DNA of 64,000 bases from Pseudogemmobacter humi (GTDB lineage Bacteria; Pseudomonadota; Alphaproteobacteria; Rhodobacterales; Rhodobacteraceae), in assembly GCF_900609055.1 (NCBI RefSeq), contig NZ_UXAW01000051.1, positions 1 through 64,000 of the forward strand, given 5' to 3'. Of this stretch, positions 1 through 64,000 are shown piece after piece. The number at the start of each line of letters is the position of its first letter. The first letter of the stretch is position 1. The position numbers and the translations under genes are program-made. The notes under the pieces were generated by a model. That model saw only the letters and a list, made by a program, of their open reading frames with translations. It was not told the DNA's origin and ran no database searches.

Positions 1-213
1 CCGCCCGCCCCCGAGCGCGCCGCGGCCCCTGCGCGGGAAGATCATCGCGGGGCGCGCGACCTGCCGCGCGACGGAATCTACGGCGACCGGGACCGCCGGC
101 GCGAGGAAAGCCGCCGCCGTTACGAGCATGACGATGATGATGACGACCGCCGCCATGGCCGCAGCAAGCGCAGCCGGCTGAACGATTTCCTCGGCGATAT
201 CTTCGATTTCTGA
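1..213 (+). CDS. C-terminal tail of a probable TFIIB-type zinc-ribbon protein (5' truncated)
   Basis: The reading frame is open from base 1 to a TGA at 211-213, so only the last 70 residues are seen. The tail is extremely charged: Arg-rich, with a run of six Asp, and it ends in a hydrophobic FLGDIFDF motif. From memory, alphaproteobacterial zf-TFIIB proteins have a short N-terminal zinc ribbon followed by this kind of Arg/Asp-rich low-complexity tail and an xxDLFDF-like end. The zinc ribbon itself would lie outside the window, so the family call is an inference. The codon usage is coding-like and GC-rich. Confidence 0.5.
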   Translation, partial: PPAPERAAAPAREDHRGARDLPRDGIYGDRDRRREESRRRYEHDDDDDDRRHGRSKRSRLNDFLGDIFDF

Positions 214-245
214 CCACGGGTCCCGGGCGAAAGCCCGGGCCGCGC

Positions 246-1844
246 TCAGACCATCATTTCCTTGGTCGCGGTCAGTTTCGCCAGCGGATAGTCGCGCACC
301 ACCCGGTCGATGTCCCATTGCAGCCGGGTCAGGAACACCAGATCGCCGTCGGAATCGCTGGCGATATGCTGCTTGTTCACGTTGACCAGTTTCTCGATCT
401 CGGCCTTGTCGCCGGAAATCCAGCGCGCCGAGCTGAACTGCGAGGGCTCGAACCGCACCGGGATCGAATATTCCAGCTGGATGCGGCTGGCCAGCACGTC
501 GAATTGCAGCGCGCCCACCACGCCGACGATGAAACCCGAGCCGATCATCGGCCGGAACACCTTGGCGGCGCCTTCCTCGGCGAATTGCAGCAGCGCCTTT
601 TCCAGGTGTTTCGCCTTCATCGGATCGGTGGCGCGGATGTTTTGCAAGAGTTCCGGCGCGAAAGACGGGATGCCGGTGAAGCGCAACGTCTCGCCCTCGG
701 TCAGCGCGTCGCCGATACGCAGCTGGCCGTGGTTCGGGATGCCGATGATGTCGCCCGCCCAGGCCTCCTCGGCCAGTTCGCGGTCGGCGGCGAGGAACAG
801 CACCGGGTTCGTCACCGCCATCGGCTTCTTCGAGCGCACATGGGTCAGCTTCATGCCACGCTCGAAATGCCCCGAGGCGAGGCGGACGAAGGCCACCCGG
901 TCGCGGTGCTTCGGGTCCATATTGGCCTGGACCTTGAACACGAAGCCGGTAACTTTCGGCTCATCCGCCGCCACCGGACGCTCGGCCGCCTTCTGCGGCT
1001 GCGGGCCGGGGCCGAAATTGCCGATCCCCTCCATCAGTTCCTTCACCCCGAAGGAATTGATCGCCGAGCCGAACCAGATCGGCGTCATCGCGCCATGCAG
1101 GAAGGCCTGGCGGTCGAAGGCCGGCAGCAGTTCGCGCACCATGGCGATCTCGTCGCGCAGTTGCGCCAGCATGTCGGCGGGGATGTGATCGGCCAGACGC
1201 GGATCGTCCAGCCCGTCGAGTTTCACCGATTCCGCCACCTTGTTGCGGTCGGCGCGGTCCATCAGTTCCAGCCGGTCGTTCAGAAGGTCATAGGCGCCGA
1301 GGAAATCGCGCCCCGAGCCGATCGGCCACGAAGCCGGCGTCACGTCGATCGCCAGGTTCTCCTGGATCTCGTCGATGATCTCGAACGTGTCGCGGGCCTC
1401 GCGGTCCATCTTGTTGCAGAAGGTCAGGATCGGCAGATCGCGCAGCCGGCAGACCTCGAACAGCTTCCGGGTCTGGCTTTCCACCCCCTTGGCGCCGTCG
1501 ATCACCATCACCGCGGCGTCCACCGCGGTCAGCGTGCGATAGGTGTCCTCGGAAAAGTCCGAGTGGCCGGGGGTGTCGACCAGGTTGAAGCGGTATTCGC
1601 GGTAGTCGAAGGACATCGCCGAGGCCGAGACCGAGATGCCGCGGTCCTGCTCCAGCTTGAGGAAGTCCGAGCGCGTGCGCCGCGCCTCGCCCTTGGCGCG
1701 CACCTGGCCTGCCATCTGGATCGCGCCCCCGAACAGCAGGAACTTCTCCGTCAGCGTGGTCTTGCCGGCGTCCGGGTGCGCGATGATCGCGAAGGTCCGG
1801 CGGCGGGCGATCTCGGAAGGCAGAGGGGGGGCATTGTCCAGCAT
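246..1844 (-). CDS. prfC: peptide chain release factor 3 (RF3)
   Basis: RF3 is the translational GTPase that recycles RF1/RF2 from the ribosome after peptide release. The protein starts MLDNAPPLPSEIARRR and is 532 aa, close to the 529 aa of E. coli RF3; the frame stays open further upstream, but that extension has no family resemblance. G-domain motifs are clear: G1 AHPDAGKTT (about 22-30), G3 DTPGHSDFSEDTYR, G4 NKMDR. The C-terminal part carries the RF3 signature region (GVVGALQFDVLASR). It is transcribed away from the secreted protein gene at 1948, leaving about 100 bp for divergent promoters. Confidence 0.96.
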   Translation of the reverse strand: MLDNAPPLPSEIARRRTFAIIAHPDAGKTTLTEKFLLFGGAIQMAGQVRAKGEARRTRSDFLKLEQDRGISVSASAMSFDYREYRFNLVDTPGHSDFSEDTYRTLTAVDAAVMVIDGAKGVESQTRKLFEVCRLRDLPILTFCNKMDREARDTFEIIDEIQENLAIDVTPASWPIGSGRDFLGAYDLLNDRLELMDRADRNKVAESVKLDGLDDPRLADHIPADMLAQLRDEIAMVRELLPAFDRQAFLHGAMTPIWFGSAINSFGVKELMEGIGNFGPGPQPQKAAERPVAADEPKVTGFVFKVQANMDPKHRDRVAFVRLASGHFERGMKLTHVRSKKPMAVTNPVLFLAADRELAEEAWAGDIIGIPNHGQLRIGDALTEGETLRFTGIPSFAPELLQNIRATDPMKAKHLEKALLQFAEEGAAKVFRPMIGSGFIVGVVGALQFDVLASRIQLEYSIPVRFEPSQFSSARWISGDKAEIEKLVNVNKQHIASDSDGDLVFLTRLQWDIDRVVRDYPLAKLTATKEMMV

Positions 1845-1947
1845 GAGCGGGCTTCTAGCGGTTTCCGCGCGGCCCGTCCACGGGGCTGTGGCTCTGGACA
1901 GGCAGGGGTGCGCATGGTTTTGCTGCGGGAAAGTGCGGGGTGCGGAT

Positions 1948-2826
1948 ATGCGTCGTGTTCTCCTGGTTCTGGCTTTGGTGCTGGCCGCGCCCGCGCGCGC
2001 AGCCTGGTTCACCGACAACGGCGACCGCGAGGCGCTGACGGTCTTACGCGACAAACCCGCCGCCGGGCTGAGCGCCACCGAGGTCGCGCTGCTGACCGCG
2101 GCGAACCGTACCGGCTGGATCGACATTCCGGCCTGCGGCTGGGGCTCGAACGCGGTGCTGGTCAATGTGGGGGGCGTGGATTACGCGATCACCTCGCTGC
2201 ATCTGCTGGTGGCCAGGCTGCCAGGCGATGTGCATTGCGAGCCCGACGATCCGGCGCTGTTCTATCCCTATGCCGCCTACCGCGGGCCGGGGGATCCCGC
2301 TCTGCGGGAATTGTCCCGCGTCACGGTGGAACTGGAGCCGATGCCGGTCAATTTCACCCGCAGCGGCGTGGCCATGCCCTGGGTCCAGGACTGGGTGGCC
2401 TACCGGCTGACGCGGCCCGTCTCGGACGAGATCATGCCCGAGGGCACCTGGGGCGCGGGTCAGCCGCGCGGCGCGATGCAATGGTCTTCGCGCCAGCATA
2501 GCGCGGGCCCGGTCTGGGTGCTGGGCTATGACGGACGCTTCCACCGCGAGAACGGCTGGCAGTTCTCGTGGCAGGAATGCGGGCAGCGCCGCCAGCGTTT
2601 CGGCATGGCGGTGATCTACTTCAGCTGCGACATCTCGCCGGGCGCCAGTTCCTCGCCGATCATGGTGATGGAGGCGGGTGAGATGACGCTCCAGGGCATC
2701 GTCAGCGCCTCGATGGAGCCCTGGATCGGCACCGACACCGCGCTGCCCGAAAGCGCGCTGTTCTGGAACCTCGGCACCGCGAGCGAGGGGATGCAGCGCA
2801 GGCTGGAACACCACGCCGCGCCATGA
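1948..2826 (+). CDS. secreted trypsin-like/V8-type serine protease homologue
   Basis: 292 aa starting MRRVLLVLALVLAAPARA, a clear Sec signal peptide (cleavage near residue 19). The body resembles a chymotrypsin-fold protein: ITSLHLLV (His85) stands where TAAHC holds the catalytic His, and the PGASSSP stretch (231-237, Ser234) stands where GDSGGP holds the nucleophile. Three or more Cys could form disulfides. The first trypsin motif is weak (SLH instead of AAH), so activity is uncertain. The start was chosen because the signal peptide follows directly; the frame is open upstream inside prfC antisense. It lies convergent to the Hint gene at 3065, with a repeat element between them. Confidence 0.6.
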   Translation: MRRVLLVLALVLAAPARAAWFTDNGDREALTVLRDKPAAGLSATEVALLTAANRTGWIDIPACGWGSNAVLVNVGGVDYAITSLHLLVARLPGDVHCEPDDPALFYPYAAYRGPGDPALRELSRVTVELEPMPVNFTRSGVAMPWVQDWVAYRLTRPVSDEIMPEGTWGAGQPRGAMQWSSRQHSAGPVWVLGYDGRFHRENGWQFSWQECGQRRQRFGMAVIYFSCDISPGASSSPIMVMEAGEMTLQGIVSASMEPWIGTDTALPESALFWNLGTASEGMQRRLEHHAAP

Positions 2827-2900
2827 TCCGGCCGCGGCGGCAAAAGCGGGGCCGGCGCCGCCGGCTAAATTCCCGGACCGTCCGCTCTTTGCATGGCGTG

Positions 2901-3016
2901 GAAGAGGGGGCCCTGCCCCCTCGGCCTTCGGCCTCACCCCCGGGATATTTAAGGACAGAAAATGGCAGGAGCGTTTCTGTTCATTTTCTGTCCTTAAATA
3001 TCCCCGCCGGAGGCAT
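2901..3016. repeat. Intergenic repeat element, copy A (23-bp perfect inverted repeat plus conserved flanks)
   Basis: Arms at 2942-2964 (beginning GGGATATTTAAGGACAGAAA) and 2982-3004 are perfect inverted repeats of 23 bp with a 17-nt loop. On the left lies a GGGCCCTGCCCCCTCGGCC / TTCGGCCTCACCC block, on the right CCGCCGGAGGCAT. The same arms and both flanks recur at 10054-10173 in the opposite orientation. It lies between two convergent genes. There is no U-tract, so it is not a classical intrinsic terminator, but the hairpin would be very strong in RNA. Confidence 0.85.
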
Positions 3017-3064
3017 TTCGCGCCATAAGGCGCGAAACCTCTTCTGGCTGCGGCTGGCAAAGGG

Positions 3065-4111
3065 TCACCGGCCCGGACCGCCCCTCGTCCGCGCGGGGTA
3101 GAGCGCCTCGCCGCCGAGGGTTTCCAGGAATTGCCGCCCGGCCTCGGTGCCGAAATGCTGCACCTGGGCAAGGCCGGGGAAGCGCGTTTGCACCTCGGCC
3201 GCCAGTTCCGGCGGCAGGCGCGAGATTGTGGCGTCGTTGACCATCAGGCTCTCGGCCGGGATGCCCTCAGCATAGATGATCTCGTGATGGTCGAAGATCA
3301 GGCTGAACCAGTCGGTGAAGCCGCCCTCGCGGATGAAGACACGCTCGCCATCCGCGAGCCAGCGCGCCTGGACCAGCAGTTCCGAGGTCGCCAGCCCCGG
3401 CACCCGGTGTCGCTGGTAGAGGAACATCCGGTGATGTTGGCTGACGATCAGATCGCCGCTGTTGCCGAGCGTTCCGGCGGTGATCACCACCGGGGCGAAG
3501 ACCCCCACCGCGCGCAGCGTGGCGCGGCCCACGAGGCGCAGCACCTGCGGGCCGTGATCGCGGGTCAGGATCTTCATCCCCGGCTCAAGATTCTCGACCG
3601 CGACCTGGCGGCCGTCGGCCAGCGTGATCCCGGTGCCGCGCGCGAAGGAAAGGCACATCAGCTCCGACAGCCGGATATCGCCCGGCGTGGTATCGGTGGT
3701 CAGAAGGGTGTATTCCGCCCGCTCCGAGACCGGCGAGAGCGGCAGCACGTAAAGCCCGCCCGCCACCTGCAACAGCAGGATCTCGATCCGGTCGCCGTCG
3801 TCGGCCATCAGTGTGTAGCGGGCGATGGTCGCCACCGGATCGCCGGGCCGCCCCACGGCGGACCCCTCGCCCACCCGCGGATCGGCGCCGGCCTCCGGGT
3901 GGGTCAGCACCAGCCGCGCGGGCCGCGCGCCGGGTTCCAGCTGATAGATGTCGCCCGATTCCACCTCGTCGGGCAGGCCGAGGCCGTCGCCCATATTCGC
4001 CCCGGCCGAGACCCAGATGTCATCGGCGGCAAAGACCTGGCAGGCATGTCCGGGCGAAGGAGAGGCGGGCGCAGCACGGCTGGCCGTGGCCCGCGAGGGG
4101 GAATCTGTCAT
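3065..4111 (-). CDS. Hint (hedgehog/intein) domain protein
   Basis: 348 aa from MTDSPSRATASRA; an earlier ATG 13 codons upstream is possible. The centre carries a Hint-type start: Cys within LMCLSFARGTGI followed by TLADGRQVAVENLEPGMKI, then a block with SQHHRMFLYQRHRV and a late SLIFDHHEIIYAEGIPAESL segment. This pattern is widespread in Rhodobacteraceae Hint proteins, where the domain often sits in secreted or surface proteins with a short N-terminal module. There is no signal peptide. No extein-like C-terminal Asn partner is obvious, so self-splicing is not claimed; self-processing remains possible. The exact role is unknown. Confidence 0.75.
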   Translation of the reverse strand: MTDSPSRATASRAAPASPSPGHACQVFAADDIWVSAGANMGDGLGLPDEVESGDIYQLEPGARPARLVLTHPEAGADPRVGEGSAVGRPGDPVATIARYTLMADDGDRIEILLLQVAGGLYVLPLSPVSERAEYTLLTTDTTPGDIRLSELMCLSFARGTGITLADGRQVAVENLEPGMKILTRDHGPQVLRLVGRATLRAVGVFAPVVITAGTLGNSGDLIVSQHHRMFLYQRHRVPGLATSELLVQARWLADGERVFIREGGFTDWFSLIFDHHEIIYAEGIPAESLMVNDATISRLPPELAAEVQTRFPGLAQVQHFGTEAGRQFLETLGGEALYPARTRGGPGR

Positions 4112-4272
4112 CTTCGATCGAAATCCTGACCGTCTGCTAAGCCCCACCACCGGAGGAAGGATAGCAGTTTCCGCACACCGGGGTCAAACGCTCTGCGCCG
4201 CAGGGCCGTGGCTCTTGCATCCTCGGGGCCGGGCGGCCAGGCTCGGGACTGCGGCAAAGCAGGGAGAAGGCG

Positions 4273-5052
4273 ATGGATCTGGGAATCGCGGGCAGGCGGG
4301 CGCTGGTCAGCGCGGCCTCAAAGGGCCTCGGCCGGGGCTGCGCCGGGGCTTTGGCGGCGGCGGGGGTGGATCTGGTGATCTGCGCGCGCGGCACTGACGC
4401 GCTGGAGCGCACCGCGGCGGAGCTGGCCGAACGGCACGGCGTCAGCGTTACCCCCGTGGTGGCCGATATCACCCGCGCGGAGGACCGCGCCCGGGTTCTG
4501 GCGGCTGCGGAGGGGGCCGACATCCTCGTGACCAATGCCGGAGGCCCGCCGCCGGGGCTGTGGAGCGACTGGACGCGCGAGGATTTCCTTCGCGCCCTGG
4601 ACGCCAACATGCTGACGCCGATCGCTTTGATGCAGGCGCTTTTGCCGGGGATGATCGCACGGGGCTGGGGCCGGGTGGTCAACATCACCTCGGCCTCGGT
4701 GCGCGCGCCGATCGACGTGCTGGGCCTGTCGAACACCGCCCGCACCGGGCTGACCGGCTTCGTCGCCGGCACCGCGCGCCAGGTGGCGGGCAGTGGGGTG
4801 ACGATCAACAACCTTCTGCCCGGTATGCATGCGACCGACCGCGCCGTCGCGCTGGATCAGGGGGCGGCGCATGCGCAGGGAATCGGCGTGGACGAGGCGA
4901 AGAAGGCGCGTGCCGCCACCATTCCCGCCGGGCGCTACGGCACGGCAGAGGAATTCGGCGCCACCTGCGCCTTCCTCTGCTCGGTCCATGCCGGTTATAT
5001 CGTCGGGCAGAATATCCTGATCGACGGTGGATCGACCAATCTTACGGTCTAG
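4273..5052 (+). CDS. SDR-family oxidoreductase lacking the usual Tyr/Lys catalytic pair
   Basis: 259 aa Rossmann protein. The nucleotide-binding motif SAASKGLG (13-20), the NAGG motif (88-91) and the end IVGQNILIDGGSTN are classical SDR. The catalytic region reads NITSASVRAPIDVLGLSNTAR: the Ser near 140 is there, but the expected Tyr is Ser153 and the expected Lys is Arg157 (S-N-T-A-R instead of Y-x-x-x-K). Such LSNxxR proteins form a recognisable SDR subgroup often labelled 3-oxoacyl-ACP reductase, but their chemistry cannot be assumed. A good ribosome binding site (GGGAGAAGG) precedes the ATG. It stands alone between the Hint gene and the IS remnant. Confidence 0.85.
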   Translation: MDLGIAGRRALVSAASKGLGRGCAGALAAAGVDLVICARGTDALERTAAELAERHGVSVTPVVADITRAEDRARVLAAAEGADILVTNAGGPPPGLWSDWTREDFLRALDANMLTPIALMQALLPGMIARGWGRVVNITSASVRAPIDVLGLSNTARTGLTGFVAGTARQVAGSGVTINNLLPGMHATDRAVALDQGAAHAQGIGVDEAKKARAATIPAGRYGTAEEFGATCAFLCSVHAGYIVGQNILIDGGSTNLTV

Positions 5053-5224
5053 GAGCGGGCCGTTGTTGCCCTGTCACCAGCCGGGTGCCCGGCAGCCGGA
5101 GCCCTTGCCACCGGCCCCGGGCAACGAGAGCGTAATCGCCGCGGCTCCGGCCCTGCCGGACACATGCCCCGCTCCGCGCGGCCTTTCACAGGCGCAAACC
5201 GGGGCCGCCATCCCCTCCACCTGA

Positions 5225-5401
5225 TCCCGCGCGTCGGCGATTCCCCACAATGCCGAGGCGGCCAAGGCTCGCAATTTCATCGGGCGCGCCTTCTGTCGTC
5301 TCAGGGACCGGCGCAGGATCGCCGCCCGCTACGGCAAACCCGCGAACACCTTCGCTTTCGGCGTCGGCGTCGCGGCAACCATCCTGTGGTGGGCCGATTG
5401 A
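5225..5401 (+). pseudogene. C-terminal remnant of an IS5-family transposase
   Basis: In frame from 5225 to the TGA at 5399-5401 there is a peptide with ARNFIGRAFCRL, RDRRRIAARYGKPANTF and a hydrophobic end ATILWWAD. This matches the C-terminus of IS5-group transposases (N-R-x-E-x-x-F-x-x-L-K-x-x-R-R-I-A-T-R-Y-D-K pattern followed by a hydrophobic helix). A stop lies at 5222 and no catalytic DDE region is present, so only the last ~58 codons survive. No terminal inverted repeats were found by eye. It abuts the 3' end of the regulator at 5405, which suggests that the insertion removed that gene's C-terminal half. Confidence 0.65.
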
Positions 5402-5404
5402 GGC

Positions 5405-5776
5405 TCAGGCCTGGGGCTCGCGCGGATCCTGCGCCTCGATCCCGGCCTGCGGCAGCAGCGTCGCGATCTTGTAGAGCAGGCTTTTGGCCGCCCGCGCGCG
5501 GGCCGGATCGTTGGCCTCGACATGGCGCAGCCCGGTGGCCAGCGCGTCGATCTCGTCGGGTGTCAGCACCGTGGGCGGCAGCATCAGCGGCGAGCGCAGG
5601 ATATAGCCGAGGCCGCGCCCCCCGGTGACCGGAAGGCCGGTCGCGGCCATCATCGCCATGTCGCGCCAGACCGTGCGGGTCGAGACGCCCAGCCGGTCGG
5701 CCAGCTCCTGCGCGGTATGCAGCCGGCCGTCGCGCAGGATCTGCACGATATCGTAAAGGCGGTCGTCGCGTTTCAT
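5405..5776 (-). CDS. YafY-like HTH regulator, probably truncated (WYL domain missing)
   Basis: 123 aa. Residues 1-60 form a DeoR/HTH_11 winged helix (RLYDIVQILRDG, TAQELADRLGVSTRTVWRDM, GGRGLGYIL). Residues 62-110 match the linker of YafY-type regulators (LTPDEIDALATGLRHVE, AKSLLYKIATLLP). Family members normally continue into a WYL ligand domain and reach 220-320 aa; here the frame ends right where the transposase remnant begins. The DNA-binding half is intact and might still act. Its target is unknown. It is read divergently from tatA, separated by about 160 bp. Confidence 0.75.
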   Translation of the reverse strand: MKRDDRLYDIVQILRDGRLHTAQELADRLGVSTRTVWRDMAMMAATGLPVTGGRGLGYILRSPLMLPPTVLTPDEIDALATGLRHVEANDPARARAAKSLLYKIATLLPQAGIEAQDPREPQA

Positions 5777-5935
5777 CGGCTTTTCCGGGCGATGGCAGGG
5801 CCTACTGACAAAATACTGTCAGTTGCCCCGCCCCGGCAAGCCGAATCGCCCTTCATCTGCCGCCGCCCCGGCCTTAATCTTACCGCAGACAGGACGGATT
5901 TCCCCCGGCATGCGGGGGCCTGAACGGAGGTTTCC

Positions 5936-6157
5936 ATGTTCCAGAATATCGGCCTTCCCGGCCTTCTTCTGATCGCGGTGGTGGTGCTGGTGCTGTTCGG
6001 CAAAGGCAAGGTCAGCTCGCTGATGGGCGAGGTGGGCAAAGGGATCACCGCCTTCAAGAAAGGCGTGGGTGACGGCAACGCCGAGATCGAGCGCGAAAAG
6101 GCCGAGGCGGCGAAAGACGTGACGCCCGTGGTCGAACCGGAGAAAGACAAGGTCTGA
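5936..6157 (+). CDS. tatA: twin-arginine translocase subunit TatA
   Basis: 73 aa. One N-terminal membrane helix (about 4-20, GLPGLLLIAVVVLVLFG) is followed by the FGKGK hinge, an amphipathic helix (SSLMGEVGKGITAFKKG) and a charged tail. This is the TatA layout; TatA multimers form the pore that moves folded proteins across the inner membrane. It is the first gene of tatA-tatB-tatC, preceded by GAACGGAGGTTTCC, a strong ribosome binding site. The 85-bp gap to tatB holds a small GC-rich hairpin (GGCTTTCGCCCC..GGGGGCG type) that could tune the TatA:TatB ratio. Confidence 0.95.
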   Translation: MFQNIGLPGLLLIAVVVLVLFGKGKVSSLMGEVGKGITAFKKGVGDGNAEIEREKAEAAKDVTPVVEPEKDKV

Positions 6158-6242
6158 CCGGCAGGTGCCGGGCAGGGCTTTCGCCCCGGAGCCCCTTCGC
6201 GGGGGCGCGGGTTCGTCTGAGCAATCGTAAGGAGAGGCGCGG

Positions 6243-6959
6243 ATGGAAGTCGGCTGGACCGAGCTTCTGGTCATCGGCATCGTTGCGCTGGTCGTGATCG
6301 GACCGAAGGATCTGCCCGAGATGTTCCGCACTCTGGGCCGGTTCACCGCCAAGCTGCGGTCAATGGCGCGGGATTTCTCGCGCGCGATGGAAGATGCGGC
6401 GAAAGAAACCGGCGTCAAGGACGTGGCCGATGATCTGAAGAAGGTCGTCAGCCCGAAGAATATGGGCCTCGATGCGGTGAAATCGGCGGCGGACAAGTTT
6501 GAGAAATGGGATCCGCTGAAGGGCACCCGTCCGACGCCGGGCAGCACCAGACCCGCAGCCGCTGCGGCTGCCGCGTCCACGGCGGCGACCGCTGCCGCCG
6601 CGCCGGCGGATGCGGCGGCAAAGCCGCTGGCCGACGCTCCGGTCGAGACCCGGCCGCTGGACCCGCCCCAACCCGCCCCCGCGGCCTTCGAGGATGCCCC
6701 GGCCACGGTGACGGCGCCCGCCGCTGCTCCGGCACCGGCAAAGAAGACGCCCGGCCGCACCCGCAGCGCCAGCGCCGCTAAGCCGGTAAGCGCGAAACCC
6801 GCGGCACCGGCCAAAGCAGCACCGGCCAAAACCGCCGCGAAGGCACCCGCCAGGGCCGCCGCGAAATCTGCGGCCGCCAAAAGCGTCAAAGACCCCGCCG
6901 CGAAACCCGCGCCGAAACGCAAATCCGCTGCGACGACTGCGACGAAGGACAGCGCATGA
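6243..6959 (+). CDS. tatB: twin-arginine translocase subunit TatB with a long Ala/Pro/Lys tail
   Basis: 238 aa. The TatB core occupies about residues 1-75: helix [30 protein letters not shown] and an amphipathic segment. TatB binds TatC and the twin-arginine signal peptide. From about residue 96 the protein is low-complexity, first Ala/Pro-rich and then Ala/Lys-rich with [19 protein letters not shown]-type repeats like histone-H1 tails, ending TTATKDSA. This tail is longer than in most TatB proteins (often 150-200 aa) and contains no predicted fold. The stop overlaps the tatC start (ATGA). Confidence 0.93.
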
Positions 6960-7846
6960 GCACAGATGAGATCGACGAAAGCTCGGCTCCGCTGATCGAG
7001 CATCTGATCGAGCTGAGGAACCGGATCCTCTGGTCGCTGGCGGCATTCCTCGTCGCCATGATCCTCTGTTTCTCGGTCTGGAATCCGATCTTCAACTTCC
7101 TGACCCGCCCGATCTGCTCTGCTCTGGCCGAACGCCAGCAGGATTGCGGCCTGGTGCTGATCAAGTTGCAGGAGGGGTTCTTCGTCGCGATCCGCATCTC
7201 GGTGATCGGAGGGATCGCGCTGTCTTTCCCCATCGTCGGCTATCAGATGTGGCGCTTCGTGGCGCCCGGGCTTTACCGCAGCGAGAAACAGGCCTTCCTG
7301 CCGTTCCTGATCGCCAGCCCGCTGATGTTCCTGCTGGGCGGGGCGTTCTCCTACTATGTCGTGCTGCCGATCGCCTTCAGCTTCTTCCTGTCGTTCCAGC
7401 AGGGGATGATCTCGGAACCCGGCACCGTGGCCGAGGCCATCGGCCCGGCGGTAGAGGCCGGCAGCCAGGTCGCGCGCGAGGTGAAGGACGCCGCCGGGAT
7501 CGTCTTCCAGGGCTCGATGGAGAGTTACCTCGCGCTGACCACCAGTTTCGTGCTGGCCTTCGGTCTGTGCTTCCAGCTTCCGGTGTTGCTCACGCTGATG
7601 GGCCGGGCCGGGCTGGTCACCTCGGCCGGGCTGGCGGGGGTGCGCCGCTATGCCATCGTGATCATCCTGATCGTCGCCGCCGTGGTGACGCCGCCGGATT
7701 TCATGAGCCAGATCATCCTTTTCGCCGCCGTCTACCCGCTTTATGAAATCTCGATCTTCCTCGTGCGCCGCTTCGAGAAGAAGAAAGAGGCCGAGTTGCG
7801 CGCCGCGGGAGAATGGGAAGAGGACGAAGACGGAACCAACGCATGA
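6956..7846 (+). CDS. tatC: Sec-independent protein translocase TatC
   Basis: 296 aa polytopic membrane protein. The N-terminus [14 protein letters not shown] and the segment [17 protein letters not shown] are hallmark TatC motifs; six membrane helices can be traced, ending in [26 protein letters not shown]. TatC recognises the RR signal peptide. There is an insertion of about 40 residues in the loop after the third helix ([34 protein letters not shown]), as seen in alphaproteobacterial TatC. It starts inside the tatB stop and ends with an ATGA overlap to the DUF815 gene, so all four are one transcript. Confidence 0.96.
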
Positions 7847-8688
7847 CCGATCCGCTGGAACGTATCGCCGGGGCGCTTGAACGGCTGGCGCCCGCGCCGA
7901 TGCCCGCGCCCGATTTCGACGCGGCCGACGCTTTCGCCTGGGCCACCCAGCCCGACCGGCTGGAACCGGTGACCAGGGTCGCCCGGGTGGACATCTCGCT
8001 TCTGGTGGGTGTGGACCGCTCGCGCGATATCCTGCTGGAGAACACCCGCCATTTCGCCCGCGGCCTGCCCGCGAACAACGCGCTTTTGTGGGGCGCGCGC
8101 GGCATGGGGAAGTCGAGCCTCGTCAAATCCGCCCATGCGCAGATTCTGGCCGAGGGGCTGAGCCTGAAGATCGTGGAACTGTCGCGCGAGGATCTGCCCT
8201 CGGTCGCGCGGCTGCTGAACCATCTGCGCGCGGCGGTGCAGCACCGCTTCCTGCTGTTCTGCGACGATCTCTCGTTCAGCCATGACGACCAGCATTACAA
8301 ATCGCTGAAAGCGGTGCTGGACGGCGGGATTTCCGGCCGGCCCGAAAACGTGCTGTTCTACGCCACCTCGAACCGCCGCCATCTGATGCCGCGCGACATG
8401 ATCGAGAACGAGAGGTCCTCGGCGATCAGCCCGGCCGAGGCGGTCGAGGAAAAGGTTTCGCTGTCCGACCGTTTCGGGCTGTGGCTCGGCTTCCACCCGT
8501 GCAGCCAGGACGAATATCTGGCGATGATCCGCGGCTATTGCGCGGCGCATGGGGTGAAGGTGCCCGAGGAGCGGCTGCGCGCCGAGGCGATCGAATGGCA
8601 GGCCACGCGCGGCTCGCGTTCGGGCCGGGTCGCGTGGCAATTCTTCTGCGATCTGGCCGCGCGCGAAGGGGTCAGGGTCGCGGCGTGA
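7843..8688 (+). CDS. DUF815-family AAA+ ATPase
   Basis: 281 aa from [19 protein letters not shown]-loop ([14 protein letters not shown], about 88-101), a Walker B-like [10 protein letters not shown], and [14 protein letters not shown] as sensor segment match the DUF815 group of AAA+ ATPases. The biochemical role is not established. It overlaps tatC by 4 nt (ATGA), a linkage that is common in Rhodobacteraceae and points to co-expression, though not proof of a role in Tat export. An upstream in-frame ATG inside tatC was not used because the overlap start lies next to the tatC stop and fits the family's N-terminus. Confidence 0.88.
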
Positions 8689-8705
8689 TCTGATCGGGGG
8701 CCGGG

Positions 8706-9989
8706 ATGCTGGGCGAAGTGCTGATCCTGCTTGCGCTGATCGTGCTGAACGGCGTCTTCGCCATGTCCGAGCTCGCGGTGGTCTCCTCGCGCCCGGCACG
8801 GCTGAAAACGCTCGCGGTGAAAAGCCGCGGCGCGGCGCTGGCTTTGCGGCTGGCGGAAAATCCGGGCCGGTTCCTCTCCACCGTGCAGATCGGCATCACC
8901 GCCGTAGGCGTGCTGTCGGGCGCACTGGCCGGGGATACGCTTGGCGGACGGATCGCGGCCTGGCTGGTGGCCGAGGGGATGAGCCCCGCCTGGGCCGGGC
9001 GGATCGGCGTCGGCGGCGCGGTGGTCGCCATCACCTATGTCTCGCTGATCGTGGGCGAACTGGTGCCGAAACAGATCGCGCTGCGCAACCCCGAGGCCAT
9101 CGCCGCCCGCGTCGCCCCGATGATGGTGGCGCTGTCGGTCGCGGCGGCGCCCGTGGTGTGGTTTCTCGACCGTTCCGGCCGCGCCATGCTCTGGCTGCTG
9201 CGGCAGCGTGGCGAAAGCGAAAGCCGCGTGACCGAAGAAGAGGTCAACCTGCTCTTGTCCGAAGCGCAGCAGGGCGGCGTGATCGAAGAGGACGAGCGCG
9301 CGATGATCTCGGGCGTGATGCGGCTTTCGGACCGCACCGCCCGCGCGCTGATGACCCCGCGCAACGAGGTGGAATTCCTGCCCGCCGATACGCCGCCCGG
9401 CGACGCGCTGGAAGCGATCCGCCGCATCGGCAAAAGCCGGATCCCGGTCGCGGATGCGGCGGGCGATGTGCTGGGAATCCTTCGGCTGACCGATGTCTTC
9501 GCCGCGGTCTCAAGGGGCGAGGCGCCGGATCTGCGTGCGCTGCTCTGCCAGGTGCCGGTGATCTCGGACCGGATGGAGGCGCTGGATGTGGTTCGCGTGT
9601 TGCAACAATCGGGCGACCGTCTGGCGCTGGTCTATGACGAATACGGCAATTTCGAGGGGCTGATCACCATCGGCGACCTGCTGGAGGCGATCACCGGGGC
9701 CGAGGCCGCCTCTGACGCTGACGAGCCCGCCATCTTTGAGCGCGAGGACGGCAGCCTGCTGGTGGCGGGATGGATGCCGGCCGACGAATTCTGCGACCGG
9801 ATGGCGATCCCGCGCGAGACGGCAGGCGAATACGATACGGTGGCCGGGCTGGTGCTGCACCAGCTCGGCCATCTGGCAAGCCTTGGCGAGGTGTTCGAAT
9901 TGCCCGGCGCCCAGGGCCCGGGGCTGCGTTTCGAGGTGGTCGATCTCGATGGGATGCGGATCGACAAGGTGCTGGTGAACCGGGTCTGA
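8706..9989 (+). CDS. CNNM/CorC-type hemolysin-family transporter (DUF21, CBS pair, CorC_HlyC)
   Basis: 427 aa. Residues 1-190 are a DUF21 membrane domain (ILLALIVLNGVFAMSELAVVSSR at the start, GELVPKQIALRNPE further on). Residues about 200-330 form two CBS motifs (RTARALMTPRNEVEFLP; DRLALVYDEYGNFEGLITIGDLLEAI). Residues 345-427 are the CorC_HlyC domain (REDGSLLVAGWMPADEF, GEYDTVAGLVLHQLGHL). Family members export Mg2+ or Co2+ or respond to divalent metals; 'hemolysin' is historical. It sits 17 nt after DUF815, so it may belong to the tat transcript, and it is convergent with nlpD across repeat copy B. Confidence 0.93.
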   Translation: MLGEVLILLALIVLNGVFAMSELAVVSSRPARLKTLAVKSRGAALALRLAENPGRFLSTVQIGITAVGVLSGALAGDTLGGRIAAWLVAEGMSPAWAGRIGVGGAVVAITYVSLIVGELVPKQIALRNPEAIAARVAPMMVALSVAAAPVVWFLDRSGRAMLWLLRQRGESESRVTEEEVNLLLSEAQQGGVIEEDERAMISGVMRLSDRTARALMTPRNEVEFLPADTPPGDALEAIRRIGKSRIPVADAAGDVLGILRLTDVFAAVSRGEAPDLRALLCQVPVISDRMEALDVVRVLQQSGDRLALVYDEYGNFEGLITIGDLLEAITGAEAASDADEPAIFEREDGSLLVAGWMPADEFCDRMAIPRETAGEYDTVAGLVLHQLGHLASLGEVFELPGAQGPGLRFEVVDLDGMRIDKVLVNRV

Positions 9990-10053
9990 CACGGTGCCGG
10001 GGCGCTGCCTTCCGGCTGCGGCAGATATCAGAGGTCCGCGCCTTGCGGCACGG

Positions 10054-10173
10054 ATGCCTCCGGCGGGGATATTTAAAGACAGAAAATGATCAGAGCGGAA
10101 CTCGCCTCATTTTCTGTCCTTAAATATCCCGGGGGGTGAGGCCGAAGGCCGAGGGGGGCAGGGCCCCCCCTTC
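10054..10173. repeat. Intergenic repeat element, copy B (inverted relative to copy A)
   Basis: Arms at 10066-10088 and 10108-10130 form a 23-bp inverted repeat with one mismatch and a 19-nt loop. The right flank GGGTGAGGCCGAAGGCCGAG..GGGCAGGGCCC is the reverse complement of the left flank of the copy at 2901-3016, and the ATGCCTCCGGCGG flank likewise matches. Like copy A it lies between convergent genes (CorC-like and nlpD). Confidence 0.85.
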
Positions 10174-10233
10174 TGCGCTCTCAGCCAGACGAGCTTTCGG
10201 GAAACCAGGCGCCGTGCCGGACGGCCCGGCGGG

Positions 10234-11424
10234 TCATTGCAGGTAAGGCATCGGGTCGAGGCTGTCGACACCCTTCCTGATCTCGAAATGCAGGAACGAG
10301 GGATTGCCGCTGCGCACCACGCCGATCTGCTGGCCGCGGCTGACGCTGTCGCCTTTTTTCACCTTCAGCCCGTCGACGCCGGCATAGACCGTCATCAACC
10401 CGCCCGCGTGGCGGATCACCACGATCTGCACCTGTTCCGTGTCTTTGGTGATCGCCGCCACCGTGCCCGCATCCGCCGCCTTCACCGGCGTGCCGGGGGC
10501 GGCGCCGATATTCACGCCCTGGTTCGACTTCTTGTCGTAGCCGCGGATCACGCTGCCCGCGACCGGCATCGCCATTTTCGACGCCGAAGCTCCGGTTCGG
10601 GCCGCGCCCAGATCGGGCGAGGCGGGGGTGCCCGAGGGTTTCTGACCCGCCGGTTCGGTCTTTTCGTCCGGCAGGGGTTTCGAGGCCGAGGGCGGCGCGG
10701 GGGTGGCGCTGCCCGAACCGGGCGCGGCGGGTTTCGGCTCGGGGTTGGGCGCGGGGGCAGTGGCGACCGGGATGATCAGCGTCTGCCCCTCGCGGATCGC
10801 CATGTCGGAACCTAGCCCGTTCCATTCCGCCAGCGCCTTCGCCGAGACGTTGTAGGAGCGCGCGATGATGAAGGCGGTCTCGCCGCGTTTCACCGTATGG
10901 CGGACCGGCTCCTTGCCGCCGCCGGGGGCGCTTGCGGCGGGCGCGCTGACCGGCGGCAGCGCGGTGGTCTCAACCCGGTCGAGCGCGCCGGTCGCGATGG
11001 CGGTGATATCGACCGGCCCGGTCGCTCCGGTCACCGGCTGCGGGGCGGCGCTGACCCGGGCGGGCAGCAGCAAAAGCTCGCCCTCGCGCAGGGGGTCGCC
11101 CGCTTGCAGCGCATTGGCCCGCGCCAGTTCGGAGGGGTTCAGGCCGAGGCGACCGGCCACGCTGGCCACCGTCTCGCCGCGGCGGGCCTGGGCCATCTGA
11201 TAGCCCGGGTAAGAAAGGACGCCGTTGCCGTCGGGCACCGGACGTGCGGCGGTGGCCTGGCGGGCCTCGTCGGCGGTGCCGCCGGGGCCGCCGCGCAGAT
11301 CCCAGTCGAAAGAGCCCGCGGGCATGTTGGAACAGGCCGCCAGCAGCGCCATCCCGCAAGAGGCCGTCAGAAGGCGCAGCCGCGCCCTGCCCTTTGCACT
11401 GGGGGTCTGAACTGTCAGGATCAT
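10234..11424 (-). CDS. nlpD: NlpD-like lipoprotein: two LysM domains and a degenerate LytM/M23 domain
   Basis: 396 aa. A lipobox LLAAC at about 27-31 predicts an outer-membrane lipoprotein. LysM domains bind peptidoglycan: one near 78-120 (ARRGETVASVAGRLGLNPSELARANAL), one near 170-215 (VKRGETAFIIARSYNVSAKALAEWN). After a Pro/Ala linker, the M23 domain covers 290-396. Its zinc ligands are lost: NQGVNIGAAPGTPV replaces the HxGxD-type site and YAGVD the YxHL site, while LHFEIR is kept. As in E. coli NlpD/EnvC this implies an amidase activator for septal peptidoglycan splitting rather than a hydrolase. It follows pcm by 64 bp in the surE-pcm-nlpD order. Confidence 0.9.
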   Translation of the reverse strand: MILTVQTPSAKGRARLRLLTASCGMALLAACSNMPAGSFDWDLRGGPGGTADEARQATAARPVPDGNGVLSYPGYQMAQARRGETVASVAGRLGLNPSELARANALQAGDPLREGELLLLPARVSAAPQPVTGATGPVDITAIATGALDRVETTALPPVSAPAASAPGGGKEPVRHTVKRGETAFIIARSYNVSAKALAEWNGLGSDMAIREGQTLIIPVATAPAPNPEPKPAAPGSGSATPAPPSASKPLPDEKTEPAGQKPSGTPASPDLGAARTGASASKMAMPVAGSVIRGYDKKSNQGVNIGAAPGTPVKAADAGTVAAITKDTEQVQIVVIRHAGGLMTVYAGVDGLKVKKGDSVSRGQQIGVVRSGNPSFLHFEIRKGVDSLDPMPYLQ

Positions 11425-11488
11425 GATTTACCGCCTCTTGCCTTCCCGCGTCCGGGTTGATGCCCCGGCTCTCTCGATGCGCGAAAGA

Positions 11489-12169
11489 CTACTCGCTCCC
11501 GAGCCCTTCGACCAGAGGCACGAAACGCACCGGGCGAAGTTCCTCGTAATCGAAGCCGGATTCGCCCCGTTTCACCCGGATCAGCTGCTGAACATGGTCG
11601 GATTGCCCGACCGGCAGCACCATGATGCCGCCGGGTTTCAGTTGCGCCAGCAAGGGCCCCGGCGGGTCTTCGGCGGCGGCGGTGACGAGGATGCGGTCGA
11701 AGGGCGCCTGATCGGGCAGGCCGAAAGATCCGTCGCCGGTCACGGCGGTCACGTTCACCAGACCCATCTCGCGGAAGATGCCGGATGCCTCGCGCACCAG
11801 CCGCCGCCAGCGGTCCACCGTATAGACCCTTCGTGCAAGCTGCGCGAGGATCGCCGCCTGGTAGCCCGAGCCGGTGCCGACCTCCAGCACGGTGTCGCGC
11901 GGACCCAGGTTCAGCGCCTGGGTCATCAGCCCCACCACCGAGGGCTGGCTGATGGTCTGGCCGCAGGCGATCGGCAGCGGCATGTCCTCATAGGCGCGGC
12001 TGGCGAAGACGCCTTTGACGAAACGGCCGCGGTCGACCCGCTCCATCGCGGTCAGCACCCGCGCATCGGTCACGCCATGCGAGCGGAGGGCGAAGAGAAA
12101 GCGCATCTTGCGTTCGGCAAGGCTGCCGGAGGCGTCGTCGTCGGTATCCTCCGGGGGCCGTGCGCTCAT
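11489..12169 (-). CDS. pcm: protein-L-isoaspartate O-methyltransferase
   Basis: 226 aa. It uses SAM to methylate isoaspartyl residues, starting repair of age-damaged proteins in the cytosol. Motifs: [14 protein letters not shown] before the SAM site, motif [57 protein letters not shown] and [12 protein letters not shown]. The start overlaps the surE stop by 4 nt (12166-12169), so translation is coupled to SurE as in the classical surE-pcm arrangement of Proteobacteria. Confidence 0.95.
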
Positions 12170-12951
12170 CCGATGCGGCCCGCCAGATCTTCAAGCAGGT
12201 CGTGGGCGGTCAGGTCGGCCCGTAAGGGCGTGACCGAGATATGGCCGTCAAGGTTTACCGCAACATCGGTGCCGGGCAGGGTGGGGGTGTGCTGCGGCCC
12301 GCCCTTGATCCACAGGAACCGCCGCCCGTTGGGCGAGACCTGGGCCTCGGCGGTGAACGAGGTGTCGCGCCGGAAGCCCTGGGCTGCGATCCGCATCGGT
12401 TTGGACTCGGCGGCGGAAAGCGGCGGGAAATTCACGTTGTAGAACACCCGGTAATCGCTGTTGGTCCAGATGCCGCTGTCGAGCAGTTTCCTGACCACCG
12501 AGGCGCCATGAGTGCGGGCGCAGTCGAACGGATCGGCAAGGCTGTCGGTCGCCGGCCCCATATATTGCGACATGGCGATGGCCGGGATGCCCTGGAGCGC
12601 CGCCTCCATCGCGCCGCCGACGGTGCCGGAATAGCAGATGTTCTCGGCGGCGTTGTTGCCGCGGTTCACGCCCGAGAGCACGAGGTCAGGCTTGGCGCCA
12701 TAGAGCACGTCGTAGATCGCGGCGAGGACGCAATCGGCGGGGCTGCCCTCGGCCGCGTAGCTGCGCGGGCCGAGCCGGGCAATGGCGGTCGGGTTGTTGT
12801 AGCTGATGCAATGGCCGACGCCCGATTGCTCGAAGGCGGGGGCCACGGTCCAGACCTCGCCCGAAGGCCCGGCGATGGTGGTGGCGATTTCGTGCAGCAC
12901 CGCAAGCCCGGGGGCGTTGATGCCGTCGTCGTTGGTGATGAGAATGCGCAT
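12166..12951 (-). CDS. surE: 5'/3'-nucleotidase SurE
   Basis: 261 aa. SurE dephosphorylates nucleoside 5'- and 3'-monophosphates and short polyphosphates and helps survival in stationary phase. The N-terminal metal site [16 protein letters not shown] is diagnostic; Ser/Asn ligands appear in [14 protein letters not shown] and [28 protein letters not shown]. The C-terminal part (ITPL-type [18 protein letters not shown]) is also typical. It is first in surE-pcm-nlpD. About 240 bp separate it from the pstS stop; that gap holds the pstS terminator and a decayed copy of the GGATATT repeat motif near 13090-13113. Confidence 0.96.
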
Positions 12952-13126
12952 GATGTCCTCTGGCTGATGTCCTGATTAGACGAGGCCCGGCTCTGCTTCA
13001 AGCGCCGCGCGGGTGGCGGGCCGGGCAAAGGGGCCCCGTCCCGCCCCGAAACGGCCCCGTCCATCGGTTTCCTGAACCGAAGGCCGACCCCGGATATTCG
13101 CAGACGGAAATGATCGGGGGGTGGGC

Positions 13127-13160
13127 AAAAGGAAAAGGCATCCGGGGGAAACCGGATGCC
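13127..13160 (-). terminator. Rho-independent terminator of pstS
   Basis: Downstream of pstS on the minus strand, arms 13152-13160 and 13137-13145 (GGCATCCGG/CCGGATGCC) form a perfect 9-bp stem with a 6-nt loop, followed on the transcript by TTTTCCTTTT. It lies 32 bp past the stop codon and indicates that pstS is transcribed alone on this side. Confidence 0.85.
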
Positions 13161-13191
13161 CTTCCTCGTGAAGTCTGCCGGTCCGTGCGGC

Positions 13192-14241
13192 TTATTGCAG
13201 CGGGCCCATCGGGGTTTCGGATTCGACCATGGCCTGGGTCGCGGCCAGTTCCGGGTCGGAGACGAGACCGTAATCGGCGAGCGGGCCGTCCGGGCCTGCA
13301 ATCTCGTCCGAGACGAAGAAGGCCACGAAGTCCTTCAGCCCGGGGATCACCCCGAAATGCGCCTTCTTGACGTAGATATAGAGCGGGCGCGAGATCGGAT
13401 ATTCGCCCGCGGCGATGGTTTCGACTGAGGGCACCACGCCGTCGATGGTGGCGACGCGCAGCTTTTCGGTGTTGTTCTGGTAGAACGACAGGCCGAACAC
13501 GCCGATCGCACTCTTGTCGGCGTCAAGACGCGCGAGGGTCTCGTTATAGTCGCCGTCGATATCGACCGACCGGCCATCGGTGCGCAGCTTCATGCATTCG
13601 CCCTCGGCGGCCTTCTTCTTCTCGGCCTCTTCGCCGGTCGCGGCGGCGAGGAACAGATCGTAAGCGCCGGTCGCCTTGCAGCCCTCGGTGATGACCTTGT
13701 GGTCGAACACTTCGCGGGTGCCGTGTTTGGTGCCCGGGATCATGGCGAGGATGTTCTGCGCCGGCAGATCGGCGCGGACCTCGTTCCAGGTCTTGTGCGG
13801 ATTGGCGGTCAGCGCGCCGTCCTTCGCCACCCGGGCGGCCAGCGCGCCATACCAGTCGGCGGGAGTGAAGGCGAATTCCGGCCCGTTCACCGCCGAGGCG
13901 AAGACGATCCCGTCATAGCCGATGCGGACTTCGAGGATCTCGGCCACGCCGTTCGCGGCGCAGAGGTCGATGTCCGACTGCGAGATGCGCGACGAGGAAT
14001 TGGCGATGTCGATGGTGTTCTCGCCCACGCCCTCGCAAAGCTTCTTGCGCCCGCCGCCCGAGCCGCCGCCTTCCACCACCGGGGTGGGCAGGTCGAAATT
14101 CTCGCCGAAGGCCTCGGCGACGATGGTGGCGTAGGGCAGCACGGTCGAAGAGCCGGAGATCTGGATCTGGTCGCGGGCCTCGGCCACGGTGGCGGCCGCC
14201 ACGAGCGCAAGCGCCGATACGGTGAATTTCACGGTGTTCAT
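13192..14241 (-). CDS. pstS: periplasmic phosphate-binding protein PstS
   Basis: 349 aa. A Sec signal peptide (residues 1-22, ending VAEA) precedes the mature start RDQIQISGSSTVLPYA, whose SGSST loop binds phosphate. Further PstS motifs: VVEGGGSGGGRKKLCEGVGENTIDIANSSSRI, IGYDGIVFA, and a C-terminal YPISRPLYIYVKKAH. It delivers phosphate to PstCAB. No pstC, pstA or pstB is in the window, and a terminator follows, so here it is a single-gene unit. A candidate PHO box lies about 85 bp upstream. Confidence 0.95.
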   Translation of the reverse strand: MNTVKFTVSALALVAAATVAEARDQIQISGSSTVLPYATIVAEAFGENFDLPTPVVEGGGSGGGRKKLCEGVGENTIDIANSSSRISQSDIDLCAANGVAEILEVRIGYDGIVFASAVNGPEFAFTPADWYGALAARVAKDGALTANPHKTWNEVRADLPAQNILAMIPGTKHGTREVFDHKVITEGCKATGAYDLFLAAATGEEAEKKKAAEGECMKLRTDGRSVDIDGDYNETLARLDADKSAIGVFGLSFYQNNTEKLRVATIDGVVPSVETIAAGEYPISRPLYIYVKKAHFGVIPGLKDFVAFFVSDEIAGPDGPLADYGLVSDPELAATQAMVESETPMGPLQ

Positions 14242-14325
14242 GGATCACTCCTGATTGTGCCAGCCGGAGAACCGGCTTTCATTCGCCGGAATATGCGCTT
14301 CGGGTAACGGTAATCCCGCGGTTTT

Positions 14326-14343
14326 GTAACAAGGCCATGACGT
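14326..14343 (-). promoter_or_regulatory. Candidate PHO box upstream of pstS
   Basis: On the minus strand ACGTCAT-GGCC-TTGTTAC has two 7-bp half-sites separated by 4 bp, resembling CTGTCAT-N4-CTGTCAT, with 5/7 and 4/7 matches. It ends about 85 bp before the pstS ATG. The match alone is weak; the position before a phosphate gene is what makes it plausible. The rest of the 14242-14604 gap holds a decayed repeat motif (14391-14416) and no gene. Confidence 0.4.
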
Positions 14344-14604
14344 TTGCGTTCCCGGAAAGGGCCGCGAAAGAAAGGCGCTGCCCTCGTCCCGGGATATCTG
14401 GGGGCAGATGAAAATGCAGAGGTTTTTCTTAGGCCGGGCAAGCGGTGATTTCCCGGCCAGGCGGGATCCGGGGCGCGGGTCGGGGCCACTCCGGCGAAAA
14501 CGCGCCGCCTTTTGGCGGGGTGGCCCGCAGGGGCGGTTTGCCCGGTGCCAGCCGGGAATGCGGCTGTTAGAAACACTCCGGCAATGATGTGAATGGAGTA
14601 TCAG

Positions 14605-14973
14605 ATGCGTAAATTCCTGGCTCTCGCCGCGGTTTCGACCGCCCTCGCGGCCCCCGCTCTGGCGCAGGATCTGGACGATACCCTGGCCGCCGCCCGCAAT
14701 CAGCTGGGCCTGCTGGAATACTGCCAGGCCGAGGGCCATATCGACGGCACCGCCGTCGAAACCCAGGCCGGCCTGCTGGCGCAACTGCCGCCCGCCACCG
14801 ATGCTGAAAAGGTGGATGCCGCCTATGAGAAGGGCAAGGCGGGCACGCTTTCGGCGATGGGGATCGAACAGAACCTGGCCGATGCCGCCACCACCCAGAA
14901 CACCAGCGTCGCCGAGATCTGCACTCAGATGGCTGTCGCGCTGGCGGCTGCCGCGGCTCAGACCGGCGGCTGA
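14605..14973 (+). CDS. small secreted protein, possibly of the 'pore-forming ESAT-6' annotated group
   Basis: 122 aa from MRKFLALAAVSTALAAPALAQ, a standard Sec signal peptide cleaved after Ala-Gln. An ATG four codons earlier was rejected because GGAGTATCAG forms the ribosome binding site for this one. The mature part is mainly helical and Ala-rich, with two Cys (LEYCQAEGHIDGTAV; VAEICTQMAVAL) that could form a disulfide. Homologues in Rhodobacteraceae carry the label 'pore-forming ESAT-6 family protein' in my recollection; I see nothing here that proves that function. It lies upstream of selO on the same strand with a 77-bp gap. Confidence 0.7.
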   Translation: MRKFLALAAVSTALAAPALAQDLDDTLAAARNQLGLLEYCQAEGHIDGTAVETQAGLLAQLPPATDAEKVDAAYEKGKAGTLSAMGIEQNLADAATTQNTSVAEICTQMAVALAAAAAQTGG

Positions 14974-15050
14974 TTGCGGCCTTTCGCGCGCGCAATGCTT
15001 GCCCGGCGGCCCCCGACGGGCCATATCTTCCGGGTCAGGGAGCGCGCGCG

Positions 15051-16493
15051 ATGACATTCCGGTTTGAACATTCCTGGCAGGCGGACCTGCCGGGCACCTT
15101 TCTGCCCCACCAGCCCGATCCGGCGCCCGCGCCTGCGCTCGCCGTGCTGAACGAGCCTCTGGCCGAAAGCCTGGGCCTCGACCCGGCCGCGCTGCGCGAA
15201 CATGGCGCGGCCTGGTTTTCCGGGGCTGAACTGCCGCCGGGCGCGCAGCCGGTGGCGCTGGCCTATGCGGGGCATCAGTTCGGCGGCTTTTCCCCCTCGC
15301 TGGGCGACGGGCGGGCGCATCTTCTGGGCGAGTTCCGCGGCCCGGACGGGCGGCTGTGGGACCTGCAACTGAAGGGCTCGGGCCGCACGCCGTTCTCGCG
15401 CGGGGCTGACGGCAAGGCGGCGCTCGGGCCGATGCTGCGGGAATATCTGATTTCCGAGGCGATGGCGGCGCTCGGCGTGCCGACGACGCGCGCTCTGGCG
15501 GTGGCGACGACCGGCGAAAAGGTGTTTCGCGACAGCGGTGCCCAGCGGGGAGCGCTGACCGGCGCGGTTCTGGCGCGGGTGGCTGCAAGCCATATCCGCG
15601 TCGGCAGCTTCCAGTTCCTTTCCTCCCGGGGCGAGACCGACAAGGTGCGCGCGCTCGCCGATTACGCGATCAGCCGCCACTACCCCGACCTGACGGAGGC
15701 CCCCGAGCCGTATCTGGCGTTCTTCGATGCGGTGGCGCAGCGCCAGGCCCGGCTGATCGCGCAATGGATGGGGCTCGGCTTCATCCATGGCGTGATGAAC
15801 ACCGACAATATGGCGATCTCGGGCGAGACCATCGACTACGGCCCCTGCGCCTTCATGGAGAGCTATGCCCCCGGCACGGTGTTTTCCTCGATCGACCGGC
15901 AGGGCCGCTATGCTTACGCCAATCAGCCGCTGATCCTCGGCTGGAACCTCGCGCGGCTGGCCGAGGCGATCCTGCCGCTGCTGGCGGCGGATCAGGAACA
16001 GGGCGTCGCGATTGCGAACGAACGGTTGTCCGGTATCGCAGGCCTCTACCGGCGCGAATGGCTGGCGGTGATGCGCGAAAAGCTCGCGCTGGCGGGCGAG
16101 GACGAGGGCGACGGCGCGCTGGCGGACGATCTGCTGGCGGCGATGCAGGGCGCGGACTGGACGCTGACCTTCCGCCGCCTTGCCGGGGCGGTGCAGGGTG
16201 ACCACCCGCCGCTGCGCGCGCTGTTTCAGGATTTCGCCGCGATGGAGGCCTGGCTGCCGCGCTGGCGCGCGAGGCTCGGGCCCGGGGCCGAAGAGCGGCT
16301 GCTGGCGGCGAACCCCGCGGTGATCCCGCGCAACCACCGGGTGGAAGAGGCCCTGAACGCGGCGGAAGCGGGCGACATGGCGCCGTTCCTCGCGGCTCTG
16401 GAAGCGGTGCGCGACCCCTTCACCCCGCGCGAGTCGTTCATGCTGCCCGCGCCCACCGGATTCGGCGGCTACGTCACTTATTGCGGGACGTAA
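15051..16493 (+). CDS. selO: protein adenylyltransferase SelO (YdiU/UPF0061)
   Basis: 480 aa pseudokinase-fold enzyme that transfers AMP from ATP to Ser/Thr/Tyr of proteins and is linked to redox homeostasis. Hallmarks: YAGHQFGGFSPSLGDGRA, LQLKGSGRTPFSRGADGKAAL, SEAMAALGVPTTRAL, GFIHGVMNTDNMAISGETIDYGPCAFME. The bacterial C-terminus usually carries a conserved Cys (selenocysteine in eukaryotes); here the protein ends YVTYCGT, so that Cys is present. A GGGAGCGCGCG sequence precedes the ATG. The next gene, opgC, starts about 285 bp downstream on the same strand; that gap contains no evident gene. Confidence 0.95.
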   Translation: MTFRFEHSWQADLPGTFLPHQPDPAPAPALAVLNEPLAESLGLDPAALREHGAAWFSGAELPPGAQPVALAYAGHQFGGFSPSLGDGRAHLLGEFRGPDGRLWDLQLKGSGRTPFSRGADGKAALGPMLREYLISEAMAALGVPTTRALAVATTGEKVFRDSGAQRGALTGAVLARVAASHIRVGSFQFLSSRGETDKVRALADYAISRHYPDLTEAPEPYLAFFDAVAQRQARLIAQWMGLGFIHGVMNTDNMAISGETIDYGPCAFMESYAPGTVFSSIDRQGRYAYANQPLILGWNLARLAEAILPLLAADQEQGVAIANERLSGIAGLYRREWLAVMREKLALAGEDEGDGALADDLLAAMQGADWTLTFRRLAGAVQGDHPPLRALFQDFAAMEAWLPRWRARLGPGAEERLLAANPAVIPRNHRVEEALNAAEAGDMAPFLAALEAVRDPFTPRESFMLPAPTGFGGYVTYCGT

Positions 16494-16778
16494 ATCGCCG
16501 CCCACCGGCCCTTTTCCCGGTCTTGCAGCGGCGGAATCGCGGCTGATCGGCGGAAAGCCGCACAATCCCTACCCCTTTGGCCGGGATTTCCCGCAGCCCG
16601 CGGTGATTTCAAACACTTGTCCATTGAAGCAAAGCCAAACCGGCAGTATCGAATCGCGCTCAGCCCCGGATGCTGCAACTGCAAAGTCGCCGCAGATTCG
16701 GGCTCAACCGCCAGGGGCGGGAACCAGCCGGCGCAAAGCCGGAAAGGCCCGTCACCAGCCAGTTTGCAGAGGCAGATT

Positions 16779-18026
16779 GTGAGCCACGAAACAGTGACCG
16801 TCAAACGGCGGGAGCGTGACCTGAGGCTGGATTTTTTCCGCGGTCTGGCGATGATCGTCATCCTCTTCGCCCATATCACCGACAATCCCTGGACGCTCTG
16901 GCTGCCGGGCCGGTTCGGCTTTTCGGATTCGACCGAGATCTTCGTGTTCTGTTCGGGCATGGCCTCGGCGCTGGCCTATGGGGTGATCTTTCACCGCGCG
17001 GGCTGGCTGACCGGGACGGGGCGCATCCTCTACCGGATCTGGCAGGTCTACTGGGTGCATCTGGGGATCTTCTTCGTGGCGCTGCTGTCGATGCTGGCGC
17101 TGAACATGACCGGCGCCTTCCCGCGCGACGAGGTGGGGGCGCTGAACCTCTACCCGTTCCTGCGCAACACGGGTTCGAATTTCTTCGGCCTGATGACGCT
17201 GACCTATGTGCCGAATTATTTCGACATCCTGCCGATGTATATCGTGCTGCTGGCGCTGGTGCCGTGCATGATCGCGCTGGCCAGGATCGACACCCGGCTG
17301 CCCCTGCTGGCCTCGCTGATGCTGTGGTTGCTGGGCACCTCGGGCAGTCTGTGGATCCCGGCCGAATGGTGGTTCGTCAACGGCTCGACGCGGCCCTGGT
17401 TCTTCAACCCCTTCGCCTGGCAACTGGTGTTCTTCACCGGCTTCGCGCTGATGTCGGGCTGGCTGCCCGCGCCGCCTCTGCGCCGCGATCTGGTCTGGCT
17501 GGCGGTGGGGATCCTGATCGCGACGGTGCCTTTCGCCTGGTATGTGACCATCGGCCGGTCGGAATTCCTTCAGACCTGGCGGCGCGAATGGCTGCCGCTT
17601 TACGACAAGACCGGCTTCGGCCTGTTGCGCTACGTGCATTTCCTTGCGCTGGCCTATCTGGCCTGGACGCTTGCCGGGCCAGCGGGCGCGCGGCTGAAGC
17701 AGTTCGCCGCCCATTGGCCGCGCGCAGCCGGGATGGTGATCGACATCGGCAAGCAGTCGCTGGCGGTTTTTGCGGTTTCGATGGTGCTGGCGCGGGTGCT
17801 GGGGGCGGTGCTGAAACTGCTGGGGCCGGGCTGGATCGTCACGCCCGCCATCAATCTGACCGGGCTTTTCCTGATCTGGGCCACCGCGCGGCTGGTGGGC
17901 TGGGTCAAGGGGCAAAGCTGGAAGAAACATCTGGACACGCCCCGGGCCCCGGCAGAGCTGCCGGCCGCCGGGGTGGTTATCGGCGAGACCGGGCCGCTGG
18001 CTCCGGTGCAAGGGGTTAAACCATGA
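16779..18026 (+). CDS. opgC: OpgC-like integral membrane acyl/succinyltransferase for periplasmic glucans
   Basis: 415 aa when started at the GTG at 16779, which lies just before the conserved region RRERDLRLDFFRGLAMIVILFAHI; an ATG at 16617 would add 54 poorly conserved residues. About ten hydrophobic helices follow. The DFFRG start and PxxLW pattern match the OpgC domain (acyltransferase 3-like), which adds succinyl groups to osmoregulated periplasmic glucans. The stop overlaps the opgG start (ATGA at 18023), so opgC-opgG-opgH form one operon, which supports the glucan role. Confidence 0.88.
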   Translation: MSHETVTVKRRERDLRLDFFRGLAMIVILFAHITDNPWTLWLPGRFGFSDSTEIFVFCSGMASALAYGVIFHRAGWLTGTGRILYRIWQVYWVHLGIFFVALLSMLALNMTGAFPRDEVGALNLYPFLRNTGSNFFGLMTLTYVPNYFDILPMYIVLLALVPCMIALARIDTRLPLLASLMLWLLGTSGSLWIPAEWWFVNGSTRPWFFNPFAWQLVFFTGFALMSGWLPAPPLRRDLVWLAVGILIATVPFAWYVTIGRSEFLQTWRREWLPLYDKTGFGLLRYVHFLALAYLAWTLAGPAGARLKQFAAHWPRAAGMVIDIGKQSLAVFAVSMVLARVLGAVLKLLGPGWIVTPAINLTGLFLIWATARLVGWVKGQSWKKHLDTPRAPAELPAAGVVIGETGPLAPVQGVKP

Positions 18027-19612
18027 CGAAGCAAAGCCTGGATGGCTTTACGAGGCGCAGCGCGCTTCAATGGGTGCTGACGGCAGCGGCGGCGGGGATG
18101 CTGCCGCGCGCGGCGGACGCGCAGGACGCGGCGGCGGATCAGGGCATCACCACCGGCGCGGGCGTGAAGCTCGGCCCGGCCGAGCCCTTCGCCGACGGCA
18201 TGGTCGAGGCTCTGGCCCGGGCGCTTGCCGAACAGCCGTTCGAGGCCCCGGCCGAGATCTCGCCGGAATGGAAGGGCCTGACCTACGACCAGATCCGCGA
18301 GATCTGGTATGACGGCAAACACGCGCTGTTCTCCGACACCGACAGCCCGGTGCGCGCCGAGATGTTCGTCGCGGGCCTCTACCAGCATTATCCGATCGGC
18401 ATCTTCGCGGTGCATGCGGGCGAGGCGCGCGAGGTTCTGTTCGATTACGACCTGTTCGTGCGCACCGACCGCTTCCCCGACCTGCCCGAGACCGGCACCG
18501 GCTTTTCCGGCTTCCGCCTTACGGGCGAGATCGAGCGGCCCGGCAGCTTTCAGGAATATGCCGTCTTTCAGGGCGCGACCTATTTCCGCGCCGTGGGCAA
18601 GGGCCAGCAATACGGTCTGTCGGCGCGCGGCTTCGCGCTGAACACCGCCTCGGCCAGCGCGGCCGAGGAATTCCCGCTGTTCCGCCGGTTCTGGATCGAA
18701 CAGGGCGCATTGCACGACACCGAGGCCGTGGTCTGGGCGCTGATGGATGGCCCTTCGGCCGCCGGGGCCTACCGCTTCGTGATCCGCAAGGGTGACACGA
18801 CCACGATGGATGTCGAGGCGGTGATCTTCCCCCGCGTCACGCTCGACGAGCCGGGGATCGCGCCGGAAACCTCGATGTTCCTGTTCAACGATCTGAACCG
18901 GATCGGCTTCGACGATTTCCGCGAGGGCGTCCATGACAGCGACGGCCTGCTGGTCGCGACCGGCCAGGGCGATCTCTTGTGGCGCCCGCTCAGGAACCCG
19001 AAAGCGGTGGAGACCTCGTGGTTCACCGATGAGAATCCGCGCGGCTTCGGCCTGATGCAGCGCGCCCGCGATCCGGGCGCCTACAACGATCTGGCCGCGC
19101 ATTACGAGCGCCGCCCGTCCTTGTGGGTCGAGCCCCGGGGCGACTGGGGCAAGGGCGCCGTCGTGCTGGTCGAGATCCCGGCAGACAAAGAGATCTACGA
19201 CAATATCGTCGCCTTCTGGCGCCCCGAGGCGCCGCTGGAGGCCGGAGATGAGCACCGCTTCGCCTGGCGGCTGCACTGGGCCGAAGGCGCCCCCCCGGTC
19301 GATGGCGAGAAGGCGCGGGTGGTCGCCACCCGCACCGGCGAGCGCGTGTTCGAGGCCGGCCGCATGTTCGCCATCGACTATGAGGCGCATCCGGCGCTTG
19401 GATCCGATCCCGCGGCGCTGGAGGCCCGGGTGACGGCCGATGGCGCCGAGGTGACCGGCGTTCTGATCCATCCCAATCCCGCCACCGGCGGGATGCGGGT
19501 CGATGCCACGCTGATCCTGCCCGAGGACCGTCCGACCGAGTTGCGCGTCGAACTCTGGCGCGGCGGCGTGGCGATGGTCGGCGAAGTCTGGCTTTATCGT
19601 TGGGTGCCCTGA
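18023..19612 (+). CDS. opgG: glucan biosynthesis protein OpgG (MdoG)
   Basis: 529 aa periplasmic protein needed for building the branched beta-glucan chains of osmoregulated periplasmic glucans. The N-terminus FTRRSALQWVLTAAAAGMLPRAADA is a signal peptide with a twin Arg followed by Ser-Ala-Leu, compatible with Tat export. Domain signs: LTYDQIREIWYDGKHALF, FQGATYFRAVGKGQQYGLSARGFALNTA, ETSMFLFNDLNRIGFDDFREGVHDSDGL and FWRPEAPLEAGDEHRFAWRLHW, all typical of MdoG. It lies between opgC (4-nt overlap) and opgH (2-nt gap). Confidence 0.94.
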   Translation: MTKQSLDGFTRRSALQWVLTAAAAGMLPRAADAQDAAADQGITTGAGVKLGPAEPFADGMVEALARALAEQPFEAPAEISPEWKGLTYDQIREIWYDGKHALFSDTDSPVRAEMFVAGLYQHYPIGIFAVHAGEAREVLFDYDLFVRTDRFPDLPETGTGFSGFRLTGEIERPGSFQEYAVFQGATYFRAVGKGQQYGLSARGFALNTASASAAEEFPLFRRFWIEQGALHDTEAVVWALMDGPSAAGAYRFVIRKGDTTTMDVEAVIFPRVTLDEPGIAPETSMFLFNDLNRIGFDDFREGVHDSDGLLVATGQGDLLWRPLRNPKAVETSWFTDENPRGFGLMQRARDPGAYNDLAAHYERRPSLWVEPRGDWGKGAVVLVEIPADKEIYDNIVAFWRPEAPLEAGDEHRFAWRLHWAEGAPPVDGEKARVVATRTGERVFEAGRMFAIDYEAHPALGSDPAALEARVTADGAEVTGVLIHPNPATGGMRVDATLILPEDRPTELRVELWRGGVAMVGEVWLYRWVP

Positions 19613-19614
19613 AC

Positions 19615-21336
19615 ATGTCCCGCGCTTTCCGTCCGCAATACGGGTTCCGCCCCGTCACGCTTCCGGCGCCGCTGGCGATGCCGGATCAGCAGCTCGATCG
19701 CGCCTTCCGCGACCCTGCGGCGCGAATGGCCGGGCCGCGGCCTGCCCATTCGCGGCTGGCCCGCGCGGCGGTGCTGATCCTGCCGCCGCCCTTCGCCACC
19801 CTGTTCGGCTGGGCGACCGGCGGCGTGCTGGCCGCCGACGGGGCGCTGACCCCGGCCGATGCGGCGCTGGCCTTCCTGTCGGGTTTCGCCGTCTACTGGA
19901 TGGCGCTTTCGGTGGTGTCGTCGTTCTGCGGGCTGTTCTGGCGCGCGCCGCCCCGCGCGCATGCCTCGGCCCCCGGGCTGCGGATCGCGATCCTTCTGCC
20001 GATGTATGGCGAGGATCCGGCCGAGACCATCGGCCCCTCGGTCGCGCTGCTCGACGCTTTGCGCGCGCCGGGGCACGCGCACCGCTTCTCGCTGCATATC
20101 CTCTCGGACACGAGGAACGGCCGCGCGGCGCTGGACGAGGCCGCGCTGGTCGCCCGGCTGACCGCGAGCCGCCCGGATCTGGCGATCACCTACCGCCACC
20201 GGGTGAAGAACACCGATTACAAACAAGGGAACATCCGCGACTGGATCTCGCGCCAGGGCGCGGCCTATGACGCGGCGCTGATCCTCGACGCCGACAGCGT
20301 GATGGGGCGCGAGACGGTGCTGACGCTGGCGGACGCGCTGGTCGCCGATCCGGGCTGCGGTCTGGTGCAGACCCTGCCGCTGACCGCGCCGGGCGACACC
20401 GCCTGGCAGCGGCTGCAAAGTTTCGCGAGCCGGGTCTACGGCGGGCCGCATGGCCGCGGCTTCGCGATGTGGACGGGGTCCGAGGGCAATTTCCTCGGCC
20501 ATAACGCCATGGTGCGGATGAAGGCTTTCGCCACCTGCTGCGGGTTGCCGCATCTGCCCGGGCCGCGCCCGATGGGCGGCGTGATCCAGAGCCACGATTT
20601 CGTCGAGGCCGCGCTTTTGCGCCGCGCCGGCTGGGGTGTGCGCATCCTGCCCGAGGCCGCCGACAGCCACGAGGACGCGCCCGCGAATCTGCTTGCGCAT
20701 CTGAAACGCGATGCGCGCTGGTGCCAGGGCAACCTTCAGCATCTGCGGCTCCTGAAGGTGCCGGGGCTGAATCCGGTCTCGCGGCTGCATTTCCTGTCGG
20801 GGGCGATGGCCTATCTCGGCTCGGTCATGCTGGCGGTGATGCTGGTTCTGTGGGCTTTGGCCGAGCAGGGCCGCACCGGCCGCGCGACCGGCGGGACCGA
20901 GATCTGGCTGGCCGGCGCGGTGATCTTCCTTCTGTTCGCGCCGCGGGTGTTCGGAGTGATCGACTATCTGCGCCGGGTGGGGGTGCCGAAGGGCAAACGG
21001 CTCGGCTTCCTGCGGATCCTCGGGCTGGAGACCCTGGTCGCGGTGCTTTCCGCCCCGGTGATGATGCTGCATCACGGCAAGATCATCACCCGCGCGCTGA
21101 CCGGCGCCGATACCGGCTGGCCGCAGCACGCCCATGGCCGCATCCCGCTGAAGGATCTGCTGAAGTTCCACGCGGCGGAAACCGCCCTCGGCGCTGCGCT
21201 TCTCGGTCTGATCGGCTTCGGGCTGCTGAGCGTCTGGCTGTTGCCGGTGGCGCTTGGCCTCGCGCTTGCGGTGCCGGTCTCGGCCTGGGTTTCGGGCCCG
21301 GCAGGCAATCTGCCGGTGATGCGCCTGAGCCGATGA
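19615..21336 (+). CDS. opgH: glucans biosynthesis glucosyltransferase OpgH (MdoH)
   Basis: 573 aa inner-membrane family-2 glycosyltransferase that polymerises UDP-glucose into the glucan backbone. N-terminal helices near 50-110 precede the catalytic part: LPMYGEDPAETIGPSVALL, KQGNIRDWI, ILDADSVMGRETVL (the DxD site), then EAALLRRAGWGVRI and DARWCQGNLQHL. Further helices follow to the end. At 573 aa it is shorter than E. coli OpgH (847 aa), lacking much of the cytosolic N-terminus and C-terminus, as in other alphaproteobacteria. The start ATG was chosen two nt after the opgG stop. Confidence 0.94.
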   Translation: MSRAFRPQYGFRPVTLPAPLAMPDQQLDRAFRDPAARMAGPRPAHSRLARAAVLILPPPFATLFGWATGGVLAADGALTPADAALAFLSGFAVYWMALSVVSSFCGLFWRAPPRAHASAPGLRIAILLPMYGEDPAETIGPSVALLDALRAPGHAHRFSLHILSDTRNGRAALDEAALVARLTASRPDLAITYRHRVKNTDYKQGNIRDWISRQGAAYDAALILDADSVMGRETVLTLADALVADPGCGLVQTLPLTAPGDTAWQRLQSFASRVYGGPHGRGFAMWTGSEGNFLGHNAMVRMKAFATCCGLPHLPGPRPMGGVIQSHDFVEAALLRRAGWGVRILPEAADSHEDAPANLLAHLKRDARWCQGNLQHLRLLKVPGLNPVSRLHFLSGAMAYLGSVMLAVMLVLWALAEQGRTGRATGGTEIWLAGAVIFLLFAPRVFGVIDYLRRVGVPKGKRLGFLRILGLETLVAVLSAPVMMLHHGKIITRALTGADTGWPQHAHGRIPLKDLLKFHAAETALGAALLGLIGFGLLSVWLLPVALGLALAVPVSAWVSGPAGNLPVMRLSR

Positions 21337-21385
21337 ACCGCGGCTCTGCGCCACATTGCCAGCCCGGCGGGCATCGGGCATCCTC

Positions 21386-21754
21386 ATGCGCATGAGAGGG
21401 CTTTTGCGCATAAGACTGTTCAGCCTGCTGGTCATGGCGGCTCTGACGCTGTCGGTCTCGGCTGCGGCCTGGGCGCATCGCGCGCCCTCGGCCGATGAAG
21501 AGGCGCTGCGGGCTTTCTTCCTGTCCGGCGGCAGTTATGGCGATCTTTGCGGCGGAGAGGATCACGCCGGGCCGGGGGGCGACGATTGCCCGCTGTGCCG
21601 GCTGCATGACGGCACCCTGCTGCCCGGTGCGCCCCAGGCCCCGGCCGAGGCCGCGCAGGGCCCGGGCGTCCCGCTCGTTCCCCCGATCTGGACCGCGCCT
21701 TTCCTGGCCGTGACCGGCCCCGCCCATGGCGCGCGGGCGCCGCCTTCCGTCTGA
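21386..21754 (+). CDS. DUF2946-like secreted protein with a CPLC motif
   Basis: 122 aa. The N-terminus MRMRGLLRIRLFSLLVMAALTLSVSAAAWA is a signal peptide or membrane anchor, followed by HRAPS. The centre has LCGGEDHAGPGGDDCPLCRLHDG, resembling the His/Cys-bearing CPxC segment of DUF2946 proteins. That family is often found beside copper genes, and the PCuAC copper chaperone gene follows 68 bp downstream. A role in copper handling is an inference from those two facts. An upstream ATG at 21356 adds ten residues before the signal peptide and was not used. Confidence 0.65.
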   Translation: MRMRGLLRIRLFSLLVMAALTLSVSAAAWAHRAPSADEEALRAFFLSGGSYGDLCGGEDHAGPGGDDCPLCRLHDGTLLPGAPQAPAEAAQGPGVPLVPPIWTAPFLAVTGPAHGARAPPSV

Positions 21755-21822
21755 GACTGCCTGTCTTTCCCGGCGCAGACCGCCCGGGCGCAATCTCATC
21801 CGACGGAACAAGGAAACCTGTC

Positions 21823-22299
21823 ATGAACCGCATCATCGGCGCCGTCTTCGCGCTTTTTCTCGCTGCTCCCGCCTTCGCCCATGAGTTCACCCTGGGCGAT
21901 CTGGAGGTGGGTCATCCCCATATCCCCGCCCCGATCGCCAGCGCGAAATCGGCGGGCGGCTATCTCAGCATCACCAACGGCGGCGAGAGCGCCGACCGGC
22001 TGATCGGCGCCGAAAGCGACGCGGCCGACAAGACCGAACTGCATACCTCGGAAGTGGATGCCGAGGGTGTGGCCCGCATGATCCATGTGCCCGCCATCGA
22101 CATCCCGGCGGGCGAGACCGTGAAGCTGGAGCGCGGCGGGCTGCATGTGATGTTCATGGGGCTGAAAACACCGCTGGCCGAGGGCGACCTGGTCAAGGGC
22201 ACGCTGATCTTCGAGAAGGCCGGGCGGCTCGACGTGGAATTCTCGGTCGACGCGCCGAAGGACGGCGAGGGTCACGGCCACGGTGACATGGCGCATTGA
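21823..22299 (+). CDS. PCuAC-type periplasmic copper chaperone
   Basis: 158 aa. Signal peptide MNRIIGAVFALFLAAPAFA, then a DUF461/PCuAC beta-sandwich: GHPHIPAPI, AGGYLSITNGGESADRLIGA and the copper ligands in KTELHTSEVDAEGVARMIHV and GGLHVMFMGLK (the H-M-H-M pattern). Such proteins carry Cu(I) in the periplasm and feed the CuA/CuB sites of cytochrome oxidase. A His-rich tail (GEGHGHGDMAH) may add metal binding. It ends shortly before a bidirectional terminator shared with lpd. Confidence 0.93.
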   Translation: MNRIIGAVFALFLAAPAFAHEFTLGDLEVGHPHIPAPIASAKSAGGYLSITNGGESADRLIGAESDAADKTELHTSEVDAEGVARMIHVPAIDIPAGETVKLERGGLHVMFMGLKTPLAEGDLVKGTLIFEKAGRLDVEFSVDAPKDGEGHGHGDMAH

Positions 22300-22331
22300 G
22301 CGCAGTTCACCGGGCGCAATCCCGGCAAAGC

Positions 22332-22364
22332 AAAAGGGGCGGATGCACGGCATCCGCCCCTTTC
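22332..22364. terminator. Bidirectional Rho-independent terminator between PCuAC (+) and lpd (-)
   Basis: Arms 22333-22346 and 22350-22363 form a perfect 14-bp stem (AAAGGGGCGGATGC and its complement) with a 3-nt loop. The A-run on the left and T-run on the right give a U-tract in both directions. It lies 33 bp after the PCuAC stop and 16 bp after the lpd stop. Confidence 0.92.
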
Positions 22365-22379
22365 CTGTTCTGCCCGGGA

Positions 22380-23768
22380 TCAGGCGTGGATCGCGCCCAG
22401 ACCGCAGGCCAGCGCGGCTTCGCGCACGGCCTCGGAATAGGTCGGATGGGCGTGGCAGGTCAGCGCCAGATCCTGGGCCGAGGCGCCGAATTCCATCGCC
22501 ACGCAGACCTCGTGGATCAGATCGCCCGCGCCCGGGCCGATGATATGGCAGCCGAGGATACGGTCGGTGTCCTTGTCCGCGAGCAGCTTCACGAAACCGT
22601 CGGCCTGGAACACCGCTTTCGCGCGGGCGTTGCCCATGAAGGGGAATTTGCCCACCTTATAGGCGCGGCCCTCTTCCTTGAGCTGTTCCTCGGTCTTGCC
22701 GACGCTGGCGACCTCTGGCGTCGTGTAGATCACGCCGGGGATCACGTCGTAATTCACATGGCCGTGCTTGCCGGCGATGATCTCGGCCACCGCCATGCCC
22801 TCGTCCTCGGCCTTGTGCGCCAGCATGGGCCCCGGCACCGCGTCGCCGATCGCGTAGAGACCGGGGACATTGGTCTGCCAGTGGCTGTCCACCCTGATCT
22901 GGCCGCGGGGCAGGATCTCGACGCCGAGCGCTTCCAGCCCCAGCCCCTCGGTGTAAGGCTTGCGGCCGGTGGCGACCAGCACCACATCGGCCTCGATCTC
23001 GCCTTCGGCGTCGTTCTTGCGCAGCTTCCAGGCGACCTTCGCGCCCTTCTTCGTGCGCTCGACCACCTGGACGGCGGCGCCGAGCACGAAGTCGATGCCC
23101 TGCTTTTTCAGGATTTTCTGGAAGCTCTTCGCGACCTCGGCGTCCATCCCGGGGGTGATGGCGTCGAGATATTCGACCACCGTCACTTTCGCGCCGAGGC
23201 GGGCATAGACCGAACCCATCTCAAGCCCGATCACGCCGGCGCCGATCACCACCATCGACTTCGGGATCTTCGGCAAGGACAGCGCGCCGGTCGAGGTGAT
23301 GATCACCTCTTCATCGACGGTGATGCCGGGCAGCACCGAGGCCACCGAGCCGGTAGCGATGATGATGTTCTTCGCGCTGTGAACCTCGTCGCCGACCTTT
23401 ACCTGGCCCGCGGCGGGGATCGAGCCCCAGCCCTTCAGCCAGGTCACCTTGTTCTTCTTGAACAGGAATTCGATGCCCTTGGTGTTGCCGGAGACCACAT
23501 CGTCCTTGTAGCGCAGCATCCGTTCCCAATCGACCTTAGGCGAGGCGCCCATCAGGCCCATCTTCTCGAAATTCTCATGCACCTCATGCAGGTGATGGGT
23601 GGCGTTCAACAGCGCCTTCGACGGGATACAGCCGATGTTGAGGCAGGTGCCGCCGAGCGTCTCGCGCCCTTCGACGCAGGCGGTTTTCAGGCCAAGCTGG
23701 GCGGCATGGATCGCCGCGACATAGCCGCCGGGGCCGCCGCCGATCACGATTACGTCGAACTCTGCCAT
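22380..23768 (-). CDS. lpd: dihydrolipoyl dehydrogenase (E3)
   Basis: 462 aa FAD/NAD flavoprotein that reoxidises the lipoyl groups of the 2-oxoacid dehydrogenases. FAD site [21 protein letters not shown] (first 25 residues), redox disulfide [19 protein letters not shown] site [24 protein letters not shown] second motif [20 protein letters not shown], and the catalytic His-Glu in [16 protein letters not shown]. It is last in the suc cluster and most likely serves the neighbouring 2-oxoglutarate dehydrogenase. Confidence 0.97.
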
Positions 23769-23794
23769 GGGTGGTCTCCTCTGGATCCGGAAGG

Positions 23795-23815
23795 CCGGGG
23801 GCTTCGCGCCCCCGG
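23795..23815 (-). other. GC-rich stem-loop between the small ORF and lpd
   Basis: CCGGGGGC / GCCCCCGG arms (23795-23802, 23808-23815) form an 8-bp perfect stem with a 5-nt loop, immediately before a GGGATATTTGCATCAGGGTGAA motif related to the inverted-repeat element. It has no U-tract. It could shield mRNA ends or separate lpd expression from the upstream genes. Confidence 0.5.
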
Positions 23816-23847
23816 ACCCCCGCGGGATATTTGCATCAGGGTGAATA

Positions 23848-23937
23848 TCAGGACAGCAGCTGCATGAGCATTGCCATCAGCGAGAACGGGTCGGCGAGGC
23901 CGAACAGGAAGAAGGGCTGTGGGGCGGCTTCGATCAT
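23848..23937 (-). CDS. possible 29-aa small hydrophobic protein
   Basis: A short frame starting [18 protein letters not shown] with a hydrophobic end [18 protein letters not shown] ribosome-binding-like sequence, overlapping the stop of the MAPEG gene, lies 8-9 nt before the ATG. The position inside a same-strand gene cluster and the coding-like start argue for translation; no family is recognised, and there is no comparative evidence. Confidence 0.4.
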
Positions 23938-23948
23938 ATCGGGGCCTT

Positions 23949-24350
23949 TCAGGCGGGGGCGCCGAACAGGGCCGCCCCGGCGAGGGCTAGGATGGCGAGA
24001 AAGCCGATCCCCCAGATCACCGAACGCCAGGGCGTGAGCCCGAGCGCATAGGCGGGGATATAGAGGATGCGGGCGGCGACATAGGCCCAGGCGGCGGTCG
24101 CGGTCAGCGCCGAGGTCTGGCCGGAGATCACCACCGCCAGCACGAGCGGCGCGAAGAGGGTGAGGCCTTCGCTGCCGTTCGCCACCGCGCGGCGAAGCCG
24201 GCCGAGAAGCGGCGAGCCCTCGGGCGCCCGGTCTCGCGGGCCGGCATTGTAGCGCGGGCCGAGTTCGCGGTTCATCTGCGCCCCGGCGAGGCCGATGGCG
24301 GCGATCTGCACCAGAACGGCGCAGGTCAGGGCGGTCAGTTCGGTGGTCAT
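23949..24350 (-). CDS. MAPEG-family membrane protein
   Basis: 133 aa with four membrane helices: LTALTCAVLVQIAAIGLAGAQ, a middle pair around TLFAPLVLAVVISGQT and AYVAARILYIPAYALGLTPWRSVIWGIGFLAILALAGAALF. The E-G-L-T-L-F and A-A-R-x-x-Y-x-P-A-Y patterns are MAPEG signatures (relatives of microsomal glutathione transferase). Substrate unknown. It starts inside the stop of the glycosyltransferase gene (4-nt overlap) and is embedded in the suc-lpd cluster. Confidence 0.85.
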   Translation of the reverse strand: MTTELTALTCAVLVQIAAIGLAGAQMNRELGPRYNAGPRDRAPEGSPLLGRLRRAVANGSEGLTLFAPLVLAVVISGQTSALTATAAWAYVAARILYIPAYALGLTPWRSVIWGIGFLAILALAGAALFGAPA

Positions 24351-25375
24351 CTTTCCTCCTCCGGCTCTTCTTCCGCAACGGTGGGTGGCGGATCGTTCCA
24401 GCCGTAGCGGGTTTCTTCGATCAGCAGGCGCTGGCGCAGATCGCGGAAAGCCTCAAACGCCCCGGCTTCGAGCTGTGCCAGCCGCGGATCGGCGCGCAGC
24501 CGCGCGAGGATCTCCTGCGTTGCGGGCAGATGGCGCAGGATGGTCTCGTCCGGGGCCTCGTTGCGGTCGGCGTTGATCCAGAACGGCGAGCCGCAAAGGT
24601 ATTTCTGATGCTCCATCCCCAGCCCGTCGCCGCGGTGGTTCTTCAGCAGGAACACGTCGAGCGAGCGGATGGCGTAATGGTTGATCGCGGCATTCTGCCA
24701 GGTGAACAGCCGGGGAGGCGCGGCCTTGTGGCGCACCAGCCGGTCGTGAAACAGCGCCCCGGCGGGCATCGGCTCGCCTTTGGTGTTCTTCAGCACGACA
24801 TCGGCGCTGCGGGGCGCTTTGGGCAGATGCGCGAAGATCCGGCCGAAACGGTCGGGGCGGAACAGGCATTTGCCCAGGGGCTGGCGCTGGCGGCGCAGGC
24901 GCCCCTCGGCAAGGGTAAAGCTGTCGAGCACCCCGCCGCCCTCCCAGAGCCGCCGCCCGCCCGAGCCGAACATCTTCCAGGTGATGGTGATGCAGTCGGC
25001 TTCGCCCACGGCGGCGAGCAGGTCGCCGACCCGGCCCTGGCCGCAGGTGACGTTCAGGAATTCGTCGGCGTCGATATGCAGAAGCCATTCGACCTCGGCC
25101 ATGGCGGGATGCGCCAGCGCCAGATCGCAGCCTGCCTCCTGCGGCGAGACGCCTTCGGGCGGGGTATGGGGCAGGTGGATCACCTCACCCATCTCGTCAA
25201 GCCGCGCCAGCATCAGATCCGAGCCGTCGGTGCAGTCGTTGCTGGCGACGAAGATCGGATCGAAACCGATCGCCTTGTGATAGGCCAGCCATTCCAGCAG
25301 CCACAGCCCTTCGTTACGCATCGAAGAGACGATGGCGCGCCGGCTGCGGCCGGGCTGTGCTGGAACTGGTGACAT
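24347..25375 (-). CDS. glycosyltransferase family 2-like protein (Glyco_tranf_2_4)
   Basis: 342 aa from MSPVPAQPGRSRRAIVSSM; an ATG 19 codons upstream exists. The start AIVSSMRNEGLWLLEWLAYHKAIGFD, SNDCTDGSDLMLARL and HIDADEFL (DxD-like) are diagnostic for the group often labelled 'glycosyltransferase family 2' in Rhodobacteraceae. A C-terminal acidic tail (VAEEEPEEER) closes the protein. There is no membrane segment. Substrate unknown. It lies 67 bp after sucB and overlaps the MAPEG gene, so it is probably transcribed with the TCA genes, though no functional link is apparent. Confidence 0.85.
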   Translation of the reverse strand: MSPVPAQPGRSRRAIVSSMRNEGLWLLEWLAYHKAIGFDPIFVASNDCTDGSDLMLARLDEMGEVIHLPHTPPEGVSPQEAGCDLALAHPAMAEVEWLLHIDADEFLNVTCGQGRVGDLLAAVGEADCITITWKMFGSGGRRLWEGGGVLDSFTLAEGRLRRQRQPLGKCLFRPDRFGRIFAHLPKAPRSADVVLKNTKGEPMPAGALFHDRLVRHKAAPPRLFTWQNAAINHYAIRSLDVFLLKNHRGDGLGMEHQKYLCGSPFWINADRNEAPDETILRHLPATQEILARLRADPRLAQLEAGAFEAFRDLRQRLLIEETRYGWNDPPPTVAEEEPEEER

Positions 25376-25442
25376 GGACGCGCTTTCCGATGCCCGACAG
25401 GGAAGCGCCGCGCCGGAGGCCCGCCCCGGCACGGCAAGGGGA

Positions 25443-26687
25443 TCAGAGATCCATCAGCAGGCGGCGGGGATCTTCCAGTGCCTCTTTGACGCGGACGAGG
25501 AAGGTCACGGCGCCCTTGCCGTCGACGATGCGGTGATCGTAGGAAAGCGCCAGATACATCATCGGCCGGATCACGATCTGGCCGCCGACCACCACGGGCC
25601 GGTCCTGGATCTTGTGCATGCCGAGGATCCCCGATTGCGGCGGGTTCAGGATCGGAGACGACATCAGCGAGCCGTAGACCCCGCCGTTCGAGATGGTGAA
25701 CGAACCGCCCTGCATCTCGGCCATGGTCAGCTTACCGTCGCGGGCGCGGATGCCGAGTTCGGCGATCTTCTTCTCGATGGCGGCAAAGCCCATCTGATCG
25801 GCGTCGCGCACCACCGGCACCACGAGGCCCGAGGGCGTGCCCACCGCCACGCCCATATGGACGTAGTTCTTGTAGACGACATCGGTGCCGTCGATCTCGG
25901 CATTGACCTCGGGCACCTCTTTCAGCGCATGGGTGCAGGCCTTGACGAAGAACGACATGAAGCCGAGCTTGACGCCGTGCTTCTTCTCGAACTGGTCCTT
26001 GTATTCGTTGCGCAGGGACATGATCCCCGACATGTCCACCTCGTTATAGGTGGTCAGCATGGCGGCGGTGTTCTGGGCGTCTTTCAGGCGGCGCGCGATG
26101 GTCTGGCGCAGGCGGGTCATCTTGATGCGCTCTTCGCGGGCGGCATCGTCGGCCGGAACCGGGGCGCGCGGGATCGCGGTCGGGGCCGGTGCGGGGGCGG
26201 CAGCGGCTGCCGCAGCGCCGGGGGCGCCCGAAACCGCGCGGGAGACGTCTTCCTTCATCACCCGGCCGTCGCGGCCGGTGGCCTGGATCTGATCACGGGA
26301 GAGCCCGGCCTCGGCCATGGCCTTCTTCGCCGCGGGCGCGTCCTCGATATCGGCGCGCGGCGTCAGTTGCTCGGGGCCCGCGCCGGGCGAGCCGACCTCG
26401 GCCGCGGCCCGGGCCTTGGGTTCGGCCTTCGCCGCCGGGGCCTCGGCCACGGCGCCTTCCGAGACGATGGCGAGCCGGGCATTGGCGGCGACGGTCGCGC
26501 CTTCGGGCGCGATGATCTCGGCCAGCACACCCGCGACCGGCGAGGGAACCTCGACCGACACTTTGTCGGTTTCCAGTTCGCACAGCATCTCGTCTTGCTT
26601 CACCACATCGCCGACCTTCTTGAACCAGGTCGAAACGGTGGCCTCGGAAACGGATTCGCCCAGGGCGGGGACCATAACGTCAGTCAT
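25443..26687 (-). CDS. sucB: 2-oxoglutarate dehydrogenase E2, dihydrolipoyl succinyltransferase
   Basis: 414 aa from [18 protein letters not shown], preceded by AGGAGTGAAGAAA; the frame is open 10 codons further but lacks similarity there. Domains: lipoyl 1-77 with the modified Lys in [11 protein letters not shown]; Ala/Pro linker; E1/E3-binding peripheral domain near 108-145 ([40 protein letters not shown]); catalytic core from about 190 to the end with the active-site His in [16 protein letters not shown]. It transfers succinyl from lipoate to CoA. Confidence 0.97.
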
Positions 26688-26781
26688 TTTCTTCACTCCT
26701 AAGCCCACGGGCATCATGCGGGGCGTCAGTCGGCATTTGCGGCAGCCCCCTCATGAGCGAACCCATGAGGGGCAAAAGGGT

Positions 26782-29742
26782 TCAGACCGCCAGAGCGGCG
26801 GCGACCAGCGCGGTCTGCTCGGCCTTGTGGCGCGAAGCGAGACCCGTGGCAGGCGAGGCCGAGGCCACACGGCCCGCATAAGAGACGCGGGTTCCGGTGC
26901 CGCGGATTTTGGTCAGCAGCGTCTCCAGTTCGGGCTCGATGAAGAACCAGGCGCCCTGGTTCTTCGGCTCTTCCTGGCACCAGACGAAATCCGCATTCGG
27001 GAACCGGGTCAGTTCCAGCGTCAGCGCGACGGTCGGCACCGGATAAAGCTGCTCCACCCGCAGAAGGTAAACGTCGTCCAGCCCGCGCGCGTCGCGCTCG
27101 GCGAGCAGATCGTAATAGACCTTGCCCGAGCACAAAACCACGCGGCGGATCTGATCGTCGGCCTTCAGCTTCAGCTCGGAGTGGCCCTTCTGCGCATCGT
27201 CCCAGAGGACACGGTGGAAGGTCGACGTCTCGGTGAAATCCCCGGCATCCGAGATCGCCATCGGATGGCGCAAAAGCGATTTCGGCGTCATCAGGATCAG
27301 CGGCTTGCGATAGTCGCGGTGCATCTGCCGGCGCAGGATGTGGAAATAGTTCGCCGGCGTGGTGCAGTTCGCCACGATCCAGTTGTCCTCGGCCGAAAGC
27401 TGGAGGAAACGCTCCAGCCGCGCCGAGGAATGCTCGGGCCCCTGCCCCTCGAACCCGTGCGGCAGAAGCACCACAAGGCCCGACATGCGCAGCCATTTAC
27501 TCTCGCCCGAGTTGATGAACTGGTCGAACATGATCTGCGCGCCATTGGCGAAATCGCCGAACTGGGCTTCCCACAGCGTCAGCGCGTTCGGCTCGGACAG
27601 CGAATAGCCGTATTCAAACCCGAGCACCGCATATTCCGAGAGCATCGAGTCGATGACCTCGTAACGGGCCTGGCCCGGGCGGATGTGGTTCAGCGGATAG
27701 TAGCGCTCTTCGGTGTTCTGATCGACAAAGGCGGAATGGCGCTGGCTGAAGGTGCCGCGGGTGCAGTCCTGGCCCGAAAGGCGCACCGGGAAGCCCTCGG
27801 TCTGCAAGGATCCGAAGGCCAAAGCCTCGGCGGTGGCCCAGTCAAAGCCCCGGCCGGTCTCGAACATGGCCTTCTTGGCCTCAAGCTGGCGGGCGACGGT
27901 CTTGTGGATGTCGAACCCTTCCGGCACCCGGGTCAGCGCGGCGCCGATCTCGGCCATGGTCTCGGGTCTGATCCAGGTCTGGCCACGCTGGTAATCCTGG
28001 CCGCGGCGGTTCATCGACTTCCAGCGGCCGTCCAGCCAGTCGGCCTTGTTCGGCTTGAACTCTTTGCCGGCCTCGTATTCCTCGTTCAGCCGGGCCTGGA
28101 AGGCGGCCTTCATATCCTCGATCTCACCCTCGGGGATCAGCCCGTCGGCCACCAGACGGTCGGTGTAAAGCTGAAGTGTGGTCTTCTGCTTGCGGATGCT
28201 CTTGTACATCGCCGGATTGGTGAACATCGGCTCGTCGCCTTCGTTGTGACCGAAGCGGCGGTAGCAGAAGATGTCGATCACCACGTCCTTGTGGAACTTC
28301 TGGCGGAACTCGATCGCCACGCGCGCGGCATGGACCACGGCCTCGGGATCATCGCCGTTGACGTGGAAGATCGGCGCCTCGACCATCAGCGCGATATCGG
28401 TCGGATAGGGCGAGGTGCGGCTGAAATGCGGCGCCGTGGTGAAGCCGATCTGGTTGTTCACGATGATATGGAGGCAGCCGCCGGTGCGATGGCCCTTGAT
28501 GCCGGACAGCTGAAGGCATTCCGCCACCACGCCCTGGCCCGCGAAGGCCGCATCGCCATGCAGCAGGATCGGCAGCACCGCGGCGCGCTCGCTGGTATCG
28601 TTGAGCTGGTCCTGTTTGGCGCGCACCTTGCCCAGAACGACCGGGTTCACCGCCTCCAGATGCGAGGGGTTGGCGGTCAGCGACAGGTGGACGGTATTGC
28701 CGTCGAAAGTGCGGTCCGACGAGGCCCCGAGGTGATATTTCACATCGCCCGAACCATCGACATCCTCGGGCTTGTAGCTGCCGCCCTGGAATTCGTTGAA
28801 GATCGCCCGGTAGGGTTTGGCCAGCACATTTGCGAGGATGTTCAGCCGGCCGCGGTGCGGCATGCCGATCACGATATCGCGCACCCCGAGCTGGCCGCCG
28901 CGCTTGATGATCTGCTCCATCGCCGGGATCAGCGCCTCGCCGCCGTCAAGGCCGAAGCGCTTGGTGCCCATGTATTTGACGTGCAAGAACTTTTCGTAGC
29001 CCTCGGCCTCGACCAGCTTGTTGAGGATGGCGCGGCGGCCCTCGCGGGTGAAGGCGATTTCCTTGCCGTAGCCCTCGATCCGCTCTTTCAGCCAGGAGGC
29101 TTCCTCGGGGTTCGAGATATGCATGTATTGCAGCGCGAAGGTGCCGCAATAGGTGCGTTTCAGGATGTCGATGATCTGCCGCATCGAGGCATGGGTCAGG
29201 CCCAGCACGTTGTCGATGAAGATCGGCCGGTCCATGTCGGCCTCGGAAAAGCCGTAGGAGGCCGGGTCGAGTTCCGGGTGCGGCGTCTGCTCGCGCATGC
29301 CCAGCGGATCGAGATCGGCGACCAGATGGCCGCGGATCCGGTAGGCGCGGATGATCATCAGCGCGCGGATGGAATCGATCACCGCGCGCTGCAACTGGGC
29401 CTCGGTCAGATTGACGCCCTGTTCCGAGGCGCGGGCGGCGATCTTCGCCCCGGCGGCCTTGCCCTCTTTCGGGGCGGCCACGGGCCATTCGCCGGTCAGC
29501 GCGGCGGTCAGATCGTCGGTGGGCGCGGGCGGCCAGTCGATGCGCGCCCAGGACGGCCCCGAGGCGGCGCGGGCGGCATCCTGCTCGCTGTCGCCGAGGG
29601 CGCGGAAGAACTCGGCCCAGGCGGCATCGACGCTGTTCGGATCGGCCGCATAGCGGGCCTGGAGCTGGTCGATATATCCCGCATTGGCCCCGTCCATGAA
29701 GGAGGAGGCCTGGAATTGCGCATTGGGGGACTGGTCGGTCAT
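26782..29742 (-). CDS. sucA: 2-oxoglutarate dehydrogenase E1
   Basis: 986 aa thiamine-diphosphate enzyme that decarboxylates 2-oxoglutarate. The N-terminal E2-binding stretch SSFMDGANAGYIDQLQARY is conserved. Catalytic parts: FTREGRRAILNKLVEAEGYEKFL, GMPHRGRLNILANVLAKPYRAIF, HGDAAFAGQGVVAECLQLS (ThDP site region), GFEYGYSLSEPNALTLWEAQFGDFANGAQIMFDQFI, and VWCQEEPKNQGAWFFIEP near the end. It lies between sucD (232-bp gap) and sucB (94-bp gap). Confidence 0.98.
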   Translation of the reverse strand: MTDQSPNAQFQASSFMDGANAGYIDQLQARYAADPNSVDAAWAEFFRALGDSEQDAARAASGPSWARIDWPPAPTDDLTAALTGEWPVAAPKEGKAAGAKIAARASEQGVNLTEAQLQRAVIDSIRALMIIRAYRIRGHLVADLDPLGMREQTPHPELDPASYGFSEADMDRPIFIDNVLGLTHASMRQIIDILKRTYCGTFALQYMHISNPEEASWLKERIEGYGKEIAFTREGRRAILNKLVEAEGYEKFLHVKYMGTKRFGLDGGEALIPAMEQIIKRGGQLGVRDIVIGMPHRGRLNILANVLAKPYRAIFNEFQGGSYKPEDVDGSGDVKYHLGASSDRTFDGNTVHLSLTANPSHLEAVNPVVLGKVRAKQDQLNDTSERAAVLPILLHGDAAFAGQGVVAECLQLSGIKGHRTGGCLHIIVNNQIGFTTAPHFSRTSPYPTDIALMVEAPIFHVNGDDPEAVVHAARVAIEFRQKFHKDVVIDIFCYRRFGHNEGDEPMFTNPAMYKSIRKQKTTLQLYTDRLVADGLIPEGEIEDMKAAFQARLNEEYEAGKEFKPNKADWLDGRWKSMNRRGQDYQRGQTWIRPETMAEIGAALTRVPEGFDIHKTVARQLEAKKAMFETGRGFDWATAEALAFGSLQTEGFPVRLSGQDCTRGTFSQRHSAFVDQNTEERYYPLNHIRPGQARYEVIDSMLSEYAVLGFEYGYSLSEPNALTLWEAQFGDFANGAQIMFDQFINSGESKWLRMSGLVVLLPHGFEGQGPEHSSARLERFLQLSAEDNWIVANCTTPANYFHILRRQMHRDYRKPLILMTPKSLLRHPMAISDAGDFTETSTFHRVLWDDAQKGHSELKLKADDQIRRVVLCSGKVYYDLLAERDARGLDDVYLLRVEQLYPVPTVALTLELTRFPNADFVWCQEEPKNQGAWFFIEPELETLLTKIRGTGTRVSYAGRVASASPATGLASRHKAEQTALVAAALAV

Positions 29743-29974
29743 GGGGTTACCTCAGACGGAACGGGGCCGTATCGGTTGGATTGGGTCCGGGAAGGGGCAG
29801 AGACAGAAGAGACGGGCCGCCGGTCCGGTTCCCGGAGTCCGGCGGCGCGGCGCAGAGAAATGGCCGGAAGAGGGGCGGCGCGGAACGCAGTGGCTGTGCC
29901 GGGGCGAAGCGCCGCTCCGGGAGCCTCGCGGGCCGGGGAAGACCCGGCCGCTATGGCCCGCGCCGGTCCCATGG

Positions 29975-30859
29975 TCAGCCCTTAATCGCTTTCAGCACCG
30001 CCTCGCCCAGGGTGGCGGGGCTTTCGGCCACGATGATACCGGCGGATTTCATCGCCTCGATCTTCGATCCGGCATCGCCCTTGCCGCCGGCGACGATGGC
30101 GCCGGCATGGCCCATGCGGCGGCCCGGAGGCGCGGTGCGGCCGGCGATGAAGCCCGCGGTCGGCTTCCAGCGGCCCTTCTTCTTCTCGGAGGCGAGGAAT
30201 TCGGCGGCTTCCTCTTCGGCCGAGCCGCCGATCTCGCCGATCATGATGATCGAGGTGGTTTCCGGATCGGCAAGGAACATCTCCAGCACGTCGATATGCT
30301 CGGTGCCCTTGATCGGATCGCCGCCGATGCCCACGGCGGTGGACTGGCCAAGGCCCACATCGGTGGTCTGCTTCACCGCCTCATAGGTCAGCGTGCCCGA
30401 GCGCGACACCACGCCGACCGAGCCGCGCTTGAAGATCGAGCCCGGCATGATGCCGATCTTGCAGGCGTCGGGCGTCAGCACGCCGGGGCAGTTCGGCCCG
30501 ATCAGCCGCGATTTTGAGTTAATCAGCGCGCGCTTGACGCGCATCATGTCCAGAACCGGGATGCCCTCGGTGATGCAGACGATCAGCGGGATCCCGGCGT
30601 CGATCGCTTCCAGGATCGAATCCGCGGCGAAGGGCGGCGGCACGTAGATCGCGGTCGCATCGGCGCCGGTCTTCTCAACCGCGTCGTGGACGCTGTCGAA
30701 CACCGGCAGGCCCAGATGTTCCGAGCCGCCCTTGCCGGGGGTCACGCCGCCGACCATCTGTGTGCCATAGGCGATGGCCTGTTCGGTGTGGAACGTGCCC
30801 TGGCTGCCGGTGATGCCCTGGCAGATCACCCTGGTGTGCTTGTCGACGAGAACGGCCAT
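29975..30859 (-). CDS. sucD: succinyl-CoA synthetase alpha subunit
   Basis: 294 aa. The start [32 protein letters not shown] holds the CoA-binding Rossmann motif; [17 protein letters not shown] and [22 protein letters not shown] follow. The phosphorylated His lies in the region [22 protein letters not shown] (motif GHAGA). With SucC it makes ATP or GTP from succinyl-CoA. Unusually, two small genes for secreted proteins (30946-31116 and 31155-31715) separate it from sucC. Confidence 0.97.
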
Positions 30860-30945
30860 CCGGGCCTCCTTGCAGAAAATGTCTCTTTCACCGGCCGCCC
30901 GGACCCGCCGTGCCGCCGCCTCTGTTCCGATCCGTCACCCGGCCC

Positions 30946-31116
30946 TTACGGGCAGGTGATGGTGATGTCGCGCCCGTCCGTGCGGCCCGATTGCGCCCAG
31001 GCCGACTGTTCGGCGCAGACCCGCCCGGGTTCGTTCAGATCCTCGGCCCCTGATCCGGCGCAGCCCGCAAGCGCGAGCAGCAGGGTCAGGGCCGGGGCGG
31101 CAAGGGCCATCCGCAT
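30946..31116 (-). CDS. small lipoprotein (56 aa)
   Basis: Starts MRMALAAPALTLLLALAGCAG: a lipoprotein signal with lipobox LAGC, so Cys19 is probably lipidated. The mature part is about 38 aa, with a Cys at the very end (ITITCP) and another in GRVCAEQSAWAQ, possibly a disulfide. An AACGAAGGACAAC ribosome binding site precedes the ATG. An ATG 14 codons upstream is possible but disrupts the signal layout. It lies between sucC and sucD on the same strand. Function unknown. Confidence 0.65.
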   Translation of the reverse strand: MRMALAAPALTLLLALAGCAGSGAEDLNEPGRVCAEQSAWAQSGRTDGRDITITCP

Positions 31117-31154
31117 GGGGTGTTGTCCTTCGTTACGGGTGATACTGTTGAACG

Positions 31155-31715
31155 TCATTCTGCTGTCTCCCAGCTGAAGCGGACACCGCTGCTGCCGGGC
31201 GTCTCGCAGACCGGGTCGTTGCCCGACGAGGTGAGTTCCGCCACCAGCCCGGGCTTCAGTTCGGTCAGCGGGCAGTCGCCGCCTGGCTGCTGCACCGGTT
31301 TCGACTGATATCCCGCCGCCGCGACCACGCCGTTCAGGACGATGCGCGCCGCGTCGGTGCCGGTGCCTTCGTCCAGCACCATGCAGAACCCGTCCACATC
31401 CTGGATCATCGCGAACTGGCGGCGGTCGGGGCCGGTGAACTCCACGACGCCCATTTCCGGCTCTGCGATCCGGTCCCATCCGGCGCCGGTGAAAATCGCA
31501 TCGGTCTTCGCGCTGTCGCCGTCACCCGCGAGGCAGGCGGCATAGGCAGCACCCAGCCGGGCCTGCGGATCGGAGCCGGCCAGATCCGCCAGCAGGGGAT
31601 CGAGGCCACCCGAGCCCTGGGCGCAGAGCGGCGCGGCGGCCAGCGCAGCCAGCAGCCCGAGGATGCCGCGCGCGGCCCCCTGACGCCCCTTGCTGCCGGT
31701 GACGCGCCGCATCAT
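31155..31715 (-). CDS. hypothetical secreted protein between sucC and sucD
   Basis: 186 aa. Residues 1-33 form a signal peptide (basic n-region, [17 protein letters not shown]). The mature protein has Cys at about 61, 111, 148 and 169, pairs that could form disulfides ([41 protein letters not shown]). It resembles small periplasmic Rhodobacteraceae proteins of unknown role. It starts 7 nt after the sucC stop and continues the operon. No family is recognised. Confidence 0.7.
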
Positions 31716-31722
31716 GGCCCGC

Positions 31723-32916
31723 TCAGCCCTTTACCGCCCTGACGATCTTCTGCGCCGCATCCGACAGGTCGTCGGCGGCGATCACGTTCAGACCGCTGTC
31801 GTTGATGATCTTCTTGCCCAGTTCCACATTGGTGCCTTCCAGACGCACCACCAGCGGAACCTGGAGACCGACCTCTTTCACCGCGGCGATCACGCCCTCT
31901 GCGATGATGTCGCAGCGCATGATGCCGCCGAAGATGTTCACCAGGATGCCTTTGACGTTCGGGTCAGAGGTGATGATCTTGAAGGCCTCGGTCACCTTCT
32001 CTTTGGTGGCGCCGCCGCCCACGTCGAGGAAGTTGGCCGGTTCCGCGCCGTAGAGCTTGATGATGTCCATCGTCGCCATGGCAAGGCCCGCGCCGTTCAC
32101 CATGCAGCCGATCTCGCCATCCAGCGCGATGTAGTTCAGATCGAACTTCGACGCGGCGAGTTCTTTCGGGTCTTCCTCGGTCTCGTCGCGCAAAGCTGCG
32201 ATGTCGGGATGGCGGTAGATCGCATTGCCGTCGAAGCCCATCTTGGCGTCGAGCAGTTTCAGGCTGCCGTCCTTCAGCACGCAGAACGGGTTGATCTCCA
32301 GCATGTCCATGTCCTTGTCCATGAACAGCTTGTAGAGGTTCTTCACGATGCCGACGCATTGCTTGACCTGCGCGCCCTTCAGTTGCAGCGCGAAGGCGAC
32401 GCGGCGGCCGTGGAAATCCTGCAATCCGGTGGCCGGATCGACGGTGATCGTCAGGATCTTCTCGGGGGTCGAATGCGCGACCTCTTCGATATCCATCCCG
32501 CCCTCGGTCGAGGCGACGATCGAGACGCGGCTGGTCTTGCGGTCGATCAGCAGCGCCAGATACAACTCCCGCTCGATATCCGAACCGTCTTCGATATAGA
32601 TGCGGTTCACCTGCTTGCCGGCCGGGCCGGTCTGCACGGTCACAAGGGTGCGGCCCAGCATCTGGCGGGCGAATTCCGCGGCTTCCTCGACCGATTTCGC
32701 AAGGCGCACGCCGCCCTTCTCGCCGGCCTCGGCCTCAACGAACGAGCCCTTGCCGCGGCCCCCGGCGTGGATCTGCGACTTCACCACCCAGAGCGGTCCG
32801 TCCAGCTCGCCCGCCGCGGTCTTGGCCTCTTCGGCTTTCAGCACGACCCGCCCGTCGGAAACCGGGATGCCGTATGAGCGAAGAAGCGCCTTGGCCTGAT
32901 ATTCGTGGATGTTCAT
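31723..32916 (-). CDS. sucC: succinyl-CoA synthetase beta subunit
   Basis: 397 aa from [19 protein letters not shown], the invariant start (an ATG 21 codons upstream was rejected). ATP-grasp domain: [60 protein letters not shown]-terminal CoA-ligase part: [41 protein letters not shown] and [18 protein letters not shown]. First gene of the suc cluster; three palindromes at 33027-33075 lie upstream. Confidence 0.98.
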
Positions 32917-33026
32917 GGGGCGGTTCCGTATCCGGTGATGAATTCGGCGCTCTTCTGGCACGGAAATGCGCATAAGCAAAACAAAAGCACCGCCCCGGGG
33001 GCTTTCCCGGCGAAATTCCCCGCTTT

Positions 33027-33075
33027 GTGATCACGATTTTTCTGCGCGTGATCACAGTTGGAAAGCTGTGATCAC
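33027..33075 (-). promoter_or_regulatory. Array of three GTGATCAC palindromes upstream of sucC
   Basis: The 8-bp palindrome occurs at 33027-33034, 33048-33055 and 33068-33075, with start-to-start spacing of 21 and 20 bp, about two helical turns. Flanks are TT-GTGATCAC-G, GC-GTGATCAC-A and CT-GTGATCAC-T, so two of the three extend to near TGTGATCACA. The array is 110-160 bp before the sucC ATG and also 57 bp from the 3' end of the gene on the other side. It looks like a protein-binding array for control of the TCA cluster; the regulator is not identifiable from the sequence. Confidence 0.6.
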
Positions 33076-33131
33076 TTATGCCGGCGGCGGGTTTCCGAAA
33101 GGGTGATTCGCCCGCCGCCGGTCAGCAGCGG

Positions 33132-34337
33132 TCAGTTGAAGAATACCGCGAAAAGAACCGCTTCGCCCTGCATCAGCCGCTCGAAATCGCTCCATGCCTG
33201 GCCCGACATGATCCTGCCCTTTTCGGCATAGGGCAAAAGCGCCTCGCCCTGGATCATTCCCACCAGATCCACCGGCGGCGGATCGTCGAACAGTTTCTTC
33301 AGGCTGATCCCGGCCTCGGCGCCGTAGCGCCAGTGCGGCATCAGGATCTCGCCTTGCAGAAGTTGTTCGGCCTCGGCCAGCACGCCCTGCCAATGGGCGA
33401 TGGTCCCCGGCGGCAGCCGGATGCCAAGGGCCGAGGTCTGGCCCTCGTTCGGCACCCATTCGCGGTCGTCGTCGGTCTCGGCCATGACCAGGGTCCAGAA
33501 CCGGCGGTTGGCGGCGATCACCGCCTGAAAATCGGTGTAGGCGCTGGCGGCCAGGGCGGCGTCGGGCTTCTGTTCCAGAGCCTTGAGGATGATCGCGATC
33601 CGGTCGACCTGTTTGCCGAACATCATATCCCAGGCGTTCGGCGGCGGCGTGTCGCCCCAGAGCGCGTGCATCTGCTCCGTCGCGTTCAGAATGCGGTCTG
33701 CGGCTTCGGCCGGGCCATAGGCAAGCGCCAGTTTCGACAGGCCGCCCAGCAGATGGCTGTAGGCCTCCAGCCAGGCCGCGTCCGAGCCGTCGAAGCGGAT
33801 CACCACCTGGCCGGGCGCCGCCGCCCCCATGCCGCGCAGGCCGAGCGCGATTCCGGCGACCTCGGTCAGATCCTCGCCCGGATCGCGTGCGCCGTTCGCG
33901 TTGATGTCGAACCACAGATCGGCGAGGTCGATCTCCAGCCCGAAATCCCCGTCGATCCGGCCGAGGGGCTCGCGGGCGGCTTCCATCCGGTCTGAGACGC
34001 CTTGCAGCATCGCCTCCAGATCGGCGCCGGTGAAGGGGCGGGGCGAGGGATTGGCCGGGATCGGCAGCCGCAGGATCGGCAGTTCCGACCAGTCGGCTTC
34101 CAGCCCGGTCTGCCAGCGCAGTTGCAGCGCCTGCTCGATCCCGCCCAGGAACCGCAGCCCGGCGGCAGCGAACAACTCTTCCGGCGATGGCGCGGGCAGA
34201 TCCGAGAGCCGCGCTGCGGTGGCGGCGATCCCGCTCGTGCCGATCTCGCGCGAGAGGGCCAGAGGATCGGCCTGCCCCGAAGCGGGAAGGACGGCGAAGG
34301 CGGTGGCCAGAACGGGGGCCAGCAACAGGCGGCGCAT
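33132..34337 (-). CDS. hypothetical secreted protein with one EF-hand-like loop
   Basis: 401 aa. Signal peptide MRRLLLAPVLATAFAVLPASGQA. The mature part is largely helical and soluble. At about 140-150 it has WFDINANGARDPGED, a DxNxNGxxD calcium-loop pattern as seen in dockerin/EF-hand motifs, but only a single copy. The end is hydrophobic (GEAVLFAVFFN). No enzyme motif is recognised. It lies upstream of sucC on the same strand with the palindrome array between, so it is probably a separate unit. Confidence 0.7.
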   Translation of the reverse strand: MRRLLLAPVLATAFAVLPASGQADPLALSREIGTSGIAATAARLSDLPAPSPEELFAAAGLRFLGGIEQALQLRWQTGLEADWSELPILRLPIPANPSPRPFTGADLEAMLQGVSDRMEAAREPLGRIDGDFGLEIDLADLWFDINANGARDPGEDLTEVAGIALGLRGMGAAAPGQVVIRFDGSDAAWLEAYSHLLGGLSKLALAYGPAEAADRILNATEQMHALWGDTPPPNAWDMMFGKQVDRIAIILKALEQKPDAALAASAYTDFQAVIAANRRFWTLVMAETDDDREWVPNEGQTSALGIRLPPGTIAHWQGVLAEAEQLLQGEILMPHWRYGAEAGISLKKLFDDPPPVDLVGMIQGEALLPYAEKGRIMSGQAWSDFERLMQGEAVLFAVFFN

Positions 34338-34996
34338 GGGGAAACCTCACAGATGTATGGGATAAGGATGGTTGGCCCGCCCCCGCGGGTCAAGCCGGAC
34401 CCGAGGCAAGAAAATCCTCCCTCCCCGTAAGGGTGGCGGCGCCGGTTTGTGCGGCCCGGCCATTCCATCGCCTCCTGCGCGACCCGGAGCATGATGGCGG
34501 GATACTGCCGGGTCATGTTTCGTGAAACAGGGCTTTGACCGGCAAGGCGCCGGATCTTGCCGGTCAGGAGCAGGAACGCAGCCACCCCTCTTCCCGTCGG
34601 CCCCGGCCGTTTCACCGCCGAGGATGCCGCTTTCTTCGCCCGGCAGGCCGGGGTTGCGTCCACTCCCATGCGCAGAGCTTGCCTGAACATCTGGATTTCC
34701 GACAGGACACAGCGCAGGCCGGACCTCTTCTCACCCGATCCGGCGCGGTGGCGTCCTTGCCCCCTGCTCCTCCGCGCTCCGGCGCTGATCGCCGTTCTGG
34801 CCGGGCAGAAGGTAAAGCCCCCTGCAAGGTCGATCTGACGACTTTTCTGGCCGCGAACATGACAAGGAGGCCGGTTCCCGGCCCCGGGTTGCCCTTCGCA
34901 ACGCCACCGCCGATCCGTTTCGCACCGCGCGGCACGCCCGGCCCGGGGCGGAATAATCGCGCCGAAGTTTTCGTGAAGAAATCAATGCGCGAGGGG
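34338..34996. other. Intergenic stretch without a recognisable gene
   Basis: About 660 bp between a hypothetical gene and the tRNA-Lys promoter. Several frames are open because of high GC, but none has a ribosome binding site plus a protein-like composition, and no RNA fold or repeat was recognised. Short inverted repeats such as TGTTTCGTGAAACA (34518-34531) occur; this TTTCGTGAAA-type core could be a ParB parS-like half-site but it is a partial match only. Confidence 0.5.
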
Positions 34997-35025
34997 TTGA
35001 CGCTCTGACTCACCTTCCTTAAACG
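34997..35025 (+). promoter_or_regulatory. Sigma-70-type promoter of tRNA-Lys
   Basis: TTGACG (34997-35002) and TAAACG (35020-35025) are spaced 17 bp, and the mature tRNA starts 11 bp downstream. Good -35 element, moderate -10 element. Confidence 0.75.
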
Positions 35026-35035
35026 CTCTCGGCGT

Positions 35036-35111
35036 GGGCCCGTAGCTCAGTTGGTAGAGCAACTGACTTTTAATCAGTGGGTCACAGGTTCGAATCCTGT
35101 CGGGCTCACCA
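35036..35111 (+). tRNA. tRNA-Lys (anticodon TTT)
   Basis: A 76-nt cloverleaf: acceptor GGGCCCG pairing with CGGGCTC, D-arm GCTCAGTTGGTAGAGC, anticodon stem CTGAC..GTGGG-type with loop CTTTTAA (anticodon TTT), T-arm ACAGGTTCGAATCCTGT, and an encoded CCA end. It lies at the left border of the phosphonate gene island; tRNA genes are common integration sites, but no integrase gene and no duplicate of its 3' end were found in the window. Confidence 0.97.
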
Positions 35112-35246
35112 CTATTTTTCTGCAAAAACAGTCGCTTATAGGCGCACCGCAACGGGATCGGCGCATGTCGTGAACTGCGAAAATGTTTAGCGCAAGACTG
35201 TGCGGAACTGGCGAGCCAGCGCAATTCACTGACTCGCCCTGTATGA

Positions 35247-35522
35247 TCACGGATCAGGGCCCGGGCGCAGGCGCTTCCTGCACCATGCCCCGCCCTTCTT
35301 ACCCTGCCCGGCGTGAGCGTTCACTTCGTCAGGCCGCAGGATGTAACAGATGGGCGAATCCGAGTTGGCGCGGATGGTGATAACCCACCCGTCCGACCGC
35401 AGAGTCGCGATGTTGAGGCCGAGCGGGACTGTCGCCCGCTTGCTGAGCGCCACCTCGCGGACTGGCGAATAGCCGATGTCGAAGATGAGCCGGGCAAAGT
35501 CATACTGCTCGGAAGCCACCAA
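35247..35522 (-). CDS. possible small protein or gene remnant downstream of phnM
   Basis: 91 codons from a TTG start (VASEQYDFARLIFDIGY..), ending in a basic tail. The stretch VPLGLNIATLRSDGWVITI and ICYILRPDEVNAHAG look protein-like, but no ribosome binding site stands out and no family is recognised. It could be a fragment of a longer gene damaged when the phosphonate island entered beside tRNA-Lys. Confidence 0.35.
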   Translation of the reverse strand: MVASEQYDFARLIFDIGYSPVREVALSKRATVPLGLNIATLRSDGWVITIRANSDSPICYILRPDEVNAHAGQGKKGGAWCRKRLRPGPDP

Positions 35523-35558
35523 TCTCTCAGCGTGACAGGGGCGAGGACCAACGTGACT

Positions 35559-36704
35559 TCAGGCGACACGACGTCCCTGGACCCAGACGCCGCGCACAGA
35601 TTCGGCATTGCTGACCCTGGAAACGCGGACCAGGTCCGCTCTTGCATCCAGCTCGATCTTTCCGCGATCCGACAGGCCGACAGCCTCTGCGGGGGCCGCC
35701 GTGACGGTCGCGACACCACGGGAGAGGTCGCCCCAGAGGTCGCCGAGCATCAGCGCCGCCGAGAGGAGCGACGATGGCACGTAGTCGGAGGAGATGATTT
35801 CCAGAAGCTCGGCCTCGGCCAGATCGGCGGCGGCGACATTGCCGGAATGGCTGCCGCCGCGGATCAGGTTCGGCGCACCCATCATCACCTTGATGCCGTG
35901 TTCTTTGCAGGCTCGGGCCGCCTCGACGGTGGTGGGAAACTCGGCGAACTGCACGCCATGCCCGGCCGAGCGGATGACATGCGAGACTTCCGTGTCGTCA
36001 TGGCTGGCCAGAACCGCGCCATACCGGCGGGCGGCCGAGACGGCCGCGGCTTCGTGGATGGCGCCGTGGCGGGCGGACAATGCCTTCTGCGTGGCGACAT
36101 GGGTCTCGAATTCGGCATCGCTGATGCCGTGCTTCCCCATGACATACCTGCGCAGCTGCGTCAGGTCGCGGAACTGCCGCTCACCCGGCGTGTGGTCCAT
36201 AAGGCTGACGATGCCGATCCGGTCCTCGGGGCCGAACTTGTCCAGCTCTCCGACCAGGGTTTCCGAGCAGACCTCGGCGCGGAGATGCAGGAAATGGCTG
36301 ATCTTCAGCGCACCAGCGGTCCGCAGGCCCAGGATCTCGTCGGCCAGCGCCCGGGCATATTCGCCATAGTTAGCCCTGGCATTCGACACGACGGATCCGA
36401 CGCGCAGGGCGTCGAAGACCGTGGTGATCCCGACGCTGGCGAGCTCTGCGTCATGCGCGATGATTGCGGCAGCATGGGGCCAGTCGACCTTGGGGCGAGG
36501 TTCGATGTGTCGCTCCAGGTTGTCCGTGTGCAGTTCGATGAGACCGGGCATCAGCAGGTCGCCGCCGCAATCCTCGGCGCCGCGGGGCAGATCGCTGCCT
36601 TGGGCGATTTCCGCGATCCTGCCGTCCAGGATCCGCACCTGCCCGCGCAGGATCTCGCCCGGAAGGACCAGGGCGGCGTTGGCAAGGATGGTTTCGCTGG
36701 TCAT
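35559..36704 (-). CDS. phnM: alpha-D-ribose 1-methylphosphonate 5-triphosphate diphosphatase PhnM
   Basis: 381 aa amidohydrolase-fold enzyme of the C-P lyase pathway; it removes pyrophosphate from the 5-triphosphate made by PhnGHIL, giving the PhnJ substrate. Metal ligands are recognisable in LMPGLIELHTDNLERHIEPRP (HxD), SLMDHTPGERQFRDL, VLASHDDTEVSHV. The end has VTAAPAEAVGLSDRGKIELDARADLV. It is the canonical PhnM; a second, divergent copy lies at 48929. It is read divergently from the DUF1045 gene with a palindromic PHO-box-like site in the 95-bp gap. Confidence 0.95.
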   Translation of the reverse strand: MTSETILANAALVLPGEILRGQVRILDGRIAEIAQGSDLPRGAEDCGGDLLMPGLIELHTDNLERHIEPRPKVDWPHAAAIIAHDAELASVGITTVFDALRVGSVVSNARANYGEYARALADEILGLRTAGALKISHFLHLRAEVCSETLVGELDKFGPEDRIGIVSLMDHTPGERQFRDLTQLRRYVMGKHGISDAEFETHVATQKALSARHGAIHEAAAVSAARRYGAVLASHDDTEVSHVIRSAGHGVQFAEFPTTVEAARACKEHGIKVMMGAPNLIRGGSHSGNVAAADLAEAELLEIISSDYVPSSLLSAALMLGDLWGDLSRGVATVTAAPAEAVGLSDRGKIELDARADLVRVSRVSNAESVRGVWVQGRRVA

Positions 36705-36760
36705 GTTGTCCTCGATTGGCTTGCGACCCGCAGCGGGATGGCCTCTGCTGACATGGTCCC

Positions 36761-36778
36761 GTCACACCGGCGTGACAA
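36761..36778 (-). promoter_or_regulatory. Candidate PHO box between phnM and the DUF1045 gene
   Basis: On the minus strand TTGTCAC-GCCG-GTGTGAC fits the CTGTCAT-N4-CTGTCAT pattern with matches in both halves; GTCAC..GTGAC also makes it an inverted repeat, so it could serve both divergent promoters. It ends 57 bp before the phnM ATG and 22 bp before the DUF1045 ATG. Confidence 0.5.
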
Positions 36779-36799
36779 AATCCCGCTACCCCAGCCCGA

Positions 36800-37480
36800 A
36801 TGGACAAGATGAAGCGTTACGCCGTCTATTACTCCCCGCGCGAGCCGACCTTTGCCTGCCGGGCCAACGAATGGCTGGGCCGCGATCCGGCCACCGGCCA
36901 GGCTCTGCCGCAGCCGGTGCTGGCGGGCGTCGGCGACCCCCATACCCTGACCTCCGAGCCAAGGCGCTACGGGTTCCACGGCACGCTCCGCGCGCCCTTC
37001 CGCCCCGCCGGGGGCGTGAGCGGGGAGATGATCCTCGACCGTGTGGCAATGCTTGCCGCGCGGCTGGCGCCGGTGGTCTGCGAGGGGTTGCGGCTTGAGA
37101 TCCTGCACGGGTTTCTGGCGCTGACCCCGGTCGGCTGCAAGGCGGCACTGTCCAACTTCGCGGCAAGGGTGGTCGAAGGAACCGACGATTTGCGCGCGCC
37201 CCTGACCGAGGCCGAAATCGCCCGGCGCCACCCGGAACGTCTCTCGCCCCGCCAGCGTCAGCTTCTGGACCGCTGGGGCTATCCGCATGTGATGGAGGAG
37301 TTCCGCTTCCACCTTACGCTGACCGACCGGCTCGACCATCCCGAACCCGTCCGCGAGGCGCTGGAAACCCACTTTGCCCCCGTGCTGCCCAGGCCCTTTG
37401 CGATCGAGGATCTCTGCCTGTTTGGCGAGGACCCTTCGGGCCGCTTCCACCTTCTCCACCGCTACGCCCTCACCGGCTGA
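36800..37480 (+). CDS. DUF1045 / 2H-phosphoesterase-like phosphonate operon protein
   Basis: 226 aa; an ATG at 36809 (MKRYAVYY) is an alternative start. Two HxTL/HxTx motifs, GFHGTLRAPF (near residue 56) and FRFHLTLTDRL (near 170), are the signature of 2H phosphoesterases, which open cyclic phosphates. The family is annotated 'putative phosphonate metabolism protein' because it travels with C-P lyase genes. No phnP is present in this cluster, so this enzyme may open the ribose 1,2-cyclic phosphate made by PhnJ; that is an inference. It converges with phnN, overlapping it by 19 nt. Confidence 0.85.
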   Translation: MDKMKRYAVYYSPREPTFACRANEWLGRDPATGQALPQPVLAGVGDPHTLTSEPRRYGFHGTLRAPFRPAGGVSGEMILDRVAMLAARLAPVVCEGLRLEILHGFLALTPVGCKAALSNFAARVVEGTDDLRAPLTEAEIARRHPERLSPRQRQLLDRWGYPHVMEEFRFHLTLTDRLDHPEPVREALETHFAPVLPRPFAIEDLCLFGEDPSGRFHLLHRYALTG

Positions 37481-37986
37481 AGCAAGGTAAGCAGCCGCGC
37501 GATGCCGTCCTCGGGTAAGCCGTCGTTCACCACTGTTTGGAAGGCGATCCCCTCGGGCATCCCGAAAGCAGCACGGGAGAGACGCTCGCGGATGTCATCT
37601 GCTCTCTCGCGCCCCCGCGTGGCAAGGCGTGCGGCCAGGACAATGGCAGGCGCGGTGACAAGGATGACGCGGAGGCCGGGAAAAACCGCCGCCGCCCGAG
37701 GCAGGACAGCGCGGCTGCCATTGAAGATCACATCGCCGGGGCCGTCCGCCTGGTCCCTCGGGATGCCGTAGGACAGGCCGTGCGCCTCCCAGGTCAGGGC
37801 GAAGTCGCGGCGCGCCCGGCGGTATGCGAATTCGGCGGGGGTGACCCCCTCGAAATCCTCACCCCCGGCCTCTGTCGGACGGGTGATGACCCGGCGGACA
37901 AGGTGCAGGTCGGGCCGGGCCGCAAGCGCACCGCGGATCAGCGTGTCCTTCCCCGCGCCCGATGGTCCAACGATGGCGAAGATCAT
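37462..37986 (-). CDS. phnN: ribose 1,5-bisphosphokinase PhnN
   Basis: 174 aa guanylate-kinase-like enzyme. It phosphorylates ribose 1,5-bisphosphate to PRPP, the last step of the C-P lyase route. P-loop FAIVGPSGAGKDTLI at residues 3-17, the substrate region VRRVITRPTEAGGEDFEGVTPAEF and DVIFNGSRAVLP follow the family. Its start overlaps the phnL stop by 4 nt (ATGA). Last gene of the phnG-to-phnN operon. Confidence 0.94.
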   Translation of the reverse strand: MIFAIVGPSGAGKDTLIRGALAARPDLHLVRRVITRPTEAGGEDFEGVTPAEFAYRRARRDFALTWEAHGLSYGIPRDQADGPGDVIFNGSRAVLPRAAAVFPGLRVILVTAPAIVLAARLATRGRERADDIRERLSRAAFGMPEGIAFQTVVNDGLPEDGIARLLTLLQPVRA

Positions 37987-38666
37987 GCCGCCGCCCGCGG
38001 GGTGAAACCGGTCACATCGACCAGCCGGTCGCAGACCCGGGCACGGGCGCCCTCGTCGTGGAAGATGCCCAGGATCGCTGCGCCGCGGGCCCTGGCCTCT
38101 TCGATCAGGGTCAGGACGACCTCACGGTTGGCGGCGTCGAGGCTGGCGGTGGGCTCGTCCAGAAGCAATGCCGGAAAGGCATGGGCGAAACCGCGGGCGA
38201 TATTCACCCGCTGCTGCTCGCCACCCGAGAAGGTGGTGGGCGAAAGCGACCACAGCCGTTCCGGGATGTTCAGCCGTTGCAGCAGACAAGCCGCACGCTC
38301 GCGTGCCGGTTCGGCCGGGGTGCCTATTGCCAGGAGCGGTTCTGCCACCACGTCCAGCGTCGGCACACGGGGGACTACACGCAAGAACTGGCTGACATAG
38401 CCCAGGGTATGGCGGCGGAGCGCGATGATCTGGCGCGGTTCTGCCCGAACCACGTCGAGATCCCCGACCACAAGCCGCCCGCCCGCGGCCAGGTAGTTGC
38501 CGCAGACCATCCGCATCAGGGTGGATTTCCCCGCGCCGGACTGGCCGGTCAGGCCGACACATTCCCCCGGATTCACAGCCAGGGCGGCCCCGGCCATCAC
38601 CGGGATGACGGCGCCGCCCTGGTTGTGAAGCGTGAAGGACTTCGACAGGTTCTCGATGCGGATCAT
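37983..38666 (-). CDS. phnL: C-P lyase system ATPase PhnL
   Basis: 227 aa ABC-type ATPase that takes part in the C-P lyase complex rather than in transport. Walker A GLTGQSGAGKSTLMRM, signature FSGGEQQRVNIARG, Walker B LLLDEPTASLD. It follows phnK by 4 bp and overlaps phnN by 4 nt. The order phnK-phnL-phnN agrees with other C-P lyase operons; PhnL acts with PhnGHI in attaching methylphosphonate to ATP. Confidence 0.95.
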   Translation of the reverse strand: MIRIENLSKSFTLHNQGGAVIPVMAGAALAVNPGECVGLTGQSGAGKSTLMRMVCGNYLAAGGRLVVGDLDVVRAEPRQIIALRRHTLGYVSQFLRVVPRVPTLDVVAEPLLAIGTPAEPARERAACLLQRLNIPERLWSLSPTTFSGGEQQRVNIARGFAHAFPALLLDEPTASLDAANREVVLTLIEEARARGAAILGIFHDEGARARVCDRLVDVTGFTPRAAA

Positions 38667-38670
38667 GGGC

Positions 38671-39456
38671 TTACACCTGAAGGACAGAGGAGACGAGAAG
38701 CTGCGTATAGGCGTGCTGCGGATCGTCGAGCACCTGATCGGTCAGGCCCTGCTCCACCACCCGGCCCGATTTCATCACCATCAGCCGGTGCGCCAGCAGC
38801 CGCACAACGGCGAGGTCGTGGGTCACGATGATGACCGACAGGCCGAGGTCCCGCACCAGCCCGCGCAGAAGGTCCAGAAGCCGCGCCTGCACACTGACAT
38901 CGAGGCCCCCTGTGGGCTCGTCCATGAACACCAGCCGCGGCGAGGTGACGAGGTTCCGCGCGATCTGCAACCTCTGCTGCATCCCCCCCGAGAAAGCCGA
39001 GGGCCGGTCATCCACCCGGTCGGCGGCAATCTCGACCCTGCCCAGCCAGTCCACGGCCTTGCCGCGGATCTGCCCATAGTGCCGCGCCCCCACCGCCATC
39101 AGCCGCTCGCCGACGTTGCCGCCCGCGCTGACACCCATGCGCAGCCCGTCGCGCGGATTCTGGTGGACATAGGCCCAGTCGGTGCGGCCAAGCCGCCGGC
39201 GCTCGGTCTCTGCCATCGCCAGCACGTCACGGCCGTCGTAGCTGACGCGACCAAGGTCCGCCCGCTGGTGGCCCGCAAGGCAGGACAGCAGCGTGGACTT
39301 GCCCGACCCGCTTTCGCCGACGATGCCCAGCACCTCGCCCGGGTAGAGATCGAAGGACACGTCGGCACAGCCGATCCGCGGCCCATAACGCCTGGTCAGC
39401 CCCTCGACCTTCAGCAAAGGCTGGTCGGTGGCAGCCACCTTCTCCATCACCGTCAT
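38671..39456 (-). CDS. phnK: C-P lyase system ATPase PhnK
   Basis: 261 aa ABC-type ATPase that binds the PhnGHIJ core. Walker A GIVGESGSGKSTLLS, signature FSGGMQQRLQIARN, Walker B RLVFMDEPTGGLD. The start overlaps the phnJ stop (39453-39456). It resembles dipeptide-transporter ATPases; the operon context and the HQRADLGRVSYDGRDV segment identify PhnK. Confidence 0.95.
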   Translation of the reverse strand: MTVMEKVAATDQPLLKVEGLTRRYGPRIGCADVSFDLYPGEVLGIVGESGSGKSTLLSCLAGHQRADLGRVSYDGRDVLAMAETERRRLGRTDWAYVHQNPRDGLRMGVSAGGNVGERLMAVGARHYGQIRGKAVDWLGRVEIAADRVDDRPSAFSGGMQQRLQIARNLVTSPRLVFMDEPTGGLDVSVQARLLDLLRGLVRDLGLSVIIVTHDLAVVRLLAHRLMVMKSGRVVEQGLTDQVLDDPQHAYTQLLVSSVLQV

Positions 39457-40343
39457 GCCGCACCCTCCGGCTCGGGCGCCCAGAGACGCCCCTTCATGCC
39501 CCGCGCCCGTCGCCCGGCGCAGTAATCAGTGTCCGAGCAGACGAACATCCGCCCGCCCTGGTCGTCGGTGATCACCTCATCCAGATAGCTGTCCTTCGCA
39601 CCGCAGAGGTCGCAGTCGTGTGGCGCCTTCGAGGTCTCGAACGGATGGTCGTCGAAATCCAGGCTCACCACCCCGGTCCATGGCGGCAGGGCGTAGATCC
39701 GCTGCTCGCGCCCTGCGCCGAACAGCTGGATCGCCGGGCTGCCGGAAAGTTTCGGATTGTCGAACTTCGGAATCGGCGATGGGTCCATGACATAGCGCCC
39801 CTCCACCTTCACCGGATAGGCATAGGCGGTCGCGATCTGACCATGCCGCGCGACATCCTCGTAAAGTTTCACATGCATCAGCCCATATTCCTCAAGCTCG
39901 TGCATCTTCCGCGTCTCGGTCTCGCGGGGTTCCAGAAAGCGCAGGGGTTCGGGGATCGGCACCTGGAAGACCAGGATCTGGCCTTCGGTCAGCGGCGTTT
40001 CGGGTATGCGGTGGCGGGTCTGGATGACGGTCGCCTCGCCCGTCGCCCCGGTGGTCGCAACCCCGGCGGTGCGCTGAAAGAAGCGGCGGATCGAGACGGC
40101 GTTCGTCGTATCGTCCGCCCCCTGGTCGATGACCTTCAGCCGGTCCTCGGGCACAAGGCAGGCCGCCGTTACCTGCACCCCGCCGGTGCCCCAGCCATAG
40201 GGCATCGGCATCTCGCGGCTGGCGAAGGGCACCTGACAACCCGGCACCGCGATGCCCTTCAGGATCGCCCGGCGGATCATGCGCTTGGTCTGCTCGTCGA
40301 GATAGGCGAAATTGTAAGCGTCCTGCGGCGAAAGGTCAGACAT
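39453..40343 (-). CDS. phnJ: C-P lyase radical SAM enzyme PhnJ
   Basis: 296 aa. PhnJ cleaves the carbon-phosphorus bond of ribose 1-phosphonate 5-phosphate. The unusual iron-sulfur Cys cluster is complete: CDLC, then after 21 residues FVC, then SDTDYC (C-x2-C-x21-C-x5-C), the same spacing as in E. coli PhnJ. The N-terminal Gly region AVPGCQVPFASREMPMPYGWGTGGVQ is also conserved. All features needed for activity are visible. It follows phnI by 33 bp. Confidence 0.97.
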   Translation of the reverse strand: MSDLSPQDAYNFAYLDEQTKRMIRRAILKGIAVPGCQVPFASREMPMPYGWGTGGVQVTAACLVPEDRLKVIDQGADDTTNAVSIRRFFQRTAGVATTGATGEATVIQTRHRIPETPLTEGQILVFQVPIPEPLRFLEPRETETRKMHELEEYGLMHVKLYEDVARHGQIATAYAYPVKVEGRYVMDPSPIPKFDNPKLSGSPAIQLFGAGREQRIYALPPWTGVVSLDFDDHPFETSKAPHDCDLCGAKDSYLDEVITDDQGGRMFVCSDTDYCAGRRARGMKGRLWAPEPEGAA

Positions 40344-40376
40344 GGCAATTGCCCCCGTGAAGGATGGTGCGGCAGG

Positions 40377-41468
40377 TCATTCCGCCGCCTCCTGCATCGC
40401 CTGGGCCTCGGCCCGCAGCTTGCGGACCAGTTCCAGCTCGGCCTGGAAGTCGACGTAATGCGGCAGCTTGATATGTTCGAGGAACCCGGTGGCCTGGATG
40501 TTGTCGCAGTGCATCAGGACGAACTCCTCGTCCTGCGCCGGGGCGCCGGTGAAGTCCTCGCCCAGCTCCTGCCAGCGCAATGCCCGGTCCACCAGGCTCA
40601 TCGCTATGGCCTTGCGTTCGGACTGGCCCGGCACCAGCCCATAGCCGCGGGTGAACTGCGGCGGTTCGGTCTTCGAGCCCCTGAACTGGTTCACCGTCTC
40701 ACATTCGGTCAGCTCGATCTCGCCGATCCCGACCGCGAAGCCCAGCTCGGGGATATCGACCTCGACCGCCACGCGGCCGATCCGCAGCTCGCCCACGAAG
40801 GCATGGGTGCGGCCATAGCCGCGCTGTGTGGAATAGGCCATCGACAGGACGAACCCCTCGTCCGCGCGCGCCAGGGCCTGCAACCGCAGCGCCCGGCCGG
40901 CTGGAAGCTCCATCGGCTGGCGGGTCAGGTCTGGCGGCGGGGTATCGTCGGGTGAGGCGGCTTCGATCAGTCCGTCCCGGTTCAGGAAGCCGGTGACATG
41001 CGGGACATGCGCCGTGGGGGACGCCCCGGTCGTGGGGGCGCCAGGGGCAGGCGCACCGCCCTCGGCCATCAGCGCAAAATCCAGAAGCCGGTGCGTGTAG
41101 TCGAAGGTCGGGCCCAGCACCTGTCCGCCCGGCAGGTCCTTGAAGGTCGCGCTGATCCGCCGGTCGATCACCATGGCACCAGTGTCCACCGGCCGCGATG
41201 CGGCCAGCCGCGGCAGGGTGGTGCGATAGGCGCGGATCAGGAAGACCGCCTCGATCAGGTCGCCCCGCGCCTGCTTGATCGCCAGCGCCGCAAGGTCGGG
41301 ATCGTAGAGCGAACCCTCGGCCATCACCCGGTTCACCGCGAGCCGCATCTGCTCGCGGATCTGGGGGATCGTCAGCTCCGGCACCGAAGGATCGCCCCGG
41401 CGCTCCTCGGCCAGCCACTGATGCGCATTGTCGATGGCGCGTTCGCCACCCTTCACGGCCACATACAT
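40377..41468 (-). CDS. phnI: C-P lyase core subunit PhnI
   Basis: 363 aa from MYVAVKGGERAIDNAHQWL, the invariant start of PhnI; the frame is open upstream inside phnH in antisense-like composition. PhnI is the nucleosidase of the complex and, with PhnG, H and L, exchanges the adenine of ATP for the alkylphosphonate. Typical blocks: LTIPQIREQMRLAVNRVMAEGSLYD, AFLIRAYRTTLPRL, QRGYGRTHAFVGELR, FVLMHCDNIQATGFLEHIKLPHYVDFQ. The start shares one base with the phnH stop (TGATG). Confidence 0.96.
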   Translation of the reverse strand: MYVAVKGGERAIDNAHQWLAEERRGDPSVPELTIPQIREQMRLAVNRVMAEGSLYDPDLAALAIKQARGDLIEAVFLIRAYRTTLPRLAASRPVDTGAMVIDRRISATFKDLPGGQVLGPTFDYTHRLLDFALMAEGGAPAPGAPTTGASPTAHVPHVTGFLNRDGLIEAASPDDTPPPDLTRQPMELPAGRALRLQALARADEGFVLSMAYSTQRGYGRTHAFVGELRIGRVAVEVDIPELGFAVGIGEIELTECETVNQFRGSKTEPPQFTRGYGLVPGQSERKAIAMSLVDRALRWQELGEDFTGAPAQDEEFVLMHCDNIQATGFLEHIKLPHYVDFQAELELVRKLRAEAQAMQEAAE

Positions 41469-42037
41469 CAGATCGCCTCCACGCGGGTGGACCGGGGCAG
41501 GCCGGCGATGCGGTCGCCGGCGGTGAAAAGCGTATCGAAGCCCAGCGGGAACAGCGCCCGGTTGGCGCGGAAGGCCGCGGTTTCGGGCAGGTTCAGCCAG
41601 GTTGCCGCCCCGATCCCCGGGCCGGTCAGCGCAGGGCCGTGGTTGACCAGCCGGTCGCATTCCACGATCAGCGTGGCCGAACGGTCGGGATAGTCGGGCT
41701 GGCCGATCCGGAAGCGCGAGACTGGTTGCAGCGCCTCCCAGGGGCCAACCGCAAAATCCGCGTCTTCGGCCTTGGCCAGCGGCGCGCCGATGTGGAAGGC
41801 CACCCAGTCGCGCACGGCAGGGCAGTCGGCCTCGCCCGCGAGGTGCAGGCGTGTCGTCGGGTCGGTAAGGACCAGAAGCGCCACGCCTGCCGCGATGGAC
41901 AGGGGGGCGGGCGGTGTCGCCCCCTGGACCCGCCGGATCGTGCCCGGGCGCGCCATCGCTTCCAAAATCTCGCGGAAGGCGCGGGCGGACTGGACGGGGG
42001 CCTCGGCGAATCCGCCCTCAAGCGCGTCAGCGATCAT
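41468..42037 (-). CDS. phnH: C-P lyase core subunit PhnH
   Basis: 189 aa. Motifs ARAFREILEAMARPGTIRRV, ALLVLTDPTTRLHLAGEA, VECDRLVNHGPALTGPGI and ANRALFPLGFDTLF are characteristic of PhnH. It is a structural subunit in the (PhnGHIJ)2 core. It overlaps phnG by 4 nt and phnI by 1 nt, indicating coupled translation at equal ratios. Confidence 0.95.
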   Translation of the reverse strand: MIADALEGGFAEAPVQSARAFREILEAMARPGTIRRVQGATPPAPLSIAAGVALLVLTDPTTRLHLAGEADCPAVRDWVAFHIGAPLAKAEDADFAVGPWEALQPVSRFRIGQPDYPDRSATLIVECDRLVNHGPALTGPGIGAATWLNLPETAAFRANRALFPLGFDTLFTAGDRIAGLPRSTRVEAI

Positions 42038-42483
42038 TCGTCCTCTCCCCGGACCATGGTGAAGAAATCGACTTTTGTGCCTGCGGCCTTCGCAGCGCGG
42101 ATCGCACGGGCGGCCCCGGCTTCGGCCTCCAGCGGCTGAAGCACCCGCGACATCAGGTCGGAGGCCCGGTCGGTCTGCATCAACGCATCCACTGCCGCCG
42201 CCCGCAGCGCATGGCCCTTGTCGCGGCCCTGCACCCAGGCATGCCCCACTTCGCCCGAGACCAGCCGGACCGAGGCCCGCGTGACCGTCATCTCGCCAAG
42301 GTTGAAGGCCGCGCCGGTCGCCCCGACCCGCCCCCGCACCATCACCGCGCCGATCTCGGGCTGGCGAAGAACAGTATGCACGGGAAGGTCCGGCACAAGC
42401 GCAGCCAGCCGCACCGGCGAAGCCTTGGCAAGCGCGGCCATCCAGGTCTTGCGGGCCAGAGGTGGGGCGTCGGTCATTTTCAT
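42034..42483 (-). CDS. phnG: C-P lyase core subunit PhnG
   Basis: 149 aa. First gene of the C-P lyase operon. Conserved PhnG parts: WMAALAKASPVRL, LRQPEIGAVMVRGRVGATGAAFNLGEMTVTRASVRL and GHAWVQGRDKGHALRAAAVDALMQ. PhnG forms the core with PhnH, I and J. It is divergent from phnF; the 112-bp gap contains the operator palindrome 18 bp upstream of its ATG, where repressor binding would block transcription. Confidence 0.95.
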   Translation of the reverse strand: MKMTDAPPLARKTWMAALAKASPVRLAALVPDLPVHTVLRQPEIGAVMVRGRVGATGAAFNLGEMTVTRASVRLVSGEVGHAWVQGRDKGHALRAAAVDALMQTDRASDLMSRVLQPLEAEAGAARAIRAAKAAGTKVDFFTMVRGEDE

Positions 42484-42500
42484 CTCGACAGGTTAAGGGG

Positions 42501-42522
42501 GTTGTCTAGAATACTAGACAAC
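42501..42522. promoter_or_regulatory. phnF operator: Perfect palindrome, probable PhnF operator
   Basis: 9-bp arms GTTGTCTAG and CTAGACAAC flank AATA. HutC-subfamily GntR repressors such as PhnF bind this kind of T-G/T-A-x-A-C/A palindrome. It lies 18 bp from the phnG start and 74 bp from the phnF start, the expected place for shared control of the divergent genes. Confidence 0.8.
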
Positions 42523-42568
42523 TATACAAATAATACCTGACAGTGGGCCATCGGCCAACCGGAGAGTT

Positions 42569-42586
42569 GTGAATTTTTCATGACGG
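42569..42586 (-). promoter_or_regulatory. Candidate PHO box between phnG and phnF
   Basis: Read on the minus strand, CCGTCAT-GAAA-AATTCAC gives 12 of 18 matches to the E. coli-type consensus CTGTCATAAATCTGTCAC. It lies about 86 bp upstream of phnG, on the far side of the PhnF operator, a normal arrangement for an activator plus repressor. It is only 10 bp before phnF's TTG start. Confidence 0.4.
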
Positions 42587-42595
42587 GATAAGCCC

Positions 42596-43306
42596 TTGAA
42601 GGAAGCCATCTGGTCCGCCATCGCGGCGGCGCTGACCGAAGAGATCGCCGCTGGTCACTACCGCCCCGGCGACAGGCTGCCGACCGAGGCGACGCTGGCG
42701 GCCCGGTTCGGGGTAAACCGCCACACCGTCCGCCATGCGCTGGCCGCGCTGGCCGAGCGTGGCCTCGTCCACTCCCGGCAGGGCGCAGGGGTCTTCGTGG
42801 CTCCGCGGCCGACTGACTATCCGCTGGGTCGGCGGGTCCGCTTTCACCAGAACGTGCTTGCGGCCGGGCAGACCCCCTCGCGCCGCATCAACAGGGCTGA
42901 GACGCGCCCCTGCGATCCCGGGGAAGCCAGAATCCTTCGTCTGAAGCCGGGCGATGCGGTGCATGTGGTCGAGGGCGTGTCCCTGGCGGATGATCAACCG
43001 ATTGCGGCCTTCCGGTCGGTGTTTCCGGCCGCCCGGTTTCCGGGTCTGCTGGCCTCGGTCCGCGAGACGGGCTCGATCACCCGCTCCCTCGCAGACGCGG
43101 GGCTCACCGACTACACCCGCGCCGAGACGCGGCTGACGGCGCAGCTTGCCGATCCGGTGCTGGCGGTGGCACTGGCAGTGCGGCCAGGCGCGCCGGTCAT
43201 GCGGACGGTGGCGGTGAACGTGGATCCGGCCGGGGCGCCGGTAGAGCTGGGCACGACCTGGTTCGCGGGCGAGCGGGTCACGCTGACGGTGGCGGATCAG
43301 CCCTGA
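42596..43306 (+). CDS. phnF: GntR-family repressor PhnF
   Basis: 236 aa. TTG start; no in-frame ATG is close. Residues 1-70 form the winged helix of GntR regulators (IAAALTEEIAAGHYRPGDRLPTEATLAARFGVNRHTVRHALAALAERG). Residues 90-236 form the UTRA ligand domain of the HutC subfamily (FRSVFPAARFPG, ETRLTAQLADP, VNVDPAGAPVELGTTWFAGERV). It likely represses phnG and itself through the palindrome at 42501-42522. It ends 10 nt inside the convergent hexapeptide-transferase gene. Confidence 0.92.
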   Translation: MKEAIWSAIAAALTEEIAAGHYRPGDRLPTEATLAARFGVNRHTVRHALAALAERGLVHSRQGAGVFVAPRPTDYPLGRRVRFHQNVLAAGQTPSRRINRAETRPCDPGEARILRLKPGDAVHVVEGVSLADDQPIAAFRSVFPAARFPGLLASVRETGSITRSLADAGLTDYTRAETRLTAQLADPVLAVALAVRPGAPVMRTVAVNVDPAGAPVELGTTWFAGERVTLTVADQP

Positions 43307-43914
43307 TATTTTTCCAGGAAGGCCTCGGCCCTCAGGCTGCGGAAGTCGATCAGCGCAGCCCGCAGCCGGTCGTGGCTCCAGTCCCACCAGGCCAGTGCCA
43401 GCAGCCGGTCGGCGATGCCTGCCGCAAAGCGGCGGCGCAGCGGCTGAGCGGGGATCCCGGCCATGATCATGTAGGGAGCCACGTCCCTGGTCACCACCGC
43501 GCCCGAGGCGATGACGGCGCCGGCACCGATGGTGACCTCCGGTTTCACGATCACCCCGTGCCCGAGCCAGCAGTCGGGGCCGAGCACGGTGCGGCGGCCG
43601 GCGCGGTGGGCCATGAATTCGGCATCGTCGGCGATGTCGTCCCAGTAATGGGTCGAGCGGTAAAGGAAATGGTGCAGGCTGGCGTTCGCCATCGGATGAT
43701 CGGTCGGACCGATCCGGGTCATCGCGGCGATGTTGGCGAACTTGCCGACGCTGGTGTTGGCGATGTCGGACAGCCGGTCGCAATAGGCATAGTCCCCGAA
43801 GCCGGAGTTCAGGACGCGGCTGCCCTCGCCCACCTCGCACCAGGCGCCGAAAGTCGAGTTGACGATCAGGCAGCCGGGGTGGACCAGCGGTTCGGTGGCG
43901 GAAAGCTTCGGCAT
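43297..43914 (-). CDS. phosphonate-operon hexapeptide-repeat acyltransferase
   Basis: 205 aa left-handed beta-helix protein: hexapeptide turns such as VGEGSRVLNSGFGDYAYC, GPDCWLGHGVIVKPEVTIGAGAVIASGAVVTRDV and MIMAGIPAQPLRRR. It belongs to the xenobiotic/chloramphenicol acetyltransferase-like group found in C-P lyase operons (phosphonate metabolism, transferase hexapeptide repeat). By analogy with PhnO it may acetylate aminoalkylphosphonates, but this is not shown. It lies one nt downstream of the second permease gene, at the end of the phnCDEE unit. Confidence 0.9.
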   Translation of the reverse strand: MPKLSATEPLVHPGCLIVNSTFGAWCEVGEGSRVLNSGFGDYAYCDRLSDIANTSVGKFANIAAMTRIGPTDHPMANASLHHFLYRSTHYWDDIADDAEFMAHRAGRRTVLGPDCWLGHGVIVKPEVTIGAGAVIASGAVVTRDVAPYMIMAGIPAQPLRRRFAAGIADRLLALAWWDWSHDRLRAALIDFRSLRAEAFLEKYQG

Positions 43915-43915
43915 C

Positions 43916-45244
43916 TTACGCCCCCTTGATCAGCCTGCGCCGCAGCCAGCCCGAGAGGCTGTCCATCAGCATGACCATCAGCACGATGAGGACCATGTAG
44001 TAGGCCACCTCTTCCCAGTCCTTCTGGGTGTTGATCGCCTGGGTCAGCAAAAGCCCGATCCCGCCGCCAACGATGGCGCCGATGACGGTGGCGCTGCGGG
44101 TGTTCGATTCCAGATAGTACAGGATCTGGGACAGCAGCACCGGCGTCACCTGTGGGATCACGCCGAACCGGGCGCGCTGCAGGCCGTTGGCGCCGGTGGA
44201 CCGGATCCCCTCGACCTGCTTGTCGTCGATGTTTTCCAGCGCTTCCGAGAAGGTCTTGCCGAAGGTGCCGGAATCGGTGATCGCGATGGCGATGGCGCCC
44301 GTCATCGGCCCCGGGCCAAAGGCACGGCTGAGGATGATGGTCCAGATCAACCCGTCCACCCCGCGGATGAAGTCGAAGACCCGGCGGGCGACAAAGCGCA
44401 GCGGGCCGAGCGGGTTGAAGTTCCGCGCGGCGAGAAAGCTCAGCGGCAGGGCCACCAGCGCGGCCGACATGGTGCCCAGGAAGGCCATGAGGATCGTCTC
44501 GAAGATTGCCCAGGCCACGTCTCCGTGCCGCCACATCTTGTTGGTCCAGAACTCGCGGGCCATGTAGCCGAGGTTCGTCCGCGCGGGGTCGATCCGGTCG
44601 GCGGTCGTGGCCAGCGCCAGAAGCTCGCCCCAGGACTTGCCGTAGAACGGGCTGTCGAGGGTGAAGAACCAAAGCTCCCAGCCCGGCTCGTATCGGAAGG
44701 TCTCGACCTTCGAGCGCGAGTAGCTGAAGCGCCCGGCCGCGGTGGTGGCCGAGACCTTGTTTTCCGACACGCTGATCCAGTCGGGGATCGGCCGGGGCGC
44801 GGTGAGGACAGGCTTGCCGCCCTCGGGCCGGATGTCGAGGGTGCCGTAGCCGGGCACGACATAGCGCGCGCCCCGGTCGTCGTAGGTGACGACATGGCCC
44901 CCGCCGAGGTCGATGGTGGTGACATTGCCCGCAATGCCCACCCATTCCGGCACCATGCCCTCGGGATAGGTGCCCTTGGCCTCGCCCTCGATGGCGATGG
45001 TGACGCGGCCGGTGCGGTTGTCGCGGGTGACATGGGTCTTGTGCGACCAGAAGTCGCCCAGAAGGATCGCGGCATTTTCAAAGCGGGCGCGCTGCACCAG
45101 ACCCGTGATATCGAAGCTGACCGCGGCATAGACCAGATAGACCAGGATCACCGTGGGGATCGCGAAGGCGATGCGGCGGCCGGCGGCGAAGCGGCGGGTG
45201 ACCGTCTCGGCAAGTGCGGGTGCGGGTGCGGGCAACGCGGTCAT
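43916..45244 (-). CDS. phnE: phosphonate ABC transporter permease PhnE (long form)
   Basis: 442 aa. One helix near 25-45 (IAFAIPTVILVYLVYAAVSF) is followed by a large polar region of about 150-170 residues, presumably periplasmic (ENAAILLGDFW..FYGKSWGELL), then the permease core (AWAIFETILMAFLGTMSAALVALPLSFLAARNF, FIRGVDGLIWTIILSRAFGPG, EAL loop GTFGKTFSEALENIDDKQVEGI). PhnE proteins are usually 260-290 aa; the extra domain is uncommon outside alphaproteobacteria. It is paired with the shorter permease upstream (3-bp gap). Confidence 0.9.
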   Translation of the reverse strand: MTALPAPAPALAETVTRRFAAGRRIAFAIPTVILVYLVYAAVSFDITGLVQRARFENAAILLGDFWSHKTHVTRDNRTGRVTIAIEGEAKGTYPEGMVPEWVGIAGNVTTIDLGGGHVVTYDDRGARYVVPGYGTLDIRPEGGKPVLTAPRPIPDWISVSENKVSATTAAGRFSYSRSKVETFRYEPGWELWFFTLDSPFYGKSWGELLALATTADRIDPARTNLGYMAREFWTNKMWRHGDVAWAIFETILMAFLGTMSAALVALPLSFLAARNFNPLGPLRFVARRVFDFIRGVDGLIWTIILSRAFGPGPMTGAIAIAITDSGTFGKTFSEALENIDDKQVEGIRSTGANGLQRARFGVIPQVTPVLLSQILYYLESNTRSATVIGAIVGGGIGLLLTQAINTQKDWEEVAYYMVLIVLMVMLMDSLSGWLRRRLIKGA

Positions 45245-45247
45245 GGT

Positions 45248-46126
45248 TCAGTTCCCCCTGACCAGCTTGTGGCGGCAGCGGTCGGAAACCTGGTCAATCA
45301 GGACGATGGTCAGGAACAGCAGTGCGAAGATGGCGACAACTTCGTCATAGCGGCCCTGCCCCCATTGCATCGCGATCTTCAGGTCGTGGCCGATGCCGCC
45401 TTCGCCGACGAAACCCAGGATGGCCGAGGCGCGGACGTTGATCTCGAACCGCAGCAGCGCATAGGACAGCCAGTTCGGCGCAACCTGGGGGATGACGCCC
45501 AGCCACATGCGCTGGCCCCAGCTGGCGCCGACCGAGGCCAGCCCCTCGACGGGCTTCAGGTCAGCATTCTCGGCCACCTCAGAGAACAGTTTGCCCAGGG
45601 CACCGCCGGTGTGCAGCGCAATGGCGATGACGGCAGGCACCGGGCCGCCGCCCAGGATATAGATCAGCACCAGCGCGACGACGATCTCGGGGATCGCCCG
45701 CAAGGCATCCATCGCGCGGCGGAAAAGCGGGATCAGGCGCGGCCAGCGTGCAAGGCCCCGCGTGGCCAGAAGCGACAACGCCATCGCGGCCATCGCCCCC
45801 GTCAGCGTGGCGACCGCGGCAATGTTCAGCGTCTCGATCAGGGCGGGGATGTGATCGCGGAAGATCGCAGGCAGAAGCGCCCGCTTCTCCCAGGCCTCGG
45901 CCAGGACTTCGGCGGGAAAGTCGAACAGCTGGCCCAGGCCACCGAGGAACCCGCCTGCATTGCGGTCCTCGGCCAGCCGCCAGCCCGAGGCCATAAGGGC
46001 CACGAAAACGACCAGCAGGATGCCGCCATACATCCGCTTGCGCCGGACCAGGTCCAGATAAGCAGCTTGCGGGTCGACAAGATTGGGGCGGCGGCCCGGT
46101 TCGGGACCGAAGGCGACATCGACCAT
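45248..46126 (-). CDS. phnE: phosphonate ABC transporter permease PhnE (short form)
   Basis: 292 aa. A cytosolic N-terminus of about 30 residues precedes the first helix (MYGGILLVVFVALMASGW). Permease core: IPALIETLNIAAVATLTGAMAAMALSLLATRGL, FRRAMDALRAIPEIVVALVLIYILGGGPVPAV, and coupling loop GALGKLFSEVAENADLKPVEGLASVGAS. It forms a heterodimeric channel with the long PhnE. 61 bp downstream of phnD. Confidence 0.93.
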   Translation of the reverse strand: MVDVAFGPEPGRRPNLVDPQAAYLDLVRRKRMYGGILLVVFVALMASGWRLAEDRNAGGFLGGLGQLFDFPAEVLAEAWEKRALLPAIFRDHIPALIETLNIAAVATLTGAMAAMALSLLATRGLARWPRLIPLFRRAMDALRAIPEIVVALVLIYILGGGPVPAVIAIALHTGGALGKLFSEVAENADLKPVEGLASVGASWGQRMWLGVIPQVAPNWLSYALLRFEINVRASAILGFVGEGGIGHDLKIAMQWGQGRYDEVVAIFALLFLTIVLIDQVSDRCRHKLVRGN

Positions 46127-46187
46127 GGGATCATCCAGGGGAAAGGCCCGGACCCCCGGGGAGCGGCGGGGTCCGGGAGGGGCAGGA

Positions 46188-47084
46188 TCAGGTGCCTTCC
46201 TGCATCTTGCGGGCGGCGATTATGCCGTCGTAGTCCGAGTGTTTGACCGGAACGAAGTCCCTGGCCTCGCCGGCGGCGACGGAATAGGCACATTCCGGGT
46301 CGGTTTCCCACAGGTCGGCGGTCAACCGGGTGACCTTGTCCTTCACATCCTGCGGCAGAGCCTTGCGCAGGACCATCGGGCCTTCCGGGATCAGCGCCGA
46401 GCGCCAGATCTCGACCAGGTTCGACATGTCCACGAGACCTGCATCGGCGGCCTTGCGGAAGGCGCCGGAGTTGTAGCCGTCTTCCCAGTTGCCCAGGCCG
46501 TCGGCCCAGCTGACGCCCGCATCGAAATCGCCGTTGGCAACGCCGACGATAGTCTGTTCATGCCCGCCGGACATCTTCACTTCGCCGAAATAGGACTTCA
46601 GGTTGCCATATTCAGCCGCCAGTTCGGCGCCGGGGACCAGGTAGCCCGAGGTCGAGTTGGGGTCGGCGAAGGCGAAGACCTTGCCCCTGGCGTCTTCCAT
46701 TGAGGTGATGCCGGTGTCCCTGCGGGTGAAGCCGATCGAATAGTAGCCGGTCGAACCATCCACGTTCTGCTTGGTCAGCCTGACTTCTACCGCTTCCGGA
46801 TCGGTCAGATAGATCTTGGCATAACCCGAAGCTCCGAGCCAGGCATAGTCCAGTGTGCCGCCCAGCAGGCCCTGGATCACGCCGTCATAGTCGGCGGGGG
46901 TGAACAGCTTGACCGGAACGCCCAGTTCCGCCTCGATCCTGACGCGCAGGCACTCGTTCGAGGTCAGGCGATCCTGGGCGTTCTCGCCCCCGAGGATTCC
47001 GATGTTGAATTTCCTGATCTCCTGCGCGGTCGCGGCAGAGGCCAGGATCGCGGTCAGGACGGTTGCGGTCAGCAGCTTTTGCAT
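46188..47084 (-). CDS. phnD: phosphonate-binding protein PhnD
   Basis: 298 aa. Signal peptide MQKLLTATVLTAILASAATAQ, then a PhnD-type binding fold: FNIGILGGENAQDRLTSNECLRVRIEAELGVPVKLFTPADYDGVIQGLLGGTLDYAWLGASGYA, GKVFAFADPNSTSGYLVPG. The SAY/Ser-Thr loop for the phosphonate group is seen in DPNSTSGYL. It supplies 2-aminoethyl- or alkylphosphonates to PhnC-PhnE-PhnE. Confidence 0.94.
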   Translation of the reverse strand: MQKLLTATVLTAILASAATAQEIRKFNIGILGGENAQDRLTSNECLRVRIEAELGVPVKLFTPADYDGVIQGLLGGTLDYAWLGASGYAKIYLTDPEAVEVRLTKQNVDGSTGYYSIGFTRRDTGITSMEDARGKVFAFADPNSTSGYLVPGAELAAEYGNLKSYFGEVKMSGGHEQTIVGVANGDFDAGVSWADGLGNWEDGYNSGAFRKAADAGLVDMSNLVEIWRSALIPEGPMVLRKALPQDVKDKVTRLTADLWETDPECAYSVAAGEARDFVPVKHSDYDGIIAARKMQEGT

Positions 47085-47120
47085 GGGGTCTCCATGAGGT
47101 TGAGGCCGGGGTGGCCGGGA

Positions 47121-47939
47121 TCACGACAGCATCAGGTCGGCATAGGTGCCGTCTGCCGTGGTATCGGCGGGGAGGGAGGTCGAGGTCGCCGCCTCGTTGA
47201 AGCCGGCGTCAGCGCCGTAGATGTCGCGGGCAACGCCCGTGGACAGCTGGTCCGGGGTGCCGTCGAAGACGATCCGGCCGTCGCGCATCCCGATGACACG
47301 GTCGCAGTAGCGTCGCGCGGTGTCGAGCGTGTGCAGATTGGCGATGACCATGCGCCCGTCCTCTGCGTTGATGCGCTTCAGCGTGTCCATGACGACCTGG
47401 GCGTTCATCGGATCGAGGCTGGCGATGGGTTCGTCGGCGAGAATGATCTTCGGGTCCTGCATCAGCGCCCGGGCAATGGCGACGCGCTGCTGCTGGCCAC
47501 CCGAGAGCGCCTCGGCGCGCTTGGGCGCCTGTTCGGCGATGCCGAGACGGTCGAGGATCTCCAGCGCGCGCAGGATGTCGGCGCGGGGCCAGAAGTTGAA
47601 CATGGTCTGAAGCGTCGTGCAGCGGTTCAGGATGCCGTGCAGCACGTTCGAGGCCACATCGAGCCGGGGCACGAGGTTGAACTGCTGGAAGATCATCGCG
47701 CATTGCGATTGCCAGGCGCGCGCCTCGGCCCCCTTCAGCGCCAGGACGTTGCGGCCGCCAACGCGGATCTCGCCCGAGGTGGCGTCGAGCAGGCGATTCA
47801 TCATCCGCAGGAAGGTGGATTTACCCGCGCCCGAACGGCCGATGATGCCCACGAAGGCCGGGCTGTCGATGCGGAAGCTGATATTGTCGACCGCGGCCTT
47901 CTGGCCGAACATCCGCGTCACGCCCTGCACGTCCAGCAT
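47121..47939 (-). CDS. phnC: phosphonate ABC transporter ATPase PhnC
   Basis: 272 aa from [21 protein letters not shown]; the frame extends upstream but without similarity. Walker [22 protein letters not shown]-loop ..[20 protein letters not shown], signature [17 protein letters not shown], Walker [25 protein letters not shown]. First gene of the phnC-phnD-phnE-phnE-transferase unit; a candidate PHO box lies 67 bp upstream. Confidence 0.94.
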
Positions 47940-48006
47940 CGGTCTCTCTCGCCCCGTGGTCTGCGATAGTCCTACCGGGGGGATGTGACAGCCGTCCGAA
48001 CCCTGG

Positions 48007-48024
48007 ATGAACCTTGTATGACGC
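48007..48024 (-). promoter_or_regulatory. Candidate PHO box upstream of phnC
   Basis: On the minus strand GCGTCAT-ACAA-GGTTCAT has GTCAT and TTCAT cores spaced as in PHO boxes (5/7 and 4/7). A further CTGTCAC half-site lies at 47985-47991, nearer to the gene. Weak on its own, but the place is right. Confidence 0.35.
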
Positions 48025-48027
48025 GGG

Positions 48028-48936
48028 CTACCATCTGATGTGGCGGGGCCAGACAAAAGTCTCGTCAGGGTCCCTGAGCGCCGGGTCCGCAAGCGCCATG
48101 CAGCGTCGCCGCAGTTCGGCCGCCACCCGGTCGCGGTCGAGCAGGCGCAGCTCTGCGGCCGGAACCGGCGCGCCGAGGCGCAGCTCGACCGGCTGGCCGA
48201 TCCGGCGCCGGGTTTCATGGAAGATCAGCGCCACGCGCAGCGCATAAGAGGTGTGGCTGGCGATCTGGAACAGACGCGTGTTCTGCCCGGCGAAATGCAC
48301 CGGAAGAGTGGTCACGCCGGGAATCGTTGCCAGCCGCCCGACGAAGGGGTGCCAGGCCGCATCCACCGCGCGGCCCCTCAGCGGCCGGTTCGCCGTGGCC
48401 ACGCCGCCCGCGGGGAAGACGGCCACGACCTCGCCCGCCTGCAAAAGCGCGGCCGCGCGCCGCCGGGTCTCGACCGTCAGCCGCCGCGCTTCGGGTGTGC
48501 CCGAGAAATCGACGGGCAGGAGGTAGGGATCGACCTCGGGCACCCGGCAGAGCAGGCTGTTCGTCAGGATGCGCACATTGCCGCGCATCTGCATTCCCAG
48601 ATGGCCGATGGCCAGCCCATCGATGACGCCGAAGGGATGGTTCGCCACAAGAAGAAGCCCACCCGATGCCGGCACCGCCTCCAGATGCCCGGCCCCTGCG
48701 GCAATCTGCGGGTCGATCCGCAGCTGGCGCAGCGCGGCCGAAAAGACCGGCATGCCCAGAGGCCGGTCGCACCATACCCAGTCGAGGTAGAGCCGCCGCA
48801 GCCTGCGCTGGCCGGTCAGCATTTCGACCGCGCGGATCAGGCTGCGGCGGAAGCGTGACTGGCCCGGGTGGGAACAGGTGAAGTCGATCTGCGGCGCGGC
48901 GGGAAGGCTGTCGAAATCGGCAAGCGCATCAAGCAT
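48028..48936 (-). CDS. lysophospholipid acyltransferase-like protein of the second phn operon
   Basis: 302 aa. The LPLAT motif appears as [20 protein letters not shown] (about 96-115), the HPFGxxDG variant of the 'hemolysin-like' acyltransferase group rather than the NHxxxxD of PlsC. Further blocks: [30 protein letters not shown] (the FPxG block) and [20 protein letters not shown]. There is no membrane helix of note. Acyl acceptor unknown. It overlaps phnM-like gene 48929-50182 by 8 nt and is the last gene of the operon; lipid modification beside phosphonate uptake is the notable point. Confidence 0.88.
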
Positions 48937-50182
48937 TGGGGCCTCCTCCGAGGGCGGGTTCGGGTCGGCGGACGACGGGCAGGGCCGAATATCCGGGCCG
49001 GCCCGAAACCCAGGTGCGCAGGGGGGCCGGGGCCTGGCCTTCGGGCCAGTCGAGCAGAAGGAGGTCGGCGCGCAGCCCGGCGGCGATCCGCCCCCGGTCG
49101 GCCAGCCCCATCGCGCGAGCCGGATTCAGCGAAACGAGCGCCCACAGGACCGGCAGCGGTGCCACCCGGTCGGCGTGCAGCCGCACCATGGCCCCCAGCA
49201 TGGCAGGGTAATAGTAGTCGGACGCCAGGATGTCGCACAGCCCGCGCGCGATCATCTGCGCGGCTCCGGGGCTGCCGAGGTGGCTGCCGCCGCGCATGGC
49301 GTTCGGTGCGCCCAGCACGATGGCATCGCCCGCCTCGCGCGCGGCAAGGAAGACGCGCTCGTGCATCGGGAACTCGGCCACCGTCGCGCCCAGCCCGCGA
49401 TAGTATCTGCGGGTTTCGGCCTGGCTGTCGTCGTGGCTGAGCATCGGTGCCTTGTGCGTCCGGGCCAGCGCCGCCATGCGGGCGATATGGTCCGGGACCT
49501 CGGCGCGGCGGGCCCAGACCCTGTTGAGCAGCGCCACATAGTCCTCGGGCAGGATATGGGCGCGAAGGGCCTGGTCGGCCATCTTCTTCCGGAAGCGCGG
49601 TGCGTCGAAAGGGGTGACCGGATAGGGATCGATCTGGTCAAAGGGCCGGTCCTGAACTGCGACATCGGGGTGAAGGAGCATCGAGCTCGTATGGTCGTTG
49701 AAAGCCAGCGCCGGGCGATCGGCGCCAGCCAGGGCATGGGTGATCAGGGGTTCGGCCTCATGGCAGAAGGTTTCCCACCGCAGTTGCAGGCGGTTCTCGG
49801 CGGTGAGGCGGGGGCGGAGGCGTTCCAGTGCGCGGAGGATCCGCCAGCCGGTATCGACGCTGCGCAGACCGGGTTCCCAGGACAGGGTCAGCGCGTGATA
49901 GGCGGTGGCGATGCCGTTGGCGGCCAGCTGGCGGTCGGTCTCCAGCAAGGCGGTTTCCACAGGCACCATGACGCCGGGGCGCGGCATGACCTGACGCTCG
50001 AAGGCGTCGCCGTGCATATCGACGAAGGCCGGGGCCAGGATGCGCCCGCGCGCCGGGATGACGGCCGCGCCGTCGCGCGCAACATCGATGCCGGTGATCC
50101 GCCCGCCCTCGATGCGGACCGAGGCGATCTCGACCCGGTCGTCCAGGATGACGCGGGCGCCCTCGATCAACTCGGCGCTCAT
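48929..50182 (-). CDS. divergent PhnM-like amidohydrolase
   Basis: 417 aa amidohydrolase of the PhnM group (COG3454-like). Metal-site motifs are kept but differ from the canonical copy: APAFVDMHGDAFERQVMPRPG instead of LHTDNLERH, LAFNDHTSSMLL, MLSHDDSQAETRRYY. Gly/Ser-rich region APNAMRGGSHLGSPGAAQMIARGLCDILASDYYYP matches the PhnM C-terminal half. It is about 36 aa longer than the PhnM at 35559 and sits outside the C-P lyase operon. It may act on a related phosphate or pyrophosphate ester rather than on the PhnM substrate. It overlaps both neighbours. Confidence 0.88.
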   Translation of the reverse strand: MSAELIEGARVILDDRVEIASVRIEGGRITGIDVARDGAAVIPARGRILAPAFVDMHGDAFERQVMPRPGVMVPVETALLETDRQLAANGIATAYHALTLSWEPGLRSVDTGWRILRALERLRPRLTAENRLQLRWETFCHEAEPLITHALAGADRPALAFNDHTSSMLLHPDVAVQDRPFDQIDPYPVTPFDAPRFRKKMADQALRAHILPEDYVALLNRVWARRAEVPDHIARMAALARTHKAPMLSHDDSQAETRRYYRGLGATVAEFPMHERVFLAAREAGDAIVLGAPNAMRGGSHLGSPGAAQMIARGLCDILASDYYYPAMLGAMVRLHADRVAPLPVLWALVSLNPARAMGLADRGRIAAGLRADLLLLDWPEGQAPAPLRTWVSGRPGYSALPVVRRPEPALGGGPNA

Positions 50183-50847
50183 GCCAGACGCTCCGCCAGA
50201 AGATGCCAGGGCGATGAACCGGGCTTTTCATGCGGCCGGTCGAACAGCGCGAGAATCTCGACCCCCCGGAGCAGCGACAGAAGGTTGGCTGCGGTGCAGA
50301 AATAGTGTGGATGTCTCTTGTCGCCCGGTCCGTCGAAAACCCGGGTGTTGCGGCTGATCTCGCGGCAGGGGGCCTTCACCTGTTCCACCGGCAGGCGGCG
50401 GGCGGACAGCAGGGTTTCCATGAAGCTGCCGCCCGGGCGCAGGACGCGGGCAACCTCGGACAGGGCGCGGCGGACGACGGCTTCGCCACCGTGGCAGACG
50501 ACGTTCCAGGCCAGCACTTGGTCGAAGCTGGTCGCCGCGAACGGCAGATTGGTCATCGGCGCCTGGACCACCTGGACGGGCACGGCCCGGGCGAAGGCGG
50601 CGGCGGCAATGGCGGCGGTCGCGGCCTCGGCGGCGTCCGGCGCTGTGACCTCGTGGCCCGGTTCGGCGAAGGCCAGTGCGTGGCGAACAATCGCGGCGCC
50701 GGGGTCCAGGACGCGCGATCCCTGTGGCAGGCCGCGGGCATGGTCCATCGCCCAGGGTTCCGGCACCGCCCGGGGCGAGGCATTGTCGGCCTCCTTCCAC
50801 TCGGCGTTCCGGTAGTGGTGGGCCGTGTCGGTGACCATCCGGTTCAT
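50179..50847 (-). CDS. class I SAM-dependent methyltransferase-like protein
   Basis: 222 aa. Methyltransf_11-like pattern: motif I region GSRVLDPGAAIVRHALAFAEPGHEVTAPDAAEAA, a post-motif VQAPMTNLPFAATSFDQVLAWNVVCHGGEA and EVARVLRPGGSFMETLLS. Motif I lacks the usual GxGxG (GAAIVRH instead), so SAM binding is not certain. The C-terminal part DKRHPHYFCTAANLLSLLRGVEIL resembles ubiquinone/menaquinone-type methyltransferases. Overlaps with phnE (50844-50847) and phnM-like (50179-50182) show translational coupling. Confidence 0.82.
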   Translation of the reverse strand: MNRMVTDTAHHYRNAEWKEADNASPRAVPEPWAMDHARGLPQGSRVLDPGAAIVRHALAFAEPGHEVTAPDAAEAATAAIAAAAFARAVPVQVVQAPMTNLPFAATSFDQVLAWNVVCHGGEAVVRRALSEVARVLRPGGSFMETLLSARRLPVEQVKAPCREISRNTRVFDGPGDKRHPHYFCTAANLLSLLRGVEILALFDRPHEKPGSSPWHLLAERLA

Positions 50848-51638
50848 ATCAGTTTCCTCCGAATCCAGCCCGAGCCCTGCTCGACGGCGATGACCAGCCC
50901 CAGCATCATCAGGATGATCGCCAGCGCCTCGTCGTAATTGAAAAGGTCGAAGGCGACCTTGAGGTCCACCCCGATGCCGCCCGCGCCGACAAGGCCCAGC
51001 GCGGCCGAGCCTCGCATCGATTTCTCAAGTGCGAACAGCGAGGTGGCGGTGAACGAGGGCATGCAGGCCGGGATCACGGCCGAGCCGATGATACCCAGCC
51101 GGCTGGCGCCGATGGCACGCAGCGCGTCCTGCGGGCCGGGGTCGGTCTCCTCCATCGCCTCGGCGAAGAAGCGGCCGGCGAAGCCGATCTTGTCGACCAT
51201 GATCGCCATGACCCCCGCGGCGGGGCCGAGGCCCACGATGATGATGAAGACGATGGCCCATACGAGATCGGGCACGGTGCGGAACAGCGCGATCAGCGCC
51301 CGGGCAGCCTGACGGACCAGCGGGTGCGGCGACAGGCGGTCTGTGGCGAGGATCGCGAAGGGAAGCGCCAGGATCAGGCCCAGGAAACACCCCGCGACGG
51401 CCATCTGCAGGGTTTCCAGAAGCTTCCAGCCGATGGGCACGATGCATGTGAAGTCGGGCGGGAACATCCGGGTCAGAAGGCCCGAGGGTGCAAAGAGCCG
51501 GGCGATGCCGCTGCCAAGTTTGTCTGGCGCCGGGGCGGTGGCCGCGAGCGAGGTCACGACCAGCGTCAACACGGCCAGCAAGGCGGCATATTCCACCAGG
51601 CTGCGGTGCCGGAAGCGGGCGGGGGATTGGGAGATCAT
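50844..51638 (-). CDS. phosphonate-type ABC transporter permease of the second operon
   Basis: 264 aa PhnE-family permease. Helices: LVEYAALLAVLTLVVTSLAAT, LLETLQMAVAGCFLGLILALPFAILATDRL, ALIALFRTVPDLVWAIVFIIIVGLGPAAGVMAI; coupling loop FAGRFFAEAMEETDPGPQDALRAIGAS. Single permease gene, so it presumably forms a homodimer. It overlaps the ATPase gene (51635-51638) and the methyltransferase gene (50844-50847). Confidence 0.92.
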   Translation of the reverse strand: MISQSPARFRHRSLVEYAALLAVLTLVVTSLAATAPAPDKLGSGIARLFAPSGLLTRMFPPDFTCIVPIGWKLLETLQMAVAGCFLGLILALPFAILATDRLSPHPLVRQAARALIALFRTVPDLVWAIVFIIIVGLGPAAGVMAIMVDKIGFAGRFFAEAMEETDPGPQDALRAIGASRLGIIGSAVIPACMPSFTATSLFALEKSMRGSAALGLVGAGGIGVDLKVAFDLFNYDEALAIILMMLGLVIAVEQGSGWIRRKLI

Positions 51639-52447
51639 GCGGCCTCCGCATGATCGAAGAACTGCCGCAGGCCGGCGGCGTTGGCATGCCGGGTGGGCTG
51701 GTCCAGCGCGATCCGGCCGTTGGCGAGACCCAGGATACGGTCGGAAAAGCGCAGCGTGTGCTCCAGCCGGTGTGAGATGACCAGAAGCGACAGTCCCTCC
51801 TCGCGGACAAGACCCAGAAGCAGGGACATCACTTCTTCCCCTGTCTGTGGGTCAAGGCTGGCGTCCGGCTCGTCGGCCAGGATGAAGGCCGGGCGCTGCA
51901 TCAGCATACGGGCGATGGCGACGCGCTGCTGTTGGCCGCCGGACAGGTTGTCGACGCGCAAAAGCGCGCGGTCGGCAAGGCCCACGCGGGCAAGGCAGGC
52001 CATCGCCTCGTTGCGCACCGCGGCGGGCGCCAGCGCCTGCGCCCAGGTGCGCGGGCCCGGGATCCGCGCCTGCGCGCCGTGGATCACGTTGGAAAGGGCG
52101 GACAGGCGGGGAACGAGATTGTGACGCTGCCAGACGATCCCGACCTCGGCCCGGAAGCGGCGCAGCCCTCGCGGAGTCAGGCGACACACATCGCGGCCGA
52201 GCATCCGGATCTCGCCGCCCGAGGGTTCGACCAGCCGGACAAGACAGCGCAAGAGCGTGGACTTGCCCGACCCGTTCGCCCCGATCAGCGCCGTCGCCTG
52301 GCCGGGGGCAAGCGTGAAGCTCAGGCCCTGCAACACCTTGCGGCCCGGAAAGTCCCTGGTCAGACCGGCCACGGCAAGGACCGGCTCCGCTACGGCGGAT
52401 CCGGTCAGCGGCGGCGGAGAAAGCGGGGCGTTCACCGGCTTACTCAC
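51635..52447 (-). CDS. phosphonate-type ABC transporter ATPase of the second operon
   Basis: 270 aa. Walker A ALIGANGSGKSTLLRCLVRL, Q-loop IVWQRHNLVPRLSALSNVIHG, signature [17 protein letters not shown], Walker B AFILADEPDASLDPQTGEEVMSLL. The RHNLVPRLSxLxNVxHG segment is typical of PhnC. Only about half-identical by eye to the PhnC at 47121, so it is a distinct paralogue rather than a recent duplicate. It overlaps the binding-protein gene by 8 nt. Confidence 0.92.
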   Translation of the reverse strand: MSKPVNAPLSPPPLTGSAVAEPVLAVAGLTRDFPGRKVLQGLSFTLAPGQATALIGANGSGKSTLLRCLVRLVEPSGGEIRMLGRDVCRLTPRGLRRFRAEVGIVWQRHNLVPRLSALSNVIHGAQARIPGPRTWAQALAPAAVRNEAMACLARVGLADRALLRVDNLSGGQQQRVAIARMLMQRPAFILADEPDASLDPQTGEEVMSLLLGLVREEGLSLLVISHRLEHTLRFSDRILGLANGRIALDQPTRHANAAGLRQFFDHAEAA

Positions 52448-53306
52448 CGACGAATTCGGTAAACTCGGTGATGCCGAGGTTCCTGAACATCGCGCGCACC
52501 ACGTCGTAGTCGGCGTCGGTCACCTTCGGGTTGAACCGGCCGCCGAGATATTTGGCGTTCTCTTCCGTGCGGGTCAGCGCCGCCAGGATCGCCTCTCCAT
52601 TGTCAGCGAAGGTCTTGCGCACCTTTTCGACCACCTCGGGCGCCACCCTGGCCGAGGCGAGCAGGATGTCGTCCGGCAGTTGCGGACCCTTGGCCAGGAC
52701 ACGGAACTTCTGGTCGGGGAACTTGCCGGCGATACTGTCGATATGGGTGCGGTTCAGGCCGATCGCGGAGATTTCCCCCCTGATCAGCGCCTCGACCGCG
52801 ACATTTCGGTTCAGGAACACCGGCTGGTAATCCACCCCGTAGGCCAGCCCCGCCCGGGTCAGCAGTTCCACCGGGCCGAGGTGCTGCGAGGTCGAGCCGA
52901 TCTCGCCGAACGAGATCATCTGTCCTTTCAGGTCGGCGGGGGTCTTCACCGGGCTCTCGTCCAGCACGACGACCGTGGAATAGTAATCCGGCCGCACCCA
53001 GGTGACGACCGGCCGGGCATCGAGCCGCGCGTTGAACACCACATATTCCGAAGGGCCGGTCAGCACGAAGTCGACCTGGTCGGCGGCCATCGCCTCGACC
53101 GCGACGGTGCGGCCGGACACCGGGAAGAACTCGACCTTCAGGCCCGAGGCGGCTTCGAACGCCTCCTTGAATGGCCCCATCTCACGCTGCAGCGCTTCCA
53201 TCCCGTCAATGTCGGTGACCGCAAAACGAATGGTGTCCTGGGCCACGGACTGGGTGGCCGTCGCAATGCCGATGGCCAGAAGGCCCGAGGCGAGAAGGTG
53301 TTTCAT
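52440..53306 (-). CDS. PhnD-like substrate-binding protein of the second operon
   Basis: 288 aa. Signal peptide MKHLLASGLLAIGIATATQSVAQ. Binding fold: IRFAVTDIDGMEALQREMGPFKEAFEAASGLKVEFFPVSGRTVAVEAMAADQVDFVLTGPSEYVVF, then LKGQMISFGEIGSTSQHLGPVELL. The phosph(on)ate loop reads GEIGSTSQHLG, unlike DPNSTSGYL of the first PhnD, so a different ligand is plausible. First gene of the operon; a good PHO box lies 72 bp upstream. Confidence 0.9.
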   Translation of the reverse strand: MKHLLASGLLAIGIATATQSVAQDTIRFAVTDIDGMEALQREMGPFKEAFEAASGLKVEFFPVSGRTVAVEAMAADQVDFVLTGPSEYVVFNARLDARPVVTWVRPDYYSTVVVLDESPVKTPADLKGQMISFGEIGSTSQHLGPVELLTRAGLAYGVDYQPVFLNRNVAVEALIRGEISAIGLNRTHIDSIAGKFPDQKFRVLAKGPQLPDDILLASARVAPEVVEKVRKTFADNGEAILAALTRTEENAKYLGGRFNPKVTDADYDVVRAMFRNLGITEFTEFVGE

Positions 53307-53370
53307 GGGGTGATGTCCTTTCAGGTCATTCTGAGAGGGCAGCTAACAGTCCTTGAGAACAACGACGCGA

Positions 53371-53395
53371 CGGACAGGTTACAGGACTGCGACAG
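53371..53395 (-). promoter_or_regulatory. PHO box upstream of the second phn operon
   Basis: On the minus strand CTGTCGC-AGTC-CTGTAAC is a good two-half-site PHO box (12 of 18 matches to CTGTCATAAATCTGTCAC), followed at once by a third CTGTCCG half-site. It ends 65-72 bp before the phnD-like ATG. This is the best PHO box in the window. Confidence 0.6.
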
Positions 53396-53536
53396 CTCCC
53401 CGACGGTCAACGTCATGCGAACTGGCGGCGTATCCCGGGATTGGCCATCTGATGCCTGCCTCGACAGCATCGCTGAAGGGCTGGCCTGTGGTGGTGGTCC
53501 GAACGGCAGCCATAGAGCGGGGTCCACCACATTTGA

Positions 53537-53884
53537 AATCCTGCCACCCGCACCACCCTTGCCCTGCCGGCCGAGGCGTCAGTTGACGCCATCCTGCGCC
53601 GCCTTGGTGTCCGGGCTGTCGCAATCACACCACTTGGGACCGCATCGCTGGCCGCTTTGGCAGCCAGTGATGCCTTGCAGCAGTTCACGCGTCTGGCTTC
53701 GGAGCGCCGGCTTCAGCGTGCTGCCGAGATCCTTGGCGTCGATCCCGAAACCGCTGAAGGGCTCCTTGCGGCAATGGCCCACGAACTGGTGCAGGAAGCG
53801 GTCCTTTCCGGTCTCGGATCAAGTTTGCCGAAATCGGTTGAGGCGGCACAGATTGCCGGGCAGGCGGCCGCGCTCTGCGAGATG
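53537..53884 (+). pseudogene. Gene fragment at the right edge of the phosphonate island
   Basis: An open frame follows a stop at 53534-53536, with no start codon in a plausible place. It has protein-like composition: SVDAILRRLGVRAVAITPLG, FTRLASERRLQRAAEILGVD, LLAAMAHELVQEAVLSGLGSS and VEAAQIAGQAAALCEML, all helical. After about 53884 it runs into the antisense of the FAD oxidoreductase, so the fragment was cut at this junction. The family is not recognised. The preceding bases 53307-53536 hold the PHO box and nothing else recognisable. Confidence 0.45.
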
Positions 53885-54679
53885 TTAAACCCCGGCACCA
53901 TTGTGCGATTTCGTCTTCATCTGCGGCAGATATTCATAGCCGGTGCAGAAAACCGCATGTTCCGCGACCAGAACCTCGCCCTTCGCCGTCGCCAGTGCGA
54001 TGCCAGAGGGCAGTTCGGCCATGTCGGTAATCTCGACGGGCGAGACAATGCGCGCCTTCTGCGACAGTGTGGCCTGCAAAAGCCCCGCCGTCAGTTGCGC
54101 CGGGTTGGCCGAGGCCGAGGCCTCTGACCAGATCGCGGCCGGGCGGTCCATCGCGTATCGATCCATCAGATCGGCGCGTTTCAGATAATCGGCGCGGATG
54201 CCGATCTCCTGGCGCGCTTTCGCCTCATGCGCCAGCGCCCGCGCGCCCATCTCGTTCCCCGCCAGATAAAGCGCAGGCTTCGCGCGCATCTGGCAATCGA
54301 GTTTCAGCCTGCCGGCCAGCGCGACCAGATCCTCCACCGCGCGCACAGACCGCAACCAGGCCCGGTCGGCATGATCCTTGCCGATCTTCTTCCTCAGCCT
54401 CGTCAGCGGCACGTCGATCTCATGCTGGATCATCGCAGTTGACGCCGGGGTAGAGCCGCGAACGGCGGGGCGGCGGTCAAGGATCAGCACCGATTTTCCC
54501 GCCCGCGTCAGCGCCTCGGCCACCAGCCCGCCCGAGATGCCGGCACCCACCACGATCACATCGAAACGGTCGCGGGGCAGGCGCGGCTCGGTGGCAACCG
54601 CCGAATGCGGCGTTTTCACCCAGAAAGGGGTGCCGGTGCGCAGGTCATCCTTGCGGGTCTTCGCCTTGTGCTTCGCCAT
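53885..54679 (-). CDS. FAD-dependent oxidoreductase, C-terminally truncated
   Basis: 264 aa remain. The dinucleotide-binding start FDVIVVGAGISGGLVAEALTRAGKSVLILDRR is intact, followed by the DAO-type region (STAMIQHEIDVPLTRLRKKIG, ALAHEAKARQEIGIRADYL) and AVFCTGYEYLPQMK. Family members have about 370-400 aa; here a TAA follows directly after KTKSHNGAGV, at the border to the fragment at 53537-53884. The missing C-terminal third holds the second half of the FAD fold, so activity is doubtful. It starts immediately after the pdeM stop. Confidence 0.75.
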   Translation of the reverse strand: MAKHKAKTRKDDLRTGTPFWVKTPHSAVATEPRLPRDRFDVIVVGAGISGGLVAEALTRAGKSVLILDRRPAVRGSTPASTAMIQHEIDVPLTRLRKKIGKDHADRAWLRSVRAVEDLVALAGRLKLDCQMRAKPALYLAGNEMGARALAHEAKARQEIGIRADYLKRADLMDRYAMDRPAAIWSEASASANPAQLTAGLLQATLSQKARIVSPVEITDMAELPSGIALATAKGEVLVAEHAVFCTGYEYLPQMKTKSHNGAGV

Positions 54680-55369
54680 TCATGCCTCCTTTGAAAAGGT
54701 GTTGAGAGGGCTTCGTTTCCGGGCGGTCGGCATGGGCAGGGCAAAGACGCGCTCCGCGCAGGCCAGCGCGATTCCCCGCGTGGCAAGCGGTGCGAAAGCC
54801 GGATCGCCGATGTCGAGCCCCCCGGTATAGGTGCCGAAGGCGGGCAGGATCAGATGCGTTTGCCCCAGCACGAAACAGCGAAACCGCCGCCCGGCGAGCC
54901 GGGTTGAGGGGTGCATATGGCCCGAGATATCGGGGCCATCCGCGGCGATGTGGCGAAAGGCGATCAGGCCAGGCAGATGCGAAAGCCAGGTGCCTGGCAA
55001 ATGAGCGCGGGCCGCGGCCGGATCGTGGTTTCCGGCAATCCAGAGCCAGTCCCGCCCGTCCGCGAGCCGCGCGATGACGGCGGCTTCGCGCGTTGCAACC
55101 TCGCTTGCGGCGTGATCATCGTCGAAGGCATCGCCCAAAGACACCACCCGCGCGGGGTCAAGCGCGGCAATCTCCGCCGCCAGCCGGGCCAGGGTGTCGG
55201 CGTCCTCAAAGGGCGGCAACAGCGCGCCACCCCGGCGCGCATAGCGCCCGGACCGCCCCAGATGCAGGTCGGCCACGACCAGCGTTCCCTGCGCAGGCCA
55301 CCACAGCGCGCCGGAGGGGCGGGCCAGGAAATCCTCGCCTGCAAAGCGGAAGGGACAGCCCTCAGTCAT
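54680..55369 (-). CDS. pdeM: ligase-associated metallophosphoesterase endonuclease (MPE/PdeM)
   Basis: 229 aa binuclear phosphoesterase. Metal motifs: LVVADLHLGRSGRY (D-x-H), VVSLGDAFDDDHA (GD), WIAGNHDPAA (GNHD), DISGHMHPS (GHxH). This nuclease belongs with Lhr-type helicase, ATP-dependent ligase and MBL exonuclease in a four-gene DNA repair cluster first described in Pseudomonas. It overlaps the helicase gene by 8 nt. Confidence 0.93.
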   Translation of the reverse strand: MTEGCPFRFAGEDFLARPSGALWWPAQGTLVVADLHLGRSGRYARRGGALLPPFEDADTLARLAAEIAALDPARVVSLGDAFDDDHAASEVATREAAVIARLADGRDWLWIAGNHDPAAARAHLPGTWLSHLPGLIAFRHIAADGPDISGHMHPSTRLAGRRFRCFVLGQTHLILPAFGTYTGGLDIGDPAFAPLATRGIALACAERVFALPMPTARKRSPLNTFSKEA

Positions 55370-57758
55370 CGCCCCGAACCCTGTTCAGACCGGCCTCTTC
55401 CATCAGATCCCGCGCCATCTTTTCCGCCAGACGCAGCTGGCCTTCGCCCGCAAGGCGGACGCGCCCCAGCTCCAGCAGAAGCGGCGCCGCGAGCGGCGAG
55501 ACGCGGGGCAAAGCGCGCGGCCCGATCTGCGGGTTGCGCGCAATCATATCCGCGATGCGGTCGAAATCGATCAGCCCGCGCCGCGCCTCGTCGCGGGTCG
55601 CGCGCAGGAGGATGTGACCCGGATCATGGCGGCGCAGGGTGTCGTAGATGATGTCGCTGGAAAACGTCGCCTGTTTGCCGGTCTTGCGCGCGCCGGGCCG
55701 GTTTCGCTGGATCAGCCCCGCGATGGTGGCGACAGCGCGGAAGCTGCGTTTCATCAGCGAACTGGCGGCGATCCAGTCTTCCAGCCCCTGTTCAAGACCT
55801 GGCGTGGTCAGCAGCGGCGCAACATCGGTGACGGGTTGCAGCGAGGTGATCATCAGCGCGTGATCCGTTGCCAGAAACCCCAGCGGATCAAGGCCAAGGC
55901 CCTCCATCTGGCGGGTGACGAGCAGGCCGAGCGTCTGATGCGCGTTCTGCCCGGCGAAGCCGTAGATCACCAGATGCCAGCGGCCCGCGCGGGGGAATGT
56001 CTCGCATAAAAGCGTGCCGGGCCGGGGCAGGGCGCTGAACCGCGCTTGCAGCGCCAGCCAGTCGCGGATGTTTTGCGGCAGTTCCGCATGGCGGTCGGGA
56101 TCGGCAAGGACCCTGAGCATCCGCTGCGAAAGCTCGGTCGAGGTGGCGAATTTCAGGCCGGAGAAGGTGGCGATTTTGGGCTCGCGGCCGGGGGTTGGCG
56201 TGACCTCCATCACCAGATCGCGGATCCGGTCATAGCGCAGCACCTGGCCGCCCAGAAGGAAGGTGTCGCCGGGCGAAAGGCTGGCGGCGAAGGTCTCTTC
56301 GATCTCGCCCAAGGGGCCACCGCCGCGCCCGCGCCTGCGCACCTTCAGCTTTTCGGCCTCGGTGATGGTGCCGATATTCATCCGCAGATCGCGGGCCGCG
56401 CGCGGGTCGCGCAGTTGCCAGAGCCCGCCGCGTAAAACCAGCCGCTGCCAGCGTTCGTAGATCCGCAAGGCATAACCGCCGGTGGCTGCGAAATCGAGGC
56501 AGGCGTCGAAATCATCGCGGCTGAGCGCGCGGTAAGGGCCCGCGGTGATGACCTCGGCATAAAGCGCATTCGCATCAAATGGCGCGGCGCAGGCGGTCAG
56601 CAGGATCTGCTGGATCAGCACGTCCAGCGGCCCCGGCCCGCGCGGCTCACCGTCCAGCTCGCCCGCACGGGCGGCCTCAAGTGCTGCGACGCATTCGATG
56701 ACCTCGAAACGGTTCGCGGCCACGATCCGCGCGCGCGATGGCGCGTTATAGCGGTGGTTCGCCCGCCCGATCCGCTGAACGAGACGCTTGATATTGCGCG
56801 GCGCGCCGACCTGGATCACCAGATCGACATTGCCCCAATCGATGCCCAGATCAAGGCTGCCGGTCGCCACCACGGCGCGTAATTCGCCCGCCGCCATCGC
56901 GGCCTCGACCCTTTGTCGTGCTTCGCGCGCCAGCGCCCCGTGGTGGAGGCCGATGGGCAGAGCCTGGTCATTGGCCAGCCAGAGCGCCTGGAAGAACAGC
57001 TCGGCCTGCGCGCGGGTGTTGAGGAAGATGATCGTGGTTTTCGCGCCCGCCACCGCGTCCAGCACATCGGGCACCGCATAGCGCCCGCCGCCCCCGGCCC
57101 AAGGCGGCGGCTGGAGCGTGGGCAGCAGCGCGATGTCGGGCGCGGGGCCGGGATCGGCCTGCAAAACGCTTTCCGCCCCCATGAACCAGGCCAGCGCGGC
57201 GGGGTCTTCGACGGTTGCGGAAAGCCCGGTTGTCTGCACGCCGGGCGCAAGGCGCTTGAGCCGCGCAAGGCCCAGCATCAGCTGATCGCCGCGCTTCGAT
57301 TCCGCCAGCGCGTGCAACTCATCCAGCACCACGCGCTTCAGAGACGAAAACATCTTCGCTGCCTCGGGCCAGGACAGCATCAGCGCCAGCGATTCCGGCG
57401 TGGTCAGCAGGATTTCCGGCGGATCGGCGCGCTGGCGGCGGCGCTGGCTTGTCGGTGTGTCGCCGGTGCGGTCGCCGACCCGGATGGCCAGATCCATATC
57501 GGTAATCGGGCGGGCGAGATTGCGCCCGACATCCGCCGTCAGCGCCTTCAGAGGCGAGACATAAAGCGTGTGCAGCCCTTTGCCCGGGTTCAGATGCAGA
57601 TCGACCAGCGAAGGCAGAAACCCCGCCAGCGTCTTGCCGCCGCCGGTGGGCGCGATCAGGAGCGTGTCGCCTCGCGCGGCCAAAAGCGCAAGCTGATGCG
57701 GATGCGGTTGCCAGCCATTACCCGCGAACCAGTCTGAAAACAGCGGGGGCAGCGTCAC
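55362..57758 (-). CDS. lhr: ligase-associated DEXH-box helicase (Lhr-Core type)
   Basis: 798 aa 3'-5' DNA helicase. Motif I LLIAPTGGGKTLAGFLPSL (about 34-52), Ia HTLYVSPLKAL, II VVLDELHALAESKRGDQL, III TTGLSATVEDP, V VATGSLDLGIDWGNVDLVIQVG, VI RLVQRIGRANHR. The C-terminal part holds the winged helix and DUF4942/DNA-binding region of the Lhr core (AGRWHLVIYGFAGQNAHQTLGLLVTRQ). About 800 aa equals the usual Lhr-Core length. It overlaps the ligase gene by 4 nt (ATGA). Confidence 0.95.
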   Translation of the reverse strand: MTLPPLFSDWFAGNGWQPHPHQLALLAARGDTLLIAPTGGGKTLAGFLPSLVDLHLNPGKGLHTLYVSPLKALTADVGRNLARPITDMDLAIRVGDRTGDTPTSQRRRQRADPPEILLTTPESLALMLSWPEAAKMFSSLKRVVLDELHALAESKRGDQLMLGLARLKRLAPGVQTTGLSATVEDPAALAWFMGAESVLQADPGPAPDIALLPTLQPPPWAGGGGRYAVPDVLDAVAGAKTTIIFLNTRAQAELFFQALWLANDQALPIGLHHGALAREARQRVEAAMAAGELRAVVATGSLDLGIDWGNVDLVIQVGAPRNIKRLVQRIGRANHRYNAPSRARIVAANRFEVIECVAALEAARAGELDGEPRGPGPLDVLIQQILLTACAAPFDANALYAEVITAGPYRALSRDDFDACLDFAATGGYALRIYERWQRLVLRGGLWQLRDPRAARDLRMNIGTITEAEKLKVRRRGRGGGPLGEIEETFAASLSPGDTFLLGGQVLRYDRIRDLVMEVTPTPGREPKIATFSGLKFATSTELSQRMLRVLADPDRHAELPQNIRDWLALQARFSALPRPGTLLCETFPRAGRWHLVIYGFAGQNAHQTLGLLVTRQMEGLGLDPLGFLATDHALMITSLQPVTDVAPLLTTPGLEQGLEDWIAASSLMKRSFRAVATIAGLIQRNRPGARKTGKQATFSSDIIYDTLRRHDPGHILLRATRDEARRGLIDFDRIADMIARNPQIGPRALPRVSPLAAPLLLELGRVRLAGEGQLRLAEKMARDLMEEAGLNRVRGDD

Positions 57759-59308
57759 AGCATGGCCCTCAGCGTTTCCAGCCGGTCGGCCTCTGCGGCG
57801 GGCTTGTCCCAGCGGATGCGCGAGATGCGCGGGAAGCGCATCGCCAGCCCGGATTTGTGCCGGGGCGAGGCATTCAGCCCCTCGAACGCCACCTCGACCA
57901 CCAGCGCGGGCGCAAGCTGGCGGACGGGGCCAAAACGCTGCACCGTATGTTTGCGCACAAAGCGGTCCAGTTCGCGCAGCTCTTCATCGGTGAAGCCGAA
58001 ATAGGCTTTGCCGACCGGCACCAGATCAGCACCATCCCAGAGCCCGAAGGTGAAATCCGAGTAAAAGCCCGAGCGTTTGCCATGCCCTGCCTGCGCATAA
58101 AGCAGCACCGCATCGACCACCATCGGGTCGCGTTTCCACTTGAACCACGGCCCGCGCGGGCGGCCTGCGATATAGGCGCTGTCGCGGCGCTTGATCATCA
58201 CGCCTTCGATCACGGGCTCGTGCGGGGCGGCGCGCAAACTGGCCAGATCGTCCCATGTCCGGAACGGCAAAAGGGGCGACAGGTCGATCCGGTGCGGGTT
58301 GAAAACCGCCGCCTCAAGCCGCGCGCGGCGCTGGTCCAGCGGCAGGGGGCGCAGATCCTCGCCCTGCCAGGTCAGGATGTCATAAAGGCGCAGGGCGGCG
58401 GGATGGGTTTCGCGCATCTTCGCGCTGACCGCCTTGCGACCGAGCCGCCTTTGCAGATCGGCAAAGGGCGCGACTTCGCCGCCGCGCCGGATCAGCAACT
58501 CGCCATCGACCGCGCCCTCGAAATCCATTGCCGCAATGATTTCAGGGAAGGCGGCGCCGATCTCTTCGCCGGTGCGGGTGTAAAGCCTGCGGTTTTGCCC
58601 TTCGGCCACCGCCTGCACCCGGATGCCGTCCCATTTCCATTCGGCCAGATAGTCCGTCGGATCAAATGCCGCCAGTTCCCCGGGCGTCACGGGAGTAGAG
58701 AGCATCACTGGCCGGAACGGCGCCTCGGCGGGCGCGGGCGGGTCGCCGCCTTCCAGCCAGTGGAAAAGCGGAAGATAGGGCGGGGTCAGCCCGTGCCAGA
58801 TCTCCTCGACCTCATCCACGCTGCGCGGGGTGCCCATGGCCAGCGCGGTGCGCGCAAGGCGGGCCGAGACCCCGACCCGCAGATTGCCGGTGGCGAGTTT
58901 CAGGAGCGCCAGCCGCTCGGGCGGGGTGAGGCGGTCGAGAAGATCCGCGATCACGCCCGGCAGTGCCAGCTTGCCGGTCTCGTTCATGAGCGTGACGGCC
59001 TCGGTGACGGAAACCTCAGCGTTCGGGCCGCTGGCCTCACCGGGCCAGAGGAGGGAAATCGTCTCGGCCAGATCGCCGACGAAATCATAGGAGAGGCGGA
59101 AAAGCTGTTCGTCCACCCGATCCGCCGCCAGCCGTTTCAGCAGGGAAGGCGAGACCTGCCGCAGATCCAGCTCGCCGGTCAGGACGGAAGCCGCATAGCC
59201 GCGATCAGGGTCGGGCGTGGTCTGGAAATAATGCGCCAGGATCGTCAGTTTGGCATTTCGGCCGGGGGTGAAGGCCAGCCGCTCCAGGAGGCGGGCGAAG
59301 GCCTTCAT
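57755..59308 (-). CDS. ATP-dependent DNA ligase (cisplatin-like, repair-associated)
   Basis: 517 aa. Adenylated Lys in AEWKWDGIRVQAVAEG (K-x-DG), motif III-like FEGAVDGELLIRRGG, motif IV EGVMIKRRDSAYIAGRPRGPWFKWKRDP. N-terminal DNA-binding domain (LERLAFTPGRNAKLTILAHYF, TPPERLALLKLATGNLRVGVSARL). Bacterial ATP ligases of this group are not replicative but act in repair; this one is coupled with exonuclease, helicase and MPE nuclease. Overlaps both neighbours by 4 nt. Confidence 0.95.
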   Translation of the reverse strand: MKAFARLLERLAFTPGRNAKLTILAHYFQTTPDPDRGYAASVLTGELDLRQVSPSLLKRLAADRVDEQLFRLSYDFVGDLAETISLLWPGEASGPNAEVSVTEAVTLMNETGKLALPGVIADLLDRLTPPERLALLKLATGNLRVGVSARLARTALAMGTPRSVDEVEEIWHGLTPPYLPLFHWLEGGDPPAPAEAPFRPVMLSTPVTPGELAAFDPTDYLAEWKWDGIRVQAVAEGQNRRLYTRTGEEIGAAFPEIIAAMDFEGAVDGELLIRRGGEVAPFADLQRRLGRKAVSAKMRETHPAALRLYDILTWQGEDLRPLPLDQRRARLEAAVFNPHRIDLSPLLPFRTWDDLASLRAAPHEPVIEGVMIKRRDSAYIAGRPRGPWFKWKRDPMVVDAVLLYAQAGHGKRSGFYSDFTFGLWDGADLVPVGKAYFGFTDEELRELDRFVRKHTVQRFGPVRQLAPALVVEVAFEGLNASPRHKSGLAMRFPRISRIRWDKPAAEADRLETLRAML

Positions 59309-60300
59309 TCCGGCTCATCCTCATAGCCGATCAGGCGCAGCGGACGGGCGGGGATGCCATTCATCTCGCACCAGCGCAGCAGACCGTCTTCGGTGCCATG
59401 GGTGATCCAGACCTCTTCGGGGCCAAGGTCGCGGATGGTTTGCGTGAGTTGCGGCCAGTCGACATGATCCGAGATCACCAGCGGCAGTTCGACCCCGCGC
59501 TGGCGGGCGCGGGCGCGCACCGTCATCCAGCCCGAGGCATAGGACAGGACCGGATCGCGGAACCGCTGCACCCAGGGGCTTGCGAAGGCCGAGGGCGGCG
59601 CCAGCACCAGTTGCGCCTCTCCGGGATCGGTGGCGGGAACCAGCGGGCCAAGGTCGATCCCCTGCTCAATGTGATAATCGCAAAGCCGCTTCAGCGCGCC
59701 ATGGATGGCGATGGGGGCCAGATGCCCCGCCGCGCGCGCCAGCGCGATCACCCGCTGCGCCTTCCCGAGCGCATAGGCGCCGACCAGATGCGGCCTCTCG
59801 GGGAATTCCGCCATGCTGGCGATCAGCCGCCCGGCCTCGGCCAGCGGGTCGGGGTGGCGAAAGACCGGCAGGCCAAAGGTCGCCTCGGTGATGAAGATAT
59901 CGCAGGCGACCGGCTCCCAGGCCTGGCAGCAGGGGTTTGGCGTGCGGCAATAATCGCCGGAAATCAGGATGCGCGGCCCGCTATCGGGGGTGATGAGGAT
60001 CTGGGCCGATCCCAGCACATGGCCCGCCGGATGAAAGCTGACGGTGACATCGCCGATCCGCACCGGGCCTTCGGCGATCTGGCGGCTGGCGGTGAACTCC
60101 TCGCCATAGCGGATCGCCATGATGTCGAGCGTCTGGCGCGTGGCCATCACCGCGCCGTGCCCGGGGCGGGCATGGTCGGAATGGCCATGGGTCACGAGGG
60201 CGCGTGCAACCGGGCGGAGGGGGTCGATATGGAAATCCCCCGGGGCGCAGTAAAGCCCGGCCTCGGTGGGACAGACGATCTCCTCCGCCCTGAGCGTCAT
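59305..60300 (-). CDS. ligase-associated MBL-fold DNA exonuclease
   Basis: 331 aa metallo-beta-lactamase/beta-CASP-like nuclease. HxHxDH motif ALVTHGHSDHARPGHG, VSFHPAGHVLGSAQILI, ILISGDYCRTPNPCCQ, ITEATFGLP, and DHVDWPQLTQTIRDLGPEEVWITHGTEDGLLRW near the end. It belongs to the exonuclease partner of the ligase-associated cluster. It overlaps katE (60297-60300) and ligase (59305-59308), making a five-gene coupled unit. Confidence 0.94.
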   Translation of the reverse strand: MTLRAEEIVCPTEAGLYCAPGDFHIDPLRPVARALVTHGHSDHARPGHGAVMATRQTLDIMAIRYGEEFTASRQIAEGPVRIGDVTVSFHPAGHVLGSAQILITPDSGPRILISGDYCRTPNPCCQAWEPVACDIFITEATFGLPVFRHPDPLAEAGRLIASMAEFPERPHLVGAYALGKAQRVIALARAAGHLAPIAIHGALKRLCDYHIEQGIDLGPLVPATDPGEAQLVLAPPSAFASPWVQRFRDPVLSYASGWMTVRARARQRGVELPLVISDHVDWPQLTQTIRDLGPEEVWITHGTEDGLLRWCEMNGIPARPLRLIGYEDEPE

Positions 60301-62345
60301 GCCAGATCACGCACCCCCGCCTCACGCGCCCAGTAGCGGCGCCTGGCCATGTCGGGCAGGTCTTCCCAGGGGCCGACTCCCTCGCCATCCTCGATCCCGG
60401 CGCGGGCCAGGATCACGGCCGAGCCTTTGCAATGGCCGATGGCCTTCAGATGGGCGAAAGCATCCATCACGAAGCCGATGGCGGCACTGTCACGCGCCAG
60501 CTTTTCGGCCTGATCGGGCATCAGGATCATCGCGACGGCATCGAACAGCACCGAAGGGCTGCCGGCGAGTTGACCGTCCGGGGTGAGGGTACCGCCCTTC
60601 AGCTTCAGCGGCCCGACTTTGGGCGCGATGGTGAACACCGTGCCGCCTTCGGCCTCGATGGCGCTGGTCAGCTTGTCGATGCCCGCCTTGTCCGACCCCT
60701 CGGCGATCAGGAGGCCGACCTTGCGGCCTTTCAGGGTCTCGTGCCAGTTTTTCTGGATCGAAAGCGCGTCCGAGGGGGCAAGGTCCAGCGGCGCGCGGAA
60801 GGGGCTGGCGGGTTCGGGCAGGGCGATCCCCAGCCCGTCTGCGACGCGCTGACCGAGATCCTCTTCGATCACCCGCAGATGCGACACCACCCGTTCGCGC
60901 ACATGGCCGAGCCCGACTTTCGACAGTTCGAAGACGAAGGCCGAGGCGATATGCGCCTGCTCATTTTCGGTCATCGAGCGCCAATACATCCGCGGCTGGC
61001 TGTAATGATCGCCGAAGGTTTCGGACCGGATGCGCAGCTTGTCGCCCGCAACCTCCTGCGGGGCGGTCACGAAGCCACTGGCACTGGCGCGCGGCCCGGG
61101 ATCCTCGCCCGCCTGATCCAGGCTGTTCGGCTCGTAATTCGCGCGGCCCTTCGGCACCTGCGTCTGCATCAGCCCGTCGCGCATCATATTGGCATAGGGG
61201 CATTTCGGCGCATTCACCGGGATCTGGTGGAAATTCGTCGTGCCAAGCCGCGATTTCTGGGTGTCGAGATAGGAAAACAGCCGCCCCTGCAACAAAGGAT
61301 CATCGCTGAAGTCGATCCCCGGCACGATGTTTGAGGGCAGGAAGGCCGCCTGTTCATTCTCGGCGAAATGGTTGTCGGGGTTGCGGTTCAGAACCATGCG
61401 GCCGATCACCCGCAGGGGCACGATTTCCTCGGGGATGATCTTGGTCGGGTCAAGCACGTCGTAAGGCAGGCTGTCGGCCAGCGCCTGATCAAAGACCTGC
61501 ACCGCGAAATCCCATTCCGGGAAGTCCCCCGCCGCGATGGCCTCGAACAGGTCGCGACGGTGGTAATCGTTATCGGCGCCCTGGAGTTTGGCGCTTTCGT
61601 CCCAGATCAGTGATTGCATGCCGAGCACCGGGCGCCAGTGGAATTTGACGAAGCTGGCCTCGCCCGTCTCATTGACGAATTTGAAGGTGTGGACGCCGAA
61701 TCCTTCCATCATGCGCAAGGATCGCGGGATGGCCCGGTCAGACATCGCCCAGATCACCGTATGCAGGCTTTCCGGCATCAGCGAGACGAAATCCCAGAAC
61801 GTGTCATGCGCCGAAGCCGCCTGCGGATAGCCGCGATCCGCCTCCATCTTCACCGAATGCACGAGGTCGGGGAATTTGATCGCGTCCTGAATGAAGAAGA
61901 CCGGGATGTTGTTGCCGACCAGATCCCAGTTGCCCTGATCGGTGTAGAATTTCACCGCAAACCCGCGCACGTCGCGCGGCGTGTCGACCGATCCCGCACC
62001 GCCCGCGACGGTGGAGAAGCGCACGAAAACCGGGGTTTGCTTACCCTTTTCGGCGAAAAGGCTTGCCCGGGTCAGCCCGGGGATCGGATCGGTGCAGGTG
62101 AAGACCCCATGCGCGGCGGAACCACGGGCATGGACGATGCGCTCGGGGATGCGCTCATGGTCGAAATGGAAGATCTTCTCGCGCAGGAGGAAGTCTTCCA
62201 GCAGGGTCGGGCCGCGCGCCCCTGCGCGCAGGGAGTTCTGGTTGTCGGAAAACGGGATGCCGTGGTTCGTGGTCAGCACGGCGCCGCCGCGCTGCTGCGT
62301 CTCACCCGCATTGCCGGTGGTGCTGTCATAGGATTTCCGTGCCAT
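60297..62345 (-). CDS. katE: large-subunit catalase (HPII/KatE type) with C-terminal DJ-1/PfpI-like domain
   Basis: 682 aa. Catalytic His in RIPERIVHARGSAAHGVF; Asn in GNWDLVGNNIPVFFIQDAIKFPD; haem Tyr in RLFSYLDTQKSRLGTTNFHQIPVN. From about 530 on, a flavodoxin-like domain follows (GRKVGLLIAEGSDKAGIDKL, ..MILMPDQAEKLARDSAAIGFVMDAFAHLKAIGHC) as in E. coli HPII (753 aa) but without the long N-terminal arm. It degrades hydrogen peroxide. Its stop overlaps the exonuclease start (ATGA), coupling peroxide defence to DNA repair. Confidence 0.96.
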   Translation of the reverse strand: MARKSYDSTTGNAGETQQRGGAVLTTNHGIPFSDNQNSLRAGARGPTLLEDFLLREKIFHFDHERIPERIVHARGSAAHGVFTCTDPIPGLTRASLFAEKGKQTPVFVRFSTVAGGAGSVDTPRDVRGFAVKFYTDQGNWDLVGNNIPVFFIQDAIKFPDLVHSVKMEADRGYPQAASAHDTFWDFVSLMPESLHTVIWAMSDRAIPRSLRMMEGFGVHTFKFVNETGEASFVKFHWRPVLGMQSLIWDESAKLQGADNDYHRRDLFEAIAAGDFPEWDFAVQVFDQALADSLPYDVLDPTKIIPEEIVPLRVIGRMVLNRNPDNHFAENEQAAFLPSNIVPGIDFSDDPLLQGRLFSYLDTQKSRLGTTNFHQIPVNAPKCPYANMMRDGLMQTQVPKGRANYEPNSLDQAGEDPGPRASASGFVTAPQEVAGDKLRIRSETFGDHYSQPRMYWRSMTENEQAHIASAFVFELSKVGLGHVRERVVSHLRVIEEDLGQRVADGLGIALPEPASPFRAPLDLAPSDALSIQKNWHETLKGRKVGLLIAEGSDKAGIDKLTSAIEAEGGTVFTIAPKVGPLKLKGGTLTPDGQLAGSPSVLFDAVAMILMPDQAEKLARDSAAIGFVMDAFAHLKAIGHCKGSAVILARAGIEDGEGVGPWEDLPDMARRRYWAREAGVRDLA

Positions 62346-62476
62346 CTGTCCTGCCTTTCAAAGGTGGGAAAGGGTGGCGCTGGCGGGCATGTCCGAGGCC
62401 CGTGGCGCCGGCTCTGTCGTGAGGCGGGGCGCGCGCGCCTGAACGGTGCGCGCGCCCCGCGAAGGTATGACGGGTG

Positions 62477-63541
62477 TCAGAAGCGGTAGCTGAACCCGCC
62501 CCAGATGCGGCCTTCGTCGCGGTGACGGCCACCGCGAACCGCGCCGGAGACGGCTGCGGCACCCGCCACCAGAGCGGCCGCCGTCAGCAGAAAGGCGGTC
62601 AGGATCGCGCTTTTGCGGGCGGTCTCGGCGGCGGCGATCGCGGCTTCCTCGGCCTCTTTGGCCAGACGTTCGGCCTCGGCACGTGCCTCCGCCACGGCGG
62701 CTTCGGCCTTCTCGCGGGCGTCCTGGACGGCGGCTACCGCCTGATCCACACGCGCCTCGACCTGGGCCTCGGTTTGTCCGGTGCGCCGTGCGACAGCGGC
62801 GATGAGGAAGGCGCGGTCATCCTCAGAAATCTCGCCGCTCCGCAGGACATTCCCCAAAACGATACCGCTCTGACGCGCAAGTTCGGCATCATCCATCGAC
62901 GGCGTGCCCGGTGAGGTGGTGCCGTCGGCCTGCTGCACTCCCTGACGCATGGCACTTACTTCGGGGCGCATCAGGGTGCTGTTGATATAGTCCATCAGCC
63001 CCTCATCCGCATCATCGGGGATGGCCGCGCCCACGGCCTGGGCAACGCCCTGAACCGCGCCGCCGACCGCGTTGCCAGCGCCCTGGACGACGCCGCCGAC
63101 AGCCGATCCGGCAGCCGTTGCGGCGGTGCCCACCGCAGAGGCCGCACCGCTGATCGCCCCGGCAGCCATCCAGGCCGTCACCAGCATGCCAAGACCCCAG
63201 ACCACAAGGCCGTTGATCCCGTCGCGGGCCGCGACCTCATCGGCGGAGGCATCATCGACGCGCCGCCGCATCCGGCCGGCGATATAGCCTCCGGCCAGAT
63301 AGCTTGCGACCAGCGATATCACGAGCCAGAGCGCCGTCACGATCAGCCAGAGACTGAACGATCCCTCACCCGGCTCGGCCGAAATCGTCGAGAGACCGAG
63401 AGCCGCCCCGAATGCGGTGAAGAGCCCGGCGGTGGCGGCGGCAACAACCGCGCCGCCGAACACCGCAGCCCAGTCAATATAGGCGCCGCCGGTTTCACGA
63501 CGCGGTGCCGAGGCGGCGGTCATGGTTTCTGTGCGTTCCAT
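62477..63541 (-). CDS. conserved membrane protein with Gly/Ala-rich linker and coiled coil
   Basis: 354 aa. Helices: DWAAVFGGAVVAAATAGLFTAFGAALGL, LWLIVTALWLVISLVASYLAGGYIAGRM, GINGLVVWGLGMLVTAWMAAGAISGAASAVG; then a Gly/Ala/Val-rich heptad-like stretch. Residues about 225-300 form a coiled coil rich in Ala/Glu (AVAAVQDAREKAEAAVAEARAEAERLAKEAEEAA). A last helix (AILTAFLLTAAALVAGAAAVSGAV) closes it. The first part resembles YrzE/TIGR04086-type proteins. Function unknown. The short peptide gene at 63554 lies directly upstream, 12 bp away. Confidence 0.75.
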   Translation of the reverse strand: MERTETMTAASAPRRETGGAYIDWAAVFGGAVVAAATAGLFTAFGAALGLSTISAEPGEGSFSLWLIVTALWLVISLVASYLAGGYIAGRMRRRVDDASADEVAARDGINGLVVWGLGMLVTAWMAAGAISGAASAVGTAATAAGSAVGGVVQGAGNAVGGAVQGVAQAVGAAIPDDADEGLMDYINSTLMRPEVSAMRQGVQQADGTTSPGTPSMDDAELARQSGIVLGNVLRSGEISEDDRAFLIAAVARRTGQTEAQVEARVDQAVAAVQDAREKAEAAVAEARAEAERLAKEAEEAAIAAAETARKSAILTAFLLTAAALVAGAAAVSGAVRGGRHRDEGRIWGGFSYRF

Positions 63542-63553
63542 TTCAACTCCTCC

Positions 63554-63628
63554 TCAGCGCAGGCCAAGCAACGACAGGATGGCGAGAACCACGACCACAA
63601 GGCCGACCAGATAGATGATGCTGTGCAT
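63554..63628 (-). CDS. 24-aa single-helix membrane peptide
   Basis: 25 codons including stop; residues 4-22 are one membrane helix (IIYLVGLVVVVLAILSLLG) ending in Leu-Arg. A GGGAGGGACGTTC ribosome binding site precedes the ATG with ideal spacing. Peptides with this layout (xxIIYLVGLVVVVLAILxxLGLR) recur in Rhodobacteraceae and are often annotated as hypothetical proteins. It is likely transcribed with the 62477-63541 membrane protein, 12 bp downstream. Confidence 0.65.
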   Translation of the reverse strand: MHSIIYLVGLVVVVLAILSLLGLR

Positions 63629-63776
63629 GAACGTCCCTCCCGAAAATGCCTGTTCAGGCGATTACAGATAAAACCTCCGGATGCGGCGGGGGCACCGGGT
63701 GCCGCATCCGGAGCAAAACGCAAAAAATGTATACTGGTTCCATGTTTTATGCGCGCGGCCGGGCTGCGTGCCGCGT

Positions 63777-64000
63777 TCAGTTCAGGCGCCAGATTTCGAA
63801 ATTCAGCAACGCAGCAAAGGAAACCCAGGCCAGATAGGGAATGAACAGACCCGCCGAAAGCCTGTCCCGCGGCAGCGCCCGCAGAATGAAAGCAAGGATC
63901 GTGGCGAGCAACAGAGAGATCAGGACCAAGGCAAGGCCCGCGCTCTCCAGCCCGAAGAAAGCAGGCGACCAGGCGTAGTTCAGCAGCAGTTGCAGCCCCC
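63777..64000 (-). CDS. tspO: TspO/MBR-family tryptophan-rich sensory protein (C-terminal part)
   Basis: The gene runs off the right edge, and only the last ~74 residues are seen. They contain NYAWSPAFFGLESAGLALVLISLLLA, then PYLAWVSFAALLNFEIWRLN at the end; NYAWSP-FFG and PYLAWVxFAxxLNxxIWRLN are diagnostic for TspO/MBR proteins, which bind tetrapyrroles and regulate photosynthesis genes in Rhodobacter. Five helices are expected; the last two are seen here. Confidence 0.95.
   Translation of the reverse strand, partial: GLQLLLNYAWSPAFFGLESAGLALVLISLLLATILAFILRALPRDRLSAGLFIPYLAWVSFAALLNFEIWRLN

Follow-up and report, generated by a model that had tools for sequence, protein, structure and literature searches.

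The usual picture of C-P lyase is of a single pathway served by a single importer and a single PhnM. The operon described here, from Pseudogemmobacter humi, resembles the E. coli phnCDE genes in the families of its binding protein, ATPase and permease (D2, C2 and E3), in the Phosphonate-bd domain and in its phn setting, but differs from them in the gene order, D-C-E followed by genes for a methyltransferase (MT) and a PhnM-like hydrolase (M2), and in adjoining a full phnCDEE operon. M2 is homologous to PhnM, sharing metal-site residues and the GAPN..RGGSH and SDY motifs, while forming a clade of its own. The product of the last gene, LPLAT, has the Acyltransf_2 domain in common with the OlsA/OlsF/GlsA O-acyltransferases, differing from these in being a second copy in its genome and linked to phn genes. 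Among characterized binding proteins, PtxB and HtxB, which bind phosphite and hypophosphite (available parts of PMC5700983), are the nearest solved relatives of D2 and of one D2 relative, and the GpxB glycerol-1-phosphate importer of Phaeobacter (available parts of PMC12718374) also belongs to the PhnT family and comes from Rhodobacterales.

The window is the whole analyzed stretch, 64,000 nucleotides long (contig NZ_UXAW01000051.1 of assembly GCF_900609055.1, positions 1 to 64,000). The open reading frame listing and the profile matches confirm six genes in the same direction, each overlapping the next (by 8, 4, 4, 4 and 8 bases from D2 to LPLAT), and, as the earlier note had stated, no C-P lyase gene lies among them, phnGHIJ being absent between 53306 and 48028. 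A canonical phn operon in the same direction begins 88 bases 3' of the LPLAT stop, and the downstream block extends from 47939 down to 35559, comprising phnC-D-E-E-hexapeptide, phnF, phnG-N and the canonical phnM (Table 1).

Table 1. Features of the six-gene unit and of the downstream phn block in the window.
Feature	Position	Strand	Basis or remark
Pho-box-like direct repeat upstream of D2	53378-53395	-	10/14 positions
Six-ORF unit	53306->48028	-	ORF listing, Pseudogemmobacter humi window
D2, phnD-like	52440-53306	-	PhnD/PtxB-type periplasmic binding protein, altered pocket
C2, phnC-like	51635-52447	-	PhnC-type ABC ATPase
E3, phnE-like	50844-51638	-	PhnE-type permease
MT, class I SAM methyltransferase	50179-50847	-	Pfam Methyltransf_11; degenerate in window genome
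M2, PhnM-like metallohydrolase, separate clade	48929-50182	-	PRK15446.2-3 profiles over cut-off
LPLAT, OlsA/GlsA-type O-acyltransferase	48028-48936	-	Acyltransf_2 over cut-off
Canonical phnC	47121-47939	-	ORF listing; start set at internal Met
Canonical phnD	46188-47084	-	TIGR03431 301 bits, over cut-off
phnE1	45248-46126	-	TIGR01097 237 bits, over cut-off
Presumed phnE2	43916-45244	-	Position and recognition
Phosphonate-linked hexapeptide transferase	43297-43914	-	TIGR03308 289 bits, over cut-off
Presumed phnF-like regulator	42596-43306	+	Recognition
phnG, phnH, phnI, phnJ, phnK, phnL, phnN	37462-42483	-	Same order recurs in relatives; all but phnJ presumed, by position and recognition
phnJ	C101:39507-40319		PF06007 471 bits; present in window genome
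Presumed DUF1045 gene	36800-37480	+	ORF listing
Canonical phnM	35559-36704	-	TIGR02318 429.4 bits, cut-off 390.55

D2 is a member of the Phosphonate-bd family (124 bits, cut-off 27), but, in distinction from the E. coli importer, it scores under the PhnD cut-off (TIGR03431, 67.9 vs 261.1 bits) and has the head His and a conserved Tyr replaced. C2 is likewise under its cut-off (TIGR02315, ABC_phnC, 229.8 vs 266.1 bits), and E3 is over the one for permeases (TIGR01097, 246.5 vs 216.7 bits). The closest solved structure to D2 is PtxB (5o2j). As in PtxB and HtxB, the STS phosphonate motif is retained (S138-T139-S140, invariant in 21 aligned rows, 20 of them D2-type), and so is the hinge Tyr of the PtxB-type pocket (Y108), whereas the capping Tyr of PtxB/HtxB is Asp213 in D2 and the site of the PtxB head His is Asn168 (HMMER alignment to PtxB; MAFFT moves this site by one residue, which in the window protein is still not His). 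The replaced conserved Tyr is Arg66. GpxB differs from D2 in keeping the head His (His199). Roles of these sites in PhnD/PtxB-type proteins follow the available parts of PMC5700983 and PMC12718374. The divergence noticed earlier is real, and the pocket of D2 is altered.

The distribution of the operon was studied in 295 genomes of the family, one per genus. Full-length M2 matches are found in 34 of them; this count leaves out G216 (a 130-residue fragment, 64%) and G004 (two segments, 52-53%), both of which have phnJ. The phnJ gene is present in 33 of the 34 M2 genomes, compared to 114 of the 261 others (Fisher p 2.8e-10, kinship not corrected), and the sole M2 genome with no phnJ match, the 480-contig draft G091, carries the block. 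In nine of the 34 genomes M2 is not beside this importer, and all nine have phnJ. The complete D2-C2-E3-MT-M2 run is seen in 18 of the 34, with two more cut by contig ends (according to our reading of the loci). These five genes constitute the core of the unit, and chance is excluded, since their order recurs in other genera. Tabrizicola aquatica (L105) is one culturable relative that carries the whole block. In many loci the block adjoins the canonical or a second phn operon. Several contigs, recognized by their length and by identical scores, occur both among the named loci and in the family sample (L181=L035, L111=L036, L123=L038, L179=L045).

The co-occurrence of M2 with phnJ leads us to reject the operon as a system separate from C-P lyase. 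What stands of the initial interpretation is a second phosphonate-type importer that is linked to its partners, a methyltransferase and a divergent PhnM, in a conserved block, while the suggested occurrence apart from C-P lyase is contradicted both by phnJ and by the canonical operon immediately downstream, and the coupling to lipids is weak (see below). On balance, it is probable that the operon serves the C-P lyase pathway as an accessory cassette for uptake and pre-processing, and that it is expressed when phosphate is short. We infer the substrate class, the reaction of M2 and the role of MT as follows. D2, E3 and C2 would import a phosphorus compound that is poorly handled by the neighbouring ordinary PhnD importer, and M2 would hydrolyse a P-O bond in this compound or in its ribose-linked intermediate, so that the compound could be fed into, or could complete, the C-P lyase route whose genes follow immediately downstream. 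A linked accessory of this kind, which recurs and brings an importer and a PhnM-like hydrolase of its own, would mean that some organisms widen the set of phosphorus compounds fed into C-P lyase, and the cassette offers named genes for testing.

By its profile scores M2 is over the NF011987 cut-off (359 vs 253 bits) and under the canonical PhnM cut-off (TIGR02318, 280.5 bits), which the other PhnM of the window passes. In the tree M2 is one clade (support 100/99) and PhnM another (100/98), and M2 as a canonical PhnM was rejected on both grounds. The contrast between MHGDAFERQ in M2 and LHTDNLERH in the canonical PhnM had been read correctly and marks the two clades; the N-terminal half of M2 is changed relative to PhnM (e.g. 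HGDAFERQ, LRWETF). Still retained from both other PhnM groups are H57, D59, R68, R135, D163, H164, H250, D251, D252, E270, N294, R297 and D322, and E137 and H301 are also retained in the alignment with the canonical PhnM of the window. We take H57, D59, H164, H250 and D322 to be the amidohydrolase metal ligands. The AlphaFold2 model of M2 (pLDDT 90) has the amidohydrolase-superfamily fold; most of its structural matches (TM about 0.5) are dihydroorotases, allantoinases and CRMP proteins, and solved-structure matches by sequence are allantoinases only, neither search pointing to a substrate.

The metal ligands, together with several conserved arginines, would also suit a second alpha-D-ribose 1-phosphonate 5-triphosphate diphosphatase, the operon then being a second broad importer, with redundancy and no new chemistry. 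The NCBIfam name of the PRK15446.2 models and the NF011987 score agree with this, as do organisms with two phnM copies, one of them outside the operon (available part of PMC9381506). However, we regard it as unlikely, given the separate clade and altered N-terminal half of M2, the D2 pocket unlike PhnD at the head histidine, and the retention of M2 alongside the canonical PhnM. Both proteins are encoded in the window and also in several relatives (L050, L052, L055 and L126, for example), and so M2 is not the sole diphosphatase there.

The claim that the methyltransferase is conserved with the transporter holds for other genera, where MT is directly upstream of M2 in 20 of 21 copies. In the window genome the ORF is intact, yet the sequence is degenerate: 14 of 76 conserved columns are altered, SAM motif I among them, compared to 0-1 changes at conserved positions in each of D2, C2, E3 and M2 (the four rows from duplicate contigs were dropped). 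The glycine-rich motif I, kept in the orthologues, is lost (L49P, G52A, G54V), and dN is 0.16-0.18 between the window copy and its three nearest copies, compared to 0.05-0.07 among those three. As judged from its sequence, MT is decaying in this genome and is probably idle, a warning against inferring function from an intact frame alone. The fold search, with a relative's protein heading the MT alignment, yielded ordinary small-molecule methyltransferases, with PmtA at ranks 29 and 32. One genome (G172) has the importer and MT without M2. In relatives MT may condition a subset of substrates, by analogy with PhnO, which acetylates aminophosphonates in E. coli (available part of PMC10574752).

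The MT of one relative weakly matches the ArsM and TehB models, AioX and ArrX are among the solved relatives of the canonical PhnD, and ArrX among those of one D2 relative. Along with an ArsK-like MFS gene that follows M2 in five clade II loci, this could point to a cassette handling arsenic or another oxyanion compound rather than a phosphonate. We consider this highly improbable, as the link to phnJ is strong and the one ArsK-like protein scanned is under the cut-off (281 bits vs 400).

LPLAT contains the Acyltransf_2 domain (PF19576, 41.9 bits, cut-off 27), and the profiles it matches best are those of O-acyltransferases for ornithine and glycine lipids, though it is not an equivalog of OlsF (101.9 vs 620 bits, the match covering the N-terminal half) or GlsA (58.4 vs 260 bits). 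The window genome also has OlsB, over the cut-off, and a second OlsA-type gene, 38% identical to LPLAT. These genes, and the overlap of LPLAT with M2, are what the proposed coupling of phosphonate or phosphate-ester uptake to membrane-lipid head groups would build on, and LPLAT directly follows M2 in 16 of 22 distinct fetched LPLAT loci, a share biased by most of these loci having been fetched for holding M2 (L035 and L181 counted once). In the family sample, by contrast, just three of the 34 M2-bearing genomes have LPLAT next to M2. Orthologues at 46% identity or more occur in eight genomes: beside M2 in three, before phnC without adjoining M2 in two (G285, G022), beside neither in two (G034, G077), and in one (G155) both M2 and LPLAT run into contig ends, breaking the adjacency. 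LPLAT of L098 and M2 of the same genome (L039) also run into contig ends. In five loci M2 runs straight into phnC without LPLAT. The acyltransferase is thus not conserved with the transporter, a result that the earlier note had named as refuting its reading, and since shared starvation regulation would account for the neighbourhood without metabolic coupling, we find the lipid head-group reading quite improbable. Under the preferred reading of an accessory C-P lyase cassette, LPLAT would be a lineage-specific OlsA-type enzyme in the same gene run, its simplest role being the synthesis of lipid without phosphorus in response to the same starvation signal.

Pho-box-like repeats matching at least 10 of 14 positions precede 21 of 23 clade I loci, while the shuffle mean is 1.5; because the mononucleotide-shuffled control was made from sequences that are related to one another, kinship inflates the excess. 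The 10/14 match of the window is, taken alone, at the chance level, and Pho boxes with at most three mismatches number 2 in the window vs 2.6 expected, neither being upstream of D2. We infer Pho control of the operon in the window genome. Inside the six-gene unit there are two terminator-like sites (2.6 expected) and one promoter-like site (0.5 expected).

In relatives, 9 of the 30 scanned loci have one palindrome both in front of D2 and in front of phnC-b or phnF-2, the module thus having an operator in common with a second phn operon; in the window this clade II operator has one match with three mismatches, vs 1.0 expected. Of the four Fe-S/radical cysteines, three are missing from PhnJ of the second operon in every copy checked; PhnI of the second complex keeps the zinc histidines. 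The clade II strain Pseudotabrizicola alkalilacus DJC (L174) is an example with both the module and the second complex. In the open-access literature, which leaves most subscription journals outside, we found no description of the six-gene operon or of a cysteine-poor PhnJ. Tentatively, and with considerable doubt, one may suppose that D2-C2-E3-MT-M2 and the second PhnGHIJKLM of these relatives form one regulon, in which the complex would attach a phosphorus compound to ribose with no radical cleavage of the C-P bond; the module would provide that compound and the steps that the complex lacks, namely P-O hydrolysis by M2 and activation through methylation. In that case the window would represent a branch wired to the canonical lyase, with a dispensable methyltransferase. 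A cysteine-poor PhnJ partner would question the purpose of the C-P lyase complex.

In 36 of 80 named loci, from Rhizobium and further genera, M2 stands as a gene on its own. Among the neighbours in these 36 loci there is no partner common to most of the M2 genes, two gene groups being found near M2 in nine loci each, and so M2 need not depend on the D2-C2-E3 importer. Among the loci of other PhnM-like paralogues (L070, L072-L074), the one scanned, L070, has two proteins without a match, an alpha/beta hydrolase and GroEL as neighbours.

The six ORFs in one direction described in the earlier note were recovered at their positions, all of them on the minus strand, with neighbours overlapping by 4 or 8 bases. 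Eighty-eight bases past the stop of the last one, the acyltransferase gene LPLAT, there starts a run of phnC, phnD, phnE, phnE and a hexapeptide transferase gene (TIGR03308) in the same direction, followed by phnF (opposite strand), phnG-N and the canonical phnM. The profile search of the window genome (143 contigs; nearest named relatives Tabrizicola and Rhodobacter) yielded one full phnJ and a second, partial match (26.5 bits, on C109). Upstream of D2 there is a short ORF that we take to be FAD-dependent oxidoreductase-like; it looks truncated and is followed by apparently non-coding sequence, a possible scar. A TraI-type acyl-homoserine-lactone synthase match scores below its cut-off.

Coordinates of the module genes and associated features (L, individual loci; G, sampled genomes)
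Feature	Location	Strand	Remarks
D2	window 52440-53306	minus	phnD-like; phosphonate-binding domain present, PhnD cut-off not reached
C2	window 51635-52447	minus	PhnC-like, score under the PhnC-model cut-off
E3	window 50844-51638	minus	over the PhnE-model cut-off
MT	window 50179-50847	minus	class I methyltransferase
M2	window 48929-50182	minus	over the NF011987 (PRK15446.2-3) cut-off, not over the canonical PhnM model
LPLAT	window 48028-48936	minus	over the Acyltransf_2 cut-off; nearest profiles OlsF and GlsA
Oxidoreductase-like ORF	window 53885-54679
Pho-box-like site	window 53395-53378	minus	10/14
Palindrome pairs	L054 4935 and 15619; L057 12678 and 12863; L171 6845 and 20469
Palindrome at both D2 and second operon	L049, L050, L054, L056, L057, L061, L064, L171, L182
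J2	L057 15711-16625; L186-L201		16 loci of 15 genomes; L186 is the same gene as the L057 copy
Further PhnM-like paralogue	L071 8080-9261; L102 4868-6070; L117 16756-17958
MT2	L042 7129-7947		example
ArsK-like MFS gene	L054 9221-10510
Xylose-isomerase-like gene	L054 10443-11312		TIM-barrel
TraI-type match	G000 C125:35487-35750 (L239 3341-4189)

In the family sample (295 genomes, one per genus), M2 was identified by full-length match in 34 genomes including the window's, each at 52% identity or more; G216 and G004, matched only in pieces, were left out. The complete block D2-C2-E3-MT-M2 is present in 18 of the 34, contig ends cut it in two (L043, whose MT is moreover broken into two frames, and L051), five retain the importer and M2 with MT absent or fragmentary (L039, L049, L055, L063, and L058 with altered order), and nine have M2 without the importer. 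At E up to 1e-25, MT has orthologues in 21 family genomes, directly before M2 in 20; in the remaining one, G172, MT follows D2-C2-E3 without M2. Thus MT is tied to the module, yet has been lost more than once. Other loci, whether or not they have MT, carry a different SAM methyltransferase, MT2, after M2.

The module is strongly associated with C-P lyase. The 147 of the 295 genomes in which phnJ is found comprise 33/34 M2 genomes and 114/261 others (Fisher p 2.8e-10, kinship between genera uncorrected), among them all nine with M2 away from the importer. Hence the block without phnGHIJ, whose occurrence the earlier note proposed to test, is essentially absent in this sample. The only M2 genome where phnJ was not found, G091, is a draft in 480 contigs that carries the full block (C44; L045, L101), being either a true exception or an assembly gap. 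We consider it rather probable that the cassette would import a phosphorus compound when phosphate is short, M2 would open a P-O bond in this compound or its ribosylated form, and C-P lyase would act after that step.

In the maximum-likelihood tree of 49 PhnM-like proteins M2 forms one clade (support 100/99), apart from canonical PhnM (100/98) and second-operon PhnM (100/99), and closest to a mixed group of further PhnM-like paralogues; of these, L070 also exceeds the NF011987 cut-off. M2 retains the likely metal ligands plus R68, R135, D163, D251, D252, E270, N294 and R297; many PhnM-fixed positions are replaced, chiefly in the N-terminal half. Its AlphaFold2 model (pLDDT 90) matches dihydroorotases and allantoinases. 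Given the separate clade, the kept ligands and the fold match, M2 is probably an active metallohydrolase whose substrate is akin to the PhnM substrate without being identical to it. The main rival explanation, a plain second PhnM plus a second importer, seems distinctly less probable than import followed by P-O bond opening. In some canonical phn loci, phnF or the hexapeptide gene has a further PhnM-like paralogue nearby.

In D2, S138-T139-S140 and Y108 are invariant across the alignment of 21 proteins (20 D2-type). The S-T-S motif and the equivalent Tyr are shared with the phosphite-binding protein PtxB, while, according to the HMMER alignment, the STS-H histidine of PtxB is replaced by Asn168, its conserved Tyr (Y49, printed chain numbering) by Arg66, and its capping Tyr by Asp213. 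The latter coincides with Asp205 of PhnD, which holds the amine of 2-aminoethylphosphonate; the roles of these sites are taken from PMC5700983 and PMC12718374. The hypophosphite-binding protein HtxB, likewise without the STS-H histidine, binds a head with just two P-O groups. By analogy with HtxB, it is a fair guess that the D2 ligand head may have fewer free oxygens, e.g. an ester or a phosphinate.

The methyltransferase of the window (METHYLTRANSFERASE) appears to be decaying in this genome. Compared with 42 orthologues (four duplicate contigs dropped), it is changed at 14 of the 76 columns conserved at 95% or more, while the worst of the orthologues has 5 such changes; the same test gave 1/71 for D2, 0/87 for C2, 1/85 for E3 and 0/143 for M2, LPLAT being outside the test. 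The changed sites include W13, W26, the motif I residues L49, G52 and G54, Y118, W169, W212 and H213. A dN of 0.16-0.18 separates it from its three closest copies, against 0.05-0.07 among those three at similar dS, and no comparable excess is seen in D2, C2, E3, M2 and LPLAT. The reading frame is open and SAM motif I is lost, which points to selection having relaxed or function having been lost recently, barring a local sequence error.

Upstream regions (270 bases, of which about the last 30 lie within D2) were scanned for 23 loci of clade I and 23 other loci. A Pho-box-like repeat (at least 10/14) is present in 21/23 clade I loci (shuffle mean 1.5, largest 6) and in 7/23 others (mean 1.7, largest 6); the window's own site, at 10/14, would be insufficient alone. 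A palindrome occurs in 14/23 other loci (shuffle mean 0.15), just before D2 in 13, and in 1/23 clade I loci. In nine of the 30 loci scanned whole, it (at least 12/14) precedes both D2 and phnC-b or phnF-2, suggesting that the module and the second phn operon may form one regulon.

In relatives with the shared palindrome, the module neighbours this divergent operon, a second phnGHIJKLM. The most surprising thing met in this analysis is the complex containing its cysteine-poor PhnJ, J2. The four Fe-S/radical cysteines considered are the ones that PMC9947105 assigns to the putative Fe4S4 site; three of them are missing in 15/15 J2 alignment rows, and the four-cysteine motif is failed by 16/16 J2 proteins (15 genomes, G250 twice; partly overlapping with the aligned rows). 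In canonical PhnJ, three cysteines are each kept in 22/22 rows and the fourth in 21/22, with one gap; canonical PhnJ sampled in other families of the class keep the motif in 29/29 cases. PhnI2 of the second operon retains an H..H motif, which we equate with the zinc histidines. J2 was found in 15/295 family genomes, 11 of them among the 34 M2 genomes (Fisher p 9e-9, strict); the others are G216, where a partial M2 shares the contig with J2, and three genomes that have no M2 (G074, G171, G250). In G074, J2 is the single PhnJ match. The reverse association is weaker, since 23/34 M2 genomes lack J2, including the window genome, where no match was found. When 385 genomes of the class were compared, only the family member G210 had a match exceeding 52% identity, 29 others being cysteine-checked. 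In the open-access literature searched, no account was found of J2, of the operator shared by both operons or of the conserved block of five genes.

LPLAT orthologues (at least 46% identity) occur in 8/295 family genomes. LPLAT adjoins M2 in three of the 34 M2 genomes (own, G191, G104), directly precedes phnC without adjoining M2 in G285 (L095) and G022 (L096), and adjoins neither in G034 and G077 (L097, L099); in G155 both M2 (L039) and LPLAT (L098) reach a contig end, so adjacency cannot be read. Among 22 distinct loci, most chosen because they hold M2 (L035 and L181 taken as one), LPLAT follows M2 in 16, precedes phnC in 14, and does both in 11. In five loci M2 runs into phnC without LPLAT. 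LPLAT is therefore a feature of one lineage's phn neighbourhood, not of the module. A second Acyltransf_2 gene is also present in the window genome, as is OlsB, which at 423 bits exceeds its cut-off of 350. An economical reading of this neighbourhood would be co-regulation of phosphonate use and phosphorus-free lipid synthesis; the lipid reading of the operon itself, proposed in the earlier note, appears unlikely.

An arsenical role for the cassette, of which an ArsK-like MFS gene neighbouring M2 in five loci of clade II gives a hint, is very improbable. Downstream of M2 in clade II, as in L054, the ArsK-like gene is accompanied by a xylose-isomerase-like gene.
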